Part shown: positions 1-64,000 of the stretch, in pieces
Numbering within the stretch: position 1 is the first letter of the stretch
Layout of the letters: each line of letters starts with the position of its first letter
Assembly (NCBI GenBank): GCA_003255025.1
Contig: QANY01012000.1
Location: 806,001-870,000, forward strand
Length of the DNA: 64,000 bases
From: Datisca glomerata
Taxonomy: Eukaryota; Streptophyta; Magnoliopsida; Cucurbitales; Datiscaceae
Reading direction: 5' to 3'
Position numbers and translations under genes: made by a program
The notes under the pieces: model-generated
Database searches by the model: none
What the model saw: the letters and a program-made list of their open reading frames with translations, nothing else
What the model was told of the DNA's origin: nothing

Positions 1-614
1 TTTTATGAATGATTAACAACAATTATGATTAAAATTTTTATAAACTCATAAAATATTTTTTTCTCTAAAAGGTATGATGCACAAAAAATTGGAGCTTGAA
101 GATAGCTTAATTTTGAAGAGTCCATGAAAATTTGAAAGGATGGAAGAAAGGAGAGAAGTTATTTTTGACAATTTCAACACTTTAAATATTTAAAATTAAA
201 ATTGTAAAGATCCAATCACCAAAAACTTTCATAACTCCATTTTTTAAGGATCTTTACAATTTTAAATAAGGGCAATATAGGTCAGGCAAATAACTATTTG
301 TAATTAAAATATATAAAAGGCTATTGGTTTACTTATTTTTTTATTTAGACCATAAACTTTCCTTCTATAAACTGTCTATTTACTATGATTTTTGTTTAGG
401 TTTTTTCTTGATTTATTTGTGTACTTTTTTAAAAAAATTACTAATTCTTGATGATAGCCCTTTATAAATAAGAAGGAAAACCATTTGTAAAATAATCAAA
501 AGGTAAATTATTCCCACTAAAATATGTTACCAATTTCGATATAAAGTATAAGAAAATTTGACATTGCGATCAAAACATTGATTACCTATTAATAGATGTG
601 TCAAATGGGTCAAT
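1..614. other. AT-rich intergenic DNA with a short hairpin
   Basis: No coding sequence is recognised. A 17-bp perfect inverted repeat (197-213 and 248-264, core TTGTAAAGATCC and its complement) with a 34-base loop could be a small foldback remnant. The stretch ends at the left LTR of the copia element. Confidence 0.6.
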
Positions 615-1916
615 TGTAGGATCGATATGGCAAACCAAAAGGGAGTCGAATTGGGTGATCGTGCTTAAAGTAAAAACTTTTCACACTCAAGTGAAAAATG
701 AATGTTCAATAATGAACTTCAATGTTCCACGAGTTTAACTCTTGAAAAGATAAATAAATAATAGATAAAAGTGTTGAAGTAAATAATACTTGTGATAATA
801 TAAATGCGGAAATATAAAGCAAGCAAATAAAGTAATTACAGAAATTTAAAGTGTGAAAATTAAATTACAGAAATTAAGTGCGAGAACTTGAAGTACTAAA
901 AATTAAAGTGCAAAAAATAAAAAGCGAAGAAGGAGAAGAAGATATGCACATGATATTTTTACGTGGTTCAGAAAATCTTATCCCTACGTCCACGCTCCAA
1001 GGCCCTCCATGGAGATTTTTAATTCCACAATCTTCTGAAGGATGAAAACCAAACCTTACAAACCCAATTGATTTTATGAGTGCCAACTAAACCTCACAAG
1101 ACTATGTGTTTCGAGATTAAGTGACCTCTTACAATAACTCTCTCAAAAGATTAGAATCTCCAATCTAAGCTCACAAAAAAAAAATCTTTCTTACTCAAGA
1201 AATTTGCAAGTATAAAGCTCAAAATATTAAGAAAGATTTAGGAGAGTATTGAGAGAGTTTTAAGAGTAAGTCTCTTGGCTACGATTTTTTTGTGTTGTGT
1301 GAAGAGAAATTGGATGTATTTATAGAGGAGATTGGGGTTAGGGTTCATGAGTCAAAATTTCAAATTTTGAATATAGACAAAGGAAAGGATACTCCATCCT
1401 TAATAAGAAGGACAAAAAATCTTTGGCCAAAAAGGCAAGGAAAACTGCTACCCAAAATAACACAATATTGTCAAAAACTATTTGGGTAAGCTTCATCTCT
1501 CTTTATCTACTTGAAATTGAAACTTCACTTTGTTTGTAATTTGTCATTATCTCTATCTCATGTGTTTTATCTATTATGCAAGAGATATATGATTTTTGGT
1601 GTTTAGGCTTTTAAGGATGAAGACTTAATTTAAGGATTGACATCTCTAAATAAATTGAGCTTTAATAAAGGCAAATAAAATGAGTGAGCTCCTAATAAAA
1701 ATTACATGGAAGTAAATATCTTCATGATCTTCAATCTTCATACTTTATGAGCTACTATGAAAATAAATATTTTTCATGATCTTCAATTGGAATACCTTGT
1801 GGTGTAATGCCTTGTGGTAGTTTTTCTAATGACCTCTGCAAACTTGATTAAATTTATTGGCAACGTCAATATTTTGTTATCATCAAAAGTTATCTCATAC
1901 AGATATATGGCTAACA
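615..1916 (-). repeat. 3' LTR of the Sirevirus-like element
   Basis: Begins TG and ends CA on the plus strand and aligns along its length with 8617-9883, for example the shared words CTTTTCACACTCAAG, GTTTAACTCTTGAAAA and TTTTTACGTGGTTC. It is 1302 bp against 1267 bp for its partner. Small reading frames inside it are not considered genes. Confidence 0.9.
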
Positions 1917-1931
1917 ATCTCCCTCTTTTTT
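1917..1931 (-). other. Polypurine tract of the Sirevirus-like element
   Basis: On the minus strand this reads AAAAAAGAGGGAGAT directly upstream of the 3' LTR, the expected place and composition for the plus-strand primer of reverse transcription. Confidence 0.8.
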
Positions 1932-2484
1932 ATGATAACAAACCACTGAGACAAAAAATGTATTTAATCAAATTAATTTAATTTACTCTCCATAAATATA
2001 TGCTTACCCATCAAGATAAAAACATAACTCTTAAGCACATTCTATTTTCTCCCCATTTGTTATCATAAAAAAATAAACCAATAATAATGAGGAAAAATAC
2101 TTTTATCTTGACATGGTAAGTAGAAATTTTTTTAACTAATATCTAAAATTCTCAAAGCAAACATCTTTTTACAAAAACTTTCAACATTTAATACTTTTGT
2201 GAAAATATCCGCAAGTTGATTTGTAATGTTTACAAAATCAGTGAAATATCCTCTTTTTACACATGATCTCGAATAAAATGATGTCTAAAATATATATGCT
2301 TAGTATGAGAATACAAAATAGGATTTTTAGATACATTAATTGCGCTAGTATTATCACATCTAATAGGATCATTTTGAAAAACTAAACCAAAATCTTTTAG
2401 AGTTTGCTTCATTCATAAAAATTGAGCACAACGACTACCGGAAAAAATATATTCGGCTTCAACGGTTGATAGTGCTATTGAATT

Positions 2485-2898
2485 TTACTTTTTTCTAAAC
2501 CAAGAAACAAGTGAGTGTCCTAAAAATTGACATGTATCACTCGTATTTTTTTTATCGGTTAAGCTCCCAGCAAAATCTGAATCAGAATACTCAATTAAAT
2601 CAAGATTATTACATTTTGGATACCAAATGCCAAATTTAGTTGTTCCAAGTAAATATTTAAAATTTCTTTTAATAGCTTGTAAATGTGATTTTTTTGGACA
2701 AGTTTGAAAACGAGCACATAAACATACACTAAACATGATATCGAGTCTACTAGCAGTTAAGTAAAGTAGAGATCCAATCATACCTCGATATTTCTTTATA
2801 TCGACGTCTTTACTTTTCTCATCTTTGTCTAGCTTTGTCGTGGAACTCATAGGAATATTATTAGCCTTCACATTTTTCATACCAAACTTCTTGAGCAA
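2485..2898 (-). pseudogene. Copia RT C-terminus / RNase H fragment
   Basis: A 137-residue open stretch carries the copia signature between RT and RNase H: residues near YRGMIGSLLYLTASRLDIMF, then the first RNase H motif EYSDSDFAGSLTDKKNTS with conserved Asp. In an active element this enzyme copies genomic RNA and degrades the template. The frame closes at both ends. Homology continues with stops to about 2200 downstream and to about 3730 upstream. It is the best preserved piece of pol in this element. Confidence 0.85.
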
Positions 2899-3900
2899 AT
2901 CCTTGGTGTATTTTTATTAGTTTATAAAGATCTTATCCTTCATTTGCTTAATTTGTAGTCCAAGGAAGAACAATTCTCCCATCATTCTCATTTCAAACTC
3001 CTTGCTCATAGAGCTTGCAAAATTCTTACACAAAGATTCGTTAGTGGTATAAAAAATTATATCATCTACATATATTTGGACAATTAATATATCATTTCTT
3101 TTTTATTTTATGAAGAGGGTGTTATCTATTTTACCCATGTTAAATCCATCATCAATAAAAAATTTACTTAGCCTTTCGTACCAAGCTCTAGGAGCTTGTT
3201 GTAGTCTATATGGAGCCTTTTTAAGTTTATACACGTGATTTGAAAAATTCAAACTTTAAAAATTGGGAGGTTGTTCTACATAAACTTTCTCCATGATGTA
3301 TCTATTTAAAATGCACTTTTTACATCCATTTGATATAAAACAAAATCTTTGAAACATGCAAAGGCTAATAGCATTCTTATTGACTCAAGTCTAGCAACGG
3401 GAGCAAAAATTTCATCATATTCTATACCTTCTTTTGATTATATCATTGCGCCACTAATCTAGCTTTATTTCTAGTAACAATACCATTTTCATCTACCTTA
3501 TTTCTAAACACCCACTTAGTACCAATTACCTAGTGCTTAGAGGGTCTAGATACAAGTTCCCATACATTAATTTTTTCAAATTGATTAAGTTTTTCTTGCA
3601 TAGAAACTATATAATATTCATCTTTTTCAACCTCTATAAAAGATTTAGGCTCAAGTTGAGAAATAAAAGTAACGTTATCAATACTATGAAGTGTAGAGCG
3701 GGTCTCTATCCGTTTTGATATGTCTCCCACTAAGAGCTCATTTGGATGATCTTTTACAAACTTTCATTCCCTTAGAAGTTGGTTGCAATCTTGTACTTTG
3801 ACATTTTCTTAGGGAGAGTAACTTGATCATTCATTAGTATTGATATTAACCCTTTCTGCCTTTCTTATAATTTCATCATCTTGATCATAAGATGTTAGAG
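2899..3900 (-). pseudogene. Copia reverse transcriptase, N-terminal and palm region, decayed
   Basis: The 66-residue open part (3530-3730) ends in the typical lead-in to copia RT (WELVSRP), and just downstream GTKWVFRNKVDENG is readable. The rest toward 2899 is recognisable only piecewise, with many stops, and no intact YVDD-type catalytic motif was found. The protein would be the RNA-dependent DNA polymerase of the element. Confidence 0.75.
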
Positions 3901-3949
3901 GGAATAGATTCATCAAAGATAACATGTAAGGATTCTTCCACAACTAATG

Positions 3950-4680
3950 TTCTTCTATTATAAACTTTATATACTTTGCTAGATGCGGAATATCCTAAAA
4001 AAATATTCCTAAGTCAGTTTTAGAATCGAACTTATTAAGGTTGTCCTTATTGTTTAATAAAACATTTACACCCAAAAACTTTAAAATAACTAATATTAGG
4101 AATTTTGTTTTTTCAAATTTCATAAAGGGTTTTGTTTAAAATAGGTCTAAGTAAAACATGATTCATAATGTAGCAAGATGTATTAACGGCTTCAGCCAAA
4201 AAATACTTAGGTAAGTCATTCTCATTTATCACTGTTCTTGTCATTTCTTGTAGGGATCGATTTTTCCTCTCAACAACACTATTTTGTTGCGGAGTTTTAG
4301 GAGAAGAAAACTCATGTGAAAAATCATTTTCATCAGAAAAAGTTTCAAAGATTCTATTTTCAAATTCTCCACCATGATCACTTCTAATTTTTGAAATTGT
4401 AAAACCCTTTTCATTTTGAACTAGTTTTCAAAAACTTTCTAAATGCTTTAAAAGTTTTATCCTTATTTTTGAGAAATTTAATGTAAGTATATCTTGAAAA
4501 ATTATCAAATATGACAAATACATAATGTTTACTCCCAAGACTTGTAATTTTTGAAGGGCCAAATAGGTCCATGTGTAGTAATTGCAATGGTCTAGTGGTT
4601 GGCACCATATGTTTTGATTTGAAAGAGATCTTAACTAGTTTACCCATATGGCATGCCTTATAAATTTTGTCTTTCACAAA
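3950..4680 (-). pseudogene. Copia integrase (pre-integrase end and catalytic core), broken
   Basis: An 88-residue frame (4411-4677) begins with the end of the HHCC zinc domain (ACHMGK) and runs into the core around LLHMDLFGP, which contains the first catalytic Asp. Downstream, PQQNSVVERKNRSLQEM is readable in another frame and holds the region of the conserved Glu. In an active element this enzyme joins the cDNA to host DNA. Frameshifts separate the two parts, so it is inactive. Confidence 0.85.
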
Positions 4681-4914
4681 ATTTATTTTTGGAAGACCTT
4701 TTACTAAATACTTTTTTTGATAGTTTTGAACATAAATTCATACTAGCATGCCCAAGTCTTTTATGTCATAACCAACTATCATTGTCAAAAACTAGAAAAC
4801 ATTTTTTATTATGATTATGAAATCACTTAGATTAATAGTGTAGACAGTTTGGTCCTTTTGTCCAATAAATAAAATTGTATTTGACACTTTATCTATAATT
4901 AGACAAAAATCTTT

Positions 4915-5143
4915 TTAAAAAATTACTCTATAATTTTTATCACAAAGTTGACTTATGCTAAGTAAATTATGTTTTAGACCATCTACAAGTAGAATTGTAT
5001 CTATAGCAGGAGAAGAGTCATTACTTACTGAGCCAATACCAATGATTTTTCTTTTCTTATCATCTCCAAAGGTGACATGTCCTTTCTTTCGACAAATTTG
5101 AGTAAGTTTTGATTCATCACCGATCATATGTCTCGAGCATCCA
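4915..5143 (-). pseudogene. Copia protease C-terminal part (downstream of the nested insertion)
   Basis: The frame contains CSRHMIGDES followed by VTFGDDKKRKIIGIG and LLVDGLKHNLLSISQLCDK, which are standard landmarks between copia protease and the pre-integrase domain. The upstream part with the expected D-S-G site lies beyond the solo LTR, at about 6938-6960. The reading frame is cut exactly at the ATCCA duplication (5139-5143). Confidence 0.85.
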
Positions 5144-6932
5144 TGTAGATACCATATTTTATCCGATCTAATACATTAAATATACATATTTTGTATTTTG
5201 GCTAATATAATAATCCAAGACTATATGTATAATTTGAAAACTAGTCCAATACTAAAATAAGAAAAGTGGTCCAAGGACTAAAAAGTAAAAAGTAAAAAAA
5301 AGACTAAAAGTAAAAAAGGTAAACCCTAATTTTGCCTATAAATAGGAATGAGGTCTTCACTTGAGAGGGAGATCTTTTTGGAGTGGAAAAGAGGAAGCCA
5401 TTTTTTAGAGTGAGAAAGAGAGGTGATTTTAGAGAGAGGAAAAGATTCTACACTTCTATATTTTCATCTTCTTCCATTTTTTTCTCAAGGTAGCTTAAAT
5501 GTTTTGTACATTTGCTCATAATATATTTTGTTTAGCTCTCTTCTTCATATTCATGTAGTTGATATCTTTTGTATTTTTTTTCATACATAAGTTGATTGTT
5601 CATTCTTTATCATTTCTCCTCCTTTAAATCTTAACCCTTTAATTTCATGCATTGATGATTTCTTTACAAGTTGGATAATGAGATGTATTTGTCATCAACT
5701 CCATTAATGAGGATGATGAGAAAGCTTTTGAGGGGTGAAAAAATTAACTCAATGTGAATCAACCATTTAATGGGTTGAAAGTGTACATTTGATGCAAAGA
5801 TCCCCTATAATTTCTCACACATAACAATGCATAAAATAGAGAGTAAAACCTCTATACAAGATTATGCAAATATCTAAGTTTTGAAATTTTCAATTTTCCT
5901 ACAAGTCTTTTCTTTTTAAAATAGTTTGTTCATCATTTTGTGACATTTGTTTGAACTAATTATCATCCATGATCATCCCCTTTGCTATTTGATTAGCAAT
6001 GACTAATGAGGGAAGGAAGGAAAAATGGTAATTAGTAGACTAAGTAGTCAAAAATAAAAAAAATGAACATATTTATGTTAAAAAAATCTATTGTTTGTTT
6101 TCATCATTTTTCTTTCATTTATTACATAGTATTGTTTTGACTTTATGCTTGCATGTATTACTTTTTATGCATGTTTTATATAATCTCAACATTTTATATT
6201 TTCTATAATTTGACATCCTATAACTTTATCTCTATTCTTTTACCTCCCTTTTGTTGTAATTATTAACATTTATTTCCTTTACATATTTATTTATTTAGCA
6301 TTCTTATATCGTCATGCTTATAATGCGATTCTTGCATTATTCCCTTATTATTATAGTTAATGTTCATGTATGTGTGGATTATAATTTTAACAATTAGATT
6401 TAGATTTTGTTACTTCCATTATTTAATTTTCACTAAACAAAGCCGACGATGGACTTTAAGATTTTCGGAATACCAAACTTCTCGAACTACTGAGGTAAGG
6501 AGTTATTCTTGGGATACCGAGAATAACTAATAATGTTTTGATTTAAAAAGATATAAGAATACAAAAAAATAATTTTTCAATGGTCTTTGAACCACCCATT
6601 AAAGGTAATTTATTTTGTTCTTTTTTATGATGCAAAATGCACCAAATGGGACATTCAAAAATGAATTTCTTTAACCTTTGCCTTAAAATAAAAAATTGGA
6701 TTGCATTTGATTAAATTTGATAATCATTTTTATATGGGTGTTGTGGGGTGCTAATACCTTCCCCACACACAAACAGCTCCCGAATCAATTTTGAGTTTTC
6801 GTAAACCAAAATTTCCATCTTAAAATTGGGTGACCAATCATACCCTAAAATGATTGGTGGCGACTCCAAATTTATTTTTCCTGCAAAAATAATTTTTTAA
6901 TCGCCACTCCGCGTCGCGTGCACGTTGCGACA
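5144..6932 (+). mobile_element. Solo LTR nested in the copia protease
   Basis: 1789 bp, starting TGTAGATACC and ending GTTGCGACA, flanked by a perfect 5-bp duplication ATCCA (5139-5143 and 6933-6937). Removing it rejoins the copia protease line, so the boundary is secure. It has a TATA box and no coding sequence, as expected of one LTR left after LTR-LTR recombination. The word GGTGGCGACTCC (6856-6867) near its right end, and the GC-rich tail, resemble the ends of long LTRs in Tat/Ogre-type Ty3 elements. That assignment is an inference of moderate strength. Confidence 0.9.
5337..5344 (+). promoter_or_regulatory. TATA box of the solo LTR
   Basis: TATAAATA in the context GCCTATAAATAGG, followed after about 30 bases by a purine-rich leader (GAGAGGGAGATC). 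This is the expected U3/R boundary of an LTR promoter reading to the right. Confidence 0.65.
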
Positions 6933-6937
6933 ATCCA

Positions 6938-7741
6938 CTACCAAGATACCACTTATCTTCTTCTCCAATGGTACCTATAACATAAAAATTAAAAAGTTTG
7001 CTTTTGGTACCCAAATCTTTTTGGGCCATTGTGGGTTAGTGTTGTAGAGAATCCATTTATTTCTTTAATGAAAAATAACTTTCTTTTTATGAAAGAATGA
7101 ATAACTTTTGTGACATAAACCCCACAATAATGACAAATGATAGGAGGATCTTGTGTTGGTTTTATAAAAATATTTTTATGATATTTTTTGTTTTGAAAAG
7201 GTTGATATCCTAATCCCCTTTTATCAGAAGCATTCATTTGCTTACCAAGAAGTTTGTCAAGATTGTTTCTTCCATTTGTAAATTTAAAAATGCTTGAATT
7301 TAAATCATTTTCTTTATTTAGGCTATGAACAAGGTATCGATGCAAAACATGTAAGGTTCCTTTGATTTTCAAATTCTTACTTTTCAAAGACTCATTTTCT
7401 TCTTGAAGTTTTGAAAAACCATTTTTCATAATTTTGTTTTTTAAGTGAAGTTTTTCAAACTCACTATAAAGCTCTTCAAAAGCATTTTCAAGTTCTTCAT
7501 AACTAGGTTTATTATTTAAAGTTAGCTTAGAAGAACTTACATCATCTTTTAGTATCATGAAACACATATTTGCAACTTCTTCTTCCTCGCATTCGAAGTC
7601 GCTACTGTCAGTCTCATCCCAAGTTGCCTTGAATGCTCTTCTTTTGAACTTCTTTAGGCCATTACTTAGATTTGGACAATTGGCTTTTATGTGTCTGGGC
7701 TTTTTACATTCACAGCACGTGAGTGCATCACGAGGTATCAT
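6938..7741 (-). pseudogene. Copia gag C-terminal half with CCHC knuckle and start of protease
   Basis: The frame from 7741 has a complete CX2CX4HX4C knuckle (residues 9-22, bases 7676-7717), then an acidic stretch (WDETDSSDFECEEEEVANMC), then about 80 residues predicted as coiled coil (ELENAFEELYSEFEKLHLKN). These features typify Sirevirus gag. A second, damaged knuckle (ICHYCGVYV) is near 7120-7150. The overlapping frame ending at the solo LTR holds DKWYLGSG, the lead-in to the protease site. Gag would form the virus-like particle and bind RNA. Confidence 0.85.
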
Positions 7742-7988
7742 CTTATCATCTTTTCTTGGAGCGTTTTTTTCTTCTATTTAAGAATTTCTTGAATCACCTA
7801 GCAAGTAGGGTTATGTCATCTTCCTCATCATAGTCATCCTTTTCACTATCAGATTGTTCAAGTGTTGATTTTAGTGCAATGCTCTTCTTCTTTGATGTAT
7901 TTTCTTTGTCATTTTCTTTTAGCCTCATTTCATGCGTCATCAATGAACCAATAAGTTCTTCAAGAAGAAGTGTGTTCAGATCTTTGAC

Positions 7989-8565
7989 TTATTGGATGGC
8001 GGTCACTTTGACCTCCAAATTCTTTGGTAGACACCTAAGAATTTTTCTCACCATTTCAACATTAGAATAAGTCTTACCAAGAGATTTCAAACCATTAATA
8101 ATATCGGTGAAATGAGTAAACATATCATGTACAGATTCGTCATGCTTTATTTTAAATAATTCATAACTATGAACAAGCATGCTAATTTTAAAATTTTTAA
8201 CTTGATTTGTACCTTAATGTGTGACTTCTAACATGTGCCATATAGATTTACGGATTCACATGTAAAAATTCTATTAAATTTAATTTTATCAAGAGCACAA
8301 AACAAAACATTCATAGCCTTAGCATTTAAAAAAAATTCTTTTTATCATCATCATTCCATTCACTACTTAATTTGACAATATTTTTACCACCCACAGTTTT
8401 GATTGGAATATGAGCACCATTTTCAACAACATCCCATAAGTTATAATCAATCAATTGAATATAAATCATCATTCTCGCTTTCCAATAAGTATAATAATTA
8501 CTTTTAAAAAATAGAGGTCTAGTAGTAGATTGACCTTCAATGAAAGAACCACTCATGGATGCCAT
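7989..8565 (-). pseudogene. Copia gag N-terminal half
   Basis: Starts MASMSGSFIEGQSTTRPLFF at 8565, just inside the primer site. It runs through WKARMMIYIQ and LWDVVENG, then in a second open piece (7989-8180) through HDESVHDMFTHFTDIINGLK and ILRCLPKNLEVKVTAI. This is the UBN2-type gag of plant copia elements. A frameshift and stops lie between the two pieces (8181-8325). Confidence 0.85.
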
Positions 8566-8602
8566 AACTCAAGACAATTAAATCTTATATATAGAGTACC
8601 AA

Positions 8603-8614
8603 GCTCTGATACCA
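8603..8614 (-). other. Primer binding site, initiator Met tRNA type
   Basis: On the minus strand this reads TGGTATCAGAGC, the usual plant copia primer site, two bases from the end of the right LTR. It fixes the element's orientation and the LTR boundary at 8617. Confidence 0.9.
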
Positions 8615-8616
8615 AT

Positions 8617-9883
8617 TGTAGAATCAATATGGCAACCCAAGAGGGGGTGAATTGGGTGATCGTGTTCAAATTAAAAACTTTTCACACTCAAGAATATGAA
8701 TGTTCAAGAATGAACTTCAATGTTCCGTGAGTTTAACTCTTGAAAAATAAATAAAGAGTAGATAAAAGTGTTGAAGTAAATAATGCTTGCAATAATATAA
8801 ATGTGAAAATATAAAGTAAGAAAATAAAATAATTACGGAAACTTGAAGTGCGAAAATTAAATTGTGAAAATTAAGTACGAGAAATTGAAGTGCGAAAAAT
8901 TAAAGTGCAAAAAGTAAATAATACAAAATAAAAAGAGAAGAAGGAGAAGAAGATAGGCACACAATATTTTTACGTGGTTCGGAAAATCTTATTCTTACGT
9001 CCACGCTCCAAGGCCCCTTTGGAGATTTTTAATCCCATGATCTTCTTAAGGGTGAAGACCAAACCTTACAAACTCAATTCGCTTTATGGGTGCCAACTAA
9101 ACCTCACAAGATTATGTGTTTCGAGATTAAGTGACCCCTTACAATAACTCTCTCAAAAGAGTAGAATCTCCAATCTAAGCTCACAAAAAAAAATTTTGCT
9201 CACTCACGAAATTTGCAAGTATAAAGCTCAAAATATTAAGAGAGAGTTAGGAGAGTATTAAGAGAGTTTTAAGAGCAAGTCTCTTGGCTATGATTTTTTT
9301 TTGTGTTGTGTGAAGAGAAATGAAGTGTACTTATAGAGGATATGGAGGTTAGGGTTTAGGTGGGAAAATTTTAAATTTTTTTAATATAGACAAATGGAAG
9401 GTCACTCCATCCTTAATAAAAATGATAAAAAATCCTTGACCAAAAAGGCAAGGAAAACTCCTACCCAAAATAATACAATATGGTCAAAAATTACTTGAAA
9501 TTGAAACTCACTTTGTTTGTGCTTTGTCATTATCTTCATCTAATGTATTTTGTCTATTGTGCAAGAGAAATGTGATTTTTGGTGTTTAGGTTTTTTGTGG
9601 ATGGAGACTCAATTTAAGGATTGGCATCCCTAAGTAAATTGAGCTTTAATAAAGGTAAATAAAATGAGTAAGCTCCTAATAAAAATTACATGAAAGCAAA
9701 TATCTTCATGATCTTCATTCTTCATGCTTTATGGCTACTATGAACATAAATATTTTCATGATCTTCAATTGAAATGCATTGTGGTAATTTTTTCAATGGG
9801 CTATGCAAACTTGACTAAATTTATTAGCAACGTCAACGTTTTGTTATTATCAAAATTTATCTCATAGAGACATAGGGCTAACA
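8617..9883 (-). repeat. 5' LTR of the Sirevirus-like element
   Basis: Pairs with 615-1916 and ends in GGGCTAACA like its partner (ATGGCTAACA). TTAAT follows as the target duplication. The promoter lies in this copy, reading left, but its decay is as advanced as in the partner. Confidence 0.9.
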
Positions 9884-10260
9884 TTAATACGGCACGACAC
9901 GCACAGCCTTTTCGGGCACATATGCGACTCGATGGCCCAGCCCGACATGGCACACTTGCTAAGCGTGTTGGGCTGACTCGGCATGCTTAGCCATTTTTAC
10001 AACATACTTAGACACACATTCATTAAATGTGTTGGGTCATATGTATGTTGGGCTATAATTGTGACGCTTGTTAAGTGTGCCGGTCTCTAGGTGTGTCAGT
10101 CTCTAAGTGTGTCAGTCTGTTCTAATTTATTTTACTCTTTACCTTTACGTGTAACCATCATCACGCCCATTTAAATTAGTTTGGCACGACACAATAGGAA
10201 AAAAATTAAAATTTTTATTAGATAATATAGTTAAACCAAAAATTGTAGATATAAAGACAA
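9884..10260. repeat. GC-richer repetitive block of unknown origin
   Basis: Contains GGCACGACAC twice in the same direction (about 9890 and 10183) and iterations of GTGTGTCAGTCTCTAAG-like words. Such motifs resemble subterminal repeats of plant hAT elements, but no terminal inverted repeats or target duplication were identified. No coding potential. Confidence 0.4.
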
Positions 10261-11129
10261 TTTAAAATATTAGCTTACAAAAAATTGTGTTACAAATAAT
10301 TTTACAGAATTGTTTTTCATAAAGAAGAAAAAATAGACATGCAATAAGAAATCAATAAGAACAATAGAGAAATTGAAGATTTGACATATTTTCCAATCAA
10401 GAACTTTTAATCCACTTTCTAAAACTTTTTGTAAGAACAATGTTATTTTATGGTTCAATATTGGATTCATAGCATCCACTTTCAAATTTTTTTATAAATT
10501 TTTAGGAAAATATGAATTCATAATACATTAACACAATCTTAACTCAGCTAAAAAAGTGTTTATTCAACTGAATTTTACCAAAAATTGCTTATTTAACCGA
10601 ATAAAGCCACTCCATGTTAAACAACTAATGCATTCACTCCACTTTCTATGCTTGATCACCATAGATATAGGAGGATATAAATATGCTTAATTAACCGATT
10701 TGATCAAAAAATCTATTTCAAAAATTGCATATTCAAAATTTTATTTACTCTTACTTTATATTTAATGATTATTAGTAAATATATATTTGCCTAAAAATCA
10801 GAACTAATTTCCCATAGCAATAAGGGATTAATCCATCTTTAAAAAATGTATTTAATGAAAATTATATAAGTAAATATATGAAAAAATATTTAGCGATAAT
10901 AATTCTCACATAAATTGTATAAGTAGGTATAAAAAAATAGATTAATAAAAATGAAAATTATATATAAATAATAAAAATATTTACATTAATATTATTCATA
11001 TTTTATCATATGAAGGAATCAATCTTCATAAATTTTTCATAAATTTTGTGAATTAGGCAGGATACTTTTGTAGAGAATAACAAAGAAGGGGTCAATCTTC
11101 ATAAAATTTTTAACGTAAATGGGAAATAC
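10261..11129. other. AT-rich intergenic DNA
   Basis: No gene, RNA or clear repeat recognised. Short open frames here are low-complexity. Confidence 0.6.
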
Positions 11130-11169
11130 TTATACAAATGAAAATGTGAAGAAATAAAAAGCTAAATTT

Positions 11170-11232
11170 TTAGAGTTCTTGCACGTCCTTTTATTGTGAC
11201 CAAAATGGTCACATGAACCACATTTCACCTTA
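11170..11232 (-). pseudogene. MULE-type transposase C-terminal zinc knuckle remnant
   Basis: The minus strand encodes VKCGSCDHFGHNKRTCKN, a CX2CX4HX4C knuckle of the GHNKRTC type found at the C-terminus of plant Mutator-like transposases. It sits in a 72-residue frame whose remainder is hydrophobic and not recognisable. No transposase core (DDE or SWIM) was found within 2 kb, so this is a stray exon-sized relic. A host zinc-knuckle protein fragment is the alternative. Confidence 0.5.
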
Positions 11233-11665
11233 AAAAATAGAAAATACGAGAAATTATAAATGTTCCACTTCACCAAAAATAAAACATGTATATTACATAC
11301 TAGATATAGGGAGAAGAAGACATGAATTTGGAGAGCTACTCTATACATTCCACTTCATAATATAAGTGGAAATCATTATATACCCAGTCATAATTATCGC
11401 ATCCATCAAATAGGAGTCTCACATTGATTGATTATACTATTTTATATGAAAAATATAAATAATTAAAACTAGATTTGACATTTAAGAGGTTTACCTGCCT
11501 CAAGATAGAATAAAGGACAACTTTAATGCATTAAAAAGAGAATTTACATATCCACACGCTCAAGATTTGACATTTATGAGGTTTACATTCATCAACATAC
11601 AACAAAGGACAATATTAATATATTAAAATAAGATTAATATATCGTGATGCTCAAGGTGCAAAATG

Positions 11666-11698
11666 CGAGAGAGGGAGGGAGAGTGAGAGAGAGAGTGA

Positions 11699-11739
<41 letters not shown>

Positions 11740-11740
11740 T
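11666..11740 (+). repeat. (GA)n microsatellite
   Basis: About 75 bases of GA repeats with a few GT and GG interruptions, the longest uninterrupted run being near its right end. Likely length-polymorphic. Confidence 0.95.
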
Positions 11741-12286
11741 AACATAGATGAAGAGGAGCTCGAATTGAATAGGGGCTATTGATTCCAGTATAGGGCTCGA
11801 TTGAGACTGAAAGAAGAGAAACATATTACAAGTCAGCTCAAATAATATGCTACCATCATTTATTCCCTCTCTTTACATTGAGTTTAATTGAGGATTTGCC
11901 AATGAAGATCGTCAGAAGAGGTATTTATTCAAGGGGATGAGAGAAAAATTGGAGTCAAAACATGAGTATGGATTCCTTTTTAGCTTCAATTTGAGCGTCT
12001 CCAATTTTACTTTGCTAATAAATATTCTGGAATAGGAGGTTGAATGTGAGAAATCTTGAAATATTTGAGTTGTTTATGGTGTTTATGGAGGTTGAAAAAC
12101 GTAACAAAAATTACATATATGGAAGTTGGGAAAGATGGACGCGGTTTTTATTTTTGTTTTTTTCAGCAGAAAGTTAGTTAAAATGGGCAAAATAGTAAGT
12201 TCAAAAGAAATGAAACTATAAAACTTAATTAGGGTAATTTTTACATATATATGAATTAATAGTCATTGTTGCGTATAATTTAAAAA
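11741..12286. other. Intergenic DNA
   Basis: No coding sequence or repeat recognised. Slightly less AT-rich than its surroundings. Confidence 0.5.
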
Positions 12287-12732
12287 GAGGGTCATCTATT
12301 ACAATTTTCATAGTTTATTTTTAGTAATGTTAATAAATAGTCAACTTTAAAAAAATCATCAAAAATACCCACAAGTAAAAAAAGAACATAAAATAGCCCC
12401 CTGACACGATTTTTGAAAAAAATATGAATTTCACGCGAAGGGAAAGTTCGTGCGCACGCGCACCACTGCACCAATTTTTAATAGTTTATATAATATATAC
12501 AGGACATATTATGTATACATGTGTAATTTTTATAATATATTTTATATATACAATATATATTACATAAACTTTGTGGACAAAAATTTAAAACGTTATTAGC
12601 GTGTGGGTAAAAGATTTTGGCCTGAAATTTTGATTTTTTTTTAAATTTGGGTGGCTATTTTTTATTTTTATTTCATCGTGAGTTGTTTTTTTATTTTTTC
12701 TTAAAAATAGTTTACTCTTCATGTTGGCGCAT
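12287..12732. repeat. Dispersed palindromic family, copy 1
   Basis: A non-coding unit with three parts: an A-rich arm containing AGTAATGTTAATAAATAG, a GC-rich step (GTGCGCACGCGCACC), and a self-complementary core of AGTTTATATAATATATA and TATATTACATAAACT halves, followed by the mirrored step and arm. Similar units are at 16344-16600, 29590-30021 and 30031-30335. The layout suggests a MITE or foldback element. No confident target duplication was found. Confidence 0.65.
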
Positions 12733-14079
12733 TTTATTTTGTCTAGACTTATGAGGCTATTCCCCTATAGTTTAGACTTTGGAGGACTTGGTACGAAGGT
12801 AGACCAGGGTAGGCTAGGAATATGACAGCTTGACCTGGACCATCGTCAAGAGCCAAACACAAAACTTTAGACTATTTTCTACACTCCATAATGCACATTT
12901 CTGAGTCTCGTAATCTAGGAAAAAATGGCATAAATAGGTCACTTTCATAGTAGTAAGTAATTGGTTTAAATAAAATTGAAGTAGATAAATGACTCTTTCT
13001 ATTTAATATAATTTTAAATTTTTATGATCTGTCTACAATATTCTTATCTTAGGCTTCTACTAAGATTTTTTAATTATCTTTTTAAATTTAAATATGGTAA
13101 ATTCTTTAAACATGGGGGGTTGTGATAATTTTTATTTAATTAAATATGAATTTCATATTAAGTGAACGTATTGTTATTATAAATTTATAAATACTATTTA
13201 TACTATGATGAAAGATAAGCAATATATTAATGATCATATAATATATGTTAACATTTATTTAGGATAAGGTATATTATTGTATTAACATTTATTTAAGATG
13301 ATATTAACGTGTATTCAGTTTGTTATATAATATTTAGCATGTTAACGTATAATATGATATTAACGTTTATTCAATAAATGATTACGCTAAAAACACATTA
13401 ACAATCAAATAATATGATATTAACAAATTTTTAGAATGATTTAATATTTTATGAATAGAGTATTAATCAGATAACATTGTATTAACATTTATTTAAGATC
13501 ATAACTACCTTTAATATTTTATAAATATTTATTTAATATAATTATGAACAGTAAAATTTGATGGAAGGGAGACGTAACCTAAGTTTGGGGAATAACATAA
13601 AAAGAAAAAATATAATTAAATTAGAAAATAAAGTTATCCGTAACCTCTATAACTACTCCTACGAATATGAGATAATTGATGTCATTACTATTTAATTTAT
13701 TAATTAAATAATATAAAATTTGAAGATATATTATAAATAAAGATATTTTAGATAACCCACAAACTATTTAAATTACACTAGTTAAAAAAAAACTATTTGT
13801 CTATTACATATTTTTTTGACTAATTAATAACTTGACTCTTAAAAAATGGTTTATCTATTAGGATTTCTGCGTAATCTAACCTACAGAGTAACCCAGCATG
13901 ATACTACCCACATAAAAGCAAACTAAAGGTGTAGTATAAGTAAGAAGAGTTGCAACCTGTAAGAATAATCATTTTTGAGTTAGAGAGTTAGGTAAATGGT
14001 TGGCAGTAAAAAATTGATAAAAATGATTGAAAAATGTGGTCAGAGCCCGCAATATTCAAATCTAGCCTAATGATTCTGA
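12733..14079. other. AT-rich intergenic DNA with an iterated motif
   Basis: No gene seen. Between about 13240 and 13510 the word TATTAACATTTATTTAAGAT or close variants occur several times. This may be a decayed short tandem array. Confidence 0.5.
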
Positions 14080-14226
14080 TTTATCTTTCTTCTTAAAATC
14101 AAAATACCGTTTATTTTTAATCAAGCGGGCACTACTGATGAAAATAAAAAATATATATATTTTTATTTATTTTTCTTCTTAAAATCAAAATATCATTTAT
14201 TTTTTAATCAAAAGAACACTATTGAC
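14080..14226 (+). repeat. Short direct duplication (~62 bp, two copies)
   Basis: 14080-14142 and 14164-14226 share CTTCTTAAAATCAAAATA and TTTTTAATCAA and end CACTACTGATG / CACTATTGACAG. Local duplication with no coding content. Confidence 0.7.
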
Positions 14227-16343
14227 AGTAATATTATCACGTCAATCTTTATAATTTCACTTCCCGAACAATATAATATATCTTGTCAATTCAAGTGCAT
14301 ATCAACTTAATTAACAAATGTGGATGACTGTGGAATTGAGCTGACAAGTTAAGTAAGCTAACAAGACCCTAAATTAGGTACTTGTTAAACAAACAAGATT
14401 CATGTGTACAGTGCCGTAAGCAAAGTATAATAGAAGAAGTTTAAAGTATGATGTTCACTTAAAAAAATCAATAGCATACGTACTAATAAAAGATCAGGAT
14501 ATAAAAACGTTTAATTTCAATTTAGTCCTTAAACTCTATACTAATTTTTCATCTAGTCTCTATACTTTACAATTGTCTTACTCTAATTTTTGCTCCAATA
14601 TAATTAATTATCTTATCCATTTTAATTGATTACACTAACAACCTGACAACTAACAAAATGTTTGTACATTAGTACTACGACTCTACTATTTGTCTCATTT
14701 TTTGTAAAATTAAAGGCAATTGATCAATTTTTAAAAAGGAATCTTCTTAAAGCGTTGAAAAAAAAACGCGTGTTGTATAAAACTTAATTACCACTTTTAC
14801 ATATATTTTAAATGAATTAAAAAATAAATGGACAAAAAGATTAAACTGAAATAAAGTAAATATTAAAAAAATGACAAATTGAAATGAAGTGAATAATATT
14901 AAGATGAAGAAGTTAGGTTGTCGCAATTGGTTAAACACCACACTCATACTTTAGAGGTCGTAACGAGTTATATTCAATCATTCTCTTAGCATTTATAATG
15001 TAATGTAATTTTGACAAAAACAAAAGAGTATTAAGATGAAAAGTCTTTTTTACTTAAAATTATAAAATAACATTTTTTATTTCAAAACAATTTTGTTAAG
15101 GTTATAATTTTAAGATGAATTAGAGATAATAGGACTTCGAACACACGACGTTTCAATTATCTATGTTATGCTAATTCATATCGTCATTACGAGAATATAC
15201 TTGAAATAATCAAGGTTTAACAAAAATCAAAATAATAAATTAGTGAATTTTTTTGTTAATTTTCACTATAAAGAAAGTCAAAATTAGTTAAAGAAGTATG
15301 TTTCCAAATACTTCTAATATTCAATACCAATATATATATTTTTGACAAAAAAATAGCAATATATATTCAAAATTAATTTCCAGAAAAAAAACACCAAAGA
15401 ATTACACCTGTTCCCTTTGTTACGATGATCTCACTATCTAATAAGCACAAAGCAGACACGGTGCGTGCAAGCCGGTCTCTCAGCTCAGACTACAATTCTA
15501 CTAACAAAATGAGCCGCGTACTACTGGTTATCATAAATGGCAATAAAATAAATTAAAAACCAAGATTGACTAAGAAGTTTTTGGAAAAAGAAAAGAGAGA
15601 AAAAATTGACCATGACCAAGTACAGTCTCTATTACTGCTGCTTTAGAAAGTTTGTACTTTCTTGTATACATACCATTTCATACATGACCATTTGACAACT
15701 CTCATCAAGAAATTAATTTTGGTAGATATTTCAAAATTCAGTCCCGCTATCATCTCTTATAATTATATTGTAATCATTTTTAATTAAATTATCATATTTA
15801 TTTAGAGTAATTCTTAAATTAAGTTACGATTCTAATTTGCATGCAATTATAGTTTATAATTTTTTGAAACAATTGAATTGCAGCAAAAAAAGAAAGCAAT
15901 CCTAATGTACAATACAATTATATTTATAATAATAAAAAATTATTTTCATATGAAATAAATCAAAAGCCACTTTTTCTCTCACTTTCTCTCCCTTTATTAA
16001 TTTAATTAAATTAACTCTATTAAAATTTGATTTAGCATATTTAATTTATTTAAATATCATTAAAAATAATTAAAATTAATGTTAAACCCTCACGTGAAAA
16101 TATTTTTTCATTATCTCTCCTATTTTATTAATTTAATTAAAATTGACCTTTTTAAATCTAATCTATCATTTAAATTTGTTGTATTTATAAATACAAAAAA
16201 GTAATTAAAATTAATTTTAATTGTACGTCAATTTTTTTACGTAATAATGATTAAAATGACATTTAAGTAATTTCTAGTTATTTACACAAATTTACAATAA
16301 AAAGAACATTTATCAAATATAGCCACTTCAAGAAAAAAAAAAG
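14227..16343. other. AT-rich intergenic DNA
   Basis: No gene or RNA recognised. A loose direct repeat built on TTTATTAATTTAATTAAA and AATTAAAATTAAT occurs twice (about 15990-16085 and 16115-16230). Confidence 0.5.
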
Positions 16344-16600
16344 CTATGGATGAAAGAAAAATAAAAAATACACCCTCAAATGTAAAAAAAAACAAATTTC
16401 GACGCCAAAAAACAGACCTCCGCGCCTCCAGTGAAATTAAGTGTAATGTTCAGAAAGTTTATATAATATATATAAAATATTTCTATAGTATATTTTATAT
16501 ATACAATATATATTATATAAACTTTTGACGAGTGAAGAAGTTTATTCCGGATGGCGCTGAAATTTTTTCTCACGTATTTTTTTTTATTTTAGGGCACGTN
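16344..16600. repeat. Dispersed palindromic family, copy 2, ending at an N and an (AT)n run
   Basis: Shows the GC-rich step (GACCTCCGCGCCTCC) and the palindromic core (AGTTTATATAATATATA ... TATTATATAAACT). The single N at 16600 is followed by about nine AT dinucleotides, so the right end may be compressed or mis-assembled. Confidence 0.6.
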
Positions 16601-16619
16601 ATATATATATATATATAAT

Positions 16620-17580
16620 TAATTTGTTTACTTTCTACATATCCTTAGTTTTATTTTTATGTCCACATGCATAACGCGAATTTGAAAAGTTAAATTTTCT
16701 TGTCGAAGTTGAATTATGTGAAGACATCACAAAAGCAAACCATCCAAACTTTGTTAACATTTGTTGAACAAATAATTTGTCTCATAATTTTTCACATCTA
16801 ATTTTTAATGATTGTAATGGTAAATTTGTTTGTCGTAGAGAGAAATTATTGTAAAAAATGTTTCTCCCCTTTAGCTCCATTTATATCTCTATAGATTTTT
16901 CTGTGTATATATATAATCCATGTGACTCATGACTAAGGATGAGTTTGAGATTGCTTCATCTAAAAGAACTTTAATGTATTAAAAATGCTACTTCAAATCA
17001 CATGTAATTGATAAACGTTATTGTTTGAAACATATTTAGTTATGCAGAAACACTTCTATAAGAAATACACGCTCTAGTATTTTCTAAATGCTTCTATATG
17101 AACATGAATATGCTTTAAAATATTTACAGATGCTTCTTTGATAATAACTAATTTGTTTACTTTCAACGTATCATTAGTTTTATTTGTATGTCCACATGTA
17201 TAATGTGAATTTGAAAAGTTAATTTTTCTTGTCGAAGTTGAATTATGTGAAGACATCACAAAAGCAAACCATCCAAACTTTGTTAACATTTGTTAAAAAA
17301 TAATTTAGCTTAATTTGTTTCTTAGCCCATTTATATCTCTATAGATTTTTGTGTGTATATATATAAGCCATGTGACTCATGACTAAGGGTTAGTTTGAGA
17401 GTGCTTCTTCTAAAAGTGTTTATGTATTTAAAATGCTATTTCAAATCATATGTAATTGATAAACGTTATTGTTTGAAACATATTTAGATATGTAGAAGCA
17501 CTTCTATATGAAATACATGCTCTAATATTTTCTAAATGTTTTTATATGCGTATGAATATATTTAAAATATAAACTAAGAT
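16620..17580 (+). repeat. Tandem direct duplication, 529-bp offset
   Basis: 16620-17148 and 17149-17580 are two copies of one unit. Shared words include CTTGTCGAAGTTGAATTATG and ATGTGACTCATGACTAAGG. The second copy lacks about 95 bases present in the first (roughly 16770-16865). Frames across it are not conserved between copies, so it is not a gene. Confidence 0.85.
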
Positions 17581-18227
17581 ATTGTTATTTTAATGTATAA
17601 TAGTATTTTTTGTCATAGATACTAACAAACACACCCTACTATTTAAGTCATTTGATATTACTTATATTGTTTAAGAAACGATTTTCAACAAAAAGTGGAA
17701 ATTTACGTGTAAAAATTTACAATCATATGTTGCGTGATTTGGTTGTTTTGGTAAGTTTCCAAGGAGAAGGTATAAGGTGGTTGTGGTTTGTTTGCTAAGT
17801 TCATCCTAATTTTTTGACATTTGGGAATTATTGAGAGACTTTTGTTTTAATTTGTAATATTTATTCCATCCTAATATACACCATTTATGGGTGAATACGT
17901 CATGGAATAACACATTTTTGTTATCTAGAAGTGGGTCAAAGGAAGGTCTAGAATTCTTAGACTAATTAAGAAGACTAATTAGCCATCACCACATTTATTT
18001 TCCCTTAATGTTAATCATTTGTGCCTCAAAAGATTTGAGTGACAAAGTTGTATTTGGATTAGAGATATTCAAGAAACGGAAAGGAGTAAGAGAAAATTAA
18101 AAGAAAGTGTCAAAATAAAATTATATTTACTATTTTTTCTCCATATTTTGAATCAAACTAAACAACGCAGAGTTAATGAAAGTAACGAAGGTGAAGTAAT
18201 AAAAAGTTTCATATTAAAAAAATAGAA

Positions 18228-18621
18228 AAATTACACTTTACCTTCTAAAATTATCACTAGTAGACACTTTAAACTCTAAATTTTAAAACGTTACAGTTTA
18301 AGTTTTAAACTATATGAAACTCACAGTTTTAACTCTAGATGTAACTTTGTCTACTACAAGTTAGTATTTTAACAAAATGACATCATTTTTTCTTATATGA
18401 GATAACATCGCTCTTGATTAGTTATCTTTATTAGATAAAACGACGTCATTTCAGATAAAAAAATGACGTCGCTATGTTAAAAAACTACAGTGCAGTAGAA
18501 GATGTTACGTTTAGGATTAAAATTATGAGTTTTAGATACTTTAAGGTTTAAACTCTGACGTTTTAAAGTTTAAGGTTTAAAGTATTTATTAGTGATAGTT
18601 TAAAGAGGTAAAATATAATTT
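18228..18621. repeat. Foldback element (almost fully self-complementary)
   Basis: The outer arms 18228-18361 and 18486-18621 are imperfect reverse complements. ATTACACTTTACCTTC on the left faces GAGGTAAAATATAATTT on the right, and GTTACAGTTTAAG faces its counterpart. The middle is also partly complementary and carries TGACGTC words. The shape fits a MITE with long terminal inverted repeats, perhaps Mutator-related. No clear target duplication was identified. Confidence 0.75.
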
Positions 18622-20560
18622 CCTTTAAAAAAAATTCATATGATAAAGAAATCAAACAACAAGACTAAAATTTATAAAAAAAAATTGAAAAATTAATAGA
18701 TCAAATTATTTATAAAGATAATATTATATTTTTACATCTAAACTAATTTATATTATAACAGATGAATTTATTCATCAATTTTCAAAGTAAACGGATATTT
18801 GTATTTAAACAAACTAGTTTAATGAAGTGCTCGGGTGTCGGGTCTGATTTCTAAATTTATTTTTACGGTATAAAGATGGGTATAGTAAGTTGGTAAATTT
18901 TAATTATGATTATCTTTCTCAAGAAAAAGTTTAATTAAATTTAAGAATTTATTTTTATTTATGTCATTAAAGCTTGTTTTCCAAAGGGAATGGATGGGTG
19001 ATTCAGTCGTTGTAAGACTTGCGTGTTGACATTGTCGTTTTTTAACTATCCACCTGAAATTCCAATAATGCCCATTGACTTTAATTAGGTGATGATACTG
19101 ACATATGGGCCCATATACCTACTCCCTCTTTGACAAATTTGCCCTTAATTTTTGGGACACCTTCTATGGCAAAGAAGCTTCTTTCACAGCACATTCTGTT
19201 GTACAAATTAAATGGTAAAATCTTATTATGGAAGTTGATTCAAATGATTTAATTTCTGTATACTTATTTATTTTTTAAGTGAACGAGTTTGAATTATTTT
19301 AATTTCACATATTTTTAGTCTTAAAGGATATCAATTTTTTGTCAAAGCTTAAAAGAAATAATTAACATCAATTATTGTAGCAAACAATTTATTTAATTTG
19401 TTTAATTATGTTGTTAAAAACAGGAATAAACATGATTATAACTCATAAGCAGGATGTTTGAGGGCCCCCCAACAACCATAACATGGGTCCCCCCTTGTAA
19501 TATCCTGAGTCACAGATTGTACGTGTAGAAATCCTCAAGTCTGCTGAATATTTTTTTAAAGTCAGCAGGTCTAACGGCTCTGATCAGTTGCTATTTTATA
19601 AACATTAATATAACTAAGGGCATTTTAGTCATTTAGAAGTTATGTGCGTCTCCTCTGTCATTTAGCCAAAACTTCTAGAACTTACAAACGATATTGCGAG
19701 AACACCAACCTTATTCGGACGACTCTAAAGTTAGTAGATTGCAGTTGACGATTTTGCCCTCTAACGAAATCACAAATGAAATAGCTTTTTGATGTTTCCA
19801 GTTTTGAGACTGACGAATTATGCCTTACGATAAGTTTGATCACTGTCAAAAGTAACTTTAATCTAACATCGATATAAATTAAATAATATAAAAATGAAAT
19901 ATTTCAAAGCATGACACACCTTGAATACGAGGTCAGAAATTATAGAGGAGCAGGATCCGACATAGAAGCGATGACTACAATAAGAATGAAATATTTCAAA
20001 ACATCACTTATGAAAGAATTTGAGCCAATTGTGTTGGTTTTACTATTATCCACTAGCGGTCACTTTTTTGTAATTTCATGCCACTTGTCCATAAAGAAGA
20101 AGAAATATAAAAGTAATATTTTTTCTTTAATATCTAAATAAAAAATAAAAATCCTGAAAAAAAGAAAATTTGAGGAGGGTAGTCATGTAAATTGAATATA
20201 AAACAACTATCTAGAATATGGGTCATAATCCATATAATTAAGATTAAAATAAACACAAAAATTATACACCCAAAATGATGTAAAATGTGGTAGGAAGAAT
20301 TCCATTTATTTTTACAAAAAGAAAAAAGAAAAAAAAGGAAAGTGAGAGAAGATTCCAACAAGGTTGATAGGAAAAGAGTTGCAAAAAGACAGAAATTGCA
20401 ATCCTCTCTTCTCTCTCTCTCCAACTACAAGGTCTTGTGTCTTTTTTGGAGAGCAGTTGGTAAATTAAATATTACACTTTTAGCCTCTTTCGTAAAACAA
20501 AAGTCTCCCAATCCATTGCCATTCCCACCATATCCTATTCTTCCATTCCAACCTCTCTAA
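18622..20560. other. Intergenic DNA upstream of the kinase gene
   Basis: No coding sequence supported. It includes a CCCCCC/GGGCCC-containing patch near 19460-19500 and a CT-rich run (20402-20424) of the kind seen near plant promoters. Enhancers cannot be recognised by eye. Confidence 0.5.
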
Positions 20561-20721
20561 TTTATATATATATACTCAAAACTCATCCCTTTCATTCAAA
20601 TCCATTTCAAAGACTCTCTCCCACACCCATCATAAAAAATCAACAGCTTTTCATTCAAGAAAATATCAACCAAATTACGTTGAAAAAGAAAAGAGAATTT
20701 TATTTTTTTTTAAAAATTCAG
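20561..20721 (+). promoter_or_regulatory. Core promoter and 5' UTR of the kinase gene
   Basis: TTTATATATATATAC (20561-20575) is a good TATA box about 150 bases before the start codon, so transcription probably begins near 20595-20605. The leader is rich in C, T and A and has no upstream ATG between the TATA box and 20722. Confidence 0.6.
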
Positions 20722-22750
20722 ATGAAGATATCATGGAGATCCTTGTTACCATGTTGTAAAGGGGAATGCAATAACAAGAAGAAGAAAGTGGTATCAAAGC
20801 AGAGTTCATTCCCAAGGCTATCTCAATTGGATTTGAGTGCACCAAGCTCTACTCTTTCAGAAGACATATCTTTGTCTCTTGCTGGATTTGATATTCATAT
20901 GTTTTCATTGGCTGAGCTTAAGGTGATCACTCAGAGCTTTTCATCAAGCAATTTCCTTGGGGAAGGCGGGTTTGGCCCTGTTCACAAGGGTTTCATTGAT
21001 GACAAGATTAAGCCTGGTTTGAAAGCTCAGCCTGTTGCTGTTAAGCTCTTGGACTTAGATGGTACTCAAGGCCATCGAGAGTGGATGGTGCGTATATATA
21101 TCTCGATTCTATTCGATTTCAAGCCTTTTCTTTTAGTTTTGATGATTGATTTTTTTTTAATTATGTTTTGGTAATTTGAAATGGACAGACAGAAGTGATA
21201 TTACTTGGGCAATTGAGGCATCATCACCTTGTGAAGCTGATAGGATATTGTTGTGAGGATGAACATAGGGTATTGGTGTATGAATATATGCCTAGAGGAA
21301 GCTTAGAAAATCAACTCTTTAGAAGTATGTTCTTTATACATAACTTTTTTTTTTGTTGGGGGAGAATTTTTTTAATTGAATTTTGTAATTAATATGTTTA
21401 TTTGTTGTGCAGGATATTCTGCGTCATTGCCATGGTTGACAAGAATGAAAATAGCTCTTGGAGCTGCAAAGGGATTAGCTTTTCTTCACGAAGCAGAGAA
21501 ACCTGTCATCTATCGTGATTTTAAAGCCTCCAACATTTTGTTAGATTCTGTAAGTTTCACTTCTTTATTAATTACGTTTCTGTGTAAGCTTTTCCAATTT
21601 TTTTTATGACTTAATCTATGATATTTTTCTGAATTTGATTTTAATTTTTGCTCTCTCCAGGATTTCACTGCGAAACTCTCAGATTTTGGGTTAGCAAAAG
21701 ATGGGCCAGAAGGAGATGACACCCACGTCTCCACCAGAGTCATGGGCACACACGGCTACGCCGCCCCCGAATACGTCATGACCGGTAATTTAACATCACC
21801 CTCCAACGTAATAGTTTCCATTTTATTCTATTAAATTATCAGTCATCTCAAAATTTTTAAAATAAATTTATATTTTTAAATGAATTCTTTTACAATTACC
21901 CTCACGCTAAAGACTGAATTTTTTTTAATCAACCTAAATGCGGATAGATATTATTGATGTTTGAGTTTAAACTTGGTATCTCATGCTCATGTTGAAGTCG
22001 TTGCATACCGGGTTAAGGAATTTTTAAGACTCTCCTTATGTGAAGTCCTAATATTTGTTTAATGAGTGTAACATGTGGACAATTAATTTTAAATAGGAAG
22101 GATAAGTGTTCATGCAAAAGTTTAAAATTAGGATCTCCCACTGTAGTAGCATGTTAAATTAAGCCGTTGATTTAATACGAACTTATATATTTAAATTATA
22201 AATTTCAGGTCATTTGACAGCAAAAAGTGACGTGTACAGTTTCGGAGTAGTACTACTTGAGCTAATAACGGGGAGAAGATCGGTAGACAAGAGCAGACCA
22301 CACAGAGAACAAAATCTAGTAGAATGGGCAAGGCCAATGCTGAATGACCCACGCAAGCTCTCACGAATAATCGATCCAAAACTAGAAGGCCAATACTCAG
22401 AACTAGGCGCACGCAAAGCAGCTGCATTGGCTTACCAATGCTTAAGCCATCGACCCAAAAACCGACCCAACATGAGCATTGTGGTCAAGACACTGGAGCC
22501 ACTCAAAGACCTTGATGACATCCCTATTGGTACTTTTGTTTACACTGTTTCTCCTTCTGAAGTTGAGCAATCGCCCAAACGGCCAGTTGTGAAGCCAAAT
22601 GAAGGTCAGAAGGAAAATGGTCAGAACAATAAGTACCAAAGAAGGTATCCTAAATCACCCATTCATCACTCTGAAACTGCTTTAGGTAACCATAAGTATA
22701 GAAATGGAGTAGTCCACTCTCCATTGCACAATAGAGGAAGGGGAGCTTAG
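20722..22750 (+). CDS. Receptor-like cytoplasmic kinase VII, RIPK/PBL14-like, five exons
   Basis: Exons 20722-21087, 21189-21324, 21413-21549, 21661-21784 and 22209-22750, all with GT-AG introns and matching phases, give 434 residues. The kinase domain has GEGGFG (80-85), VAVK Lys108, Glu124, YRDFKASN (201-208, YRD in place of HRD, usual in RLCK-VII), DFG (221-223) and APE (248-250). No signal peptide or membrane segment. The N-terminus ([12 protein letters not shown]) lacks the MG start for myristoylation, but Cys11-Cys12 could be palmitoylated. The tail after about 345 is basic and low-complexity. Family members act under pattern-recognition and NLR immune receptors, and RIPK phosphorylates RIN4 in Arabidopsis. 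This role is inferred from similarity. The ATG at 20722 is chosen because the longer frame upstream has only a TTG. It appears intact. Confidence 0.93.
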
Positions 22751-24904
22751 AATTTTTTATTTATTAAAAAAAGTGTAAATTCAGATGTAGATAGATAGAA
22801 ATTCGTTATACTTTATCTTCAATTTGTAATTTTTCTTTGCGATAGAGTGGAGGATTTTTTTATTAAGAGGCAGGTTTATTTGTTTATTTATTGACATTAT
22901 TATTTTAGTGTCAACTAGAGAAAAAAATGTTAATTATAATTGTTATTATATATTATATAGTTAGTGAAGAAAGGACGACCAATTCAAAGGAACTGACCAT
23001 CAAAATATTATATCTTAATTAAGACCATATTTTAAACATTGTCAAAATATACAGCTAATTTGTTTGAAAAAAATTAACGCGTAGGCTCTATTAGTCACAA
23101 CCACCATATAAAGGTTAAAGTCACATAACTTATGATTTTATAATATACGTCGCTTTAAAAGTAAAATGAGGAGGAAAAATAATAAGGACCGTCCTTCCAT
23201 TAAACATGAAGAGATTTTGTTGAATTAGGACCGTCCGTTCAGAAAACAGTCAACCCAAAGAAGACATGATTTTAAAAAATAACATAGCATCAATTTTTTT
23301 TCATTCTCAATAGATTTAAGTCAACGACTCAGATCTGTCAAATAAAACCCCTCATGTTGGATTATAATAAGTCCGAATCATTTTCTACGGTATTAAGTCC
23401 CTAAATCATCTTTTTTAAAAACGCTAGGCTCAAGTTACATACGTTGCACATGTTTTTTTTAATTAATATCAATGTCATCCATAAATTAAAGTCTGAATGG
23501 TTATAATATAATCATAATCAAAGACAAAAAATAGTAGATAAAAAAAATATTATTGTATGAAATTTTTGTATAAAATATTCTCTGTCCAATTTATTTTTTC
23601 AATCATCTGTAGTACACAAAGAACAATTTGAAAATTTGAACCAAGATAATGTAAGACACGATGTAGAAACACGTGAATGCAAGAGTTATCACGTGAATGA
23701 ATATTATATTTTAAAAATATATTATAACAATTATTTTTCAATTGACACACATTTATTTGGTGACAAATAGAAATGCCATGTATGTACTTTTTAAAGATAT
23801 TTTAGGATTAGTAAAAATGACTCAACAAACTTATATAAAAAAGTATCTCCTCTACTTCTACCTTTTAATATACTAGTTATTAATATGTGTATTGCACATA
23901 GTTTTGTAATAATTTTGTGAGATACATATTTAATTCAAATACTCTAACAATATTGTGAGATGTATTACAACTTATACTTTGCTCCTCCAATTATTAAAAC
24001 ACGATTTTAATGATATTTTTTGTAATAAATTAATAAAAATTATTTTAATGAACCGTCACACTATTAATAATTTTATCGATAAAATAAATTTAAGAAGTTT
24101 AACCAGTTGTCATTTATTTTTATCCGTTCCGGCCATTCCATTTCAATTTTTCTACCTTGACTTTACAAATCACTTCATTTGGGATACCTCATGATTTATT
24201 TATAGCGACATGACAGTTTTTCTCAAAACATGATGACTACAAAGAAAATATATAAAATGTCTGCAAATAGCCAATCATAAAACTAAATAATAGCTAAGCA
24301 AGGTGCATAAACCATGCCTAGGAAGGGTTTAAATATAGTTGATTAATTAATTAGGCCATTGATGGTCATCATAATAAATCATAAATCGGCTGAATGTAGT
24401 TGTAATACAATAGCAAGTGCTCGCCTATGATCTATAACATATATAAAGTATCAAAATTAAATAAACATTTTAAACATTTTTGGGCCAAGAGCACAGCTCT
24501 TGTGAACAATGGGTTGTCGATCGGATGTATTTTCTTATTTTGAAAAGAAAACCGTTGTTTGTCCCCAGAGATACCATCAAATCCCCTGTTTTGGGCTGCG
24601 TTCTATATATTTTTTTGTTGGTCAGCTGAAAATGAAAAGATAAATAATATATGTTTACATGTATAAGAGATTGTTAGACAATTATGCAAGGGGGGTTTTT
24701 TAGATGCACGACCACCTTGATTGGAATAAGTCGTATGTTTAGTTGCATTATTCTTCTTCCATATAGGATTAAGAAATTTAACTCAAATGGCTTCAGTCAT
24801 AGAATGTGACTGTTTTTTAAACTAGTACAATATGCATATAAAATATACTATCGAGTACTGCCACTGCTTGTAGATCGTAGACAAACACGAAAAAAAAGAT
24901 CGTA
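22751..24904. other. 3' flank of the kinase gene and AT-rich intergenic DNA
   Basis: The 3' UTR probably ends within a few hundred bases of the stop, but no convincing polyadenylation signal could be singled out. No other gene was seen. Frames near 23550 and 23955 are low-complexity. Confidence 0.5.
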
Positions 24905-26435
24905 ACAAAATTAACTTGACACTAGTGTGATGCTATTCTAACGAAATGGTTAACAAAATAATATTTTTCACGTAGTTCAGTCAACTTGTATGTCTCCATA
25001 GTTATCTCATTGATTATCATAATTATCATACACCAAAATATGACATAACCACTTATTCGAATCTTATTACAAACAAATCTAAACTCAACACGCCAAAGTC
25101 ACACATTGAAAATCATAACAAGATTAGACAAAAATATGGATGTCAAAAAATACCAACGAGTTTGAGTACCCGTGAGTATTTAACATAATGGTTGAGTTTG
25201 TGATTTATAAGTTAATTGGGTGGGTAAAATTTAAACCATTATATATGAGTAGGATATGCGTGATACCCATTACCCATTAATACCAGTGATTCTCCAAAAT
25301 AGGCTCAACTTTTCGAAAATCTTTGATCATTCTTATATGTTGGTGCATGGTTTCTCTTATAAAACAAATTGACTGGATCATATAAGAGTAAATCTATCCA
25401 AGTGAGGCTCAGCATTGAAGGGTTCCTAATAAAGGTTTACTAAAAATTATAAATTATAGATTTGTCAACAATTATTTTAATAATTAAAATTAGTTATTTT
25501 GTATTATAAAATGAGTATTTTTTAATAATTTAAATAATTGTCGACAAATCTGCAGAAAAGGAAAATATTTATTGGAAAGATATCTAATACAAGGGAGAAA
25601 AAGGAAGAGAGAACAAAGCTAGAAATAACGAAAAAAGAAATGAATTTGGAGAGCGAGTGTAATTTTAAATTTCAAATTAATGTTTGATGTGATCGTGGTT
25701 TCTATTGAGGAACAAAAAGGTTCTCCATAATCTGTGGAGAGCGAGAAATGTGGATGAGAAAAATAGAAGGGTTGTTCTTCGAATAAAAAACGAAATAAAG
25801 AATGGTCATTTGGTAAAAAAAACAAGAAGAGAGAACAAATGGATGGGTGCCCACGTTTCAATGACTATTACACACACTCACCCATATAACTTATCATGGT
25901 TATAGCTAGGTTGTATATGTGTTGTAAAAATTTAACATGAGTATCTAATAGGTAAATTCATACTCAATTCAAACTCATCAACTGACATCTCTAGACAAAA
26001 GTCATATGATAGGGTATCTCCTCCTAAGATAGAGTCATCTTCTCTCATCTTATGGTTTGACTCTATCTCTTAAGACATAAATATCTACATCACGAGATAC
26101 TCTTTTTAGAACAGAGCCATATTTCACTATCTGTCGAAATAGAGTTACGTTTACTCATTTGAAGGCTATCATCTATCTCTTAAAGCATAACTTTTTTACA
26201 ACATGATGCTTCCTTTAGGACAGAATCATCACTTCCCATCTGTTGAAGAAGAGTCATCAAACCATAACAAAAACTCTTATTTATAGGAACTCTAAAAAAC
26301 TCTAACCTTCCTCTTCAAAATATAAATATCATTCAAAACCTATTATCACCACAATATATTTTATTAGAACATCTTCATAAAACAAGAAACAAATCTCTAA
26401 TAAAATTGAGTCATATTTTCTAACAATTTTGTATC
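24905..26435. repeat. Decayed LTR-like unit, copy 1, interrupted by a hAT-like element
   Basis: Its beginning (CACGTAGTTCAGTCAAC, AATCTAAACTCAACAC) and end (CTTCATAAAACAAGAAACAA, CATATTTTCTAA) recur in order at 26845-27095, where most of the middle is missing. Content such as CACGTAGTTCAG resembles transcribed parts of plant copia LTRs. The element family is not identified. Confidence 0.5.
25135..25993. mobile_element. Non-autonomous hAT-like element with 8-bp duplication
   Basis: Ends TATGGATGTCA on the left and TGACATCTCTA on the right, which are imperfect inverted repeats of the TAGGGATGTCA type. More inverted similarity lies inside (GAGTTTGA / TCAAACTC). GACAAAAA before and GACAAAAG after match at 7 of 8 bases, the target length of hAT elements. 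An internal 31-bp hairpin (25458-25487 and 25521-25551, AGATTTGTC ... GACAAATCT) is present. No transposase is encoded. Confidence 0.7.
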
Positions 26436-26844
26436 TTAACTTAAGTTCCACTACACTCCAAACAATCATCGTTCGCTAACTCTACCTTGAAGAAAAACAT
26501 CTTATCACGAATAAAAAATCTTTAACATATCTTAACACTTTGAAACATGTCTTCTCATCACTTACCATCACATCCATGAACCATAAAGCCAATTTAGCCT
26601 CACAAAATAATCTCTTAATAAATCAAATCCTTAACCACATACCACACTCTAATGTTACTTCACAATCTAAACATCATCTCCATTTTAAGTGAAAAAAATC
26701 AACCCCAAAAAAACTATTGCAATGATCCTCACAGCAAACCTTTACTTTTATGCCAACATCACAGTCAAATGTTGAACAACTAGAGAAGAAATCATTAACT
26801 CATATACAACTTATTTGTCATAGAAGTGTCAATAAAGTAAAAAA

Positions 26845-27095
26845 AAAATATTAACACAGTTCAACCAACTTTACGTGACTTCACGATTATTTCATTATCA
26901 TCATTATTATATGTCATAACATGACATCACCACCTAACTCAAATCTAAACTCAACACATAAACTCTAACTTTCGTATTCAAAATGAGAATCTCATTAAAA
27001 ACACATTTCAACCATAATCTTTTCCTCAAACAACTTCATAAAACAAGAAACAAATCTCTAAGAAATTTGAGGCATATTTTCTAAAAGATGCTTAG
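26845..27095. repeat. Decayed LTR-like unit, copy 2 (internally deleted)
   Basis: Shares ordered blocks with 24905-26435, including CTTCATAAAACAAGAAACAA and AATCTAAACTCAACAC, so the two are probably the LTRs of one lost element or a partial duplication. No retroviral coding remnant was recognised between them. Confidence 0.45.
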
Positions 27096-28299
27096 CCATT
27101 TGCACACCAAGGATCAAGTCATATATGATTAATTTTATGACAGACTTAAATGCTATAGAGAAGTAGAGAGCAATTACCTAATATAAATTAGGCTCTCATA
27201 TTTATAGAGGATTAAAGGAGTTAAAATGTACATGCCACTTCTCATTTAAGATTCACCTGTGATTCTACTGATGATGACAATCTCACACGAAAAGGGTTGT
27301 CTCTAAAGCCTAGGGACTTACTTAGGGTTTAGGACTCTTAGTATCCTTGATATATGATGACTCTATCTCATTGATAATCCACATCATTTAGCCTAAGCTC
27401 TGAGGTATGAGTTGAAAAGTCAAGCATGTTCTACTCCTTAAAATCTATGTATTAAGGAAAGTGGTGCCATGGCCTAATAATTACATAAAAGGGCATAAAC
27501 AGACGATGTATGATAATATTATAACACACTTTCTAGACCCACAACACAACACATGAACTAAACAACATATCAATCCATCAGAACTAAGCGGCGTAAATAA
27601 AAATCTAACCAAACACTAATACCAAGCTGAAAAGCCCATCTCGTACTACTCCTTAAAACCTACGTGTTAAAAATATGAGTATTGAAACTTTATAATTAAC
27701 CTATAAGAGGCATATCTAGATGATATATGACAATATTTCAACGGTATTTATTTTCATCTAGCATGGAGTCGATATAATGATGTCATGCGGGTCTTGACGA
27801 TCCACTGATGGATGACATAGTCATGTGATATTCGACCTTCCTAGAGTTTGATTAATTTGAGGTCTGACACATTAAGGTTTCAATGGACTAGATTTAGACT
27901 AGGCCCAAAAGCATTTTGCCTCTCTACAAGCACATAAATCGCAGTAAGTAGTAACTTTTACTCCGCTAAGTCAAGTTCTGTAAATTGTTGGAAATTTGTC
28001 ATTTTTACTTTTTTTTTGTTAATTAATTTGTTTTGCTTGAACCAATATATGCTTATACCACTAATTAATTTTCCCACATTTAAAGTATTGGGGTTTAAAC
28101 ATTTTAGTTATTTAAGTTTAGTTCATATTTTTATTAACATTATTTAATCTAGCTTATGATTTTACAATTTGAATTTACCATCTCTAATTAAGGTAGTTAT
28201 CTTCCTATTTTTATGGTAATTATCCCCACTTTTTATTTTTCATACATGTAAATTGAAAGACCGTTTCTCTAGTGTTAGTTTTTTTAGTTTTATTTTAGT
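27096..28299. other. Intergenic DNA with a local duplication
   Basis: About 27400-27530 and 27620-27750 share ordered blocks (GAAAAGTC/GAAAAGCC, TACTCCTTAAAA, AGACGATGTATGATAATATT / AGATGATATATGACAATATT). No coding sequence recognised. Confidence 0.5.
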
Positions 28300-28379
28300 T
28301 ATAATTTTTATTAATATATTCAAGGTAGTTTCATTTCTGTATAATTTTTATTAATATATTCAAGGTAGTTTCATTTCTT
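28300..28379 (+). repeat. 40-bp tandem duplication
   Basis: Two adjacent copies (28300-28339, 28340-28379) of a unit beginning TATAATTTTTATTAATATAT and containing CAAGGTAGTTTCATTTCT, practically identical and therefore recent. Confidence 0.95.
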
Positions 28380-29589
28380 ACTTTCAAAAAATTCTCCCTA
28401 TATATATACGTTAATTGATATTTATATTAAGAACATGTCATGGTAATATGCAATGACTTAATATGTGAATTGAATATTTACGACATTCAACAAAATATAA
28501 TCAATATAAAAATTCTCATTGACTTATATATATATTATTAATTCATGAAGATATTATACTCATGTTTATACATAATTACACAGGATATAAAAGTTACGTA
28601 CTTAAAAATACAATCATTGTAAATACTCATTTACAATGATATTAAACCAAATTAAATACCTATATGTGATTAATTACTTACATATAAATATAAATGAGTG
28701 AGTGTTTTTTGATAGAGAGAGAGTATTTGAATTTAAATTACTAGCTAATAATTACTTATAATATTTAAATTAGAACTCCCTATTTTCAAGCTATTAAGTC
28801 AATGTAAAGGGGTATTTAGGATACATTAAATGTTAACATTCTGGTTTCTTAACAAAATTGACAAAATTCTAACCTTTTAAAATTCATGATAAAATTTTAA
28901 TTAGAGTTTATTATATTGTCTACTCGTCTAATTTTTTCCTACATGTACTAGTTTAACAACGATGCAGCAGGGAACTTCCTTAATATTGCAGATCCCAGAT
29001 TTCAAAATGAAGTGAGGCTACTCGTAACTAGTCGTCTTATGAGGTTGAGATATAGTATATAACCTTCTTGGACACTCAAATTTGTTCATACACTCTTTTC
29101 TATGATGTCAGTCTTGTGAAAGAACATGTTGCTTTGAAATTGCTCATTAGGTCATGTGTTCAAACTGTTAAAAGCAAAAAAGTAACTGTTTAAATTTAAA
29201 GTTGATTTTTGGGAACTTCACTTCTGAAAGTTTTTCTTTTCCAAAGATTGTCTAGGTACTCTTTGTAAGCAATTAAGTCTTATATCTAAAGGTTTCTGTG
29301 TGTGCCTAAAAAAGCCATCCTCCGCTTCTAAGATTGTGTGTAAAAAAATAAAATTGGAAGTCCAATAGTATGAGTATCTCCTATAAGTTCTTCTTCCAAT
29401 AGTTGGTTGTCGATCTTGGCACAAATCAATATATTTTTACAGACTCAGGAAATAGGGCTAGCAGAGGGGTATTAAATAACACTTCCATAGGTATTAATCT
29501 GCCGAGCGATTAATTCCCTAATAGGTTGTGGCAAAACAACCCAAGATTCAAAGAAAATGTTACTTCTCCAGTTTTTAAATCGGGCCAGA
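28380..29589. other. Intergenic DNA
   Basis: No gene could be supported. A 68-residue minus-strand frame (29218-29424) has non-repetitive composition but matches nothing I recognise. Confidence 0.5.
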
Positions 29590-30021
29590 TGCAAAAATGA
29601 TCCTAAAAAATACTAGTAATGTTAATAAATAGACAAGTTTTTTAAAAAAATCATAAAAAATGACCCCAAGTGTAAAAATATCAAAAATAGCTCTGGCATA
29701 TTTTTTGAGAAAAACATACTTTCACGCATAAGAAAACTTTTCGCCCACGCTCACTACTTGCACTAAATTTTAATAGTTTATATAATATGCACAATATATA
29801 TTATATATACTTGTGTGATTTTCATAATAAATTTTATATACAATACATATTATATAAATTTTTTAGACAAAAAATTAATTTTCGCTGTGCGCGTGTGGAG
29901 AACGCTTTTTGGTGGTGAATTTTCATTTTTTTTAGAATTATGACGGCTGTTTTTGAGAATATTTTGTTTGGGCCATTTTTATGTTTTTGTTAAAAAATGA
30001 TCTATTCTTGATGTTGACCCT
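29590..30021. repeat. Dispersed palindromic family, copy 3
   Basis: Same parts as copy 1: ACTAGTAATGTTAATAAATA arm, GC-rich step (TTCGCCCACGCTCAC), palindromic core, mirrored step (GTGCGCGTGTGG) and closing arm. Its right end faces copy 4 in inverted orientation. Confidence 0.7.
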
Positions 30022-30030
30022 AAAAAATAT

Positions 30031-30335
30031 AGGGTGATCATCAAGAATATGTCATTTTTAATAATAAAAAATGGCCAAGGATGAATGAAAAATAAAAATT
30101 AAATAACCGAATTCGAAGAAAAAAAATCCCCATGCCAAAAACAGTTCCCACGCGCGCCAGCGAAGTTTTGAATTTTTGGCTGTAACGTTTATATAATATA
30201 TATGTATATATAAAATATATTATAAAAATCAAACGAGTTTATATAATATATACTATATAAATTATATAAACTACTTAAATTTGGAGTATTTGTGCGCGTG
30301 GCGCGAAAAAAAATTCGCCTAGATGACATCATTAT
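30031..30335. repeat. Dispersed palindromic family, copy 4
   Basis: Begins with the reverse complement of the end of copy 3 (29971-30021 against 30031-30076, e.g. GGCCATTTTT / AAAAATGGCC). It continues through a GC-rich step (CCCACGCGCGCCAGCG), the AT core and a closing GTGCGCGTGGCGCG. Confidence 0.7.
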
Positions 30336-30934
30336 AAAATTTATGAGCAAAATGACCCATCAATTTTATAGTATAAAAGTAGCTCTTTTAATTAGGAGGT
30401 TTAAGTTATTTATGAACTTATTATTTTACCCTTTCACTTTTGTAACCACCAAGAATAATTTTCTATCACTTTTATTTTTTTCTTATGTTTGTTTATGATA
30501 TTTTCCCATTTCTCTTAAATAATTTCTTTTTAAACACATTATACCCAAAAACTCTAACTTTCATTTTCTTTGAGAGTCTCTCTCTCACGTGTGCATGAAA
30601 TCTCCATCTTTGTTTCATTTTTTTGTGAAAAAAGCAAAAAAAGAATGTGAGATCCCCACGCTCTTGCTAGTTCAATTGCATTGATCTCATCAATATGTAA
30701 ACATATAGTTCACTTATTGTTAATAAGTTTTTTACTTACTATTATGCTACATTGTAGTGTATTGTATTTTTAATTATTCTCCCATCTTTGTTGGACATTG
30801 TCCAAAAGATTGACATCATTTTCAGTTTTACAGTCAATCTTCTTTGTGGATGAGCATAAAAAATAAATTGGAACGACCCCTGCTAAGTAAACTTTGTTAA
30901 CAATAAGTAAACAAAACGATGTATGTCAATTACT
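30336..30934. other. Intergenic DNA
   Basis: No coding sequence supported. Contains a pyrimidine-rich patch near 30570 (GAGAGTCTCTCTCTCACG) with no gene behind it. Confidence 0.5.
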
Positions 30935-31660
30935 GTAGCTCGCCAGACGGGATCAAAGGTCTAGCTAGAGCATGCACACCTGGCTAGACATCAAAGTAAA
31001 AAGTATTGTCTACCGAGCACTCTAGTTCGCCAGATGGGATCAAGAGTTTAGCTAGAGCAGACACGCATGACTAGACATCAAGGAAAAAAATGACGTCTAC
31101 CGAGCACCCTAACTCGATAGACGTGATCAAGGGTCTAGTCAGAGCAGACACGCCTAGCTAGACATCAAGGTAAAAATGATGTCTATCGAGCACCCTAGCT
31201 TGACAAACGGGATCAAAGGTCTAGCCAGAGCATGCACGCTTGGCTAGAGATCAAGGTAAAAAGTGATTATTATTGAGTAGTCTAACTCGCCAGACACAAT
31301 CATAGGTCTGGCCAGAGCAGACATGCCTAACTAGACATTTAGGTAATAAGAGATGTCTGCCGAACACTCTAGTTCACCATACGAGATTATGGGATTTAGC
31401 CAGAGCAGTCACGGCTGGCTATATGCCAAATGTAAGAGATGTTTGACGAGCACTCTAACTTACCAGACGAGAATGATGCCCTACTCATATCAGGAATGCC
31501 TGGTTAAAATTAAGAGAAAGAAATATCTGCAAGCACTTTAGCTCGTCGGAAAAAATAATGGTTTATCCAGAGTAGGAATGCCTGGATAGGCGCCAAAGGA
31601 GAGGTCCTCTAATTGAGTGCCCAAGAAAAAGAATTGGGCATGCATTCTAACTCGCTAGAC
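30935..31660 (+). repeat. Tandem array 1, ~87-bp unit, about eight copies
   Basis: The word CTCGCCAGACGGGATCAA and variants recurs at 30941, 31028, 31115, 31201, 31288, 31375, 31461 and 31544, giving periods of 87, 87, 86, 87, 87, 86 and 83. Each unit also has a TAGCTAGAGCAGACACGC-like and a CTAGACATCAAGG-like segment. Copies diverge toward the right end. Confidence 0.9.
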
Positions 31661-32639
31661 TAAGAAAAGAACCAGCTAAGAGAAATGATGCTTATATATG
31701 TCAAAAGGTAAACTCCCAATTTAAGGCAGGTCCACCCGACCAGACCTCCTGAATGAGATCACACTTGAAAACTTCGTGAAGATTATGACAGTCTGTATGA
31801 CCCAACCTTCCTTAAAGGAGGAAGCCCTCCAACAGAAGAGGCCCCAGAAGGGGAGTGATCACTACTCTCCCAAGGAAGAAAGAAGAAATTGGGGCAAGAA
31901 TGAAAGTTTTGATTATTTAAGGAATGTGAGGATTAAGAAAATGAGAAGGAAAACCATATATTTATAGGCCTAGAAGAAGAAAACTGCTCATTTAAGGGGA
32001 ACTAAAGAGGGCCATGTTGGCAACGACCGATACAATTCTACGCCTAATGAAAGACTATTTCACAGATCTATAAGAAGAGTTTCGAAAGACCAAACGTCAC
32101 TCAAATGACTACAAGAATGAAGTGATGTATCGAGCAGTTAGGCTTCGTGGTTAGTGACCCTCACCCTCCTTTGTGCGCATCCACACACCATCATGACTCA
32201 CACTCCCAAGAGGCTAATGCCCTTAAATCACAATAAATGTGTAACGACGCACACACGATGGACGAGTCACAACCAAAGGCGGTTAGGTAATTAATCTAAT
32301 TTAGTACAGGCCCCCCAACCGGACAAACTTTAAGCACAAATGTGAAGTGCCTGGGACTAGCAAAGTCCTTAGCTTTCTGCCACTCCAAGGTAGGTCGGAC
32401 GAGGAGATCGGATAAAGAAGTCTTTAGACCCGGGAGAATGAACCCACCCAAGTGCTCGAATAGGGGCAATTATGATGGGTGTTTTCCCGAGCACCAATGA
32501 TAACACAACACGTATCAGACCATAGTATAGAGCCAATGACGAGGGAAATTGTAATAAGAGAAAAACTGACCTAAGCTGGTAAGCACCAATGGAGCTCGGG
32601 TTGCACAACCCTGAGCATATGTGAGACAAAATAAATGGA
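31661..32639. other. Element interior/LTR-like sequence, unassigned
   Basis: G+C-richer sequence belonging to the gypsy element by composition. No domain recognised in any frame. Short open frames on both strands are chance products of the composition. Confidence 0.4.
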
Positions 32640-33160
32640 ATCTGGGAAGAAAGCTCGGTTAACCTCAAGTACCAAGGTCATCATTACCCGTCGAAAGTAA
32701 CATTCTAGATTCCACCTTCCTATATGCCCGAGCATCCAACAGGTCTAATCGTCATGGCAAGGTGTTAGATCAACCTCCAATATGTCACCTCGAAAGCACT
32801 TCAACAGTTTAATGTCCATCACTTTATGTCAAAGGTGGCTTACCTCCTGTCCAACCGAAGGTAGGCATCGTATCCCGAGAAGCTTCCCCAACATAAATCC
32901 TCCATAAAACTTTAGGTACAAATACCCCCATCTATGATAGAAAATGTATGTGATTTTCGCCTTTAAGGAAAAATCTACCAAAATTACTCCAAGATACTGA
33001 CTTAGGCAGCGGAGTCCCTTAGGTGAGGAAACCACCCCCAATTCCCGCACCTTTTAGATTCTTTGTTTGTATTTTATAGGCATTGAGGTCATGAGGAGCT
33101 CCTTCCAGACGAGAGATTACATACAACATCACTGTTGAGATTTTCAACATCAACAAATAC
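32640..33160 (+). repeat. Gypsy LTR segment, copy 1
   Basis: Shares ordered blocks with 33460-34148: CTACCAAAATTACTCCAAGA / CTACCAAAATTTCTCCAGGA, GACTTAGGCAGCGGAG / AACTTAGGCATCGGAG, GAGGAAACCACCCCC, and CACTGTTGAGATTTT / CACCGTTGAGATTTT. The ACTTAGGCATCGGAG block is familiar from Tat-type LTRs. Confidence 0.7.
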
Positions 33161-33179
33161 TATCCGAACATATAGTGTA

Positions 33180-33440
33180 GATGATCACTCTAGCTTGAGT
33201 AAAATGGCTAGCAACATGAAGTCAAAATTTGAAAAGTATTGGGGAAGCTCTGATAAAGAAAATTTGTTATTATATCTTACTGTTGTGCTTGACCTACAAT
33301 ATATATTGGTTTATATTGAATAATTTTTATTATATGTATGGTAATGATGTCTCAAAGGATTTGTCAATGCGGCTTGATGATCTTTTGAGAAGATTATATG
33401 ATGAATGTTATGGGTATTCCCAGACTAGCAATGACATGAC
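33180..33440 (+). pseudogene. hAT transposase fragment captured in the LTR region
   Basis: The frame from 33195 reads MASNMKSKFEKYWGSSDKEN, then LLLYLTVVLDLQYILVYIE, the core of the plant hAT (RICESLEEPER/DAYSLEEPER-type) transposase around the KYW and VLDPRYK-like motifs. A second frame continues the similarity with MRLDDLLRRLYDEC. A frameshift near 33320 separates them, and the BED finger and dimerisation domains are absent. It lies between two LTR segments and is AT-rich like host DNA, so it is either an insertion or a captured piece. Confidence 0.7.
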
Positions 33441-33459
33441 ACCACGTGGAAGGCCACGA

Positions 33460-34148
33460 TAGAAGTCTATGCTCTACTCTCAGAAAAGGGTTTGAAGAAC
33501 TAAGCTCCTAAAAGGGAGGGAACCGACCTAACTAGGTCTGTCTCTAAAGAGCTCGGGTGACGCTGACCAGTGTATGCTAGAAAGGCTCGAGAAGAGGATC
33601 TAACGTAGCGGAAAGCTAGTCATGTGTTAGGCATCACTATTATTTGCCAAAAGTGGCACTACATGTGACATTTTCTCCCTTGGAACAGGCGCCGATCGAC
33701 TTTAGTTGCAATGATGAAGTGTCCAGTCAACCACCAAACGGTCACATTCACCACGTCCGACTTGACTAAAGGTAATCAACATTTAATGCACCCTCTTTTA
33801 TGTCAGCTCAGGAGACAAAGGCATTAAAGGTCGCCCCATGTTCGTCATATCAAGGAGAAACCATCACCTCGCCTGAATCTTATTCAACACGCATGTTCCT
33901 CCAAAGCTTCAGGCATAGATTCCTCCTCTACAAACGATATAAGGTAAGGAATTATCTCCTAAGAGAAACTCTACCAAAATTTCTCCAGGATACTAACTTA
34001 GGCATCGGAGGCTCTTCGACGAGGAAACCACCCCCGATTCTCTTCGCCTTAGAGTTCTTTGTCTTTAGTTGTTGAGGTTCCCGCTTGAGGGGACCCCTAT
34101 GTGGAAAGGTAATTGCATGCCATCTCACCGTTGAGATTTTTTATAACA
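33460..34148 (+). repeat. Gypsy LTR segment, copy 2 (5' LTR next to the primer site)
   Basis: Ends in TTATAACA, then a four-base spacer (ATAG) and the primer site. Homologous to 32640-33160 in its right half. No start TG was pinned down. Confidence 0.65.
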
Positions 34149-34152
34149 ATAG

Positions 34153-34170
34153 TTGGCGTTGTCTATGGGG
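34153..34170 (+). other. Primer binding site of the gypsy element
   Basis: TTGGCGTTGTCTATGGGG, a variant of the TTGGCGCCGTC-type site used by many plant Ty3/gypsy elements, placed just after an LTR end. It sets the element's orientation as plus. Confidence 0.7.
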
Positions 34171-34679
34171 ATGACATTTAGGCCGCCCTTCCCCTCCAAA
34201 CACATGAGGCCGCTTACTTCACAAAGGAAAAAATGAGCCTGGCATCCACGCCTCACTCTGAAAAAGTCTGTGAAGAATTGGGAGTGGAGGGGGAGGACCA
34301 CCTTCCTCCTTACCGAGAGAAGAACCTCCTACCGTCGCTTTGGTCATGCTGCAAAAAAAGAAAGAATCAGAAAGTTCACTCTTTAAAATGATCAGAGAAA
34401 TAAGGAGGGAAATGATGGCCCTCGTCGACGGTGTAGCAGCCTCATGTCAACAAGGCCCTTTCTAGCTACCTACAGACACTACTCCCTAGAAGTAGAAGGA
34501 GTTACCAGCTGGGTTCTCCATGATCAAGGAGCCAAGGAGGATGACCACCTGGGAAAGGGCTAGGTGCCCTTGACATTATAGAGCAGACTAAAGGCGTGGA
34601 TGACTGCTCTATCAAAACTACCAGGGACATGGAAGCAACAAAGCAAACCGGAGAGAGCTCGGAACAACAGACCAAGATA

Positions 34680-36265
34680 CAGAAGCTCCAGCTGTAAATA
34701 GAGGAGCTAAGGGAGCAGAGGGAAATTGTTGGAGCCTCTGTTGAGACCTTCCAAGGGAAAATCAAATTCCTTTTTCGCTGGAAATCCAATTGGTGGAACT
34801 TCCCAATCGCTCACTATGATGGGACCAATGACTTGTTTGCACACCTGGAGATCTTCAAGGTCTGGGTGGACTTGCATCACATCCCAGAACCTTTGATGTG
34901 TAAACTGTTTTTCTTAATGCTCAGTGGACCTTCCCAAAAGTGGGTAGGACAGTTGAAGCCAAACTCCATTCACTTGTTCGCCAAGCTCTCCCGGCTATTT
35001 TCTTGATAGTTTTGGGGAAGAATAAAGAGAAAAAGGCCAACCTCCTACCTGATGATGGTGAAGCAATGTCCTGATGAGTCGCTAAAGGACTACATGAATC
35101 GTTTCAACCTAAAGTCCCTACAGGTTAAGACATGATGGTGGTCACATTGAGAAGTCAGATCACTCATTCCAAGATGAGGTGGTCAATGGCCAAGAATGAC
35201 TATGTACGTAAGTGTGGAGAGACCAAGCAACAGGAACTCCCAGAAGGGAAAGGAACCACTTGAGGAAAAATGTAACCATCCCTCTAGACCCTCCAATTCA
35301 GTGCCCACCTCGTCTGAAATCTACACACACCCTGCCAGTCAACACGACGGGAAGAACACACTGTCTAGTCAGTTTTTATCACCTATACCCCTCTTACAGC
35401 CAGACGGGAGGAACTTTTCAACATTGTCAGCGACAAGGGCCTGTTCAAACTACCCTAGGTGATACAAATAACTGATGGAAAGAAGGATACAACTAAGTGT
35501 TGCAGGTATCACAGGGACTCCAAGTAGAACACAGAGGGATGCTTCGACCTCCATGAGTATACATATGCCATAATTTAGAAGGGGTACTTCAAGGAATCTG
35601 TGGTCGGGTATGGGAATCATAGGGAAAACAGTCTGCCAGGCAAGAAAGAAGGGTGGAGAGGTAGTCTGACCAGAGGGTTGACCGACCCGCAGCCCCATGC
35701 AGGAAATTAAGATGAAATTATTGGCCTAAGCACTCCAGACTCAAACAGGAAGTAGAAATCAGCTACTCAGGAGGCGAGGCACCCAACAGTTGTCAGCGTC
35801 CTCCCACGACCACCCCAAGTTAAGGCAGAGGAAACAGTCATGTTCTCCGAGGATGAGGCGCACCAGATTCATCAATCGCATGCTGTCGCGCTGGTCATTT
35901 CCTCAATGATCATAAATATCAAGGTCTGACGAACCTTGATCGACGACGGGAACTCAAACGACATACTAAACTACTCTACCTTCCTACAGATGAGGTTAGA
36001 TCCCAAGTAACTCCCCCGTACTCTACCCCCTTAGTAGGATTGAGAGGGAACATAATCATTTTTGAAAGTGTGATTGTGCTTCCTGTGACCTTAGGCACAG
36101 CCCCATAACTCACCACTAAGCTAGTCAAATTCACGGTGGTGAGATGTGGTGACGTGTATAACGCCATCCTCGGCAAGCTCGCCATCTACAACTTCAAGGC
36201 GGTGCCCTCTACGTATCACGAGGTGATGAAGTTCCTAATCCCTGGAGGAATGGGATCGGTGAAAG
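34680..36265 (+). pseudogene. Gypsy gag and aspartic protease, broken
   Basis: Gag is readable as HYDGTNDLFAHLEIFKVWVD, FFLMLSGPSQKWVGQLKP, then after a stop CPDESLKDYMNRFN, the standard retrotransposon gag core. Downstream, CCRYHRD and NTEGCFDLHE mark the Tat-type C-terminal gag. The protease follows: LIDDGNSNDILNYSTFLQM (35935-35995), where the expected D-G/S-S-S-A site is altered, then a flap and VYNAILGKLAIYNFKAV. Stops and frameshifts interrupt all parts. In an active element gag packages RNA and the protease matures it. Confidence 0.85.
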
Positions 36266-36284
36266 GGAACCAAAAGAGGTTGAG

Positions 36285-37065
36285 AAAGGAGCTCTAGTCA
36301 GAGCAGAAATGCATGGTTAGACTCTGAATATCAAAAAGTGATGACTTGTCTGGTGCTCTAGCCTGCCGGTCAGGATTAAAAAAAGATAACGAGCATGGTG
36401 CTCTAGCCCGCTAATAAGGAAATGAGCTCTAATCAGAGCAGAAATGCCTGGCTAGACACTGAAAATACAAAAGTGATGACTGACGTGGTGCTCTAGCCTG
36501 CTAGTCGGGAAATGAGATTTAGTCATAACAGAATTGTCTAGCTGGACTCTGAAAATCAAAAAGCAATGGTTGGTGTGGTGATCTAATCCGCAAGTCGGGA
36601 AATGAGCTCTAGTCAGAGAAAAAATTCCTAGATAGACAATGAAAATAAAAAAGTGATGACTTGCGTGGTGCTCTAGCCCGTCAGTTAGGATTAAAAAGTG
36701 ATTACTGGCGTGGTGCTCTAGCCCGTTAGTCAGGAAATAAGCTCTAGTCAGAGTAAAAATATTGGGCTAGACTTCCAAAATCAAAACGTCATGACTGGTG
36801 TGGTTCTTTAGCCCGCTAGTCATTAAAGGAGCTCTAGTCATAACAAAAATACATGGCTAGTCTCTGAAAATAAAAAAAAGTGATGACTGGCGTGGTGCTC
36901 TAGCCTGCCAGTTGGGAAAAGAGCTCTAGTCAGAGTAGAAATCCTGGCTAGAGTCCAAAAAATAAAAAAGTGATGACTGGTGTGGTGCACCAGTCCGGTA
37001 GTCGGGACCAAAAAGTGATGTCTAGTAGAGCATTTTGGCTCGCCAGACGGGAAATGAGCAGAAAT
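36285..37065 (+). repeat. Tandem array 2, related to array 1
   Basis: Units contain GAGCTCTAGTCAGAGCAG, AATGCCTGGCTAGACTCTGA, AAAAAGTGATGACTGG and GTGGTGCTCTAGCCCGC, repeated about eight times with some partial units. The order and wording (CTAGNCAGAGCA, CTGGCTAGA, AAAAGTGAT, CCAG-ACGGGA) match array 1 at 30935-31660, so both derive from one repeat. It starts immediately after the protease. Confidence 0.85.
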
Positions 37066-37979
37066 GCGCAACAAAACTCCAAGAAGAAAAAGGAAAGTCC
37101 CCGACCTGAGAAAAGGACCTTGACCAGATGCCTAAGGAAGGGCTCGTCACTCAACATGAAAACCAGGTTTAAAACTCAAAAGGAGTGGTGTGACTTGCCT
37201 CGGCCTGCCTGAGCAAGTACGCTCGACATAGTATTAAAGGAAAGGGAGTCATGCCCACTCATTCGCCCATCAAACGGTAAAGGAACTTCAACTAAGGCAA
37301 ATGAACCCATGTAAAAGCCAGGAATGGGTTTAAAACATGTCCACTCAAACAAACTCACCACCGAAGGCAACGCGACTCCCTAAATTTACGCGAGGAAAAT
37401 GCCAAGAAGTTGTTCAACCAGACCTCTTCTAAAGGGGACAACCCACTCGAAGGAAAAATCATAAGTTACACAGGGCAAAAACAAGCCTAAAGATGAGGGC
37501 TGAAATATCAATAAATGCACCAGAGGTTAGATCGAAAGCAATTAAACGGCAATGTCGAAGAATTCAAAGTTCATAAAGACCATGGAAAAAGAGGAGAAAA
37601 AGTTTGACAAAAATGCTTAAGCAAATAAGATGGGGGAGATTACAAGTAATGAAGAACACAACAAGTTAAACAACAGGGCCTAGGGGAGCTTCAACAACAT
37701 TAGTAGTAGAAGGCATAAAAGTTTCAGCTTGACCAGTATCCTCGTTGAGCCAGGTGGTGGTGGAAGGACCTCCCCCTCACGATGACCCAGAGGAAAATGA
37801 TGAGATGTCAGAGGAACTAGGCAGATTGAGAAGCCCGGGAGAGATAGTTGGAGACCTGGGAACATCCAGATAGACAAGGGGAAAATGTAACATCCCTACA
37901 GCTTTCTGAGCTTCATGAGGATCAGGGACCATCACCTCCTCATAGGCCAAATGCAAGGAGTGGGCGGAGGATCAGGCGG
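37066..37979. other. Gypsy element 3' interior, unassigned
   Basis: No protein domain recognised. Open frames on both strands overlap each other without conserved motifs. Confidence 0.4.
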
Positions 37980-38640
37980 GGAACTGAGAAAACTCAAGTC
38001 CCACTCGGGGTGGTTGTTGATGATCTCATCACAACAACTCTTATAACTAAAGGAAAACTATGTAAGAGGACCGTCTGAAACTCTAAGGACGCTTTGAAGT
38101 CTTCCATCCCCTTAGCATGACATTCGGTCCACCGACCGGGATTCTCCTTCGATTGGGTTTCCGCCAAGTCAATTTTCATCTAAGCTTCCTTGTCGCCATC
38201 CTCCGCCTGAGTTGGAATGAATCTCGTGAGAAAGCTTGCCCTCTAGGAGCTTGAACTTATCCTTCAAGATGTTCCCCTAGTGTTGTAGATTGGAGGCAGC
38301 CCTCTCCCAATCAGATAACCGAGCCTTCAGCTCCCTACGACCACAAACAACTCGATCGACCTCAGCCCTGACATGATGTAATCCCTATCAAGGCGGGCGT
38401 ACTCCCCCTCGAGGTCCCTCAGTCTTTTAACCTCCGACTGGACCTTATCGTAGGTGTTGCGGAGAAAATTAAAGTCATTGATCCTCTCTGCGAGCGCATA
38501 TTTCATCAGAGAGGTTATCCGAATAGCCTCTAGCACTTAGTCTTCATAGTGACCAAAGTATGCCAGCATCATCACATTAAAAGTCAGGATCTGTGAAAAG
38601 AAAAGAACAAAACGAGTCAGGAACTAAATAGGGATGGAAG
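37980..38640 (-). pseudogene. Antisense coiled-coil ORF of the gypsy element
   Basis: Opposite in strand to gag. Pieces read ALAERINDFNFLRNTYDKVQ and SEVKRLRDLEGEYARLDRDY (coiled coil), and further on GMEDFKASLEFQTVL. A TTCTTTTCACAG acceptor-like site near 38590-38600 precedes the first piece, so the original gene probably had an intron. Tat-lineage elements are known to carry antisense ORFs between pol and the 3' LTR, and this matches in position and style. Its function is unknown. Stops show decay. Confidence 0.5.
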
Positions 38641-38919
38641 AATAAGGTATTAAGCTAAGGCTAGAGCTTGCTCAAGAGTATGTTCCATGAAACCATCGGG
38701 AAACCCTACCCGAGCCCCTCGAGAAGGCCACTTCCTCTCTCAAGATCAACATGATTGGACACCTACTCCAGTTCCCTAACCACCTTGTTTGGATCTCAAG
38801 CCTTGGCTTCAGGCTAGTCGCCCAACTCCAAAGACATTGGACCTTTGTGCTTCTGGCCAACATGAGACCCATACTCTGAGGAGTCCCCTAGATGTCATGC
38901 GACATTTTTCGAATAGAAT

Positions 38920-40435
38920 TGTAGTGCCTCCGGCACTACAGACTCACGACACAGTGCTGCATATCACTGTAGTACCGTGTGGTACTACAGTATTATATGT
39001 CAATCTTTGATTCAAAAATCAGTAATTGACATGTGACAGTCCAACATGCCAAGTGGAGATTTTTCTAAATTATTATTTATTTTAATTAGATAAATATCTA
39101 GATATCAGTTAGTTCAAAATAACTTATCTAATCCTCCAATCAACTAACTTATCTGTTAGTTCACAAATAACAGATTTAGTTTATTCGAATTTGAATTATT
39201 ATCTCATAATAATTTAATATTATTTAATTTCATAAATCAAATATGTTTTCTCACTTATCGATTAACACAAAGATTAATCAATACAATTATTTAATTGTAA
39301 TTGTCGAAAATTATAAGAAATAATTTAATTAATTAATTATATATAATTATTTTATAATTATATACTTGCATCAGAAATTTAATTCCTTTCGCAACTTAGT
39401 CTTTTTCTCATGTCCTAAAATATTCACACCATATATACTATGCAGTACATATGTGACTTAGGGATCATGGACCCATAATTCTAAGCTCCAATAAACCAGA
39501 TTATTAATTAAACTTTATAATTAAATAATTTTATTTATTAATTCTATTATTACTCCACCATAAATATGGAATTGAACTATTAGTAATTACAGAATATATT
39601 TACAAAGTATTCTCATGTAGTTCATTAATATAATCACTTCATATAGTTATGTTCTCCAATTATTGGTTCGTCAATCAGACCTTGTCAAAATTATCATTAT
39701 ACCCTTCTAATTACCTCTTGATCCTTAAGTACTATTAATTCATTAGTGAATGGTCAATTTATAATCGTATTATAAATTTAAGCTCAATAACCATTGAGTT
39801 TCAGAATTAACACTTAAATGAACTAATATACGATCCGTTAGGAAAACTTAGATTTCAAATCTTATGAGACCATGTTCCCATCTATACATATCACTCAATT
39901 TCTAAAATAAAAGTCACTAGTCTGTTTTACAAATAAACCTTAACGAGTGAATCAAAAGATCTAATAGACATGCATAGAAGTTCATGACTACTCAGGATTC
40001 AGATTGGTCTACATATGATCATTAGATTTGATGTATATTAAATCTTTATGATAAACGGTAAGTTAATAATGATATTAATTCATATCGTTCCAGCCTTATA
40101 TAATCCAATTATATATAGTACATTCACTTATATGTCTATCCTCATCATTGATCTGTATCTAGATCACATGCTTTCAAAAAATGCTTAGTGAACCGTACTA
40201 GCAACCATTCATTAAAGATTTCATATTTTAATATGTTGTAGACTATTTTATTTATTATCTATGATCTTAATCCTCTCGCACTTGTACAACATCATAGTCT
40301 CATTAATGAATATAGAATTTTTAGATATTTATAAAAATAATTCAACAATAATTCAAAAGAACAATTATAAACGTAATTTCATTAATTTATATTAAAAATG
40401 TCTAAACACATACTTTGAGGGCACTTTGCCTAACA
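38920..40435 (-). repeat. 3' LTR of the second copia element
   Basis: 1516 bp, from TGTAGTGCCTCCGGCACTAC to TTTGCCTAACA, with TG and CA ends. The first 40 bases contain nested palindromes (TAGTGCCTCCGGCACTA, GTAGTACCGTGTGGTACTAC). No copy of it occurs at the other end of the element in this window. Confidence 0.75.
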
Positions 40436-40450
40436 ATGTTCTACTTTCTC
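40436..40450 (-). other. Polypurine tract of the second copia element
   Basis: Minus strand reads GAGAAAGTAGAACAT next to the LTR end, a slightly eroded version of the usual purine run. Confidence 0.6.
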
Positions 40451-40654
40451 TAAAGCAAATGTGGCATCTCTGTCAACCCCATATTTCACACATTACCCTC
40501 AAATCACTTCGGAGGAAGTGTCTTGGTAAAGGGATAAGCCAGGTTATGATCTTATGTTATCTTCATAACAGTCACATCCCCTCGGTGATCGATCTCTCTT
40601 ACAATATGGTATTTCCTCTCATTGTGCTTACCCCTCTGGTGACTCCTCGATTCT

Positions 40655-42066
40655 TTAGAATTTTCTTGGCCCACTATTGTCACAGTACATGATCAATGGC
40701 TTGTCCGTATCTGAAACTACTTCCATATTAGTATAGAACTTTCTGAGCCATACCGTTTCTTTCGCAGCTTCACAATCCGCTATATATTCGGCTCCCATAG
40801 TGAAATCTACAACACTGGATTGTTTAATACTTCTCCAGACTATAATTCCCCTACCTAGGGTGAATACTGATCCAGACGTTGACTTTTGACTGTCCCTATC
40901 TGATTGAAAATCAAAATCAGTATATCCAGTTTGTTCATGTCTCCACCTGAATAAACAAACATATAATTTCTCGTTCTCTGAAAATACTTGAAAATATGTT
41001 TTACTGCAATCCAATGTTCTAAACCAGGATTTGTTTGATAACGACTGACAATTCATTCTACATAACAATGTCTAGTCTCCTACACAACATTAAATACATG
41101 AGACTACCAACAGCTGAAGCATATGAAACCTTTCTCATATTCTCTTCCTCCTGAGGTGTCTTAGGACACTCCTCCTTCGAAAGGAAAATTCCATGTATGG
41201 TTAGTAATTGACATTTCTTGAAATTTTTTATAGAGAATCTCCTCAGCACCTTATCAACATAAGATTCCTGAGAAAGTGCCAAAAACTTATTCTTTGTATC
41301 ACTTAGGATTTGGATGCCTAAAACATAGCTCACATCTCCCAAATCTTCCATTTGGAATTTATCAGCTAACCATTTCTTTACTTTCGACAAAGTTTCTGCA
41401 TCATTCTTAATGAGTAGAATATCGTCTACATAAAGAATTAAGAAAATCACTATCTTATCTTTGATGTATTTATTGACACAAGCTTCGTCAACATTTTACT
41501 CGAGGCCATATGATTTAATAATTTCATAAAAGTAAGATTCCAGGACCTTGATGCTTGCTTTAATCCATAAATGGATTTAAGTAACTTACATGCTTTCTGA
41601 TCTTGCCAATTTTTCATGAATCCTTCTGGTTGTATCATATAAATGCATTCTTCAAGAGAGTCATTCATAAAAGTTGTCTTGACATTCATTTTCCATATTT
41701 TAGTCTAAACTAGTGGCTTTGGATAAAAGGATGCTAATAGATTTTAGCATGGTAACAGGAGAGAATGTCTCTTGATAATTGACTCATTCCCTTTGTGTAT
41801 AGCCTTTGGCTATCAGCCATGATTTGAAAGTCTCTACTTTCCCATTTGCACCTCTTTTCTTCTTGAAGATCCATTTAAATCCAATTGGTCTAACATCTTC
41901 AGGTGGATCTACAAGTTCCCAGACAGAATTGGAATACATCGATTCCATTTCTTGGTACATGACATCTTGCCATTTCTCACTTTCAGGATCTTCCATCACC
42001 TCTATAAGGGTTAATGGATCATCCTTATCAGTGTTAGACACTAGGACATGTACCTCTAGTTCATAA
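40655..42066 (-). pseudogene. Copia RT and RNase H, broken into several frames
   Basis: Four successive frames: RT start with WELVDPPEDVRPIGFKWIFK (41784-42041); KTTFMNDSLEECIYMIQPEG and KLLKSIYGLKQASRSW (41450-41689); the catalytic YVDDILL and DKFQMEDLGDVSYVLGIQI (41058-41450); then RNase H with DFDFQSDRDSQKSTSG, a WRSIKQS piece and an AEYIADCEAAKE helix (40655-41068). The YVDD motif is intact, but frameshifts near 41060, 41450 and 41750 prevent a single product. Confidence 0.9.
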
Positions 42067-42146
42067 AAAATAAGTTATCTTACAACTATCCCACTACGAC
42101 GTTGCACCTGGGTTTCCTGAATAGGAATAATGGTTTCTGTGGTTTG

Positions 42147-43000
42147 TCATTTATCAGTTAATGATGAAAGTGGTCTGATCTTATCAGATGCTAATTCTTT
42201 GAGAACTACTTTACTCCAAGGTTTGTAGTTTTCCATATAGCCGTGTTCAAGGAAAGTGGCATTTGTCGATACAAATACTTTTTTATCCTTGTGACTATAA
42301 AAGTACCAACCTCTTGTGTCTGGAGCATAGCCAACAAATATACACACTTTAGACCTTGATTTTAAATTTCTAGTATTGGGTCTAAGAACGTGAGTTGGAC
42401 ACCCCTATATACAAAAATAACGCAAACTAGGTTTAAAGTCATTCTATAACTCTAAAGGTGTCTTACTTACAGATTTAAAAGACACTACATTCAAAATGTA
42501 GGTTGTCGTTTGAAGTTCATATCTCCAGAATGTGAGTGGTAGGATGAGTAACTTAATCTCGACCTAACCATATCTATAGAGTCTAGTTTCTCCTTTCTAA
42601 AGCACCATTTTTCTGTGGCGTTCGAGATGCTATGAGTTGGGATAGAATGCCATACTCCAACAGGTAATCATTGAATTCTAAATCCAAGTATTCACCATCT
42701 CGATCTGATCGAAGTGTTTTCAAAGATTTACCTAATTTCTTTTTAGCTTCAGCTTTGAAGTCTTTAAACTTTTCAAAAGTTTCAAACTTTCTTTGCATTA
42801 GCTAAGTATAACCATATCTAGAGAAAATTTCAATAAATGTGATGAAATACTCATACCCATCTCTAGCTTCTACATTGATCGGTCCACAGACATCACTATG
42901 TACTAACTCGAGTGGTTATTTGGCTCTTTGGCCCTTTCTAGAGAAAGGTCTCTTGGTCATTTTACCATCTGGAAAGATTCACAAACTCGAAGAGTCCCAA
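42147..43000 (-). pseudogene. Copia integrase, broken
   Basis: SDRDGEYLDLEFNDYL and RTPQKNGALERRN (42583-42798) hold the second Asp and the Glu of the DDE core. The C-terminal part follows at 42147-42347 (CIFVGYAPDTRGWYFYSHKD). The first Asp region lies beyond 42830 in another frame. Order and spacing match copia integrase. Frameshifted. Confidence 0.85.
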
Positions 43001-43640
43001 CTTTTATTTCTCTAAAAGCACCATGCTTTGTTAACCGGTTTAATTTATCTAGATTGATATGACCCAACCTAAGATGCAATAGTTACTTATCATCATCATG
43101 AGAAACTCTCTATCGTTTGTTACTTTTAGGATTCAATACTTTAAATAATTTTAGATTATTTAATGCAAGTTCAGTCGGTTTAAGCATATACAGTTCATTC
43201 GAAACTTTTGCATGACAAATATACTTTTTCATGAAAAATATTGAATTCATTCTTAGAAATAATAAACTGATTATCATTAAAAGAAATATCAAAAGATTGT
43301 TCATGCAACAACGATAAAGAAATCAAATTTCTCAAAAATCCAGGAATAAAATAAAAAATTTTCAAAACAAAAAAATTATTTCCAAAACTCAAACAGACTT
43401 TCCCCAATGCTTTTGCTGACTCGAGCACACCACTGCTAAGTCTCATTATCACATCGCCATCAGCTAGCTCCCTTGACGAATCAAGCATCCGTAAAAAAGA
43501 ACATACTGGCGACTCCTGAATCTAATATCCAGGATGAAAAATCATATACCACTAAATAAGCTTCAAGTATAGGTAAATCATATTATAGTTCCTCTTCCAT
43601 TGACCTTCAACTTCACAATGGAAACATTTTCGCTTGGTTC
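43001..43640 (-). pseudogene. Copia protease/pre-integrase region and CCHC remnant
   Basis: Frames carry GDVIMRLSSGVLESAKALGK and FYFIPGFLRNLISLSLLHEQ, the usual bridge from protease to pre-integrase. Near 43600 the minus strand reads KCFHCEVEGQWKRN, a CCHC knuckle whose His is replaced by Gln. Decayed. Confidence 0.75.
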
Positions 43641-43644
43641 TTTC

Positions 43645-44106
43645 TTATTGGAGTTGTCTTTCTTGGCCATTAGGTGACTTATCGACTTTCTTTCTTTTCT
43701 TATTCTTACTTTTGTCCTTACCATTATTCTTATTTATTTTGTTACTATTAACAATAGTGGAAGAATGGTTTTGCTCAGCAACATTTTCCTCACCCTCTTT
43801 GGTCATACTCTTGTTAAGTGATTTTAAAGTCTGCAATTCATTCAACAATGGAGTTTTGTTGAATTGAAACTTGTTCATAACATCAATGGTAACCTCTGAA
43901 TCTATAATCCAAGCATCATATTTGTCTCGAACTCTGTCAGGGCATCATAACCGAGCTCTTCAGTACATTCTTCAGTAAAAACAAACTTATGGTCTCACGT
44001 ATTAGCATCAAATTTGAATTTGATTTCCATCTTATAATGTTATCACCATTGAGTTTTTTGAGTGCAAGAAAAGCAAGAATGGGGTAGCACGTGGTAGACA
44101 TATTAA
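43645..44106 (-). pseudogene. Copia gag N-terminal part
   Basis: Starts near MSTTCYPILAFLALKKLNGD and continues with a Trp-Lys motif (RWKSNSNLMLI), the start of copia gag. A 77-residue frame (43645-43878) then covers the part before the knuckle, with a basic KNKKRKKVDKSPNGQ segment. A frameshift lies between the two. Confidence 0.75.
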
Positions 44107-45240
44107 TAACTGAAAAATAAAACACACATCATTCAATATAATTGTAATAAATATCAAGAGATTCGGAAAGTAAAGGTGATACATGAATGCACATATCAAA
44201 CACATAAACTTAACAATTACTAATCCACCATAAGACAACCTAACATTTAATGTGCCGCATTAGGGTCAGTAGATTAATGTTAAACTGTCTATGAGACATT
44301 CTCATCTTTATTTATTAAAACATAAAATATCTCATATTTTCTCTTTTAATAATGAGGTTTTGCTTATTTGGTCAAGCCACAATTATACACTCAAAGCTTA
44401 ATTGTGACTTTGTGAGTGTAACCATTATTTCAGATTCCATGACTTGATGTAGAATATGCCGCCTTAGGGTTGCTCAAGTCTAAACTACATCACTTAATCA
44501 TATCTTCTTAAGAAGTTTAACCTTGATATTGATACAGTTCGAAACCTTTCTTAGGGGATGAAAACAATGTCATCTCGATGCCCTCACTGTATCTCACGGT
44601 GTTTTACTAATAATGGAGATCATAAGTTACATTAACATGTCAATCGTCTCTCACTATTTTATAATTGATGTTTTTATTTTAACTAATTAATTAATTTCAA
44701 ATTAATTACTAGTTAAAATAACCCTATGACTGTAAAATTAATTATTAATCCAATCTAATTGGTCTAAGTCCATTTAATCTTCTAAAGAGCATAAGTTAAA
44801 ATTAGGTGAACTTAGAATAGCTAATTAATTACATTCATGAAATCTTAATAAAATACTTTTAGTAAAGTCGGTTATCCTAAATCTTGCTAAAGCCTTTAGA
44901 GTGATGTGATTACCAAGTTTAACTAATTAAAACTTAATAGTTTACATGCAATTGATTTCATAAAACAATACATATAAACACATTAAGAGAGTCCTAATCA
45001 ATTATATTTCTGCTAATGAGATGCATGATTAAATAAAACTGCGTGGGGTTTCATGTAAGTCATGTGATCGACTAATGCAGAGTCATGTTATCAATCAAAT
45101 CAATAAACATTTATTTAAATAATTAATTAAATAAATAATGAACCGAGTGACTATTGGGTATTTTTAAATTACAACCTTTGAAAAATAAAAATAATTACAA
45201 AGTGGACTTCAAGAATATATATTTTCAAAATAACACATTC
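44107..45240 (-). other. Leader of the second copia element
   Basis: No protein recognised. Two related phrases (GTGCCGCATTAGGGTCAG near 44253 and ATGCCGCCTTAGGGTTGC near 44457) suggest internal duplication. Where an LTR and Met-tRNA primer site would be expected the sequence instead runs into pararetroviral DNA. Confidence 0.5.
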
Positions 45241-45317
45241 TCCACCAGAGGTCCATCTTCATAATCTTTAAGATTTGATCAAAACCCTTTTAATTAGGAT
45301 AAACTATTTTTCCTAAT

Positions 45318-45432
45318 TATACTTGATTCCGCATCTTAATACCACCGCTCTAATTACTTTAAACTATACTTGATTCCGCATCTTAATACCACCTCTCTAA
45401 TTACTTTAAATTATACTTGATTCCGCATCTTT
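45318..45432 (+). repeat. 47-bp tandem repeat before the primer site, copy A
   Basis: TATACTTGATTCCGCATCTT starts at 45318, 45365 and 45412, with TAATACCACC and CTCTAATTACTTTAAA between. The third unit leads straight into the primer site. Copy C has a single full unit. Confidence 0.9.
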
Positions 45433-45445
45433 TGGTATCAAAGCC
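45433..45445 (+). other. Primer binding site, copy A (one mismatch)
   Basis: TGGTATCAAAGCC, matching the initiator Met tRNA type site TGGTATCAGAGCC of copy C except for one base. Confidence 0.85.
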
Positions 45446-45632
45446 AAATCTGGTGGGGATAATTACTGTTTCTACTTCAATTTCTGCATAATTAAATTGT
45501 TTACCGCTTATTTATGGCTGGTTATTATTATTATTATTGTTACTCAATTGCTTATATGAATAAATTGCTTTTGCATAATCTCGTTCTCCGCCCAAGTGGC
45601 TGGTTATTCTTACAATTAATTTTTTCTTTATA

Positions 45633-45872
45633 TTGTTTGTTTATCTAATATGTGAATCTATTTTATCAAAGACTGACGTATCAGGTTCTATTTGGTTAGC
45701 TTCAGGTACCTCAGTAAGACCTCTTAGAGATGTAAATTCTGAGGGTAGGGTGGTTGTAGAGGCAGGTTGGAGAAGACCAATCCTAATAGGAGGCTGTAGA
45801 AGTTACCACAACAGATTAATAATCAAAATACAATATGAAATTCTCAATCCTAAGAATAATTTAGTAATTTGA
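45633..45872 (+). CDS. Pararetrovirus ORF1, copy A (short, unassigned)
   Basis: About 79 codons, with a core shared by all copies around IWLASGTSVRPLRDVNSEGR and WRRPILIGGCRS, ending TGA at 45870-45872. Basic and rich in Arg and Val. I do not recognise a domain. By position it could be the end of a movement-type protein or a short leader protein. In copy C the same frame continues a few codons further and overlaps ORF2. It lies between the primer site and ORF2. Confidence 0.55.
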   Translation: MFVYLICESILSKTDVSGSIWLASGTSVRPLRDVNSEGRVVVEAGWRRPILIGGCRSYHNRLIIKIQYEILNPKNNLVI

Positions 45873-45875
45873 ATC

Positions 45876-46440
45876 ATGAGTATATTATCTAGAAGTAGTT
45901 TTTCTAGTAGTATCGGGTCTACAATATCTTCAATATTCGACATAATCAATGAAAAGCATTTTGAATTAGCAGATGATCAAGTAGATCATAAATATTTTGA
46001 ATACCTTCTAATGATGAAGAAGATCATTCTGAATACTTTATAGATAATCAAGTAGATCATGAGGTATGAAATATACCCAAAATCCCTAATAAAAATTTAA
46101 AATCCTCTTCTAGATCATCCATCAATAATGATCAAGATATTAGGATTCGAATGGAGCAAGAATTAAAAAATTTAAAAATTAAAAGTCTATAACCTAAAGG
46201 AATAAGTTCCCAAAGAAGTCTGACAAACCTTAATAATAAATAATATTATAAAATTAATTACCAATCTTTTAATTCTCAAATTAGGGAGTATATCCAGTCT
46301 AGCACCCCTAGGAGTTCCTTTCCTGAATCATCTATTAATAATCAAAATTTTAGGATTCAAGAATTAGAACAAGAATTAAGAAATTTTAAAAATTTGAATC
46401 TAGATACCCTGAACCAAGAATATAAACTAGATTGAGAAGG
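45876..46440 (+). pseudogene. Pararetrovirus ORF2, copy A, broken
   Basis: Begins ATG (45876) three bases after the ORF1 stop and follows the copy C protein (57% or more of visible positions alike by eye), including HFELADDQVDHKYFEY. It has an early frameshift and several stops (e.g. near 46070 and 46190). An acidic, Ser/Asn-rich protein of unknown function. Confidence 0.7.
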
Positions 46441-47560
46441 TCTAACCTAACACACAATGACGACCCAACCAATCTAGATAGACGTAATAGGTTCAGAGAT
46501 TCATATAATATGGATCAAAGAAAAATCATACTTGCTGAATGGAAGGCATCATGCAAAAATACAAATTTGATATGTTTTTTCTTGATTATATCGAGGATAT
46601 TTATGAGAAATATATTAAAGTATTTTCTAAACTTAAATGGGTTAAGGAAGATTCCAGTGTGGTAACTACTAGTCATCCACCACCAGAAAAAATCCTAATT
46701 AATCATAAAAATTTCCAACCTAAAAACGAATTCATTGAACCGTTCCAACTTCATTATGAGAAAACTCTTGATGAAAAAACACTTAAAAACTTCAAAATTT
46801 TAAGAGACAATATCTCAGAATTAGACAGCCATATGATAGAATCTATCTATGAGCCATCCATAATTCATGAAACTTCCTACAATAATATTGAAGAAAATTC
46901 TTAGCCAGAATCCTATGAATTGTAAAATAATATTGAGGAACAATCCATAGATTTAGGAATTAAATCATATGTCAAGGTTATTGACCAAGACACTACCTCT
47001 GAATTAGATAACCATATGATAGAATCTACCTATGAATCTTCCACAATCAATGAAACTTCAAATATTAATAAAATTGAAGAAACATTAAAGAATTTAAAAA
47101 CTAATGACTCAATATATTCTGGTAGGATTGATAACCAAAACAATTGTTCAAAATTTGAAAAACTTGAATTGAACAACAATAGTTCAAATTCAGAAAGCCA
47201 TAGGATATAATCAACCTATGAATCTTTCACAATTGATGAATCTTCAAACGTTAACAAAATTGAAGAAAATTTGAAAATTTTAGAAACAAATAAATCATTC
47301 TCTGTTAAGGACACTAACCATAAATTTTTTTTAATCATTGCTTCTCATTTCAAGATTGTAAAGGAAGAAAAACCTAATAAAAAATTAGTTGAACAACTCA
47401 ATTACACCAATCAACTCAACTACAATAGGTAAATAATTAGACAAAATTGAGAATAAGGTTGATGATCTTCGTAAACCTGAATCTAGTAAAACTCTAGAAG
47501 AAAAACCTTTAATAAATCTTTTAGACAAAACCCCTCTAAACATTGTTCCCCTTAATAAAT
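46441..47560 (+). pseudogene. Coat-region N-terminal part with ~35-residue repeats, copy A
   Basis: A frame at 46539-46904 reads YKFDMFFLDYIEDIYEKYIK, a hydrophobic-charged helix-like block, and then enters low-complexity sequence. From 46815 a module of about 35 residues, of the form YESSTINETSNINKIEE, recurs at 46815-46905, 47001-47105, 47190-47295 and 47605-47710. Several stops interrupt. Copies C and its duplicate lack about 540 bases here, including the 46539 block. Confidence 0.7.
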
Positions 47561-47571
47561 AGATAGATGAA

Positions 47572-48670
47572 ATGCTTCAAGAATTCAAAGCAATCAATCA
47601 AGATTCAAAAAGTCATAGGTCAGAATTCACCTATGATTCATCCACGATAAGTGAATCTTCAAACATTAATAATATCGAAGAATCACTTAGAAATTTAGAA
47701 ATTAATAAATTAGAAAGGAAATGGCCTAAAAGGCCTATTCCACCTGGTATTCAAATTTTTGAAAATTTTTTAGTTAATCAATTTTCTATGTCTATAGAGA
47801 AATTATACAAATGTAATTTTGATCGACTTTCTGAGCAGGAAGTTCTCAATAAATTACAACACATAACAATGGGAGCTAACAACTACATTACCACATATAA
47901 TTTGCCTCACAATGAGGTAATCAATATTTTAGTCACACGATTCATAGGTACACTTCATTCCTGGTGGGAAAAATATCTCACAAAAGAATAAAAAAATACC
48001 ATCATATCAGCAGTGAAGATTGATGCTAAAGGAACCGTAATTATTGGAGAAGATCAGGAAACAAGGCCTCGTACTATTAATACTAATCCTAGGTGTCCAA
48101 CCCTAAGTAATTTCCACTAGTATACAAATATATTTTTATCCAGAATAATGACAAGTGATGATAGTAATCAACCCCTTTTGGAAAAAAAATTCATTAATAA
48201 ATTACCCAATTTGTTTACACACAAAATTAGAACAGTCCTTAGTAATAAACTAGGTAATATAGACTATAATAGTACAATAATACATAAGGAAAGTCTAAAA
48301 ATGTGTATTGACATAAAATCAATAAACAAATTAAAAAGTAAAATAAAATTACAAAATATAAATTAGGTAATTTTTGTGAGCAGTATGGTTTATCCACTAT
48401 TGCTACTTTCCAAAGAAAAGAGAAAAAGTCTCATTTAAGTCCTAGAAGGAATAATAAGCCTCATAGGAGACAATACCACAAAATAAACATAAAAATTTTA
48501 ACCAAGACTTCTCCAAAAATAGAAATTTTGAAAAACGTTTCTCTAAGAATAAAAATGATTCTAGAAGAAAATCTAATAAAAAATTTACCAATAAATTTAA
48601 GTGTTTTAAATATGGCAAGAGTGGTCATTTTACAAATACTTGTCAAGTTAAAAATAAATTTAATCAACTG
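47572..48670 (+). pseudogene. Coat-like protein with CCHC knuckle, copy A
   Basis: Opens with a 139-residue frame ending in RFIGTLHSWWEKYL, a typical gag/coat capsid-helix signature. A second frame (48148-48366) has KFINKLPNLFTHKIRTVL, then a strongly basic segment, then the knuckle at 48602-48643, CFKYGKSGHFTNTC. The second Cys of the knuckle is Tyr, so zinc binding would be lost. The protein would package viral DNA/RNA. A stop near 47990 and frameshifts break the frame. Confidence 0.8.
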
Positions 48671-48697
48671 AAAACCTCTTATGAAAATAAACAAGAA

Positions 48698-49276
48698 TTG
48701 CTTAGAATTATAGAGTCAATAGAATATTATGAGAGTGATAATGATGATTTAGGAGAATTTGAATACCCTGAATCCTCAAAATCTAACTCTTTGAGTTCTG
48801 ACGGTGATTCTCCTAACGTCTATATATGGTGTAGGGATAGTTATTGTCAAGAAGTAAATATTTTAAATGAAGAACAAGAAAATCTCTTATTAGAATTAAT
48901 TAGCAAAATTGAAAATTTAGAATTAAAAGAGGAATATCTGGAAAGACTTAAGAAAGTAATTCAGAAGAAAGAAAATTCTAAGTTTAATAATAATACTACT
49001 ACAAGCCTTTCACAAACGTTAGAAAAATTCAATAGGGTTACGGGAAAAGAAAAGGAAGTTACCTTACAAGAACTTCATAAAGAAATTAAAACAGAAATAA
49101 AAGAAGAATTAAACCTTTTGAAAATAAAGAGTTTAATTAAAAATCAGGAATCTAATGAACTAGGAGAATCTAGTAGATTCTCAATTTCTGATAATGAGGT
49201 TGAAGAACCTATTATCAATAATCAAGATGATGATAATTTCATCCAAATACGTAATCACATCGAAATCAGGAAATGA
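48698..49276 (+). CDS. Acidic coiled-coil region, copy A (open 192 codons)
   Basis: An acidic head (ESDNDDLGEFEYPESS), then a long predicted coiled coil (LLLELISKIENLELKEEYLE and KEVTLQELHKEIKTEIKEEL), then an acidic tail. It lies between the knuckle and the protease in A, B and D, so it is a regular linker of the polyprotein and not a separate gene. In D it is open at 61352-61651. Such coiled coils may mediate particle assembly. That is inference. Confidence 0.7.
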   Translation: MLRIIESIEYYESDNDDLGEFEYPESSKSNSLSSDGDSPNVYIWCRDSYCQEVNILNEEQENLLLELISKIENLELKEEYLERLKKVIQKKENSKFNNNTTTSLSQTLEKFNRVTGKEKEVTLQELHKEIKTEIKEELNLLKIKSLIKNQESNELGESSRFSISDNEVEEPIINNQDDDNFIQIRNHIEIRK

Positions 49277-49289
49277 CACATAATGGTCA

Positions 49290-49720
49290 AAATAATTATT
49301 CAAGATTTTGATTTCACAACAATGACTCTTGTTGATTCAGGAGCATATTTGAATTATATGCAGGAATGACTAGTTCTCCTAAGTACTTCAAGAAGACGAA
49401 AGAATCTTTGTCTTATGTCAGCGATACTCAGATGCATATCAATTATGAAATACTCAAAGTTCAATTTACCATGACAGTGTATCATTTGTCTCAGCAAAAA
49501 ATGACTAATAAAATTATTTTAGGTTTGCCATTCATCTCTTTATTATATCATTTTATAACATAGCGTGATGGGATAATTACTTAACACATGGATAAACCTG
49601 TTATATTCAAATTTCTTTATTTTCCTCACAATGAGAAATTGAAAACTTTAAAACAAAATCTTGTTTTCAAATCCGTCAATTTAATTTCTTGTAAAGAAAA
49701 ATAATTACGGTTTTCACAAG
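49290..49720 (+). pseudogene. Aspartic protease, copy A
   Basis: LVDSGAYLNYM holds the D-S-G catalytic triad (49334-49342). After a frameshift, NKIILGLPFISLLYHFIT matches the C-terminal hydrophobic ILG motif of retropepsins. It would cleave the polyprotein. The stop right after the active site (near 49367) and the shift inactivate it. Confidence 0.8.
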
Positions 49721-49839
49721 GAAAAATAAAATTTAGAAGAATTGAAGAATAACCTCAGAATTCTACTCTTCAAAGTCAAATATTTGAAAAAGAAGATACT
49801 TGTTTAGTAAATTAATTGTAAGCCCCTCAAATAAATTTT

Positions 49840-50440
49840 GAAATGGATAAAATATCCAATACCAAATAAAAGGGACTTAAACAGCAAGTTTAGAGATACT
49901 GTTGTATTCCCTAAGTTTGACACAAAAAGTGGATTTTAGCAAATTCAGATAAATAAGATTGATAAATAAAAAATTATATGTGATCATTAAATTTGCTCCA
50001 AGTAAATTTCAGAATATAATGATTGAATTCTTAATTAACTGCATTCTTAGTAAATAATACCAGTTGAAGTTCTTGATTGTTTACATTAGTAATACTGGAA
50101 ACACTTTAAATTATTTGCCAAAATAATAAAGCAAAATAGTTTAGTTATTTTTGTAAAAAGAATCAAATTATTTCAATCCAAAATTAGATTTTCAGAATAT
50201 GAAATTTATTTCATTATTAAGGCAACTAATCAAATCATACAATTTACCTTATTAAATAAAAAAATTATCTTAATTAATTATGAATCTGCAAAACATTTTT
50301 CGAGAATCTTTCCAAACAAAGTTTTGCTACGTAACAATCTATCTTTAGCAATTTTGATTTTAATATGTAATTTATCCAATGTATTAATAACCTATTACTT
50401 GTAATCGTTTACAGGAAATTATACTATGATTCTGCAATGG
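49840..50440 (+). pseudogene. Reverse transcriptase and RNase H remnants, copy A
   Basis: Heavily eroded, with deletions. Recognisable by comparison with copy B: a palm segment near 49930-50080, YIS-N at the place of the YIDD motif (about 50083), and RNase H near 50270 (NYESAKHF). No frame exceeds about 50 codons. Catalytic residues are lost. Confidence 0.65.
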
Positions 50441-50444
50441 GGTA

Positions 50445-50960
50445 ATTTGACAAACCTGAACTACTAGAATACATAAATGTAGAACCTAGAATACTTAACC
50501 AAAATCCTTTTAAATTCAAGAAGCTTAATGGCAGGACAACTATATTTTGTTCAAAACTCTCATTCATTAATTATGGCCATGGTAGGTTTGAATATCTAAA
50601 AAATAGCTGGATTAATGAATTAAATAGAATTTTAGAAGAAGTTGCATTAAGGCATGATTCTAGTACAACCTTAATTCAATGGTATGAGAAAAATGGAAAA
50701 AATAGGTTTTCACAAGAATAATGAAATCTGTTATGATAACAGAAACATTCAACTGTGAACTTTTTAGGACAAGAAATTTTTAAATTTGAATTCTCAACAA
50801 TCAAAGAATTTTTTGTACTAAAAGGAACTTTCTTTAGATTTCAAAAATGTCATAGGCATGCTGTGAGATCCTTAATAAAATAAATCAATAACACTTTAAG
50901 AAATCATGTGAAGAATGGTTCAATAATAGAAAAGTCATTGACTCAACAATTGGCACTTAA
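50445..50960 (+). pseudogene. AlkB-like dioxygenase domain, copy A, broken
   Basis: Parallel to the better copy in D (62936-63450). Upstream part readable around SWINELNRILEEVALRHDSS and IQWYEK. After a one-base shift comes FHKNNE (50708-50725), where the Asp of HxD is Asn. Then a second shift, TVNFLGQEIFKFEF, and CHRHAVRSL with the distal His region. The final Arg motif is broken by a stop (near 50880). Unable to bind iron as written. See the D copy for function and alternatives. Confidence 0.7.
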
Positions 50961-52037
50961 AACCAAAATCAAATATGAGTCTTCTACTCCTAACCAAGCC
51001 CAATCAACAATTTTGGTTTATCATACTCGATTACCAATTAACTCTAGTCAAACAATTTGGTCCTTTTTCAAATACTTAATCTTTTAAAACACTTGACCAA
51101 CCAATTTATCATAATCAATTTCATATTAAGCCTTCATTTGCTCATCTGAAGGATCCATCACAAATTGCTAAAGCCCAATTTCATTCCCAAATTCCATTAC
51201 GTCCCTAGGCACAATAACAAAAATCTCAGTTTCTACAAAGAAAGTTCGGAAAGAATCCTTTACAATTCTTTTTTATCCTCAAGATCATAACTATAAAGGT
51301 TTAGAAAATCCATCCTTCAAGTTTCAAAATACTTTTAAATAAAAACAATAATTATTTTAACTATATTGATGCATGGCACGAGAATTTCTTTCAGCAAGGT
51401 ACTGACTTTTCTCACTTCTGGTTTTTAAATTTTGATAACAATTTCAAAATTGATTTTCCAAATCGATTCTCAAAATGGTGGTTCAGTCATGGTCTTACCT
51501 TAGAACTTTTTCTAATTGATTTACAATAATGTTTCAATTTATTTTTAAAGGTTTACAAGCCCTCGCCAATTGAGGCCTCATTTCCCCAAATAATTTGGTT
51601 TTCAAACAAATACAAAATACTTTGAATTTTGAAATGGAAATACTTGGTTAAAAATGGAGTCCTCACCAAAGATTAATATGTCAAGTGGTGGGATAAATTG
51701 AATACCTAGAAAATTATTGCATCCATTAATTATTTTACGAGTGTTCATCCCAATATGAGACTAGCAAATCTTTTTACCCAAGCTCCATTAAAAAGTTAAT
51801 GAGCCAATTAACCTAGTTCCACAAATAAACTTATCAAATTTGAATTCCTCCAAACCCAAATCAAAACCTGAGTCCGAAACCTCTTTAAAGGGTAAATCAA
51901 AGGCCATCAAGCCTAAATCCATATTGGAGAAAGAATTAATCCAAGAAATGTTTCTCCTCTTGGAGAACAACGATGAATCTGACTCTAAACTATTCATAGA
52001 GTCAAGTTATCAATCATCCAGAAAATTTAATCCTTAG
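50961..52037 (+). pseudogene. 3' region of the polyprotein, copy A
   Basis: Pieces align with B (52736-53900) and D (63480-64000): FHIKPSFAHLKDPSQIAKAQ, FSHFWFLNFDNNFKIDFPNR, and YVKWWDKLNT. The last open piece (51840-52037) ends close to KDPFNNINLND, matching the end of the B frame. The WWDK-containing region is of unknown function. It may correspond to the last caulimovirid ORF. Stops throughout. Confidence 0.65.
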
Positions 52038-52139
52038 TAATTGAAGGACCCATTCAATAATATCAATCTCAATGATAATAAGCAAATTCAGATCAATCAG
52101 TAAATGAATAGAAGAACTTGTCCTTGGAAAAATGCCAAT

Positions 52140-52602
52140 GCTTGAATAATCAAAATCAGACAATCAAGTAACTTTGAAGATGTATCATAATGACATCTCA
52201 GCACAATACCACGATCATAATGATCTTCAATGGATTCTCCACATTCAAGGAATCCAATGCACATCAATAAGTCACAATGACATTTTCAAACAACAATCAA
52301 CATTCAAGACACAACATCTAAGATAGCAATTATCAAAGAATGACAATAATGACACTCTCCATTATACAACAAACAAGTCACAATGACTTTTCATCACAAC
52401 AATTTGTAATTTATAGTTTTCTATAATTATTGTACTAGTTGTCAAAGAATTAGGCAATTATTCATGTTTTTTATTATTCTTAGTCAAAAGTAGGCAAAAG
52501 TAGAAATGTAAAATATTTTTACTTTTGTAGAATAGAATAGTTCATGTAAGTGATGAGTTCCATGTGAACTCCACTTTCCTCGGATATAAATAGGTAGCCC
52601 TC
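52140..52602 (+). promoter_or_regulatory. Pararetrovirus promoter, copy A
   Basis: Follows the last coding remnant. Contains repeated AATGAC elements (CACAATGAC at about 52271 and 52380) and then a good TATA box TATAAATA (52585-52592). This matches the place of the pregenomic RNA promoter in caulimovirids. The copy ends within about 20 bases of the TATA box, near the expected transcription start. Confidence 0.7.
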
Positions 52603-52715
52603 TCCCATTTATTCCTTAGAGGGCTACTTATTTTTAGCCAAGGAAAGTGGAGTTCACTGGAAACTCATCACTTACCTGAACTATTCTATTCTACAAAAGT
52701 AAAAACATTTTACAT
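52509..52715. repeat. Inverted repeat joining copies A and B tail to tail
   Basis: Left arm 52509-52602 and right arm 52618-52715 are reverse complements with few differences. The spacer is 15 bases. Both arms are the TATA-proximal promoter, so transcription from either would run into the other copy. The TATA box is intact on the left and changed to TAAAAATA-like on the right. Confidence 0.9.
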
Positions 52716-52735
52716 CAAAGGTGGATTATTTTCTT

Positions 52736-53900
52736 CTATTCGTCATCACTGAGGTTCATATTATCGAACGGGTCTTTTGAATCCTGGAATGGATCATAGG
52801 CCCACTGTGGAAGAACGTGAACGTGTGATCTTTCCTTCAATTGTTGAGAAGGAGCTTTGGACGCTTGTTCTTTATTATTTTTTATTGGATGATTCGACTC
52901 TACTGATGATCCAGAGTCAGAATCAGTATTATAATCTAGAAGAAGAAGCATTTTTTATATTAACTCCTACTTTGTTTTAGATTTAGCAGCCTTTGCCTTT
53001 TCTTTTGGAGAAGTTTTGATTTAGGCTCGGTTTCTTTGGAAGAATTGGATGATTTGGACTGGCTTATTTGTGGGATATGGTTATCTTGCTCCTTAATATT
53101 TAATGGAGCCCTTGGAGGTGGTTTGATTGACTTCAATTGTGGGTGGATTTTTGCAAATTCATCATTGATGGCGGTAAAGATTTTCAGAGTACTAAATTTG
53201 TCCCACCATTTAATATAGTATTGTCTAGTGAGAATTTCCTCTTCGATTAAATACTGCCACTTAAGGATCCATGGAATTTTATATTTATTTAGGAAATAAA
53301 TGATTGGTGGAAAAGAATCCTCAATTGTTGATGGTTTGAATAATTTTAAGAACAAATTGAAATTATGTTGAAGTTCAATAGGGAATATTTCCAGGACGGG
53401 CCATGGATAGACCTCCATCTTAAAAACCATGAAAGATGGATTTTTCATTTCTCCAAAGTTATTATTTTGAGGATGTAGAATGAATGATAGAGGATTTTTC
53501 CTTCTGCATTGTTTATTGGTTTGATATTTATTGATTTTGTTTTTAAGAGAATATCTATATAGAAACTGAGGTTTTTGTCCTTGTGACCAAGGATAAAATG
53601 GTAATCAGGAAGGAAATGAGCTTTTTCTATTCCAATCGGGTTTTTTAAGTGAGCATATGAGGGCTTGACATAAAAGAGATTTTTACTGGGGGTCTTTCTG
53701 AAATATGGAGATGACCTATTGTAATTAGTAATTGGCTAGTTAGATGACCAATTGTGGGTCAAAAGATTTGAAAACTATAAATGGGTCAAATTGGTTGACC
53801 AATGTTGTTTGGTAGTTGGGCCTGATGGACTTGAGTATTGTCATCTGGGTATTTCTTGGAGCAGAAGGCTCCTATTTGATTTGGACCCTAAGGGCCACTT
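52736..53900 (-). pseudogene. 3' region of the polyprotein, copy B
   Basis: Two open pieces, 52960-53448 (162 codons, with ELQHNFNLFLKLFKPSTIED and QYYIKWWDKF) and 52736-52951 (71 codons, acidic, ending NMNLSDDE at 52739). Upstream, AHLKNPIGIEKAHFLPDYHF and KDKNLSFYIDIL are readable. The 450-base enhancer seen in A is missing, so the ORF end lies only about 20 bases from the promoter arm. Function unknown. Confidence 0.7.
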
Positions 53901-53939
53901 GTGGAGTCGAAAAGCCAGGATTTGAATAATTAATGCATT

Positions 53940-54175
53940 TAATAAACTCAATATCAAAATAAAAAATACAAAGAATAGATTATCATTAAGAAAAAATTTG
54001 TTTGGAAGCTATATCTTTAACATCATTTTCTAAAACATATTTTGCAGATTTACAATCAGTTTTTAAAAGGAACTTTTGATTTAATAAGTCATCCTGAAAT
54101 TTATGTATGCATAGAACAACTGATAAGATTTCTTTTTTAATTGTACTATAATTGACTTGAGATTAGGTCTAAGTT
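53940..54175 (-). pseudogene. RNase H, copy B
   Basis: Reads STIKKEILSVVLCIHKFQDD with the conserved Glu, then LLKTDCKSAKYVLENDV with the conserved Asp, the typical caulimovirid RNase H pattern. It continues directly into the 3' region without the AlkB domain. A stop follows QIFS near 54000. Confidence 0.75.
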
Positions 54176-54191
54176 TCATATATGAACCTAA

Positions 54192-55320
54192 CTATTTGTT
54201 CAGATAATTCTGGAGAGACTTTTTGTAATAGGATACCTCCATATCCAAGCTCACAGGCATCAATTTGGACAATTTTGAAAGAAATATTAGCAGGGATGCC
54301 AAGAGAAGAAAGTGACTTAACATGTGCCTTATTCTTTTGATTAAATTAATATGGACAATAGTCCATGGAGATGGATTCTTTTTAAGCCTATCAAATAGAG
54401 GCTTACAGTCAATTCTTAATTTATTGTAAAAGTTAGATATGTCATTTAAAGATTCAAGAAATCTTTGCAACAATATTTTATCTAGGATTTCATTGGGGAA
54501 TTTGTCAGTAAATTGTATTACCCTATCAATTGGCTTGATTATAGAATGGTGTATTTCAAATCCTAGGAATCTAACCATAGATTGAAATAATCTAATTTTA
54601 CTTGTAGAGATAACTAAACTATTTTATTTTATTATCCTAGCAAATGATTCAAGATGTCTCCAATGTTATTCTATTGATTTAGAGAAAATGAGCACATTAT
54701 CAATGTAAACAATTGATAAATCAGTAAATTTATTAAATATCTCATTTATTATATTTTAAAATTCACTGGGAGCATTTTTAAGACCAAATTGTATTACATT
54801 CCATTCGTAATAGCCAAATGAAGTTACAAATCCAGATTACACATCAAACTTAGAGAATAATACTGCATCTCTAAGCCTATTGATTAAGTCCTTTTTGTTT
54901 GGCATTGGATATCTTATCTATTCCAGAACATTATTAAGAGGCTTATAATTGATTACTAAACGAGAAACTCTTCATTCAATTTCATTGACCTTTTGGACGT
55001 AAAAGGCCGAGCAGGACCAAGATGACTTGCTCCTTCTAATGATATTATTATTGAAAAGTTCTGTAATTTCTTTTTTACAGAACTCAAGCATCTCAAAATT
55101 CATCTGAATTGGCCTTGCCTTTGTTGGGATATTCTTCTCATCAAATCCCTTAATATAAGGCAGACTGGACAATATGTTGCTTCATGTGCCAGAAAGCATT
55201 AGGGATATTAGAACATAATTCTTTACAGATTTTTTAGTTAAATTTTTTAATTTTGTTTTCAAGAGCAGGACTTTAGATATGTTCTTCAATTATTTTAAAT
55301 TTTAATTCATCCTGTAAAAA
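54192..55320 (-). pseudogene. Reverse transcriptase, copy B (best preserved in the cluster)
   Basis: Open pieces 54972-55172 (IKGFDEKNIPTKARPIQMNF, CKKEITELFNNNIIRRSKSS) and 54192-54578 (FLGFEIHHSIIKPIDRVIQF, RFLESLNDISNFYNKLRIDC). Between them the palm motif reads YIDN (54696-54707), so the second catalytic Asp is Asn. These are caulimovirid RT and connection sequences. The enzyme would copy pregenomic RNA to DNA. Several stops break the frame. Confidence 0.85.
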
Positions 55321-55322
55321 AA

Positions 55323-55760
55323 TTATTTTTCTTTACAAGAAATGAGATTTATGGAATTAGAAATATATTTTTCTTTCAAAGTCTTCAATTTTTCATTATG
55401 AGTAAAAGAAAGGAATTTGAATTTTATAGGTTTATTCATGACATAGGTAATTATTCCAACATACTTTGTTGAATACAGATATAGCAGAGTAATAAATGAT
55501 AAACCTAAAATAATTTTGTAAGTCATAATTTTTACTGGGACAAATGATGTTTTAAAATAAACATTGTCCTGGCAAATATGGATTGTGGGTATTTTATAAT
55601 TGATATGCATTCGAGTACCATTTGCAGAAGATAAATATTCTTTCATCTTTTTGAAGTACTTGACAGGAACAAGTCATTCCTACATACAATTCAAGTCTGC
55701 AACTGAATCAACAAGAGCCATTATCGTGGAATCAAAATCTTGAATAATTATTCTCACCAT
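55323..55760 (-). pseudogene. Aspartic protease, copy B
   Basis: The minus strand reads ALVDSVADLNCM, with Val replacing the Gly of D-S-G (codons at 55701-55709). A 107-codon frame (55323-55646) then has YKIILGLSFITLLY, the C-terminal ILG motif, and a Lys-rich linker. Inactive by the active-site change and a stop after the site. Confidence 0.8.
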
Positions 55761-55869
55761 TATGCGCCATTTTTTTTATTTTGATGTGATTAAGTATCTG
55801 GATAATGTTATCATCATCTTGATTGTTAATAATAGGTTCTTCAAATTAGTAATTTACTAGGTCCAGTAG

Positions 55870-56200
55870 ATTCTTGTTTATTAATTAAATTTTTTTAAAA
55901 AGATTTAATTCTTCTTTTATTCCCGTGTTTGTATTTTTTAATTATTTTATTTCAATTTTAATATTTTTAATTTCTTTCTCAATTTCCTGTAAGGTAACTT
56001 CCTTTTCTTTTTCCTTATTGAATTTTTCAAGGGTTTGCGAAAGACTTGCAATTTTGTTACTATTAGACTTAGTATTTTCTTTCTTTAGAATTACTTCTCT
56101 AAGTCTCTCCAGGTAATTCTACTTTAATTTTGGTTTTTTAATTTTGCTAATTAAGTCTAACAAGAGGTTTTCTTGTTCTTCATTTTTATTTAAGGCATTT
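55870..56200 (-). pseudogene. Coiled-coil linker, copy B, broken
   Basis: Minus strand shows the same KKENTKSN, LSQTLEKFN and KEVTLQEIEKE-like phrases as copies A and D, with stops. At its upstream end it is joined to leader sequence (56255-56290), so the coat region has been deleted from B. Confidence 0.7.
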
Positions 56201-56299
56201 ATTTTTTTACAACAACTCTCCCTCATCCCTATAGTGATGTTGGGAGAATTGAGCAACAACAATAACAAGATGCGGAATCAAGTATAATTCAAGGTAAAT

Positions 56300-56560
56300 T
56301 TTAAGATATATTATGGTGAGAACTTGTTTTCAACTCTTAAACTATTTGAGAGAAAAACTGGTTTTTGAGAACAAAGCTTTCTTCCTCCCTCTTCCGTAAA
56401 TCTTTCTTCTCATTGTTTTCTTCAATTAATCGTTGCCAATAATTACTATTTGTGTAAGTTTTTAATCTCACACTTTAAGATGCCTTAATGCATCTTAATA
56501 CCCCCTCTCTAATTGCTTTAAATTATACTTGATTCCGTGCCTTTTGGTATCAGAGCCAAA
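56300..56560 (+). promoter_or_regulatory. Leader and primer site, copy C
   Basis: Non-coding leader of copy C, head to head with the end of B (a leader piece in reverse at 56269-56289). The primer site is TGGTATCAGAGCC (56545-56557), perfect for plant initiator Met tRNA and preceded by one TATACTTGATTCCG unit. Confidence 0.8.
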
Positions 56561-56689
56561 CCTGGTGAGGATAATTACTGTTTCTACTTCAATTTCTACA
56601 TAATTAAACTGTTCACAGTCTATTATGGCTGGTTGTTGTTATTATTGTTGCTTAATTGCTTACATGAATAATTTCTTTTACATAATCTC

Positions 56690-56991
56690 ACTCTCCGCCC
56701 AAGTGGCTAGTTATCCTTACAATTCAATATATCTCTGTATTATTTGTTTACCTAATATGTGAATCTATTTTATCAGAGCCCGACGTATCAGCTTCTATTT
56801 GGTTAGCTTCAGATACCTCAGTAAGACCACTTAGAGACGTAAATCCTAAGGGTAGGGTGGTTGTAGGGGTAGGTTGGAAAAGAGCGACCCTAAGAGGAGG
56901 TTGTAGAAGTCACCACCCCAGATTAGTAATCAAAATACAATATGAAATTTTTAATCATAAGAAAAATTTAGTTATTTTGAGCAATGAGTAG
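56690..56991 (+). CDS. Pararetrovirus ORF1, copy C (no ATG seen)
   Basis: The frame is open for about 100 codons and shares its core with copy A (IWLASDTSVRPLRDVNPKGR). It ends TAG at 56989-56991, overlapping the ORF2 ATG by eight bases (ATGAGTAG). No ATG opens it. TCTATTTTATCAG just before the conserved core resembles a splice acceptor. Its function is not recognised. The duplicate is at 58452-58753. Confidence 0.5.
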
Positions 56992-57493
56992 ATTATCTAG
57001 AAGTAGTTATTCTAACAGCATTGGGTCTACAATGTCTTCAATATACGGTATAATAAATGAAGAACATTTTAAATTAGCAGATGATCAAGTAAATCATAAA
57101 TATTTTGAATACCTTCCAGAAAATCAAGAAGATCATTCCGAATGCTTTCCAGATGATCAAGTAGATCATAAGGTATGGAATATACCCAAATTTTCTAATA
57201 AAAATATAAACTTTAAATCCACTTCTATATCATCCCTTAATAATGATCAAGATATTAGGATTCGAATAGAGCAAAAATTAAAAAATTTAAACATTAAAAG
57301 TCTAGAACCTAAAGGAATAAGTTCCCAAGAAAGTCAGACAAACCTTAATAACAAACAATCTAATAAAATTAATTATCAATATCTTAATACTCAAATTAGG
57401 GAGTATAGCCAATCTAGTACCTCTAGGAGTTCCTTTCCTGAACCATCTATTAATAATCAAAATTTTAGGACTAAAAAATTAGAACAAGAATGA
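56984..57493 (+). CDS. Pararetrovirus ORF2, copy C
   Basis: 169 codons, intact, starting MSRLSRSSYSNSIGSTMSSI. Acidic N-terminal half (DDQVDHK occurs with variations three times: DDQVNHKYFEY, NQEDHSECF, DDQVDHKVW), then a Ser/Asn/Gln-rich half. No known domain. Compared with copy A the stop at 57491 comes from one substitution, so the ancestral frame probably ran on toward the coat region. Confidence 0.6.
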   Translation: MSRLSRSSYSNSIGSTMSSIYGIINEEHFKLADDQVNHKYFEYLPENQEDHSECFPDDQVDHKVWNIPKFSNKNINFKSTSISSLNNDQDIRIRIEQKLKNLNIKSLEPKGISSQESQTNLNNKQSNKINYQYLNTQIREYSQSSTSRSSFPEPSINNQNFRTKKLEQE

Positions 57494-57681
57494 AGAAATT
57501 CAAAAAAATTAAGCCTAGAGATTTAGAAATTAAATCATCTGTTAAGGTTATTGACCAAGACATTAGCTCTGAATTAGATAACCATAGGTTAGAATCTTCC
57601 TATGAATCTTCCACAATCAATGAACCTCCAAATATTAATAAAATTGAAGAAATATTAAAGAAATTAGAAACTAATGAATAA
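57490..57681 (+). pseudogene. Coat-region N-terminal fragment, copy C
   Basis: 63 open codons with one copy of the ~35-residue repeat (SYESSTINEPPNINKIEE). It is joined after IKPRDLEIK to sequence that in copy A lies about 540 bases further on, so C has an internal deletion here. Confidence 0.6.
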
Positions 57682-58427
57682 TCATATTCAGCTAGGATTG
57701 TTAACCAAGACAATCATTTAGAGTTTGAAATTAAACTTGAAAAAATCTTAATTAATCATAAAAATTCTTTAATCACTACTTATTCTTTTAAAATTTAAAA
57801 GGAAGAAAAACCTAATAAAGAAGTAGTTGAACAACTTAGTTACACAAATCAAAATCCAACTACAATAAGTAAGAAATCAGATAAAATTGAGAATAAGGTT
57901 GATGATCTTCATAAACCTGAATCTAGTGAAACTTTGGAATAAAAACCTTTAATAAATCTTTTAGACAAAACCACTCTAAATATTGTTCTCCTTAATAAAC
58001 AGATTGATGAAATACTTTAGGAATTAAAAGTAATCAATCAAGATAATAATTCAGATTCAGAAAGCTATATGTCAGAGTCCACTTATGAGTCGTCTACAAT
58101 AAGTGAATCTTCAAACATTAATAATATTGGAGAATCACTTAGAAATTTAGATATTAATAAATTAAAAAAAAATGGGCTAAAAAGCCCATTCCTCCTGATG
58201 TTCAAATTTCTAAAAATTCTTTAGGTAATCAATTTTTTGTGTCTGCAGAGAAATTATGCGAATGGAATATTGAATGACTTTCTGAGCAGGAAGTTCTCAA
58301 CAAATTGCAGCATATGATGATGGTAGCTAACAACTACATCACCGCACAGTTTGCCTCTCAATGATGTAAACAATCTTTTAGTCACAGGATTCACATGAGT
58401 ACTTCATTTCTGGTGGGAAAGATATCT
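57682..58427 (+). pseudogene. Coat-region remnant, copy C
   Basis: Continuation with stops. Contains another repeat (TYESSTISESSNINNIGE) and the start of the coat core (near 58190-58420), cut off at the duplication junction inside the HSWWE-like part (TSFLVGKIS frame). Confidence 0.65.
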
Positions 58428-58745
58428 GAATAATTTCTTTTACATAATCTCACTCTCCGCCCAAGTGGCTAGTTATCCTTACAATTCAATATATCTCTGT
58501 ATTATTTGTTTACCTAATATGTGAATCTATTTTATCAGAGCCCGACGTATCAGCTTCTATTTGGTTAGCTTCAGATACCTCAGTAAGACCACTTAGAGAC
58601 GTAAATCCTAAGGGTAGGGTGGTTGTAGGGGTAGGTTGGAAAAGAGCGACCCTAAGAGGAGGTTGTAGAAGTCACCACCCCAGATTAGTAATCAAAATAC
58701 AATATGAAATTTTTAATCATAAGAAAAATTTAGTTATTTTGAGCA

Positions 58746-59255
58746 ATGAGTAGATTATCTAGAAGTAGTTATTCTAACAGCATTGGGTCTACAATGTCTT
58801 CAATATACGGCATAATAAATGAAGAACATTTTAAATTAGCAGATGATCAAGTAAATCATAAATATTTTGAATACCTTCCAGAAAATCAAGAAGATCATTC
58901 CGAATGCTTTCCAGATGATCAAGTAGATCATAAGGTATGGAATATACCCAAATTTTCTAATAAAAATATAAACTTTAAATCCACTTCTATATCATCCCTT
59001 AATAATGATCAAGATATTAGGATTCGAATAGAGCAAAAATTAAAAAATTTAAACATTAAAAGTCTAGAACCTAAAGGAATAAGTTCCCAAGAAAGTCAGA
59101 CAAACCTTAATAACAAACAATCTAATAAAATTAATTATCAATCTCTTAATACTCAAATTAGGGAGTATAGCCAATCTAGTACCTCTAGGAGTTCCTTTCC
59201 TGAACCATCTATTAATAATCAAAATTTTAGGACTAAAAAATTAGAACAAGAATGA
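58746..59255 (+). CDS. Pararetrovirus ORF2, tandem duplicate
   Basis: Same 169-codon frame as 56984-57493 with a single residue difference (Ser for Tyr in NYQYLNTQ). Presence of an intact duplicate reflects the recent segment duplication, not selection. Confidence 0.6.
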   Translation: MSRLSRSSYSNSIGSTMSSIYGIINEEHFKLADDQVNHKYFEYLPENQEDHSECFPDDQVDHKVWNIPKFSNKNINFKSTSISSLNNDQDIRIRIEQKLKNLNIKSLEPKGISSQESQTNLNNKQSNKINYQSLNTQIREYSQSSTSRSSFPEPSINNQNFRTKKLEQE

Positions 59256-60158
59256 AGAAATTCAAAAAAATTAAGCCTAGAGATTTAGAAATTAAATCAT
59301 CTGTTAAGGTTATTGACCAAGACATTAGCTCTGAATTAGATAACCATAGGTTAGAATCTTCCTATGAATCTTCCACAATCAATGAACCTCCAAATATTAA
59401 TAAAATTGAAGAAATATTAAAGAAATTAGAAACTAATGAATAATCATATTCAGCTAGGATTGTTAACCAAGACAATCTTAATTAATCATAAAAATTCTTT
59501 AATCACTACTTATCCTTTTAAAATTTAAAAGGAAGAAAAACATAATAAAGAAGTAGTTGAACAACTTAGTTACACAAATCAAAATCCAACTACAATAAGT
59601 AAGCAATCAGATAAAATTGAGAATAAGGTTGATGATCTTCATAAACCTGAATCTAGTGAAACTTTGGAATAAAAATATTTAATTAATCTTTTAGACAAAA
59701 CCACTCTAAATATTGTTCTCCTTAATAAACAGATTGATGAAATACTTTAGGAATTAAAAGTAATCAATCAAGATAATAATTCAGATTCAGAAAGCTATAT
59801 GTCAGAGTCCACCTATGAGTCGTCTACAATAAGTGAATCTTCAAACATTAATAATATTGGAGAATCACTTAGAAATTTAGATATTAATAAATTAAAAATA
59901 AAATGGGCTAAAAAGCCCATTCCTCCTGATGTTCAAATTTTTAAAAATTCTTTAGGTAATCAATTTTTTGTGTCTGCAGAGAAATTATGCGAATGGAATA
60001 TTGAATGACTTTCTGAGCAGGAAGTTCTCAACAAATTGCAGCATATGATGATGGTATCTAACAACTACATCACCACACAGTTTGCCTCTCAATGATGTAA
60101 ACAATCTTTTAGTCACAGGATTCACATGAGTACTTCATTTCTGGTGGGAAAGATATCT
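59252..60158 (+). pseudogene. Coat-region remnant, tandem duplicate
   Basis: Open pieces 59252-59443 (identical to 57490-57681) and 59799-60008 (KWAKKPIPPDVQIFKNSLGN), the latter longer than in the first copy because of a one-base difference near 59897. Ends at the same junction as the first unit. Confidence 0.65.
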
Positions 60159-60295
60159 GAATAATTTCTTTTACATAATCTCACTCTCCGCCCAAGTGGC
60201 TAGTTATCCTTACAATTCAATATATCTCTGTATTATTTGTTTACCTAATATGTGAATCTATTTTATCAGAGCCCGACGTATCAGCTTCTATTTGN
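60159..60295 (+). other. Third start of the duplicated unit and N
   Basis: 60159-60294 repeats the first 136 bases of the unit and stops at N (60295), which may be a scaffold join. Sequence then resumes with AATGACTTTCTGAGCAGG, already present at 60004. Confidence 0.85.
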
Positions 60296-61170
60296 AATGA
60301 CTTTCTGAGCAGGAAGTTCTCAACAAATTGCAGCATATGATGATGGTAGCTAACAACTACATCACCACACAGTTTGCCTCTCAATGATGTAAACAATCTT
60401 TTAGTCACAGGATTCACATGAGTACTTCATTTCTGGTGGGAAAGATATCTCATAAAAGAATCCAAAACACCATCCTTTCAGCAGTGAAAATCGATGCTGA
60501 AAGAACCCCAATTATTGAAAAAGATCAAGAAACAATGTCTGATACTATTAATACACTTCTCTACACAATAATTAAACACTTCATCGAAACACCAAGTTAT
60601 ATTACTTTGTGTATCCATGATCAAATCAGTAATCTTAGGTGTCCAACACTAAGTGATTTCTACTGGTATAAAAATATATTTTTATCTAGAGTAATGACAA
60701 GGGATGATAGTAATCAACCCCTTTGAAAAGATAAATTCATTAATAAATTACCTAATCTGTTCACACACAAAATTAGAACAGTCCTTAATAATAACCTAGG
60801 CAATATAGACTATAATAGTCTCATGTGCAGTACAATAATACATAAGAAAGGTCTAGAAATGTGTATTGACATAAAAATCAATAAACAAATTAAAAAAGAA
60901 ACTGCAAAATATGAGTTAAACAATTTCTGTTAGCAATATGGTTTACCAATTACTGCACATTCCCAGAAAATTAGAAAAAATTCCCATTTAAGTCCTAGAA
61001 GGAATCATAAGCCTCATAGGAGACAATACTATAAAAATAAGCATAAAAGTTTCAACCAATACTTCTATAAAAATATAGATTTTGACAAACGTTTCTCTAA
61101 GAATAAAAATTATTCTAGAAGAAATTTCAATAAAAAATTTATTAATCAATTAAAAATCTCTGATGAAGAT
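60296..61170 (+). pseudogene. Coat-like protein, copy D (knuckle deleted)
   Basis: Open at 60418-60726 (102 codons: LRCPTLSDFYWYKNIFLSRV). After a stop, KFINKLPNLFTHKIRTVL, MCIDIK and a strongly basic stretch near 61010-61130 are readable. At 61141 the sequence jumps from the basic stretch to LKISDEDKQ, so the CCHC knuckle present in A has been removed by a deletion of about 75-80 bases. Confidence 0.75.
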
Positions 61171-61351
61171 AAACAATCTCTGGTCAGAATAGTATGAGAG
61201 TGATAGTGATGATTTAGGATAATTTGAATACCCTGAATTCTTAGAATCTAACTTTTCGAGTTCTGACAGTGATTCTCCTAACATCTCTATAGGGTGTAGG
61301 GCTAGTTGTTGTCAAAAAATAAATGTTTTAAATGAAGAACAAGAAAATCTC

Positions 61352-61651
61352 TTGTTAGATCTAATAATCAAAATTGAAAATCAGGAATTAAGACAGGAAT
61401 ATCTGGAAAGACTTAGAAAAATAATTCTAAAAAAAGAAAATACTAAGTCTAATAATAACAATACTACAAGGCTTTCGCAAACACTTAAAAAATTCAGTAA
61501 GATTAAAGAAAAGGAAAAAGAAGTGACCTTACAGGAACTTCAGAAAGAAATTAAAAATATTAAAACAGAAATAAAAGAAGAATTAAACTTTTTGAAAATA
61601 GAGAGTTTAATTAAGAATCAGGAATCTAATGAACTAGGAGAACCTAGTTGA
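61352..61651 (+). CDS. Coiled-coil linker, copy D (open 99 codons)
   Basis: IKIENQELRQEYLERLRKII and KEVTLQELQKEIKNIKTEIK give a clear heptad pattern, homologous to 48890-49170 in A. It ends in a TGA (61649-61651) where A reads through. Part of the polyprotein, not an independent gene. Confidence 0.65.
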   Translation: MLDLIIKIENQELRQEYLERLRKIILKKENTKSNNNNTTRLSQTLKKFSKIKEKEKEVTLQELQKEIKNIKTEIKEELNFLKIESLIKNQESNELGEPS

Positions 61652-61759
61652 TTCCCAATTTCTGATAATAAGGTTGAAGAACATATTATCAACAATCAAT
61701 ATGATGCTAACTTCATCCAAATAATTTATCACATCAAAATCAAGAAATGACATATAATA

Positions 61760-62278
61760 TTCAGAATAATTATTCAAGATTTTAATTTTACGACAATGGC
61801 CCTTGTTGATTCAGGAGCAGATTTGAATTGTATGTAGAAAAGACTAATTCCAACCAAGTACTTCAAGAAGATAAAAGAATATTTGTCTTATACTAATAGT
61901 ACTCGTATGCATATCAATTATGAAATACTGAAAGTTCATATTTGCTAAAACAATGTATGTTTTAAAACATCGCTTATCTTAGTAAAAAATATGATTTACA
62001 AAATTGTTTTAGGTTTACCATTCATTTCTCTGTTGTATCCTTTTACCACAGAGTATGATGGGATAATTAATTATCCCTTGGATGAACCTGTAAAATTCAA
62101 TTTTCTTTGTTTCTTTCATAATGAGAAATTGAAGACTTTGAAACAAAATTCTCTTTTCAAGTCCATAAACTCAATTTCTTGTAAGAGAAAACAATTATAT
62201 TTTCTGCAAGACAAAATTGAAGAACACGCTTTTCAAATAAAGTTAAAATTATTGAACGAGGAGTTCCTTGTTTACTAA
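61760..62278 (+). pseudogene. Aspartic protease, copy D
   Basis: LVDSGADLNCM carries an intact D-S-G (61808-61816), but the next codon is a stop (TAG at 61834). After this the C-terminal part is open (61991-62278) with YKIVLGLPFISLLYPF and a Lys-rich linker. Best preserved active site of the three copies. Confidence 0.8.
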
Positions 62279-62289
62279 TTAATTTTAAT

Positions 62290-62932
62290 CCCCTTAAAGA
62301 TATTTTGGAATGGATAAAATATTCAATATCAAACAGAAGAGATTTAATCAAGAGACTTAAAATGCTGATGTATCCTCTAAGATTAGCATAAAATATAAAT
62401 GTTGGCAAATCCAGATAAATAATACTGAGAAATATAAGATTATATATGATCATTATAAATGGAAAATAATGTCATTTGATCTTAGATTTCCTCCAAGTAA
62501 GTTTCAGAATATAATGATTAAACTCTTAATCAATTTTTGATTTTCCAATTGATTGCATTAATAATATTCTTATTAGACAATACTGGTTGCATCATTGATT
62601 GTTTTCATTAACCATATGTTAAAAAATACTAGAAATATTTTAAATTATTTGTCAAGATAATAAAACAAAATAATTTAATTATCTCTACAAAATTTAAGAA
62701 TAGATTTCTACAATTTGAAATTTATTATTTCATTATTAAAATAATTGATCAAATCATACAATTTGTTTTGATTAATAAATATACAAAATATGTTTTGAAA
62801 TTAATTCCAAACAAAGTTTTGCCAGGTAGTAACCCATTCTTAGCTATTCTGAATTCAATATTTAATTTATCTAATATATTAATGATTAAATGTTTGACTC
62901 CCTTACTTGTAATATTTTGTAGGGATTCATTC
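62290..62932 (+). pseudogene. RT and RNase H remnants, copy D
   Basis: Recognisable by alignment with A and B: a palm region near 62440-62520, a VFIN at the place of the YIDD motif (about 62597), and RNase H near 62770-62830 (YTKYVLKL). Large deletions and stops. Ends at a TTTTGTAG (AG at 62921-62922) before the AlkB frame. Confidence 0.65.
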
Positions 62933-62935
62933 TAA

Positions 62936-63283
62936 GATTTTTCAATTGAGAAATTTGACCTCCTAGAATATGGAAAGATAGAGCCTAGAGTACTTAATCA
63001 AAATTCTTTCAAAATCAAGAAGCTTATTGGCACAGCAGCCGCCTTTTGTTCAAAATCCCCATTCATTGATTATGGTCATAATGGATTTAAATATTCAAGA
63101 AATGGATGGATTAATGAATTGGATAAAAGTTTAGAAGATGTTGGGTTGAAGCATGACTTCAATGCAGCATTAATTCAATGGTACGAAAAATGTGAAAATA
63201 TAGGTTTTCACAAGGATAATGAAATCTGTTATGATGACAGCAAAAATTTTAACTGTGAACTTATTAGGACAAGCAATTTTTAA
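62936..63283 (+). pseudogene. AlkB-like domain, upstream frame with HxD, copy D
   Basis: 115 open codons. The last third reads NGWINELDKSLEDVGLKHDF, LIQWYEKCENIGFHKDNEIC. IGFHKDNE is the iron-binding H-x-D (His 63209-63211, Asp 63215-63217) in the context Y-E-x-G/N-IGFH-x-D typical of AlkB domains in plant RNA viruses. AlkB proteins are Fe(II)/2-oxoglutarate dioxygenases that remove alkyl groups from nucleic acid bases. The second half of the fold is in the next frame (63219-63629), so one indel near 63235-63250 breaks the domain. It could instead be a host ALKBH capture, but the motif style is viral. Confidence 0.75.
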
Positions 63284-63629
63284 AATTAAATTTTCAGACA
63301 AAATAATAAAAGAATTTATGATGCTGGAAGGAACTTTCTTCGTCATGTCTGATGGATTTCAAAAAGGTCATAGGCATGCTGTAGAATCCTTAACCAGAAG
63401 AATCAACATCACTTTTAGAAAACATGTGAAAATGATGAGTGGTTCAATAATAGAAGAGACTTTGACTCAACAATTGGCCCTTAAGGCCCAAATCAATTAT
63501 AAGTCTTCTACTGCAGATCAAGCTCAATCAACAATGCTTGGGTCCATCAGATCCAATCACCAATCAACCATAATAAACCAATTTGATCCATTCTCAATAT
63601 CATTTGATACCCAATCACTTTCAAAATAA
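63219..63629 (+). pseudogene. AlkB-like domain, downstream frame with distal His and Arg motif, copy D
   Basis: 136 open codons. ILTVNLLGQAIFKI is the strand after HxD, then LEGTFFVMSDGFQKGHRHAV with the distal iron ligand (His51 or His53, 63369-63377), then RINITFR (residues 61-67), which fits the R-x-N-x-T-x-R motif of AlkB that holds 2-oxoglutarate and substrate. The ATG at 63219 is internal to the domain and probably not a true start. After residue 80 the frame runs into a Gln/Ser-rich linker shared with copies A and B (NQFDPF). Confidence 0.78.
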
Positions 63630-64000
63630 AATAAACCATCATTTAATTTTCAAAAAATGGCCAGCAAAAATCTCTTTCATATTAAGCCTCAATTCGTTCA
63701 TTTGAAAGATCCTGCTCAAATTGCCAAAGCCTATTTCATCCCCAAATTTCATTATGTTCCTGGACATAATAACAAAAATCTTAGTTTCTACAGAGACATT
63801 CTCCTAGGAACAGAATCCATAAAAATTAGTCCAATCAGAAATTCTGAAGAAAGAATCATTTACCATTCTTTCTCTATCCTCAGGATCATAACTATGGAGG
63901 AATAAAAAATCCATCCTTCAAGTTTCAAAGTACTTTTGAATAAAAAAAATAACACAATTATTTTGACTATATTGATGCATGTCACAAGATTTTCTTGCAT
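63630..64000 (+). pseudogene. 3' region of the polyprotein, copy D, cut by the window end
   Basis: Open at 63657-63905 (82 codons, HIKPQFVHLKDPAQIAKAYF, then NKNLSFYRDILLG). Homologous to about 51110-51340 in A and 53500-53680 in B. A stop at 63903 is followed by further similarity to copy A. The WWDK part would lie beyond the window. Confidence 0.7.

What the first reader, a model, noticed from the sequence alone, without database searches (positions are those of the whole stretch)
62936..63450. AlkB-like dioxygenase domain in an endogenous pararetrovirus (copy D)
Two adjacent frames together show every landmark of an AlkB fold in order: IGFHKDNE (H-x-D), ILTVNLLG, GFQKGHRHAV (distal His) and RINITFR (R-x-N-x-T-x-R). 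It is embedded between RNase H and a conserved 3' region, and the same arrangement is present in copy A. AlkB domains are established in several plant RNA virus families (for example Alpha- and Betaflexiviridae). I know of no description as a regular caulimovirid domain. A DNA-phase virus with an RNA/DNA demethylase would suggest defence against host base methylation, or capture from an RNA virus or host.
Basis: partly seen in the sequence, partly recalled or inferred. Interest (0 to 1): 0.88.

Follow-up and report, generated by a model that had tools for sequence, protein, structure and literature searches.

The report
AlkB enzyme in fossil plant virus
A plant genome carries many relics of a virus form that lost its copying enzyme but kept an AlkB-type enzyme, one that in other organisms removes methyl marks from RNA or DNA, beside sister relics that kept the copying enzyme and lack AlkB.

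Summary
The frames at 62936-63283 and 63204-63629 are halves of one frame-broken AlkB domain; an open copy elsewhere in the same 678-Mb genome passes the Pfam AlkB cut-off. The domain is viral: each of 60 AlkB loci inspected has caulimovirid neighbours, and at least 150 copies exist.

In this sample AlkB is not a regular domain of the whole virus. It marks a second element type in which reverse transcriptase and the front of RNase H have collapsed to a short remnant: 0 of 60 AlkB loci have the full set of RT pieces, 0 of 30 RT loci have AlkB. One AlkB-type locus shares 94-96% of 2.8 kb of movement/coat sequence with two RT-type loci. AlkB sits in front of the ORF2-like protein and shows constraint (dN/dS 0.34).

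I read it as an RT-deficient partner component, of the kind described for bipartite florendoviruses and non-autonomous pararetroviruses, with an added nucleic-acid demethylase. Activity and trans-replication are inferred. My paper searches found no AlkB in a caulimovirid.

The parts
62936..63283 (+). AlkB domain, N-terminal half with HxD (frame 1 of the broken gene, copy D)
   Evidence: open frame; PF13532 E 3.2e-4; at least 150 homologous places in own genome
63204..63629 (+). AlkB domain, C-terminal half (about 63249-63443, distal His and RxxxxxR), running on into the first part of the ORF2-like protein (tail1)
   Evidence: open frame; PF03171 E 4.5e-4; in L015 and L002 both halves lie in one frame
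63630..63905 (+). ORF2-like region, second part (tail2)
   Evidence: 57% identical to the minus copy's tail at 53720-53448; found in relatives
62633..62935 (+). shortened RT/RNase H remnant directly before AlkB
   Evidence: tblastn to the RT thumb of the minus copy
61736..62215 (+). aspartic protease region, copy D
   Evidence: 77% identical to the L015 protease piece (L001 301-780); the L015 frame matches PF00077 E 2.7e-6
60580..60924 (+). caulimovirid coat-protein domain region, copy D
   Evidence: 74% identical to the L091 stretch around the PF22909 match
56545..56556 (+). 12-base match to the caulimovirid tRNA-Met primer-binding site, 5' start of copy D
   Evidence: exact match; four places in the window at up to 1 mismatch, 0.17 expected, two of them (8603 minus, 20789 plus) not at these copies; site letters also printed in PMC13308828
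50449..51015 (+). AlkB domain and start of tail, copy A (frame-broken)
   Evidence: 59-64% identical to copy D over the longer stretches
45433..45444 (+). primer-binding-site match, 5' start of copy A (1 mismatch)
48082..48348 (+). coat-protein domain region, copy A (zinc knuckle at 48578-48664)
53900..55120 (-). RT and RNase H of the third, AlkB-less (type I) copy
52960..53907 (-). ORF2-like tail (tail1, tail2, tail3) of the AlkB-less copy, directly after RNase H

Best explanation
Copies A and D are dead members of a large family of endogenous caulimovirids that comes in two forms. Type I has movement protein, coat, protease, RT with its YIDD motif, RNase H and a separate ORF2. Type II has coat and protease (and, in the one young copy whose 5' half was read, movement protein), only a short RT/RNase H remnant, and an AlkB Fe(II)/2-oxoglutarate dioxygenase joined to the front of ORF2. 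Type II could not copy itself; most likely it was an RT-deficient viral component replicated by type I in mixed infection and kept compatible by exchange of the 5' half. Its AlkB-ORF2 product most likely demethylated viral nucleic acid: the long pregenomic RNA or its single-stranded cDNA (m1A/m3C, or m6A). That would protect it from methylation damage or from host readers of methyl marks, and could serve both components. SHOWN here: the domain, its place, the loss of RT, the two types, shared 5' sequence in one case, and constraint on AlkB. INFERRED: trans-replication, enzymatic activity, substrate and benefit.
For: AlkB identity. Viral context in 60 of 60 loci by reading; protease in 52 and tail1 in 58 of 60. 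RT loss: median 691 bp from protease to AlkB (n=47), RT0 piece on the same strand in 0 of 60, all five RT pieces in 0 of 60; in contrast 27 of 30 RT loci have all five pieces and none has AlkB (E 0.01; lists at E 0.05). Type I: movement protein PF01107, coat domain PF22909, CCHC in L091, RT-RNase H frame with YIDD followed by overlapping ORF2 in L031. Shared 5' half: L091 (I) vs L093 (II) 96.0% over 2845 nt, L092 (I) vs L093 94.1%, against 93.7% between the two type I copies; protease side 86-89%; RT stretch 65-70% in short pieces. Constraint: dN/dS 0.34 (bootstrap 0.26-0.46) against 0.58 and 0.75 in the two wrong frames; singleton variants spread evenly over codon positions (67/75/77), variants shared by 3 or more copies favour position 3 (37/26/56), p=0.04. 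In this window a type I copy lies between two type II copies, like the compound insertions that PMC4241990 uses as evidence for coexisting components (passages).
Against: Catalytic columns are no more conserved than the rest: modal share 0.88-0.97 against a mean of 0.90; only 21 of 32 open copies keep all five residues. Of the 13 changed cells 10 show a state seen once in its column, as expected of decay after insertion, but R to K at the last Arg occurs three times, and catalysis itself is not singled out. The RT remnant also shows dN/dS 0.32 in 5 open copies, so it may encode something I do not recognise. tail1 is weakly constrained (0.67; above 1 for close pairs). The protease segment could not be tested (0 copies spanned it). 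40 of the 60 loci were chosen mostly for open frames, and the 30 RT loci are the best matches to one query. At the laxer E 0.05 one AlkB locus (L076) has a weak RT0 match, and L084 has RT0-RT2 pieces in reversed order, read as a neighbouring copy. The 5' comparison rests on 2 type I and 1 type II loci. The intergenic region was not compared. No expression, activity or second species was seen.
Confidence: 0.62

Rival explanations
1. AlkB was part of the ancestral complete virus; type I later lost AlkB and type II later lost RT. The split is decay or segregation of one genome.
For: Both types share the same order around the site and related ORF2 tails. The RT remnant shows that type II descends from an RT-bearing form.
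Against: No element with both was seen among 60 AlkB and 30 RT loci; in type I L031, ORF2 starts right after RNase H, overlapping it, with no AlkB match.
Confidence: 0.2
2. Type II is a pure hitchhiker (satellite-like deletion form) and AlkB serves only itself or nothing; the partnership is commensal, not a bipartite virus.
For: Type I loci L091/L092 carry movement protein, coat and zinc knuckle and, in their 3' parts L031/L046, protease, RT, RNase H and ORF2, so type I does not seem to need type II. PMC5491270 describes such a commensal pair (passages).
Against: Constraint on AlkB says that its product mattered during spread.
Confidence: 0.35
3. The segment is a host ALKBH gene or RNA-virus insertion near a viral relic, not part of the virus.
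For: One of the three viral copies in the window lacks it.
Against: Each of the 60 loci inspected has viral flanks; domain and ORF2-like tail share one frame in open copies.
Confidence: 0.02
4. The domain is kept as a nucleic-acid-binding or structural piece and not as an enzyme.
For: Catalytic residues no better conserved than average; 11 of 32 open copies have lost at least one of five.
Against: Modal residues are the canonical HxD...H...RxxxxxR, and 10 of 13 changed cells are states seen once.
Confidence: 0.12

Closest known systems
Component B of putative bipartite florendoviruses (Geering et al. 2014, PMC4241990; passages read)
   Same: MP-CP-AP kept, RT and N-terminal RNase H missing, C-terminal extension homologous to the partner's ORF2; compound insertions with the other component; shared 5' sequence.
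   Different: An AlkB domain lies between the remnant and ORF2; the passages read name no such domain, and the paper is not among those holding the word AlkB. The partner seen here carries coat and movement protein, whereas component A in Vitis is truncated there.
Non-autonomous pararetroviruses eRTBVL2 / ePVCVL of grasses (Chen et al. 2017, PMC5491270; passages read)
   Same: RT/RNase H absent, MP-CP-PR kept, an extra domain in its place, partner virus with very similar shared sequence.
   Different: Their extra domain (SFKTE) had no recognisable RT relative by HHpred and is called functionally unknown; here it is AlkB.
AlkB domains of plant RNA viruses (Bratlie and Drablos 2005, PMC544882; J Virol review PMC11784248; passages read)
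   Same: HxD, H, RxxxxxR set in a viral polyprotein of a plant virus.
   Different: Those passages concern positive-strand RNA viruses; this is a reverse-transcribing DNA virus, with AlkB joined to ORF2.
ALKBH5-like ORF of Phalaenopsis Ty3/Gypsy elements (PMC9289625; abstract, outline and passages)
   Same: A plant reverse-transcribing element with an AlkB-type domain; demethylase shown there in vitro.
   Different: That one is nested within Arabidopsis AlkBH5 homologues, in an LTR element found with RT as marker. Here the only relatives the database search returned (29-33% identical) are AlkB proteins whose own PDB matches are ALKBH2 and ALKBH3, and the element lacks RT.

Membership tests
AlkB / 2OG-FeII_Oxy_2 | HxD and distal His (iron ligands) | tested here: met
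   H 31/32, D 28/32, distal H 30/32 open copies
AlkB / 2OG-FeII_Oxy_2 | RxxxxxR | tested here: met
   R 30/32 and R 28/32; definition from PMC544882
AlkB / 2OG-FeII_Oxy_2 | Pfam PF13532 above curated cut-off | tested here: met
   L015 36.3 bits against 31.2; not reached by L016 (27.2 bits) or by the broken window halves
AlkB / 2OG-FeII_Oxy_2 | 2OG-dependent demethylase activity | not testable with these tools
   needs an in vitro assay
Caulimoviridae (endogenous) | viral movement protein | tested here: inconclusive
   PF01107 E 1.1e-17 in type II L093 and 1.4e-8 in type I L091; no match in the window, copies A and D included
Caulimoviridae (endogenous) | caulimovirid coat domain with zinc knuckle | tested here: met
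   PF22909 E 6.4e-12 and PF00098 E 6.3e-5 in L091; homologous stretches in the window, zinc knuckle found in copy A only
Caulimoviridae (endogenous) | AP-RT-RNase H order | tested here: met
   type I loci; in type II only AP and a remnant
Caulimoviridae (endogenous) | tRNA-Met primer-binding site | tested here: met
   56545 exact, 45433 with 1 mismatch; the same 12 bases also occur at 8603 and, with 1 mismatch, 20789, so the site is not specific
Florendovirus component B | RT and N-terminal RNase H missing | tested here: met
   0 of 60 loci with RT0 on the same strand or with all RT pieces
Florendovirus component B | C-terminal extension homologous to partner ORF2 | tested here: met
   tail1/2/3 shared by both types; relation to florendovirus ORF2 itself not tested
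Florendovirus component B | partner with complementary gaps (truncated CP/MP) | tested here: not met
   type I L091/L092 carry movement protein and coat; so I do not file it as a florendovirus component B
Florendovirus component B | near-identical intergenic region | not tested
   only the movement/coat half was compared
Florendovirus component B | placement in the florendovirus RT clade | not tested
   no reference RT set in the tools

The most novel reading that the evidence does not exclude
A two-component pararetrovirus in which one component gave up its polymerase and carries a nucleic-acid demethylase for both: a division of labour between copying and erasing methyl marks in a reverse-transcribing DNA virus.
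Probability: 0.35. Interest if true: 0.87.

Novelty: new variant of a known kind. Interest (0 to 1): 0.74.

Why it matters
RT-deficient caulimovirid components are known, but in the papers read their extra domains had no recognised function. Here the extra domain is a recognisable enzyme, so the question of what such a component contributes becomes testable. It would extend viral AlkB from plant RNA viruses to plant reverse-transcribing DNA viruses, and point to methyl marks on pregenomic RNA or cDNA as something these viruses had to deal with. It also suggests how it could be overlooked: surveys that use RT as marker skip RT-less forms (CAULIFINDER reports reduced detection of component B, PMC9719215; PMC9289625 also used RT as its marker).

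Tried and rejected
IMG/VR scans with each half and with the 15-copy alignment gave no relative. The protein database gave nothing for the first half, six AlkB proteins at 29-33% identity for the 15-copy alignment, and nothing at E 0.01 in the search among longer proteins; so presence in other plants is undetermined. PDB searches with the halves and with the profile gave no match at E up to 10. A host gene or chance insertion was rejected on flanks. A Ty3 capture like the orchid case was rejected on domain order. A tree with plant ALKBH and RNA-virus AlkB could not be built: the family search did not complete and no reference set is held. Structure prediction was not run: the window halves are broken apart, and loci from the genome search are not on that tool's list of allowed input. 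Rfam on 30000-40000 gave nothing.

Full report
WHAT IS THERE. The window is bases 806001-870000 of contig C1161 of a 678-Mb genome in 1358 contigs; its content (caulimovirid relics; frames that I recognise from memory as Ty1-copia and a receptor-like kinase) is that of a plant. Scanned apart, the first frame matches PF13532 (E 3.2e-4) and the second PF03171 (E 4.5e-4), both below the curated cut-off.

THREE COPIES IN THE WINDOW. tblastn with pieces of copy D shows copy A (plus, primer-site match at 45433, AlkB 50449-51015), copy D (plus, primer-site match at 56545, running off the window; L001 carries its tail beyond the end) and a minus-strand copy (about 56250-52960). The minus copy has RT and RNase H and goes directly into the ORF2-like tail without AlkB. 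Primer-site matches: four places in the window at up to 1 mismatch, 0.17 expected; two of the four (8603 minus, 20789 plus) lie outside these copies, so the site alone is not specific.

A HIGH-COPY FAMILY. The AlkB N-half has 150 scored matches in the genome, all at E 3.2e-41 or better, out of 2624 first-look candidates, so 150 is a lower bound. I examined 60: the 20 best (L001-L020) and 40 chosen mostly for open frames (L051-L090). 32 of 60 have an uninterrupted AlkB domain by my cut (at least 75 residues before and 78 after the WYE-like motif; 4 of the 28 others had no motif match and were not judged further); this share is biased by the choice, and one of the 32 (L017) changes frame near its end. 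In open copies both halves are in one frame with tail1 (L015, L016, L002). L015 passes the PF13532 cut-off (35.7 bits over 225 aa; 36.3 over 166 aa); L016 does not (27.2 bits) but passes PF03171. All 15 members of A2 match PF13532 at E 0.01 or better. The HxD, H and RxxxxxR residues are the modal ones.

TWO TYPES. With the RT thumb of the minus copy I fetched the 30 best RT loci (L021-L050, from 150 scored, 3943 candidates). On one criterion (tblastn E 0.01, same strand): AlkB loci, n=60: protease 52, tail1 58, RT0 0, all five RT palm pieces 0, protease-to-AlkB distance median 691 bp (n=47, 542-1081). RT loci, n=30: protease 28, all five RT pieces 27, RNase H first piece 30, tail1 29, AlkB 0 (none on either strand at E 0.05); RNase H to tail1 median 71 bp (n=24). 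At E 0.05 L076 has a weak RT0 match and L084 has RT0-RT2 pieces in reversed order upstream, read as a neighbouring copy. In type I (L031) RT carries YIDD, the RNase H frame ends and ORF2 starts in an overlapping frame. In type II a methionine stands a few residues after the RNase H-like end, and AlkB then runs into the tail; so the domain is an N-terminal addition to ORF2, made either from its own start or as the end of a polyprotein. Which of the two is not shown.

SAME VIRUS. Upstream pieces (L091, L092 type I; L093 type II) carry movement protein (PF01107 in L091 and L093; L092 by tblastn), coat domain PF22909 and zinc knuckle (L091; the other two by tblastn). The type II piece is 96.0% and 94.1% identical to the two type I pieces over 2.8 kb, and these two are 93.7% identical to each other. 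Downstream the protease side is 86-89% identical between types and the RT stretch 65-70% in short pieces, while compared copies of the young lineage within a type stay 95% identical (L031/L046; L066/L062; L015/L062) and an older type II copy (L002) is 79% identical to L015. Hence the 5' half was shared or exchanged recently. This rests on three loci. Window copies A and D belong to an older type II lineage (71-85% to L093 in matching stretches) and show no movement-protein match. Mean AlkB identity is 0.835 within the window-like group (6 copies), 0.934 within the other (26) and 0.817 between them.

CONSTRAINT. Pairwise NG86 dN/dS over 32 open copies is 0.34 (bootstrap over codons, 120 sampled pairs, 0.26-0.46); read in the two wrong frames the same alignment gives 0.58 and 0.75. 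In one search (31 copies) distant pairs give 0.26 and closer classes 0.38-0.41. Singleton variants are even over codon positions (67/75/77), variants shared by 3 or more copies are not (37/26/56; p=0.04). This is what neutral decay after insertion on top of constrained spread predicts. Results that do not help: catalytic columns are not above the mean in conservation (0.88-0.97 against 0.90) and 11 of 32 copies lack at least one of five residues; the RT remnant has dN/dS 0.32 in 5 open copies, and tail1 0.67 in 19. NG86 here has no transition/transversion correction.

WHAT KIND OF AlkB. In the protein database the 15-copy profile finds six proteins (E 2e-8 to 6e-4), all with PF13532; a profile of four of them matches 16 PDB sequences at E 0.01, all ALKBH2 or ALKBH3. 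This weakly favours an ALKBH2/3-like type (m1A/m3C repair, recalled knowledge) over the m6A type, but origin and substrate are open.

LITERATURE. Ten full-text searches in open-licence PMC papers; several listings were capped (15 of 11,059, 20 of 37, 15 of 129, 8 of 121, 6 of 663). One search is complete: 8 papers hold both 'AlkB' and 'Caulimoviridae', and I looked at AlkB passages of all 8 (PMC9289625, 12 of the 13 places found for five terms; the other seven); none of these passages describes AlkB in a caulimovirid. Subscription papers and preprints are not covered. Other passages read: PMC4241990 (component B lacks RT and N-terminal RNase H; ORF2 protein without known homologue), PMC5491270 (non-autonomous pararetroviruses, SFKTE domain), PMC9719215 (component B hard to detect), PMC13308828 and PMC10377300 (no 'oxygenase' or 'demethyl' in the main text), PMC544882, PMC11784248. 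The other three papers were seen as listing only.

VERDICT. A real AlkB domain, in a real caulimovirid family, seen only in an RT-deficient element type. New variant of a known kind. The demethylase function and the partnership are the best reading, not shown.

Noticed in passing
window 56665-60189: The 5' part of copy D is present twice in tandem, 1762 bases apart at first and 1730 further in (98-100% identical where one of the two is the reference), a recent duplication or concatemer junction.
   Followed up: no
window 45433-51300 and 56545-64000: Copies A and D have no movement-protein match, unlike the young type II copy L093; their lineage may have lost MP as well as RT (two copies only).
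   Followed up: partly
window 51300-56550: A type I (RT-plus, AlkB-less) copy lies between two type II copies, about 250-300 bp head to head from copy D: a compound cluster.
   Followed up: partly
L062:908-1600 and equivalents: The RT/RNase H remnant is an open frame with dN/dS 0.32 in 5 copies although the RT core is gone; it may encode something of its own.
   Followed up: partly
L050:1-3285: Two RT-bearing copies lie head to head within 3.3 kb.
   Followed up: no
L008 / L012 (C293:6153696-6159009): Two AlkB units 2 kb apart share the same flank pattern, a local duplication.
   Followed up: no
window 31700-39000: A GC-rich block (up to 0.475 against about 0.28) with frames that look like gag of another retroelement (label recalled, not searched); no Rfam match.
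   Followed up: partly
window 2485-2913 and 40655-41495, minus: Fragments that look like Ty1-copia polyprotein (label recalled, not searched).
   Followed up: no
window 20464-22750, plus: Exons of a receptor-like cytoplasmic kinase, the likely host gene in the window (label recalled, not searched).
   Followed up: no
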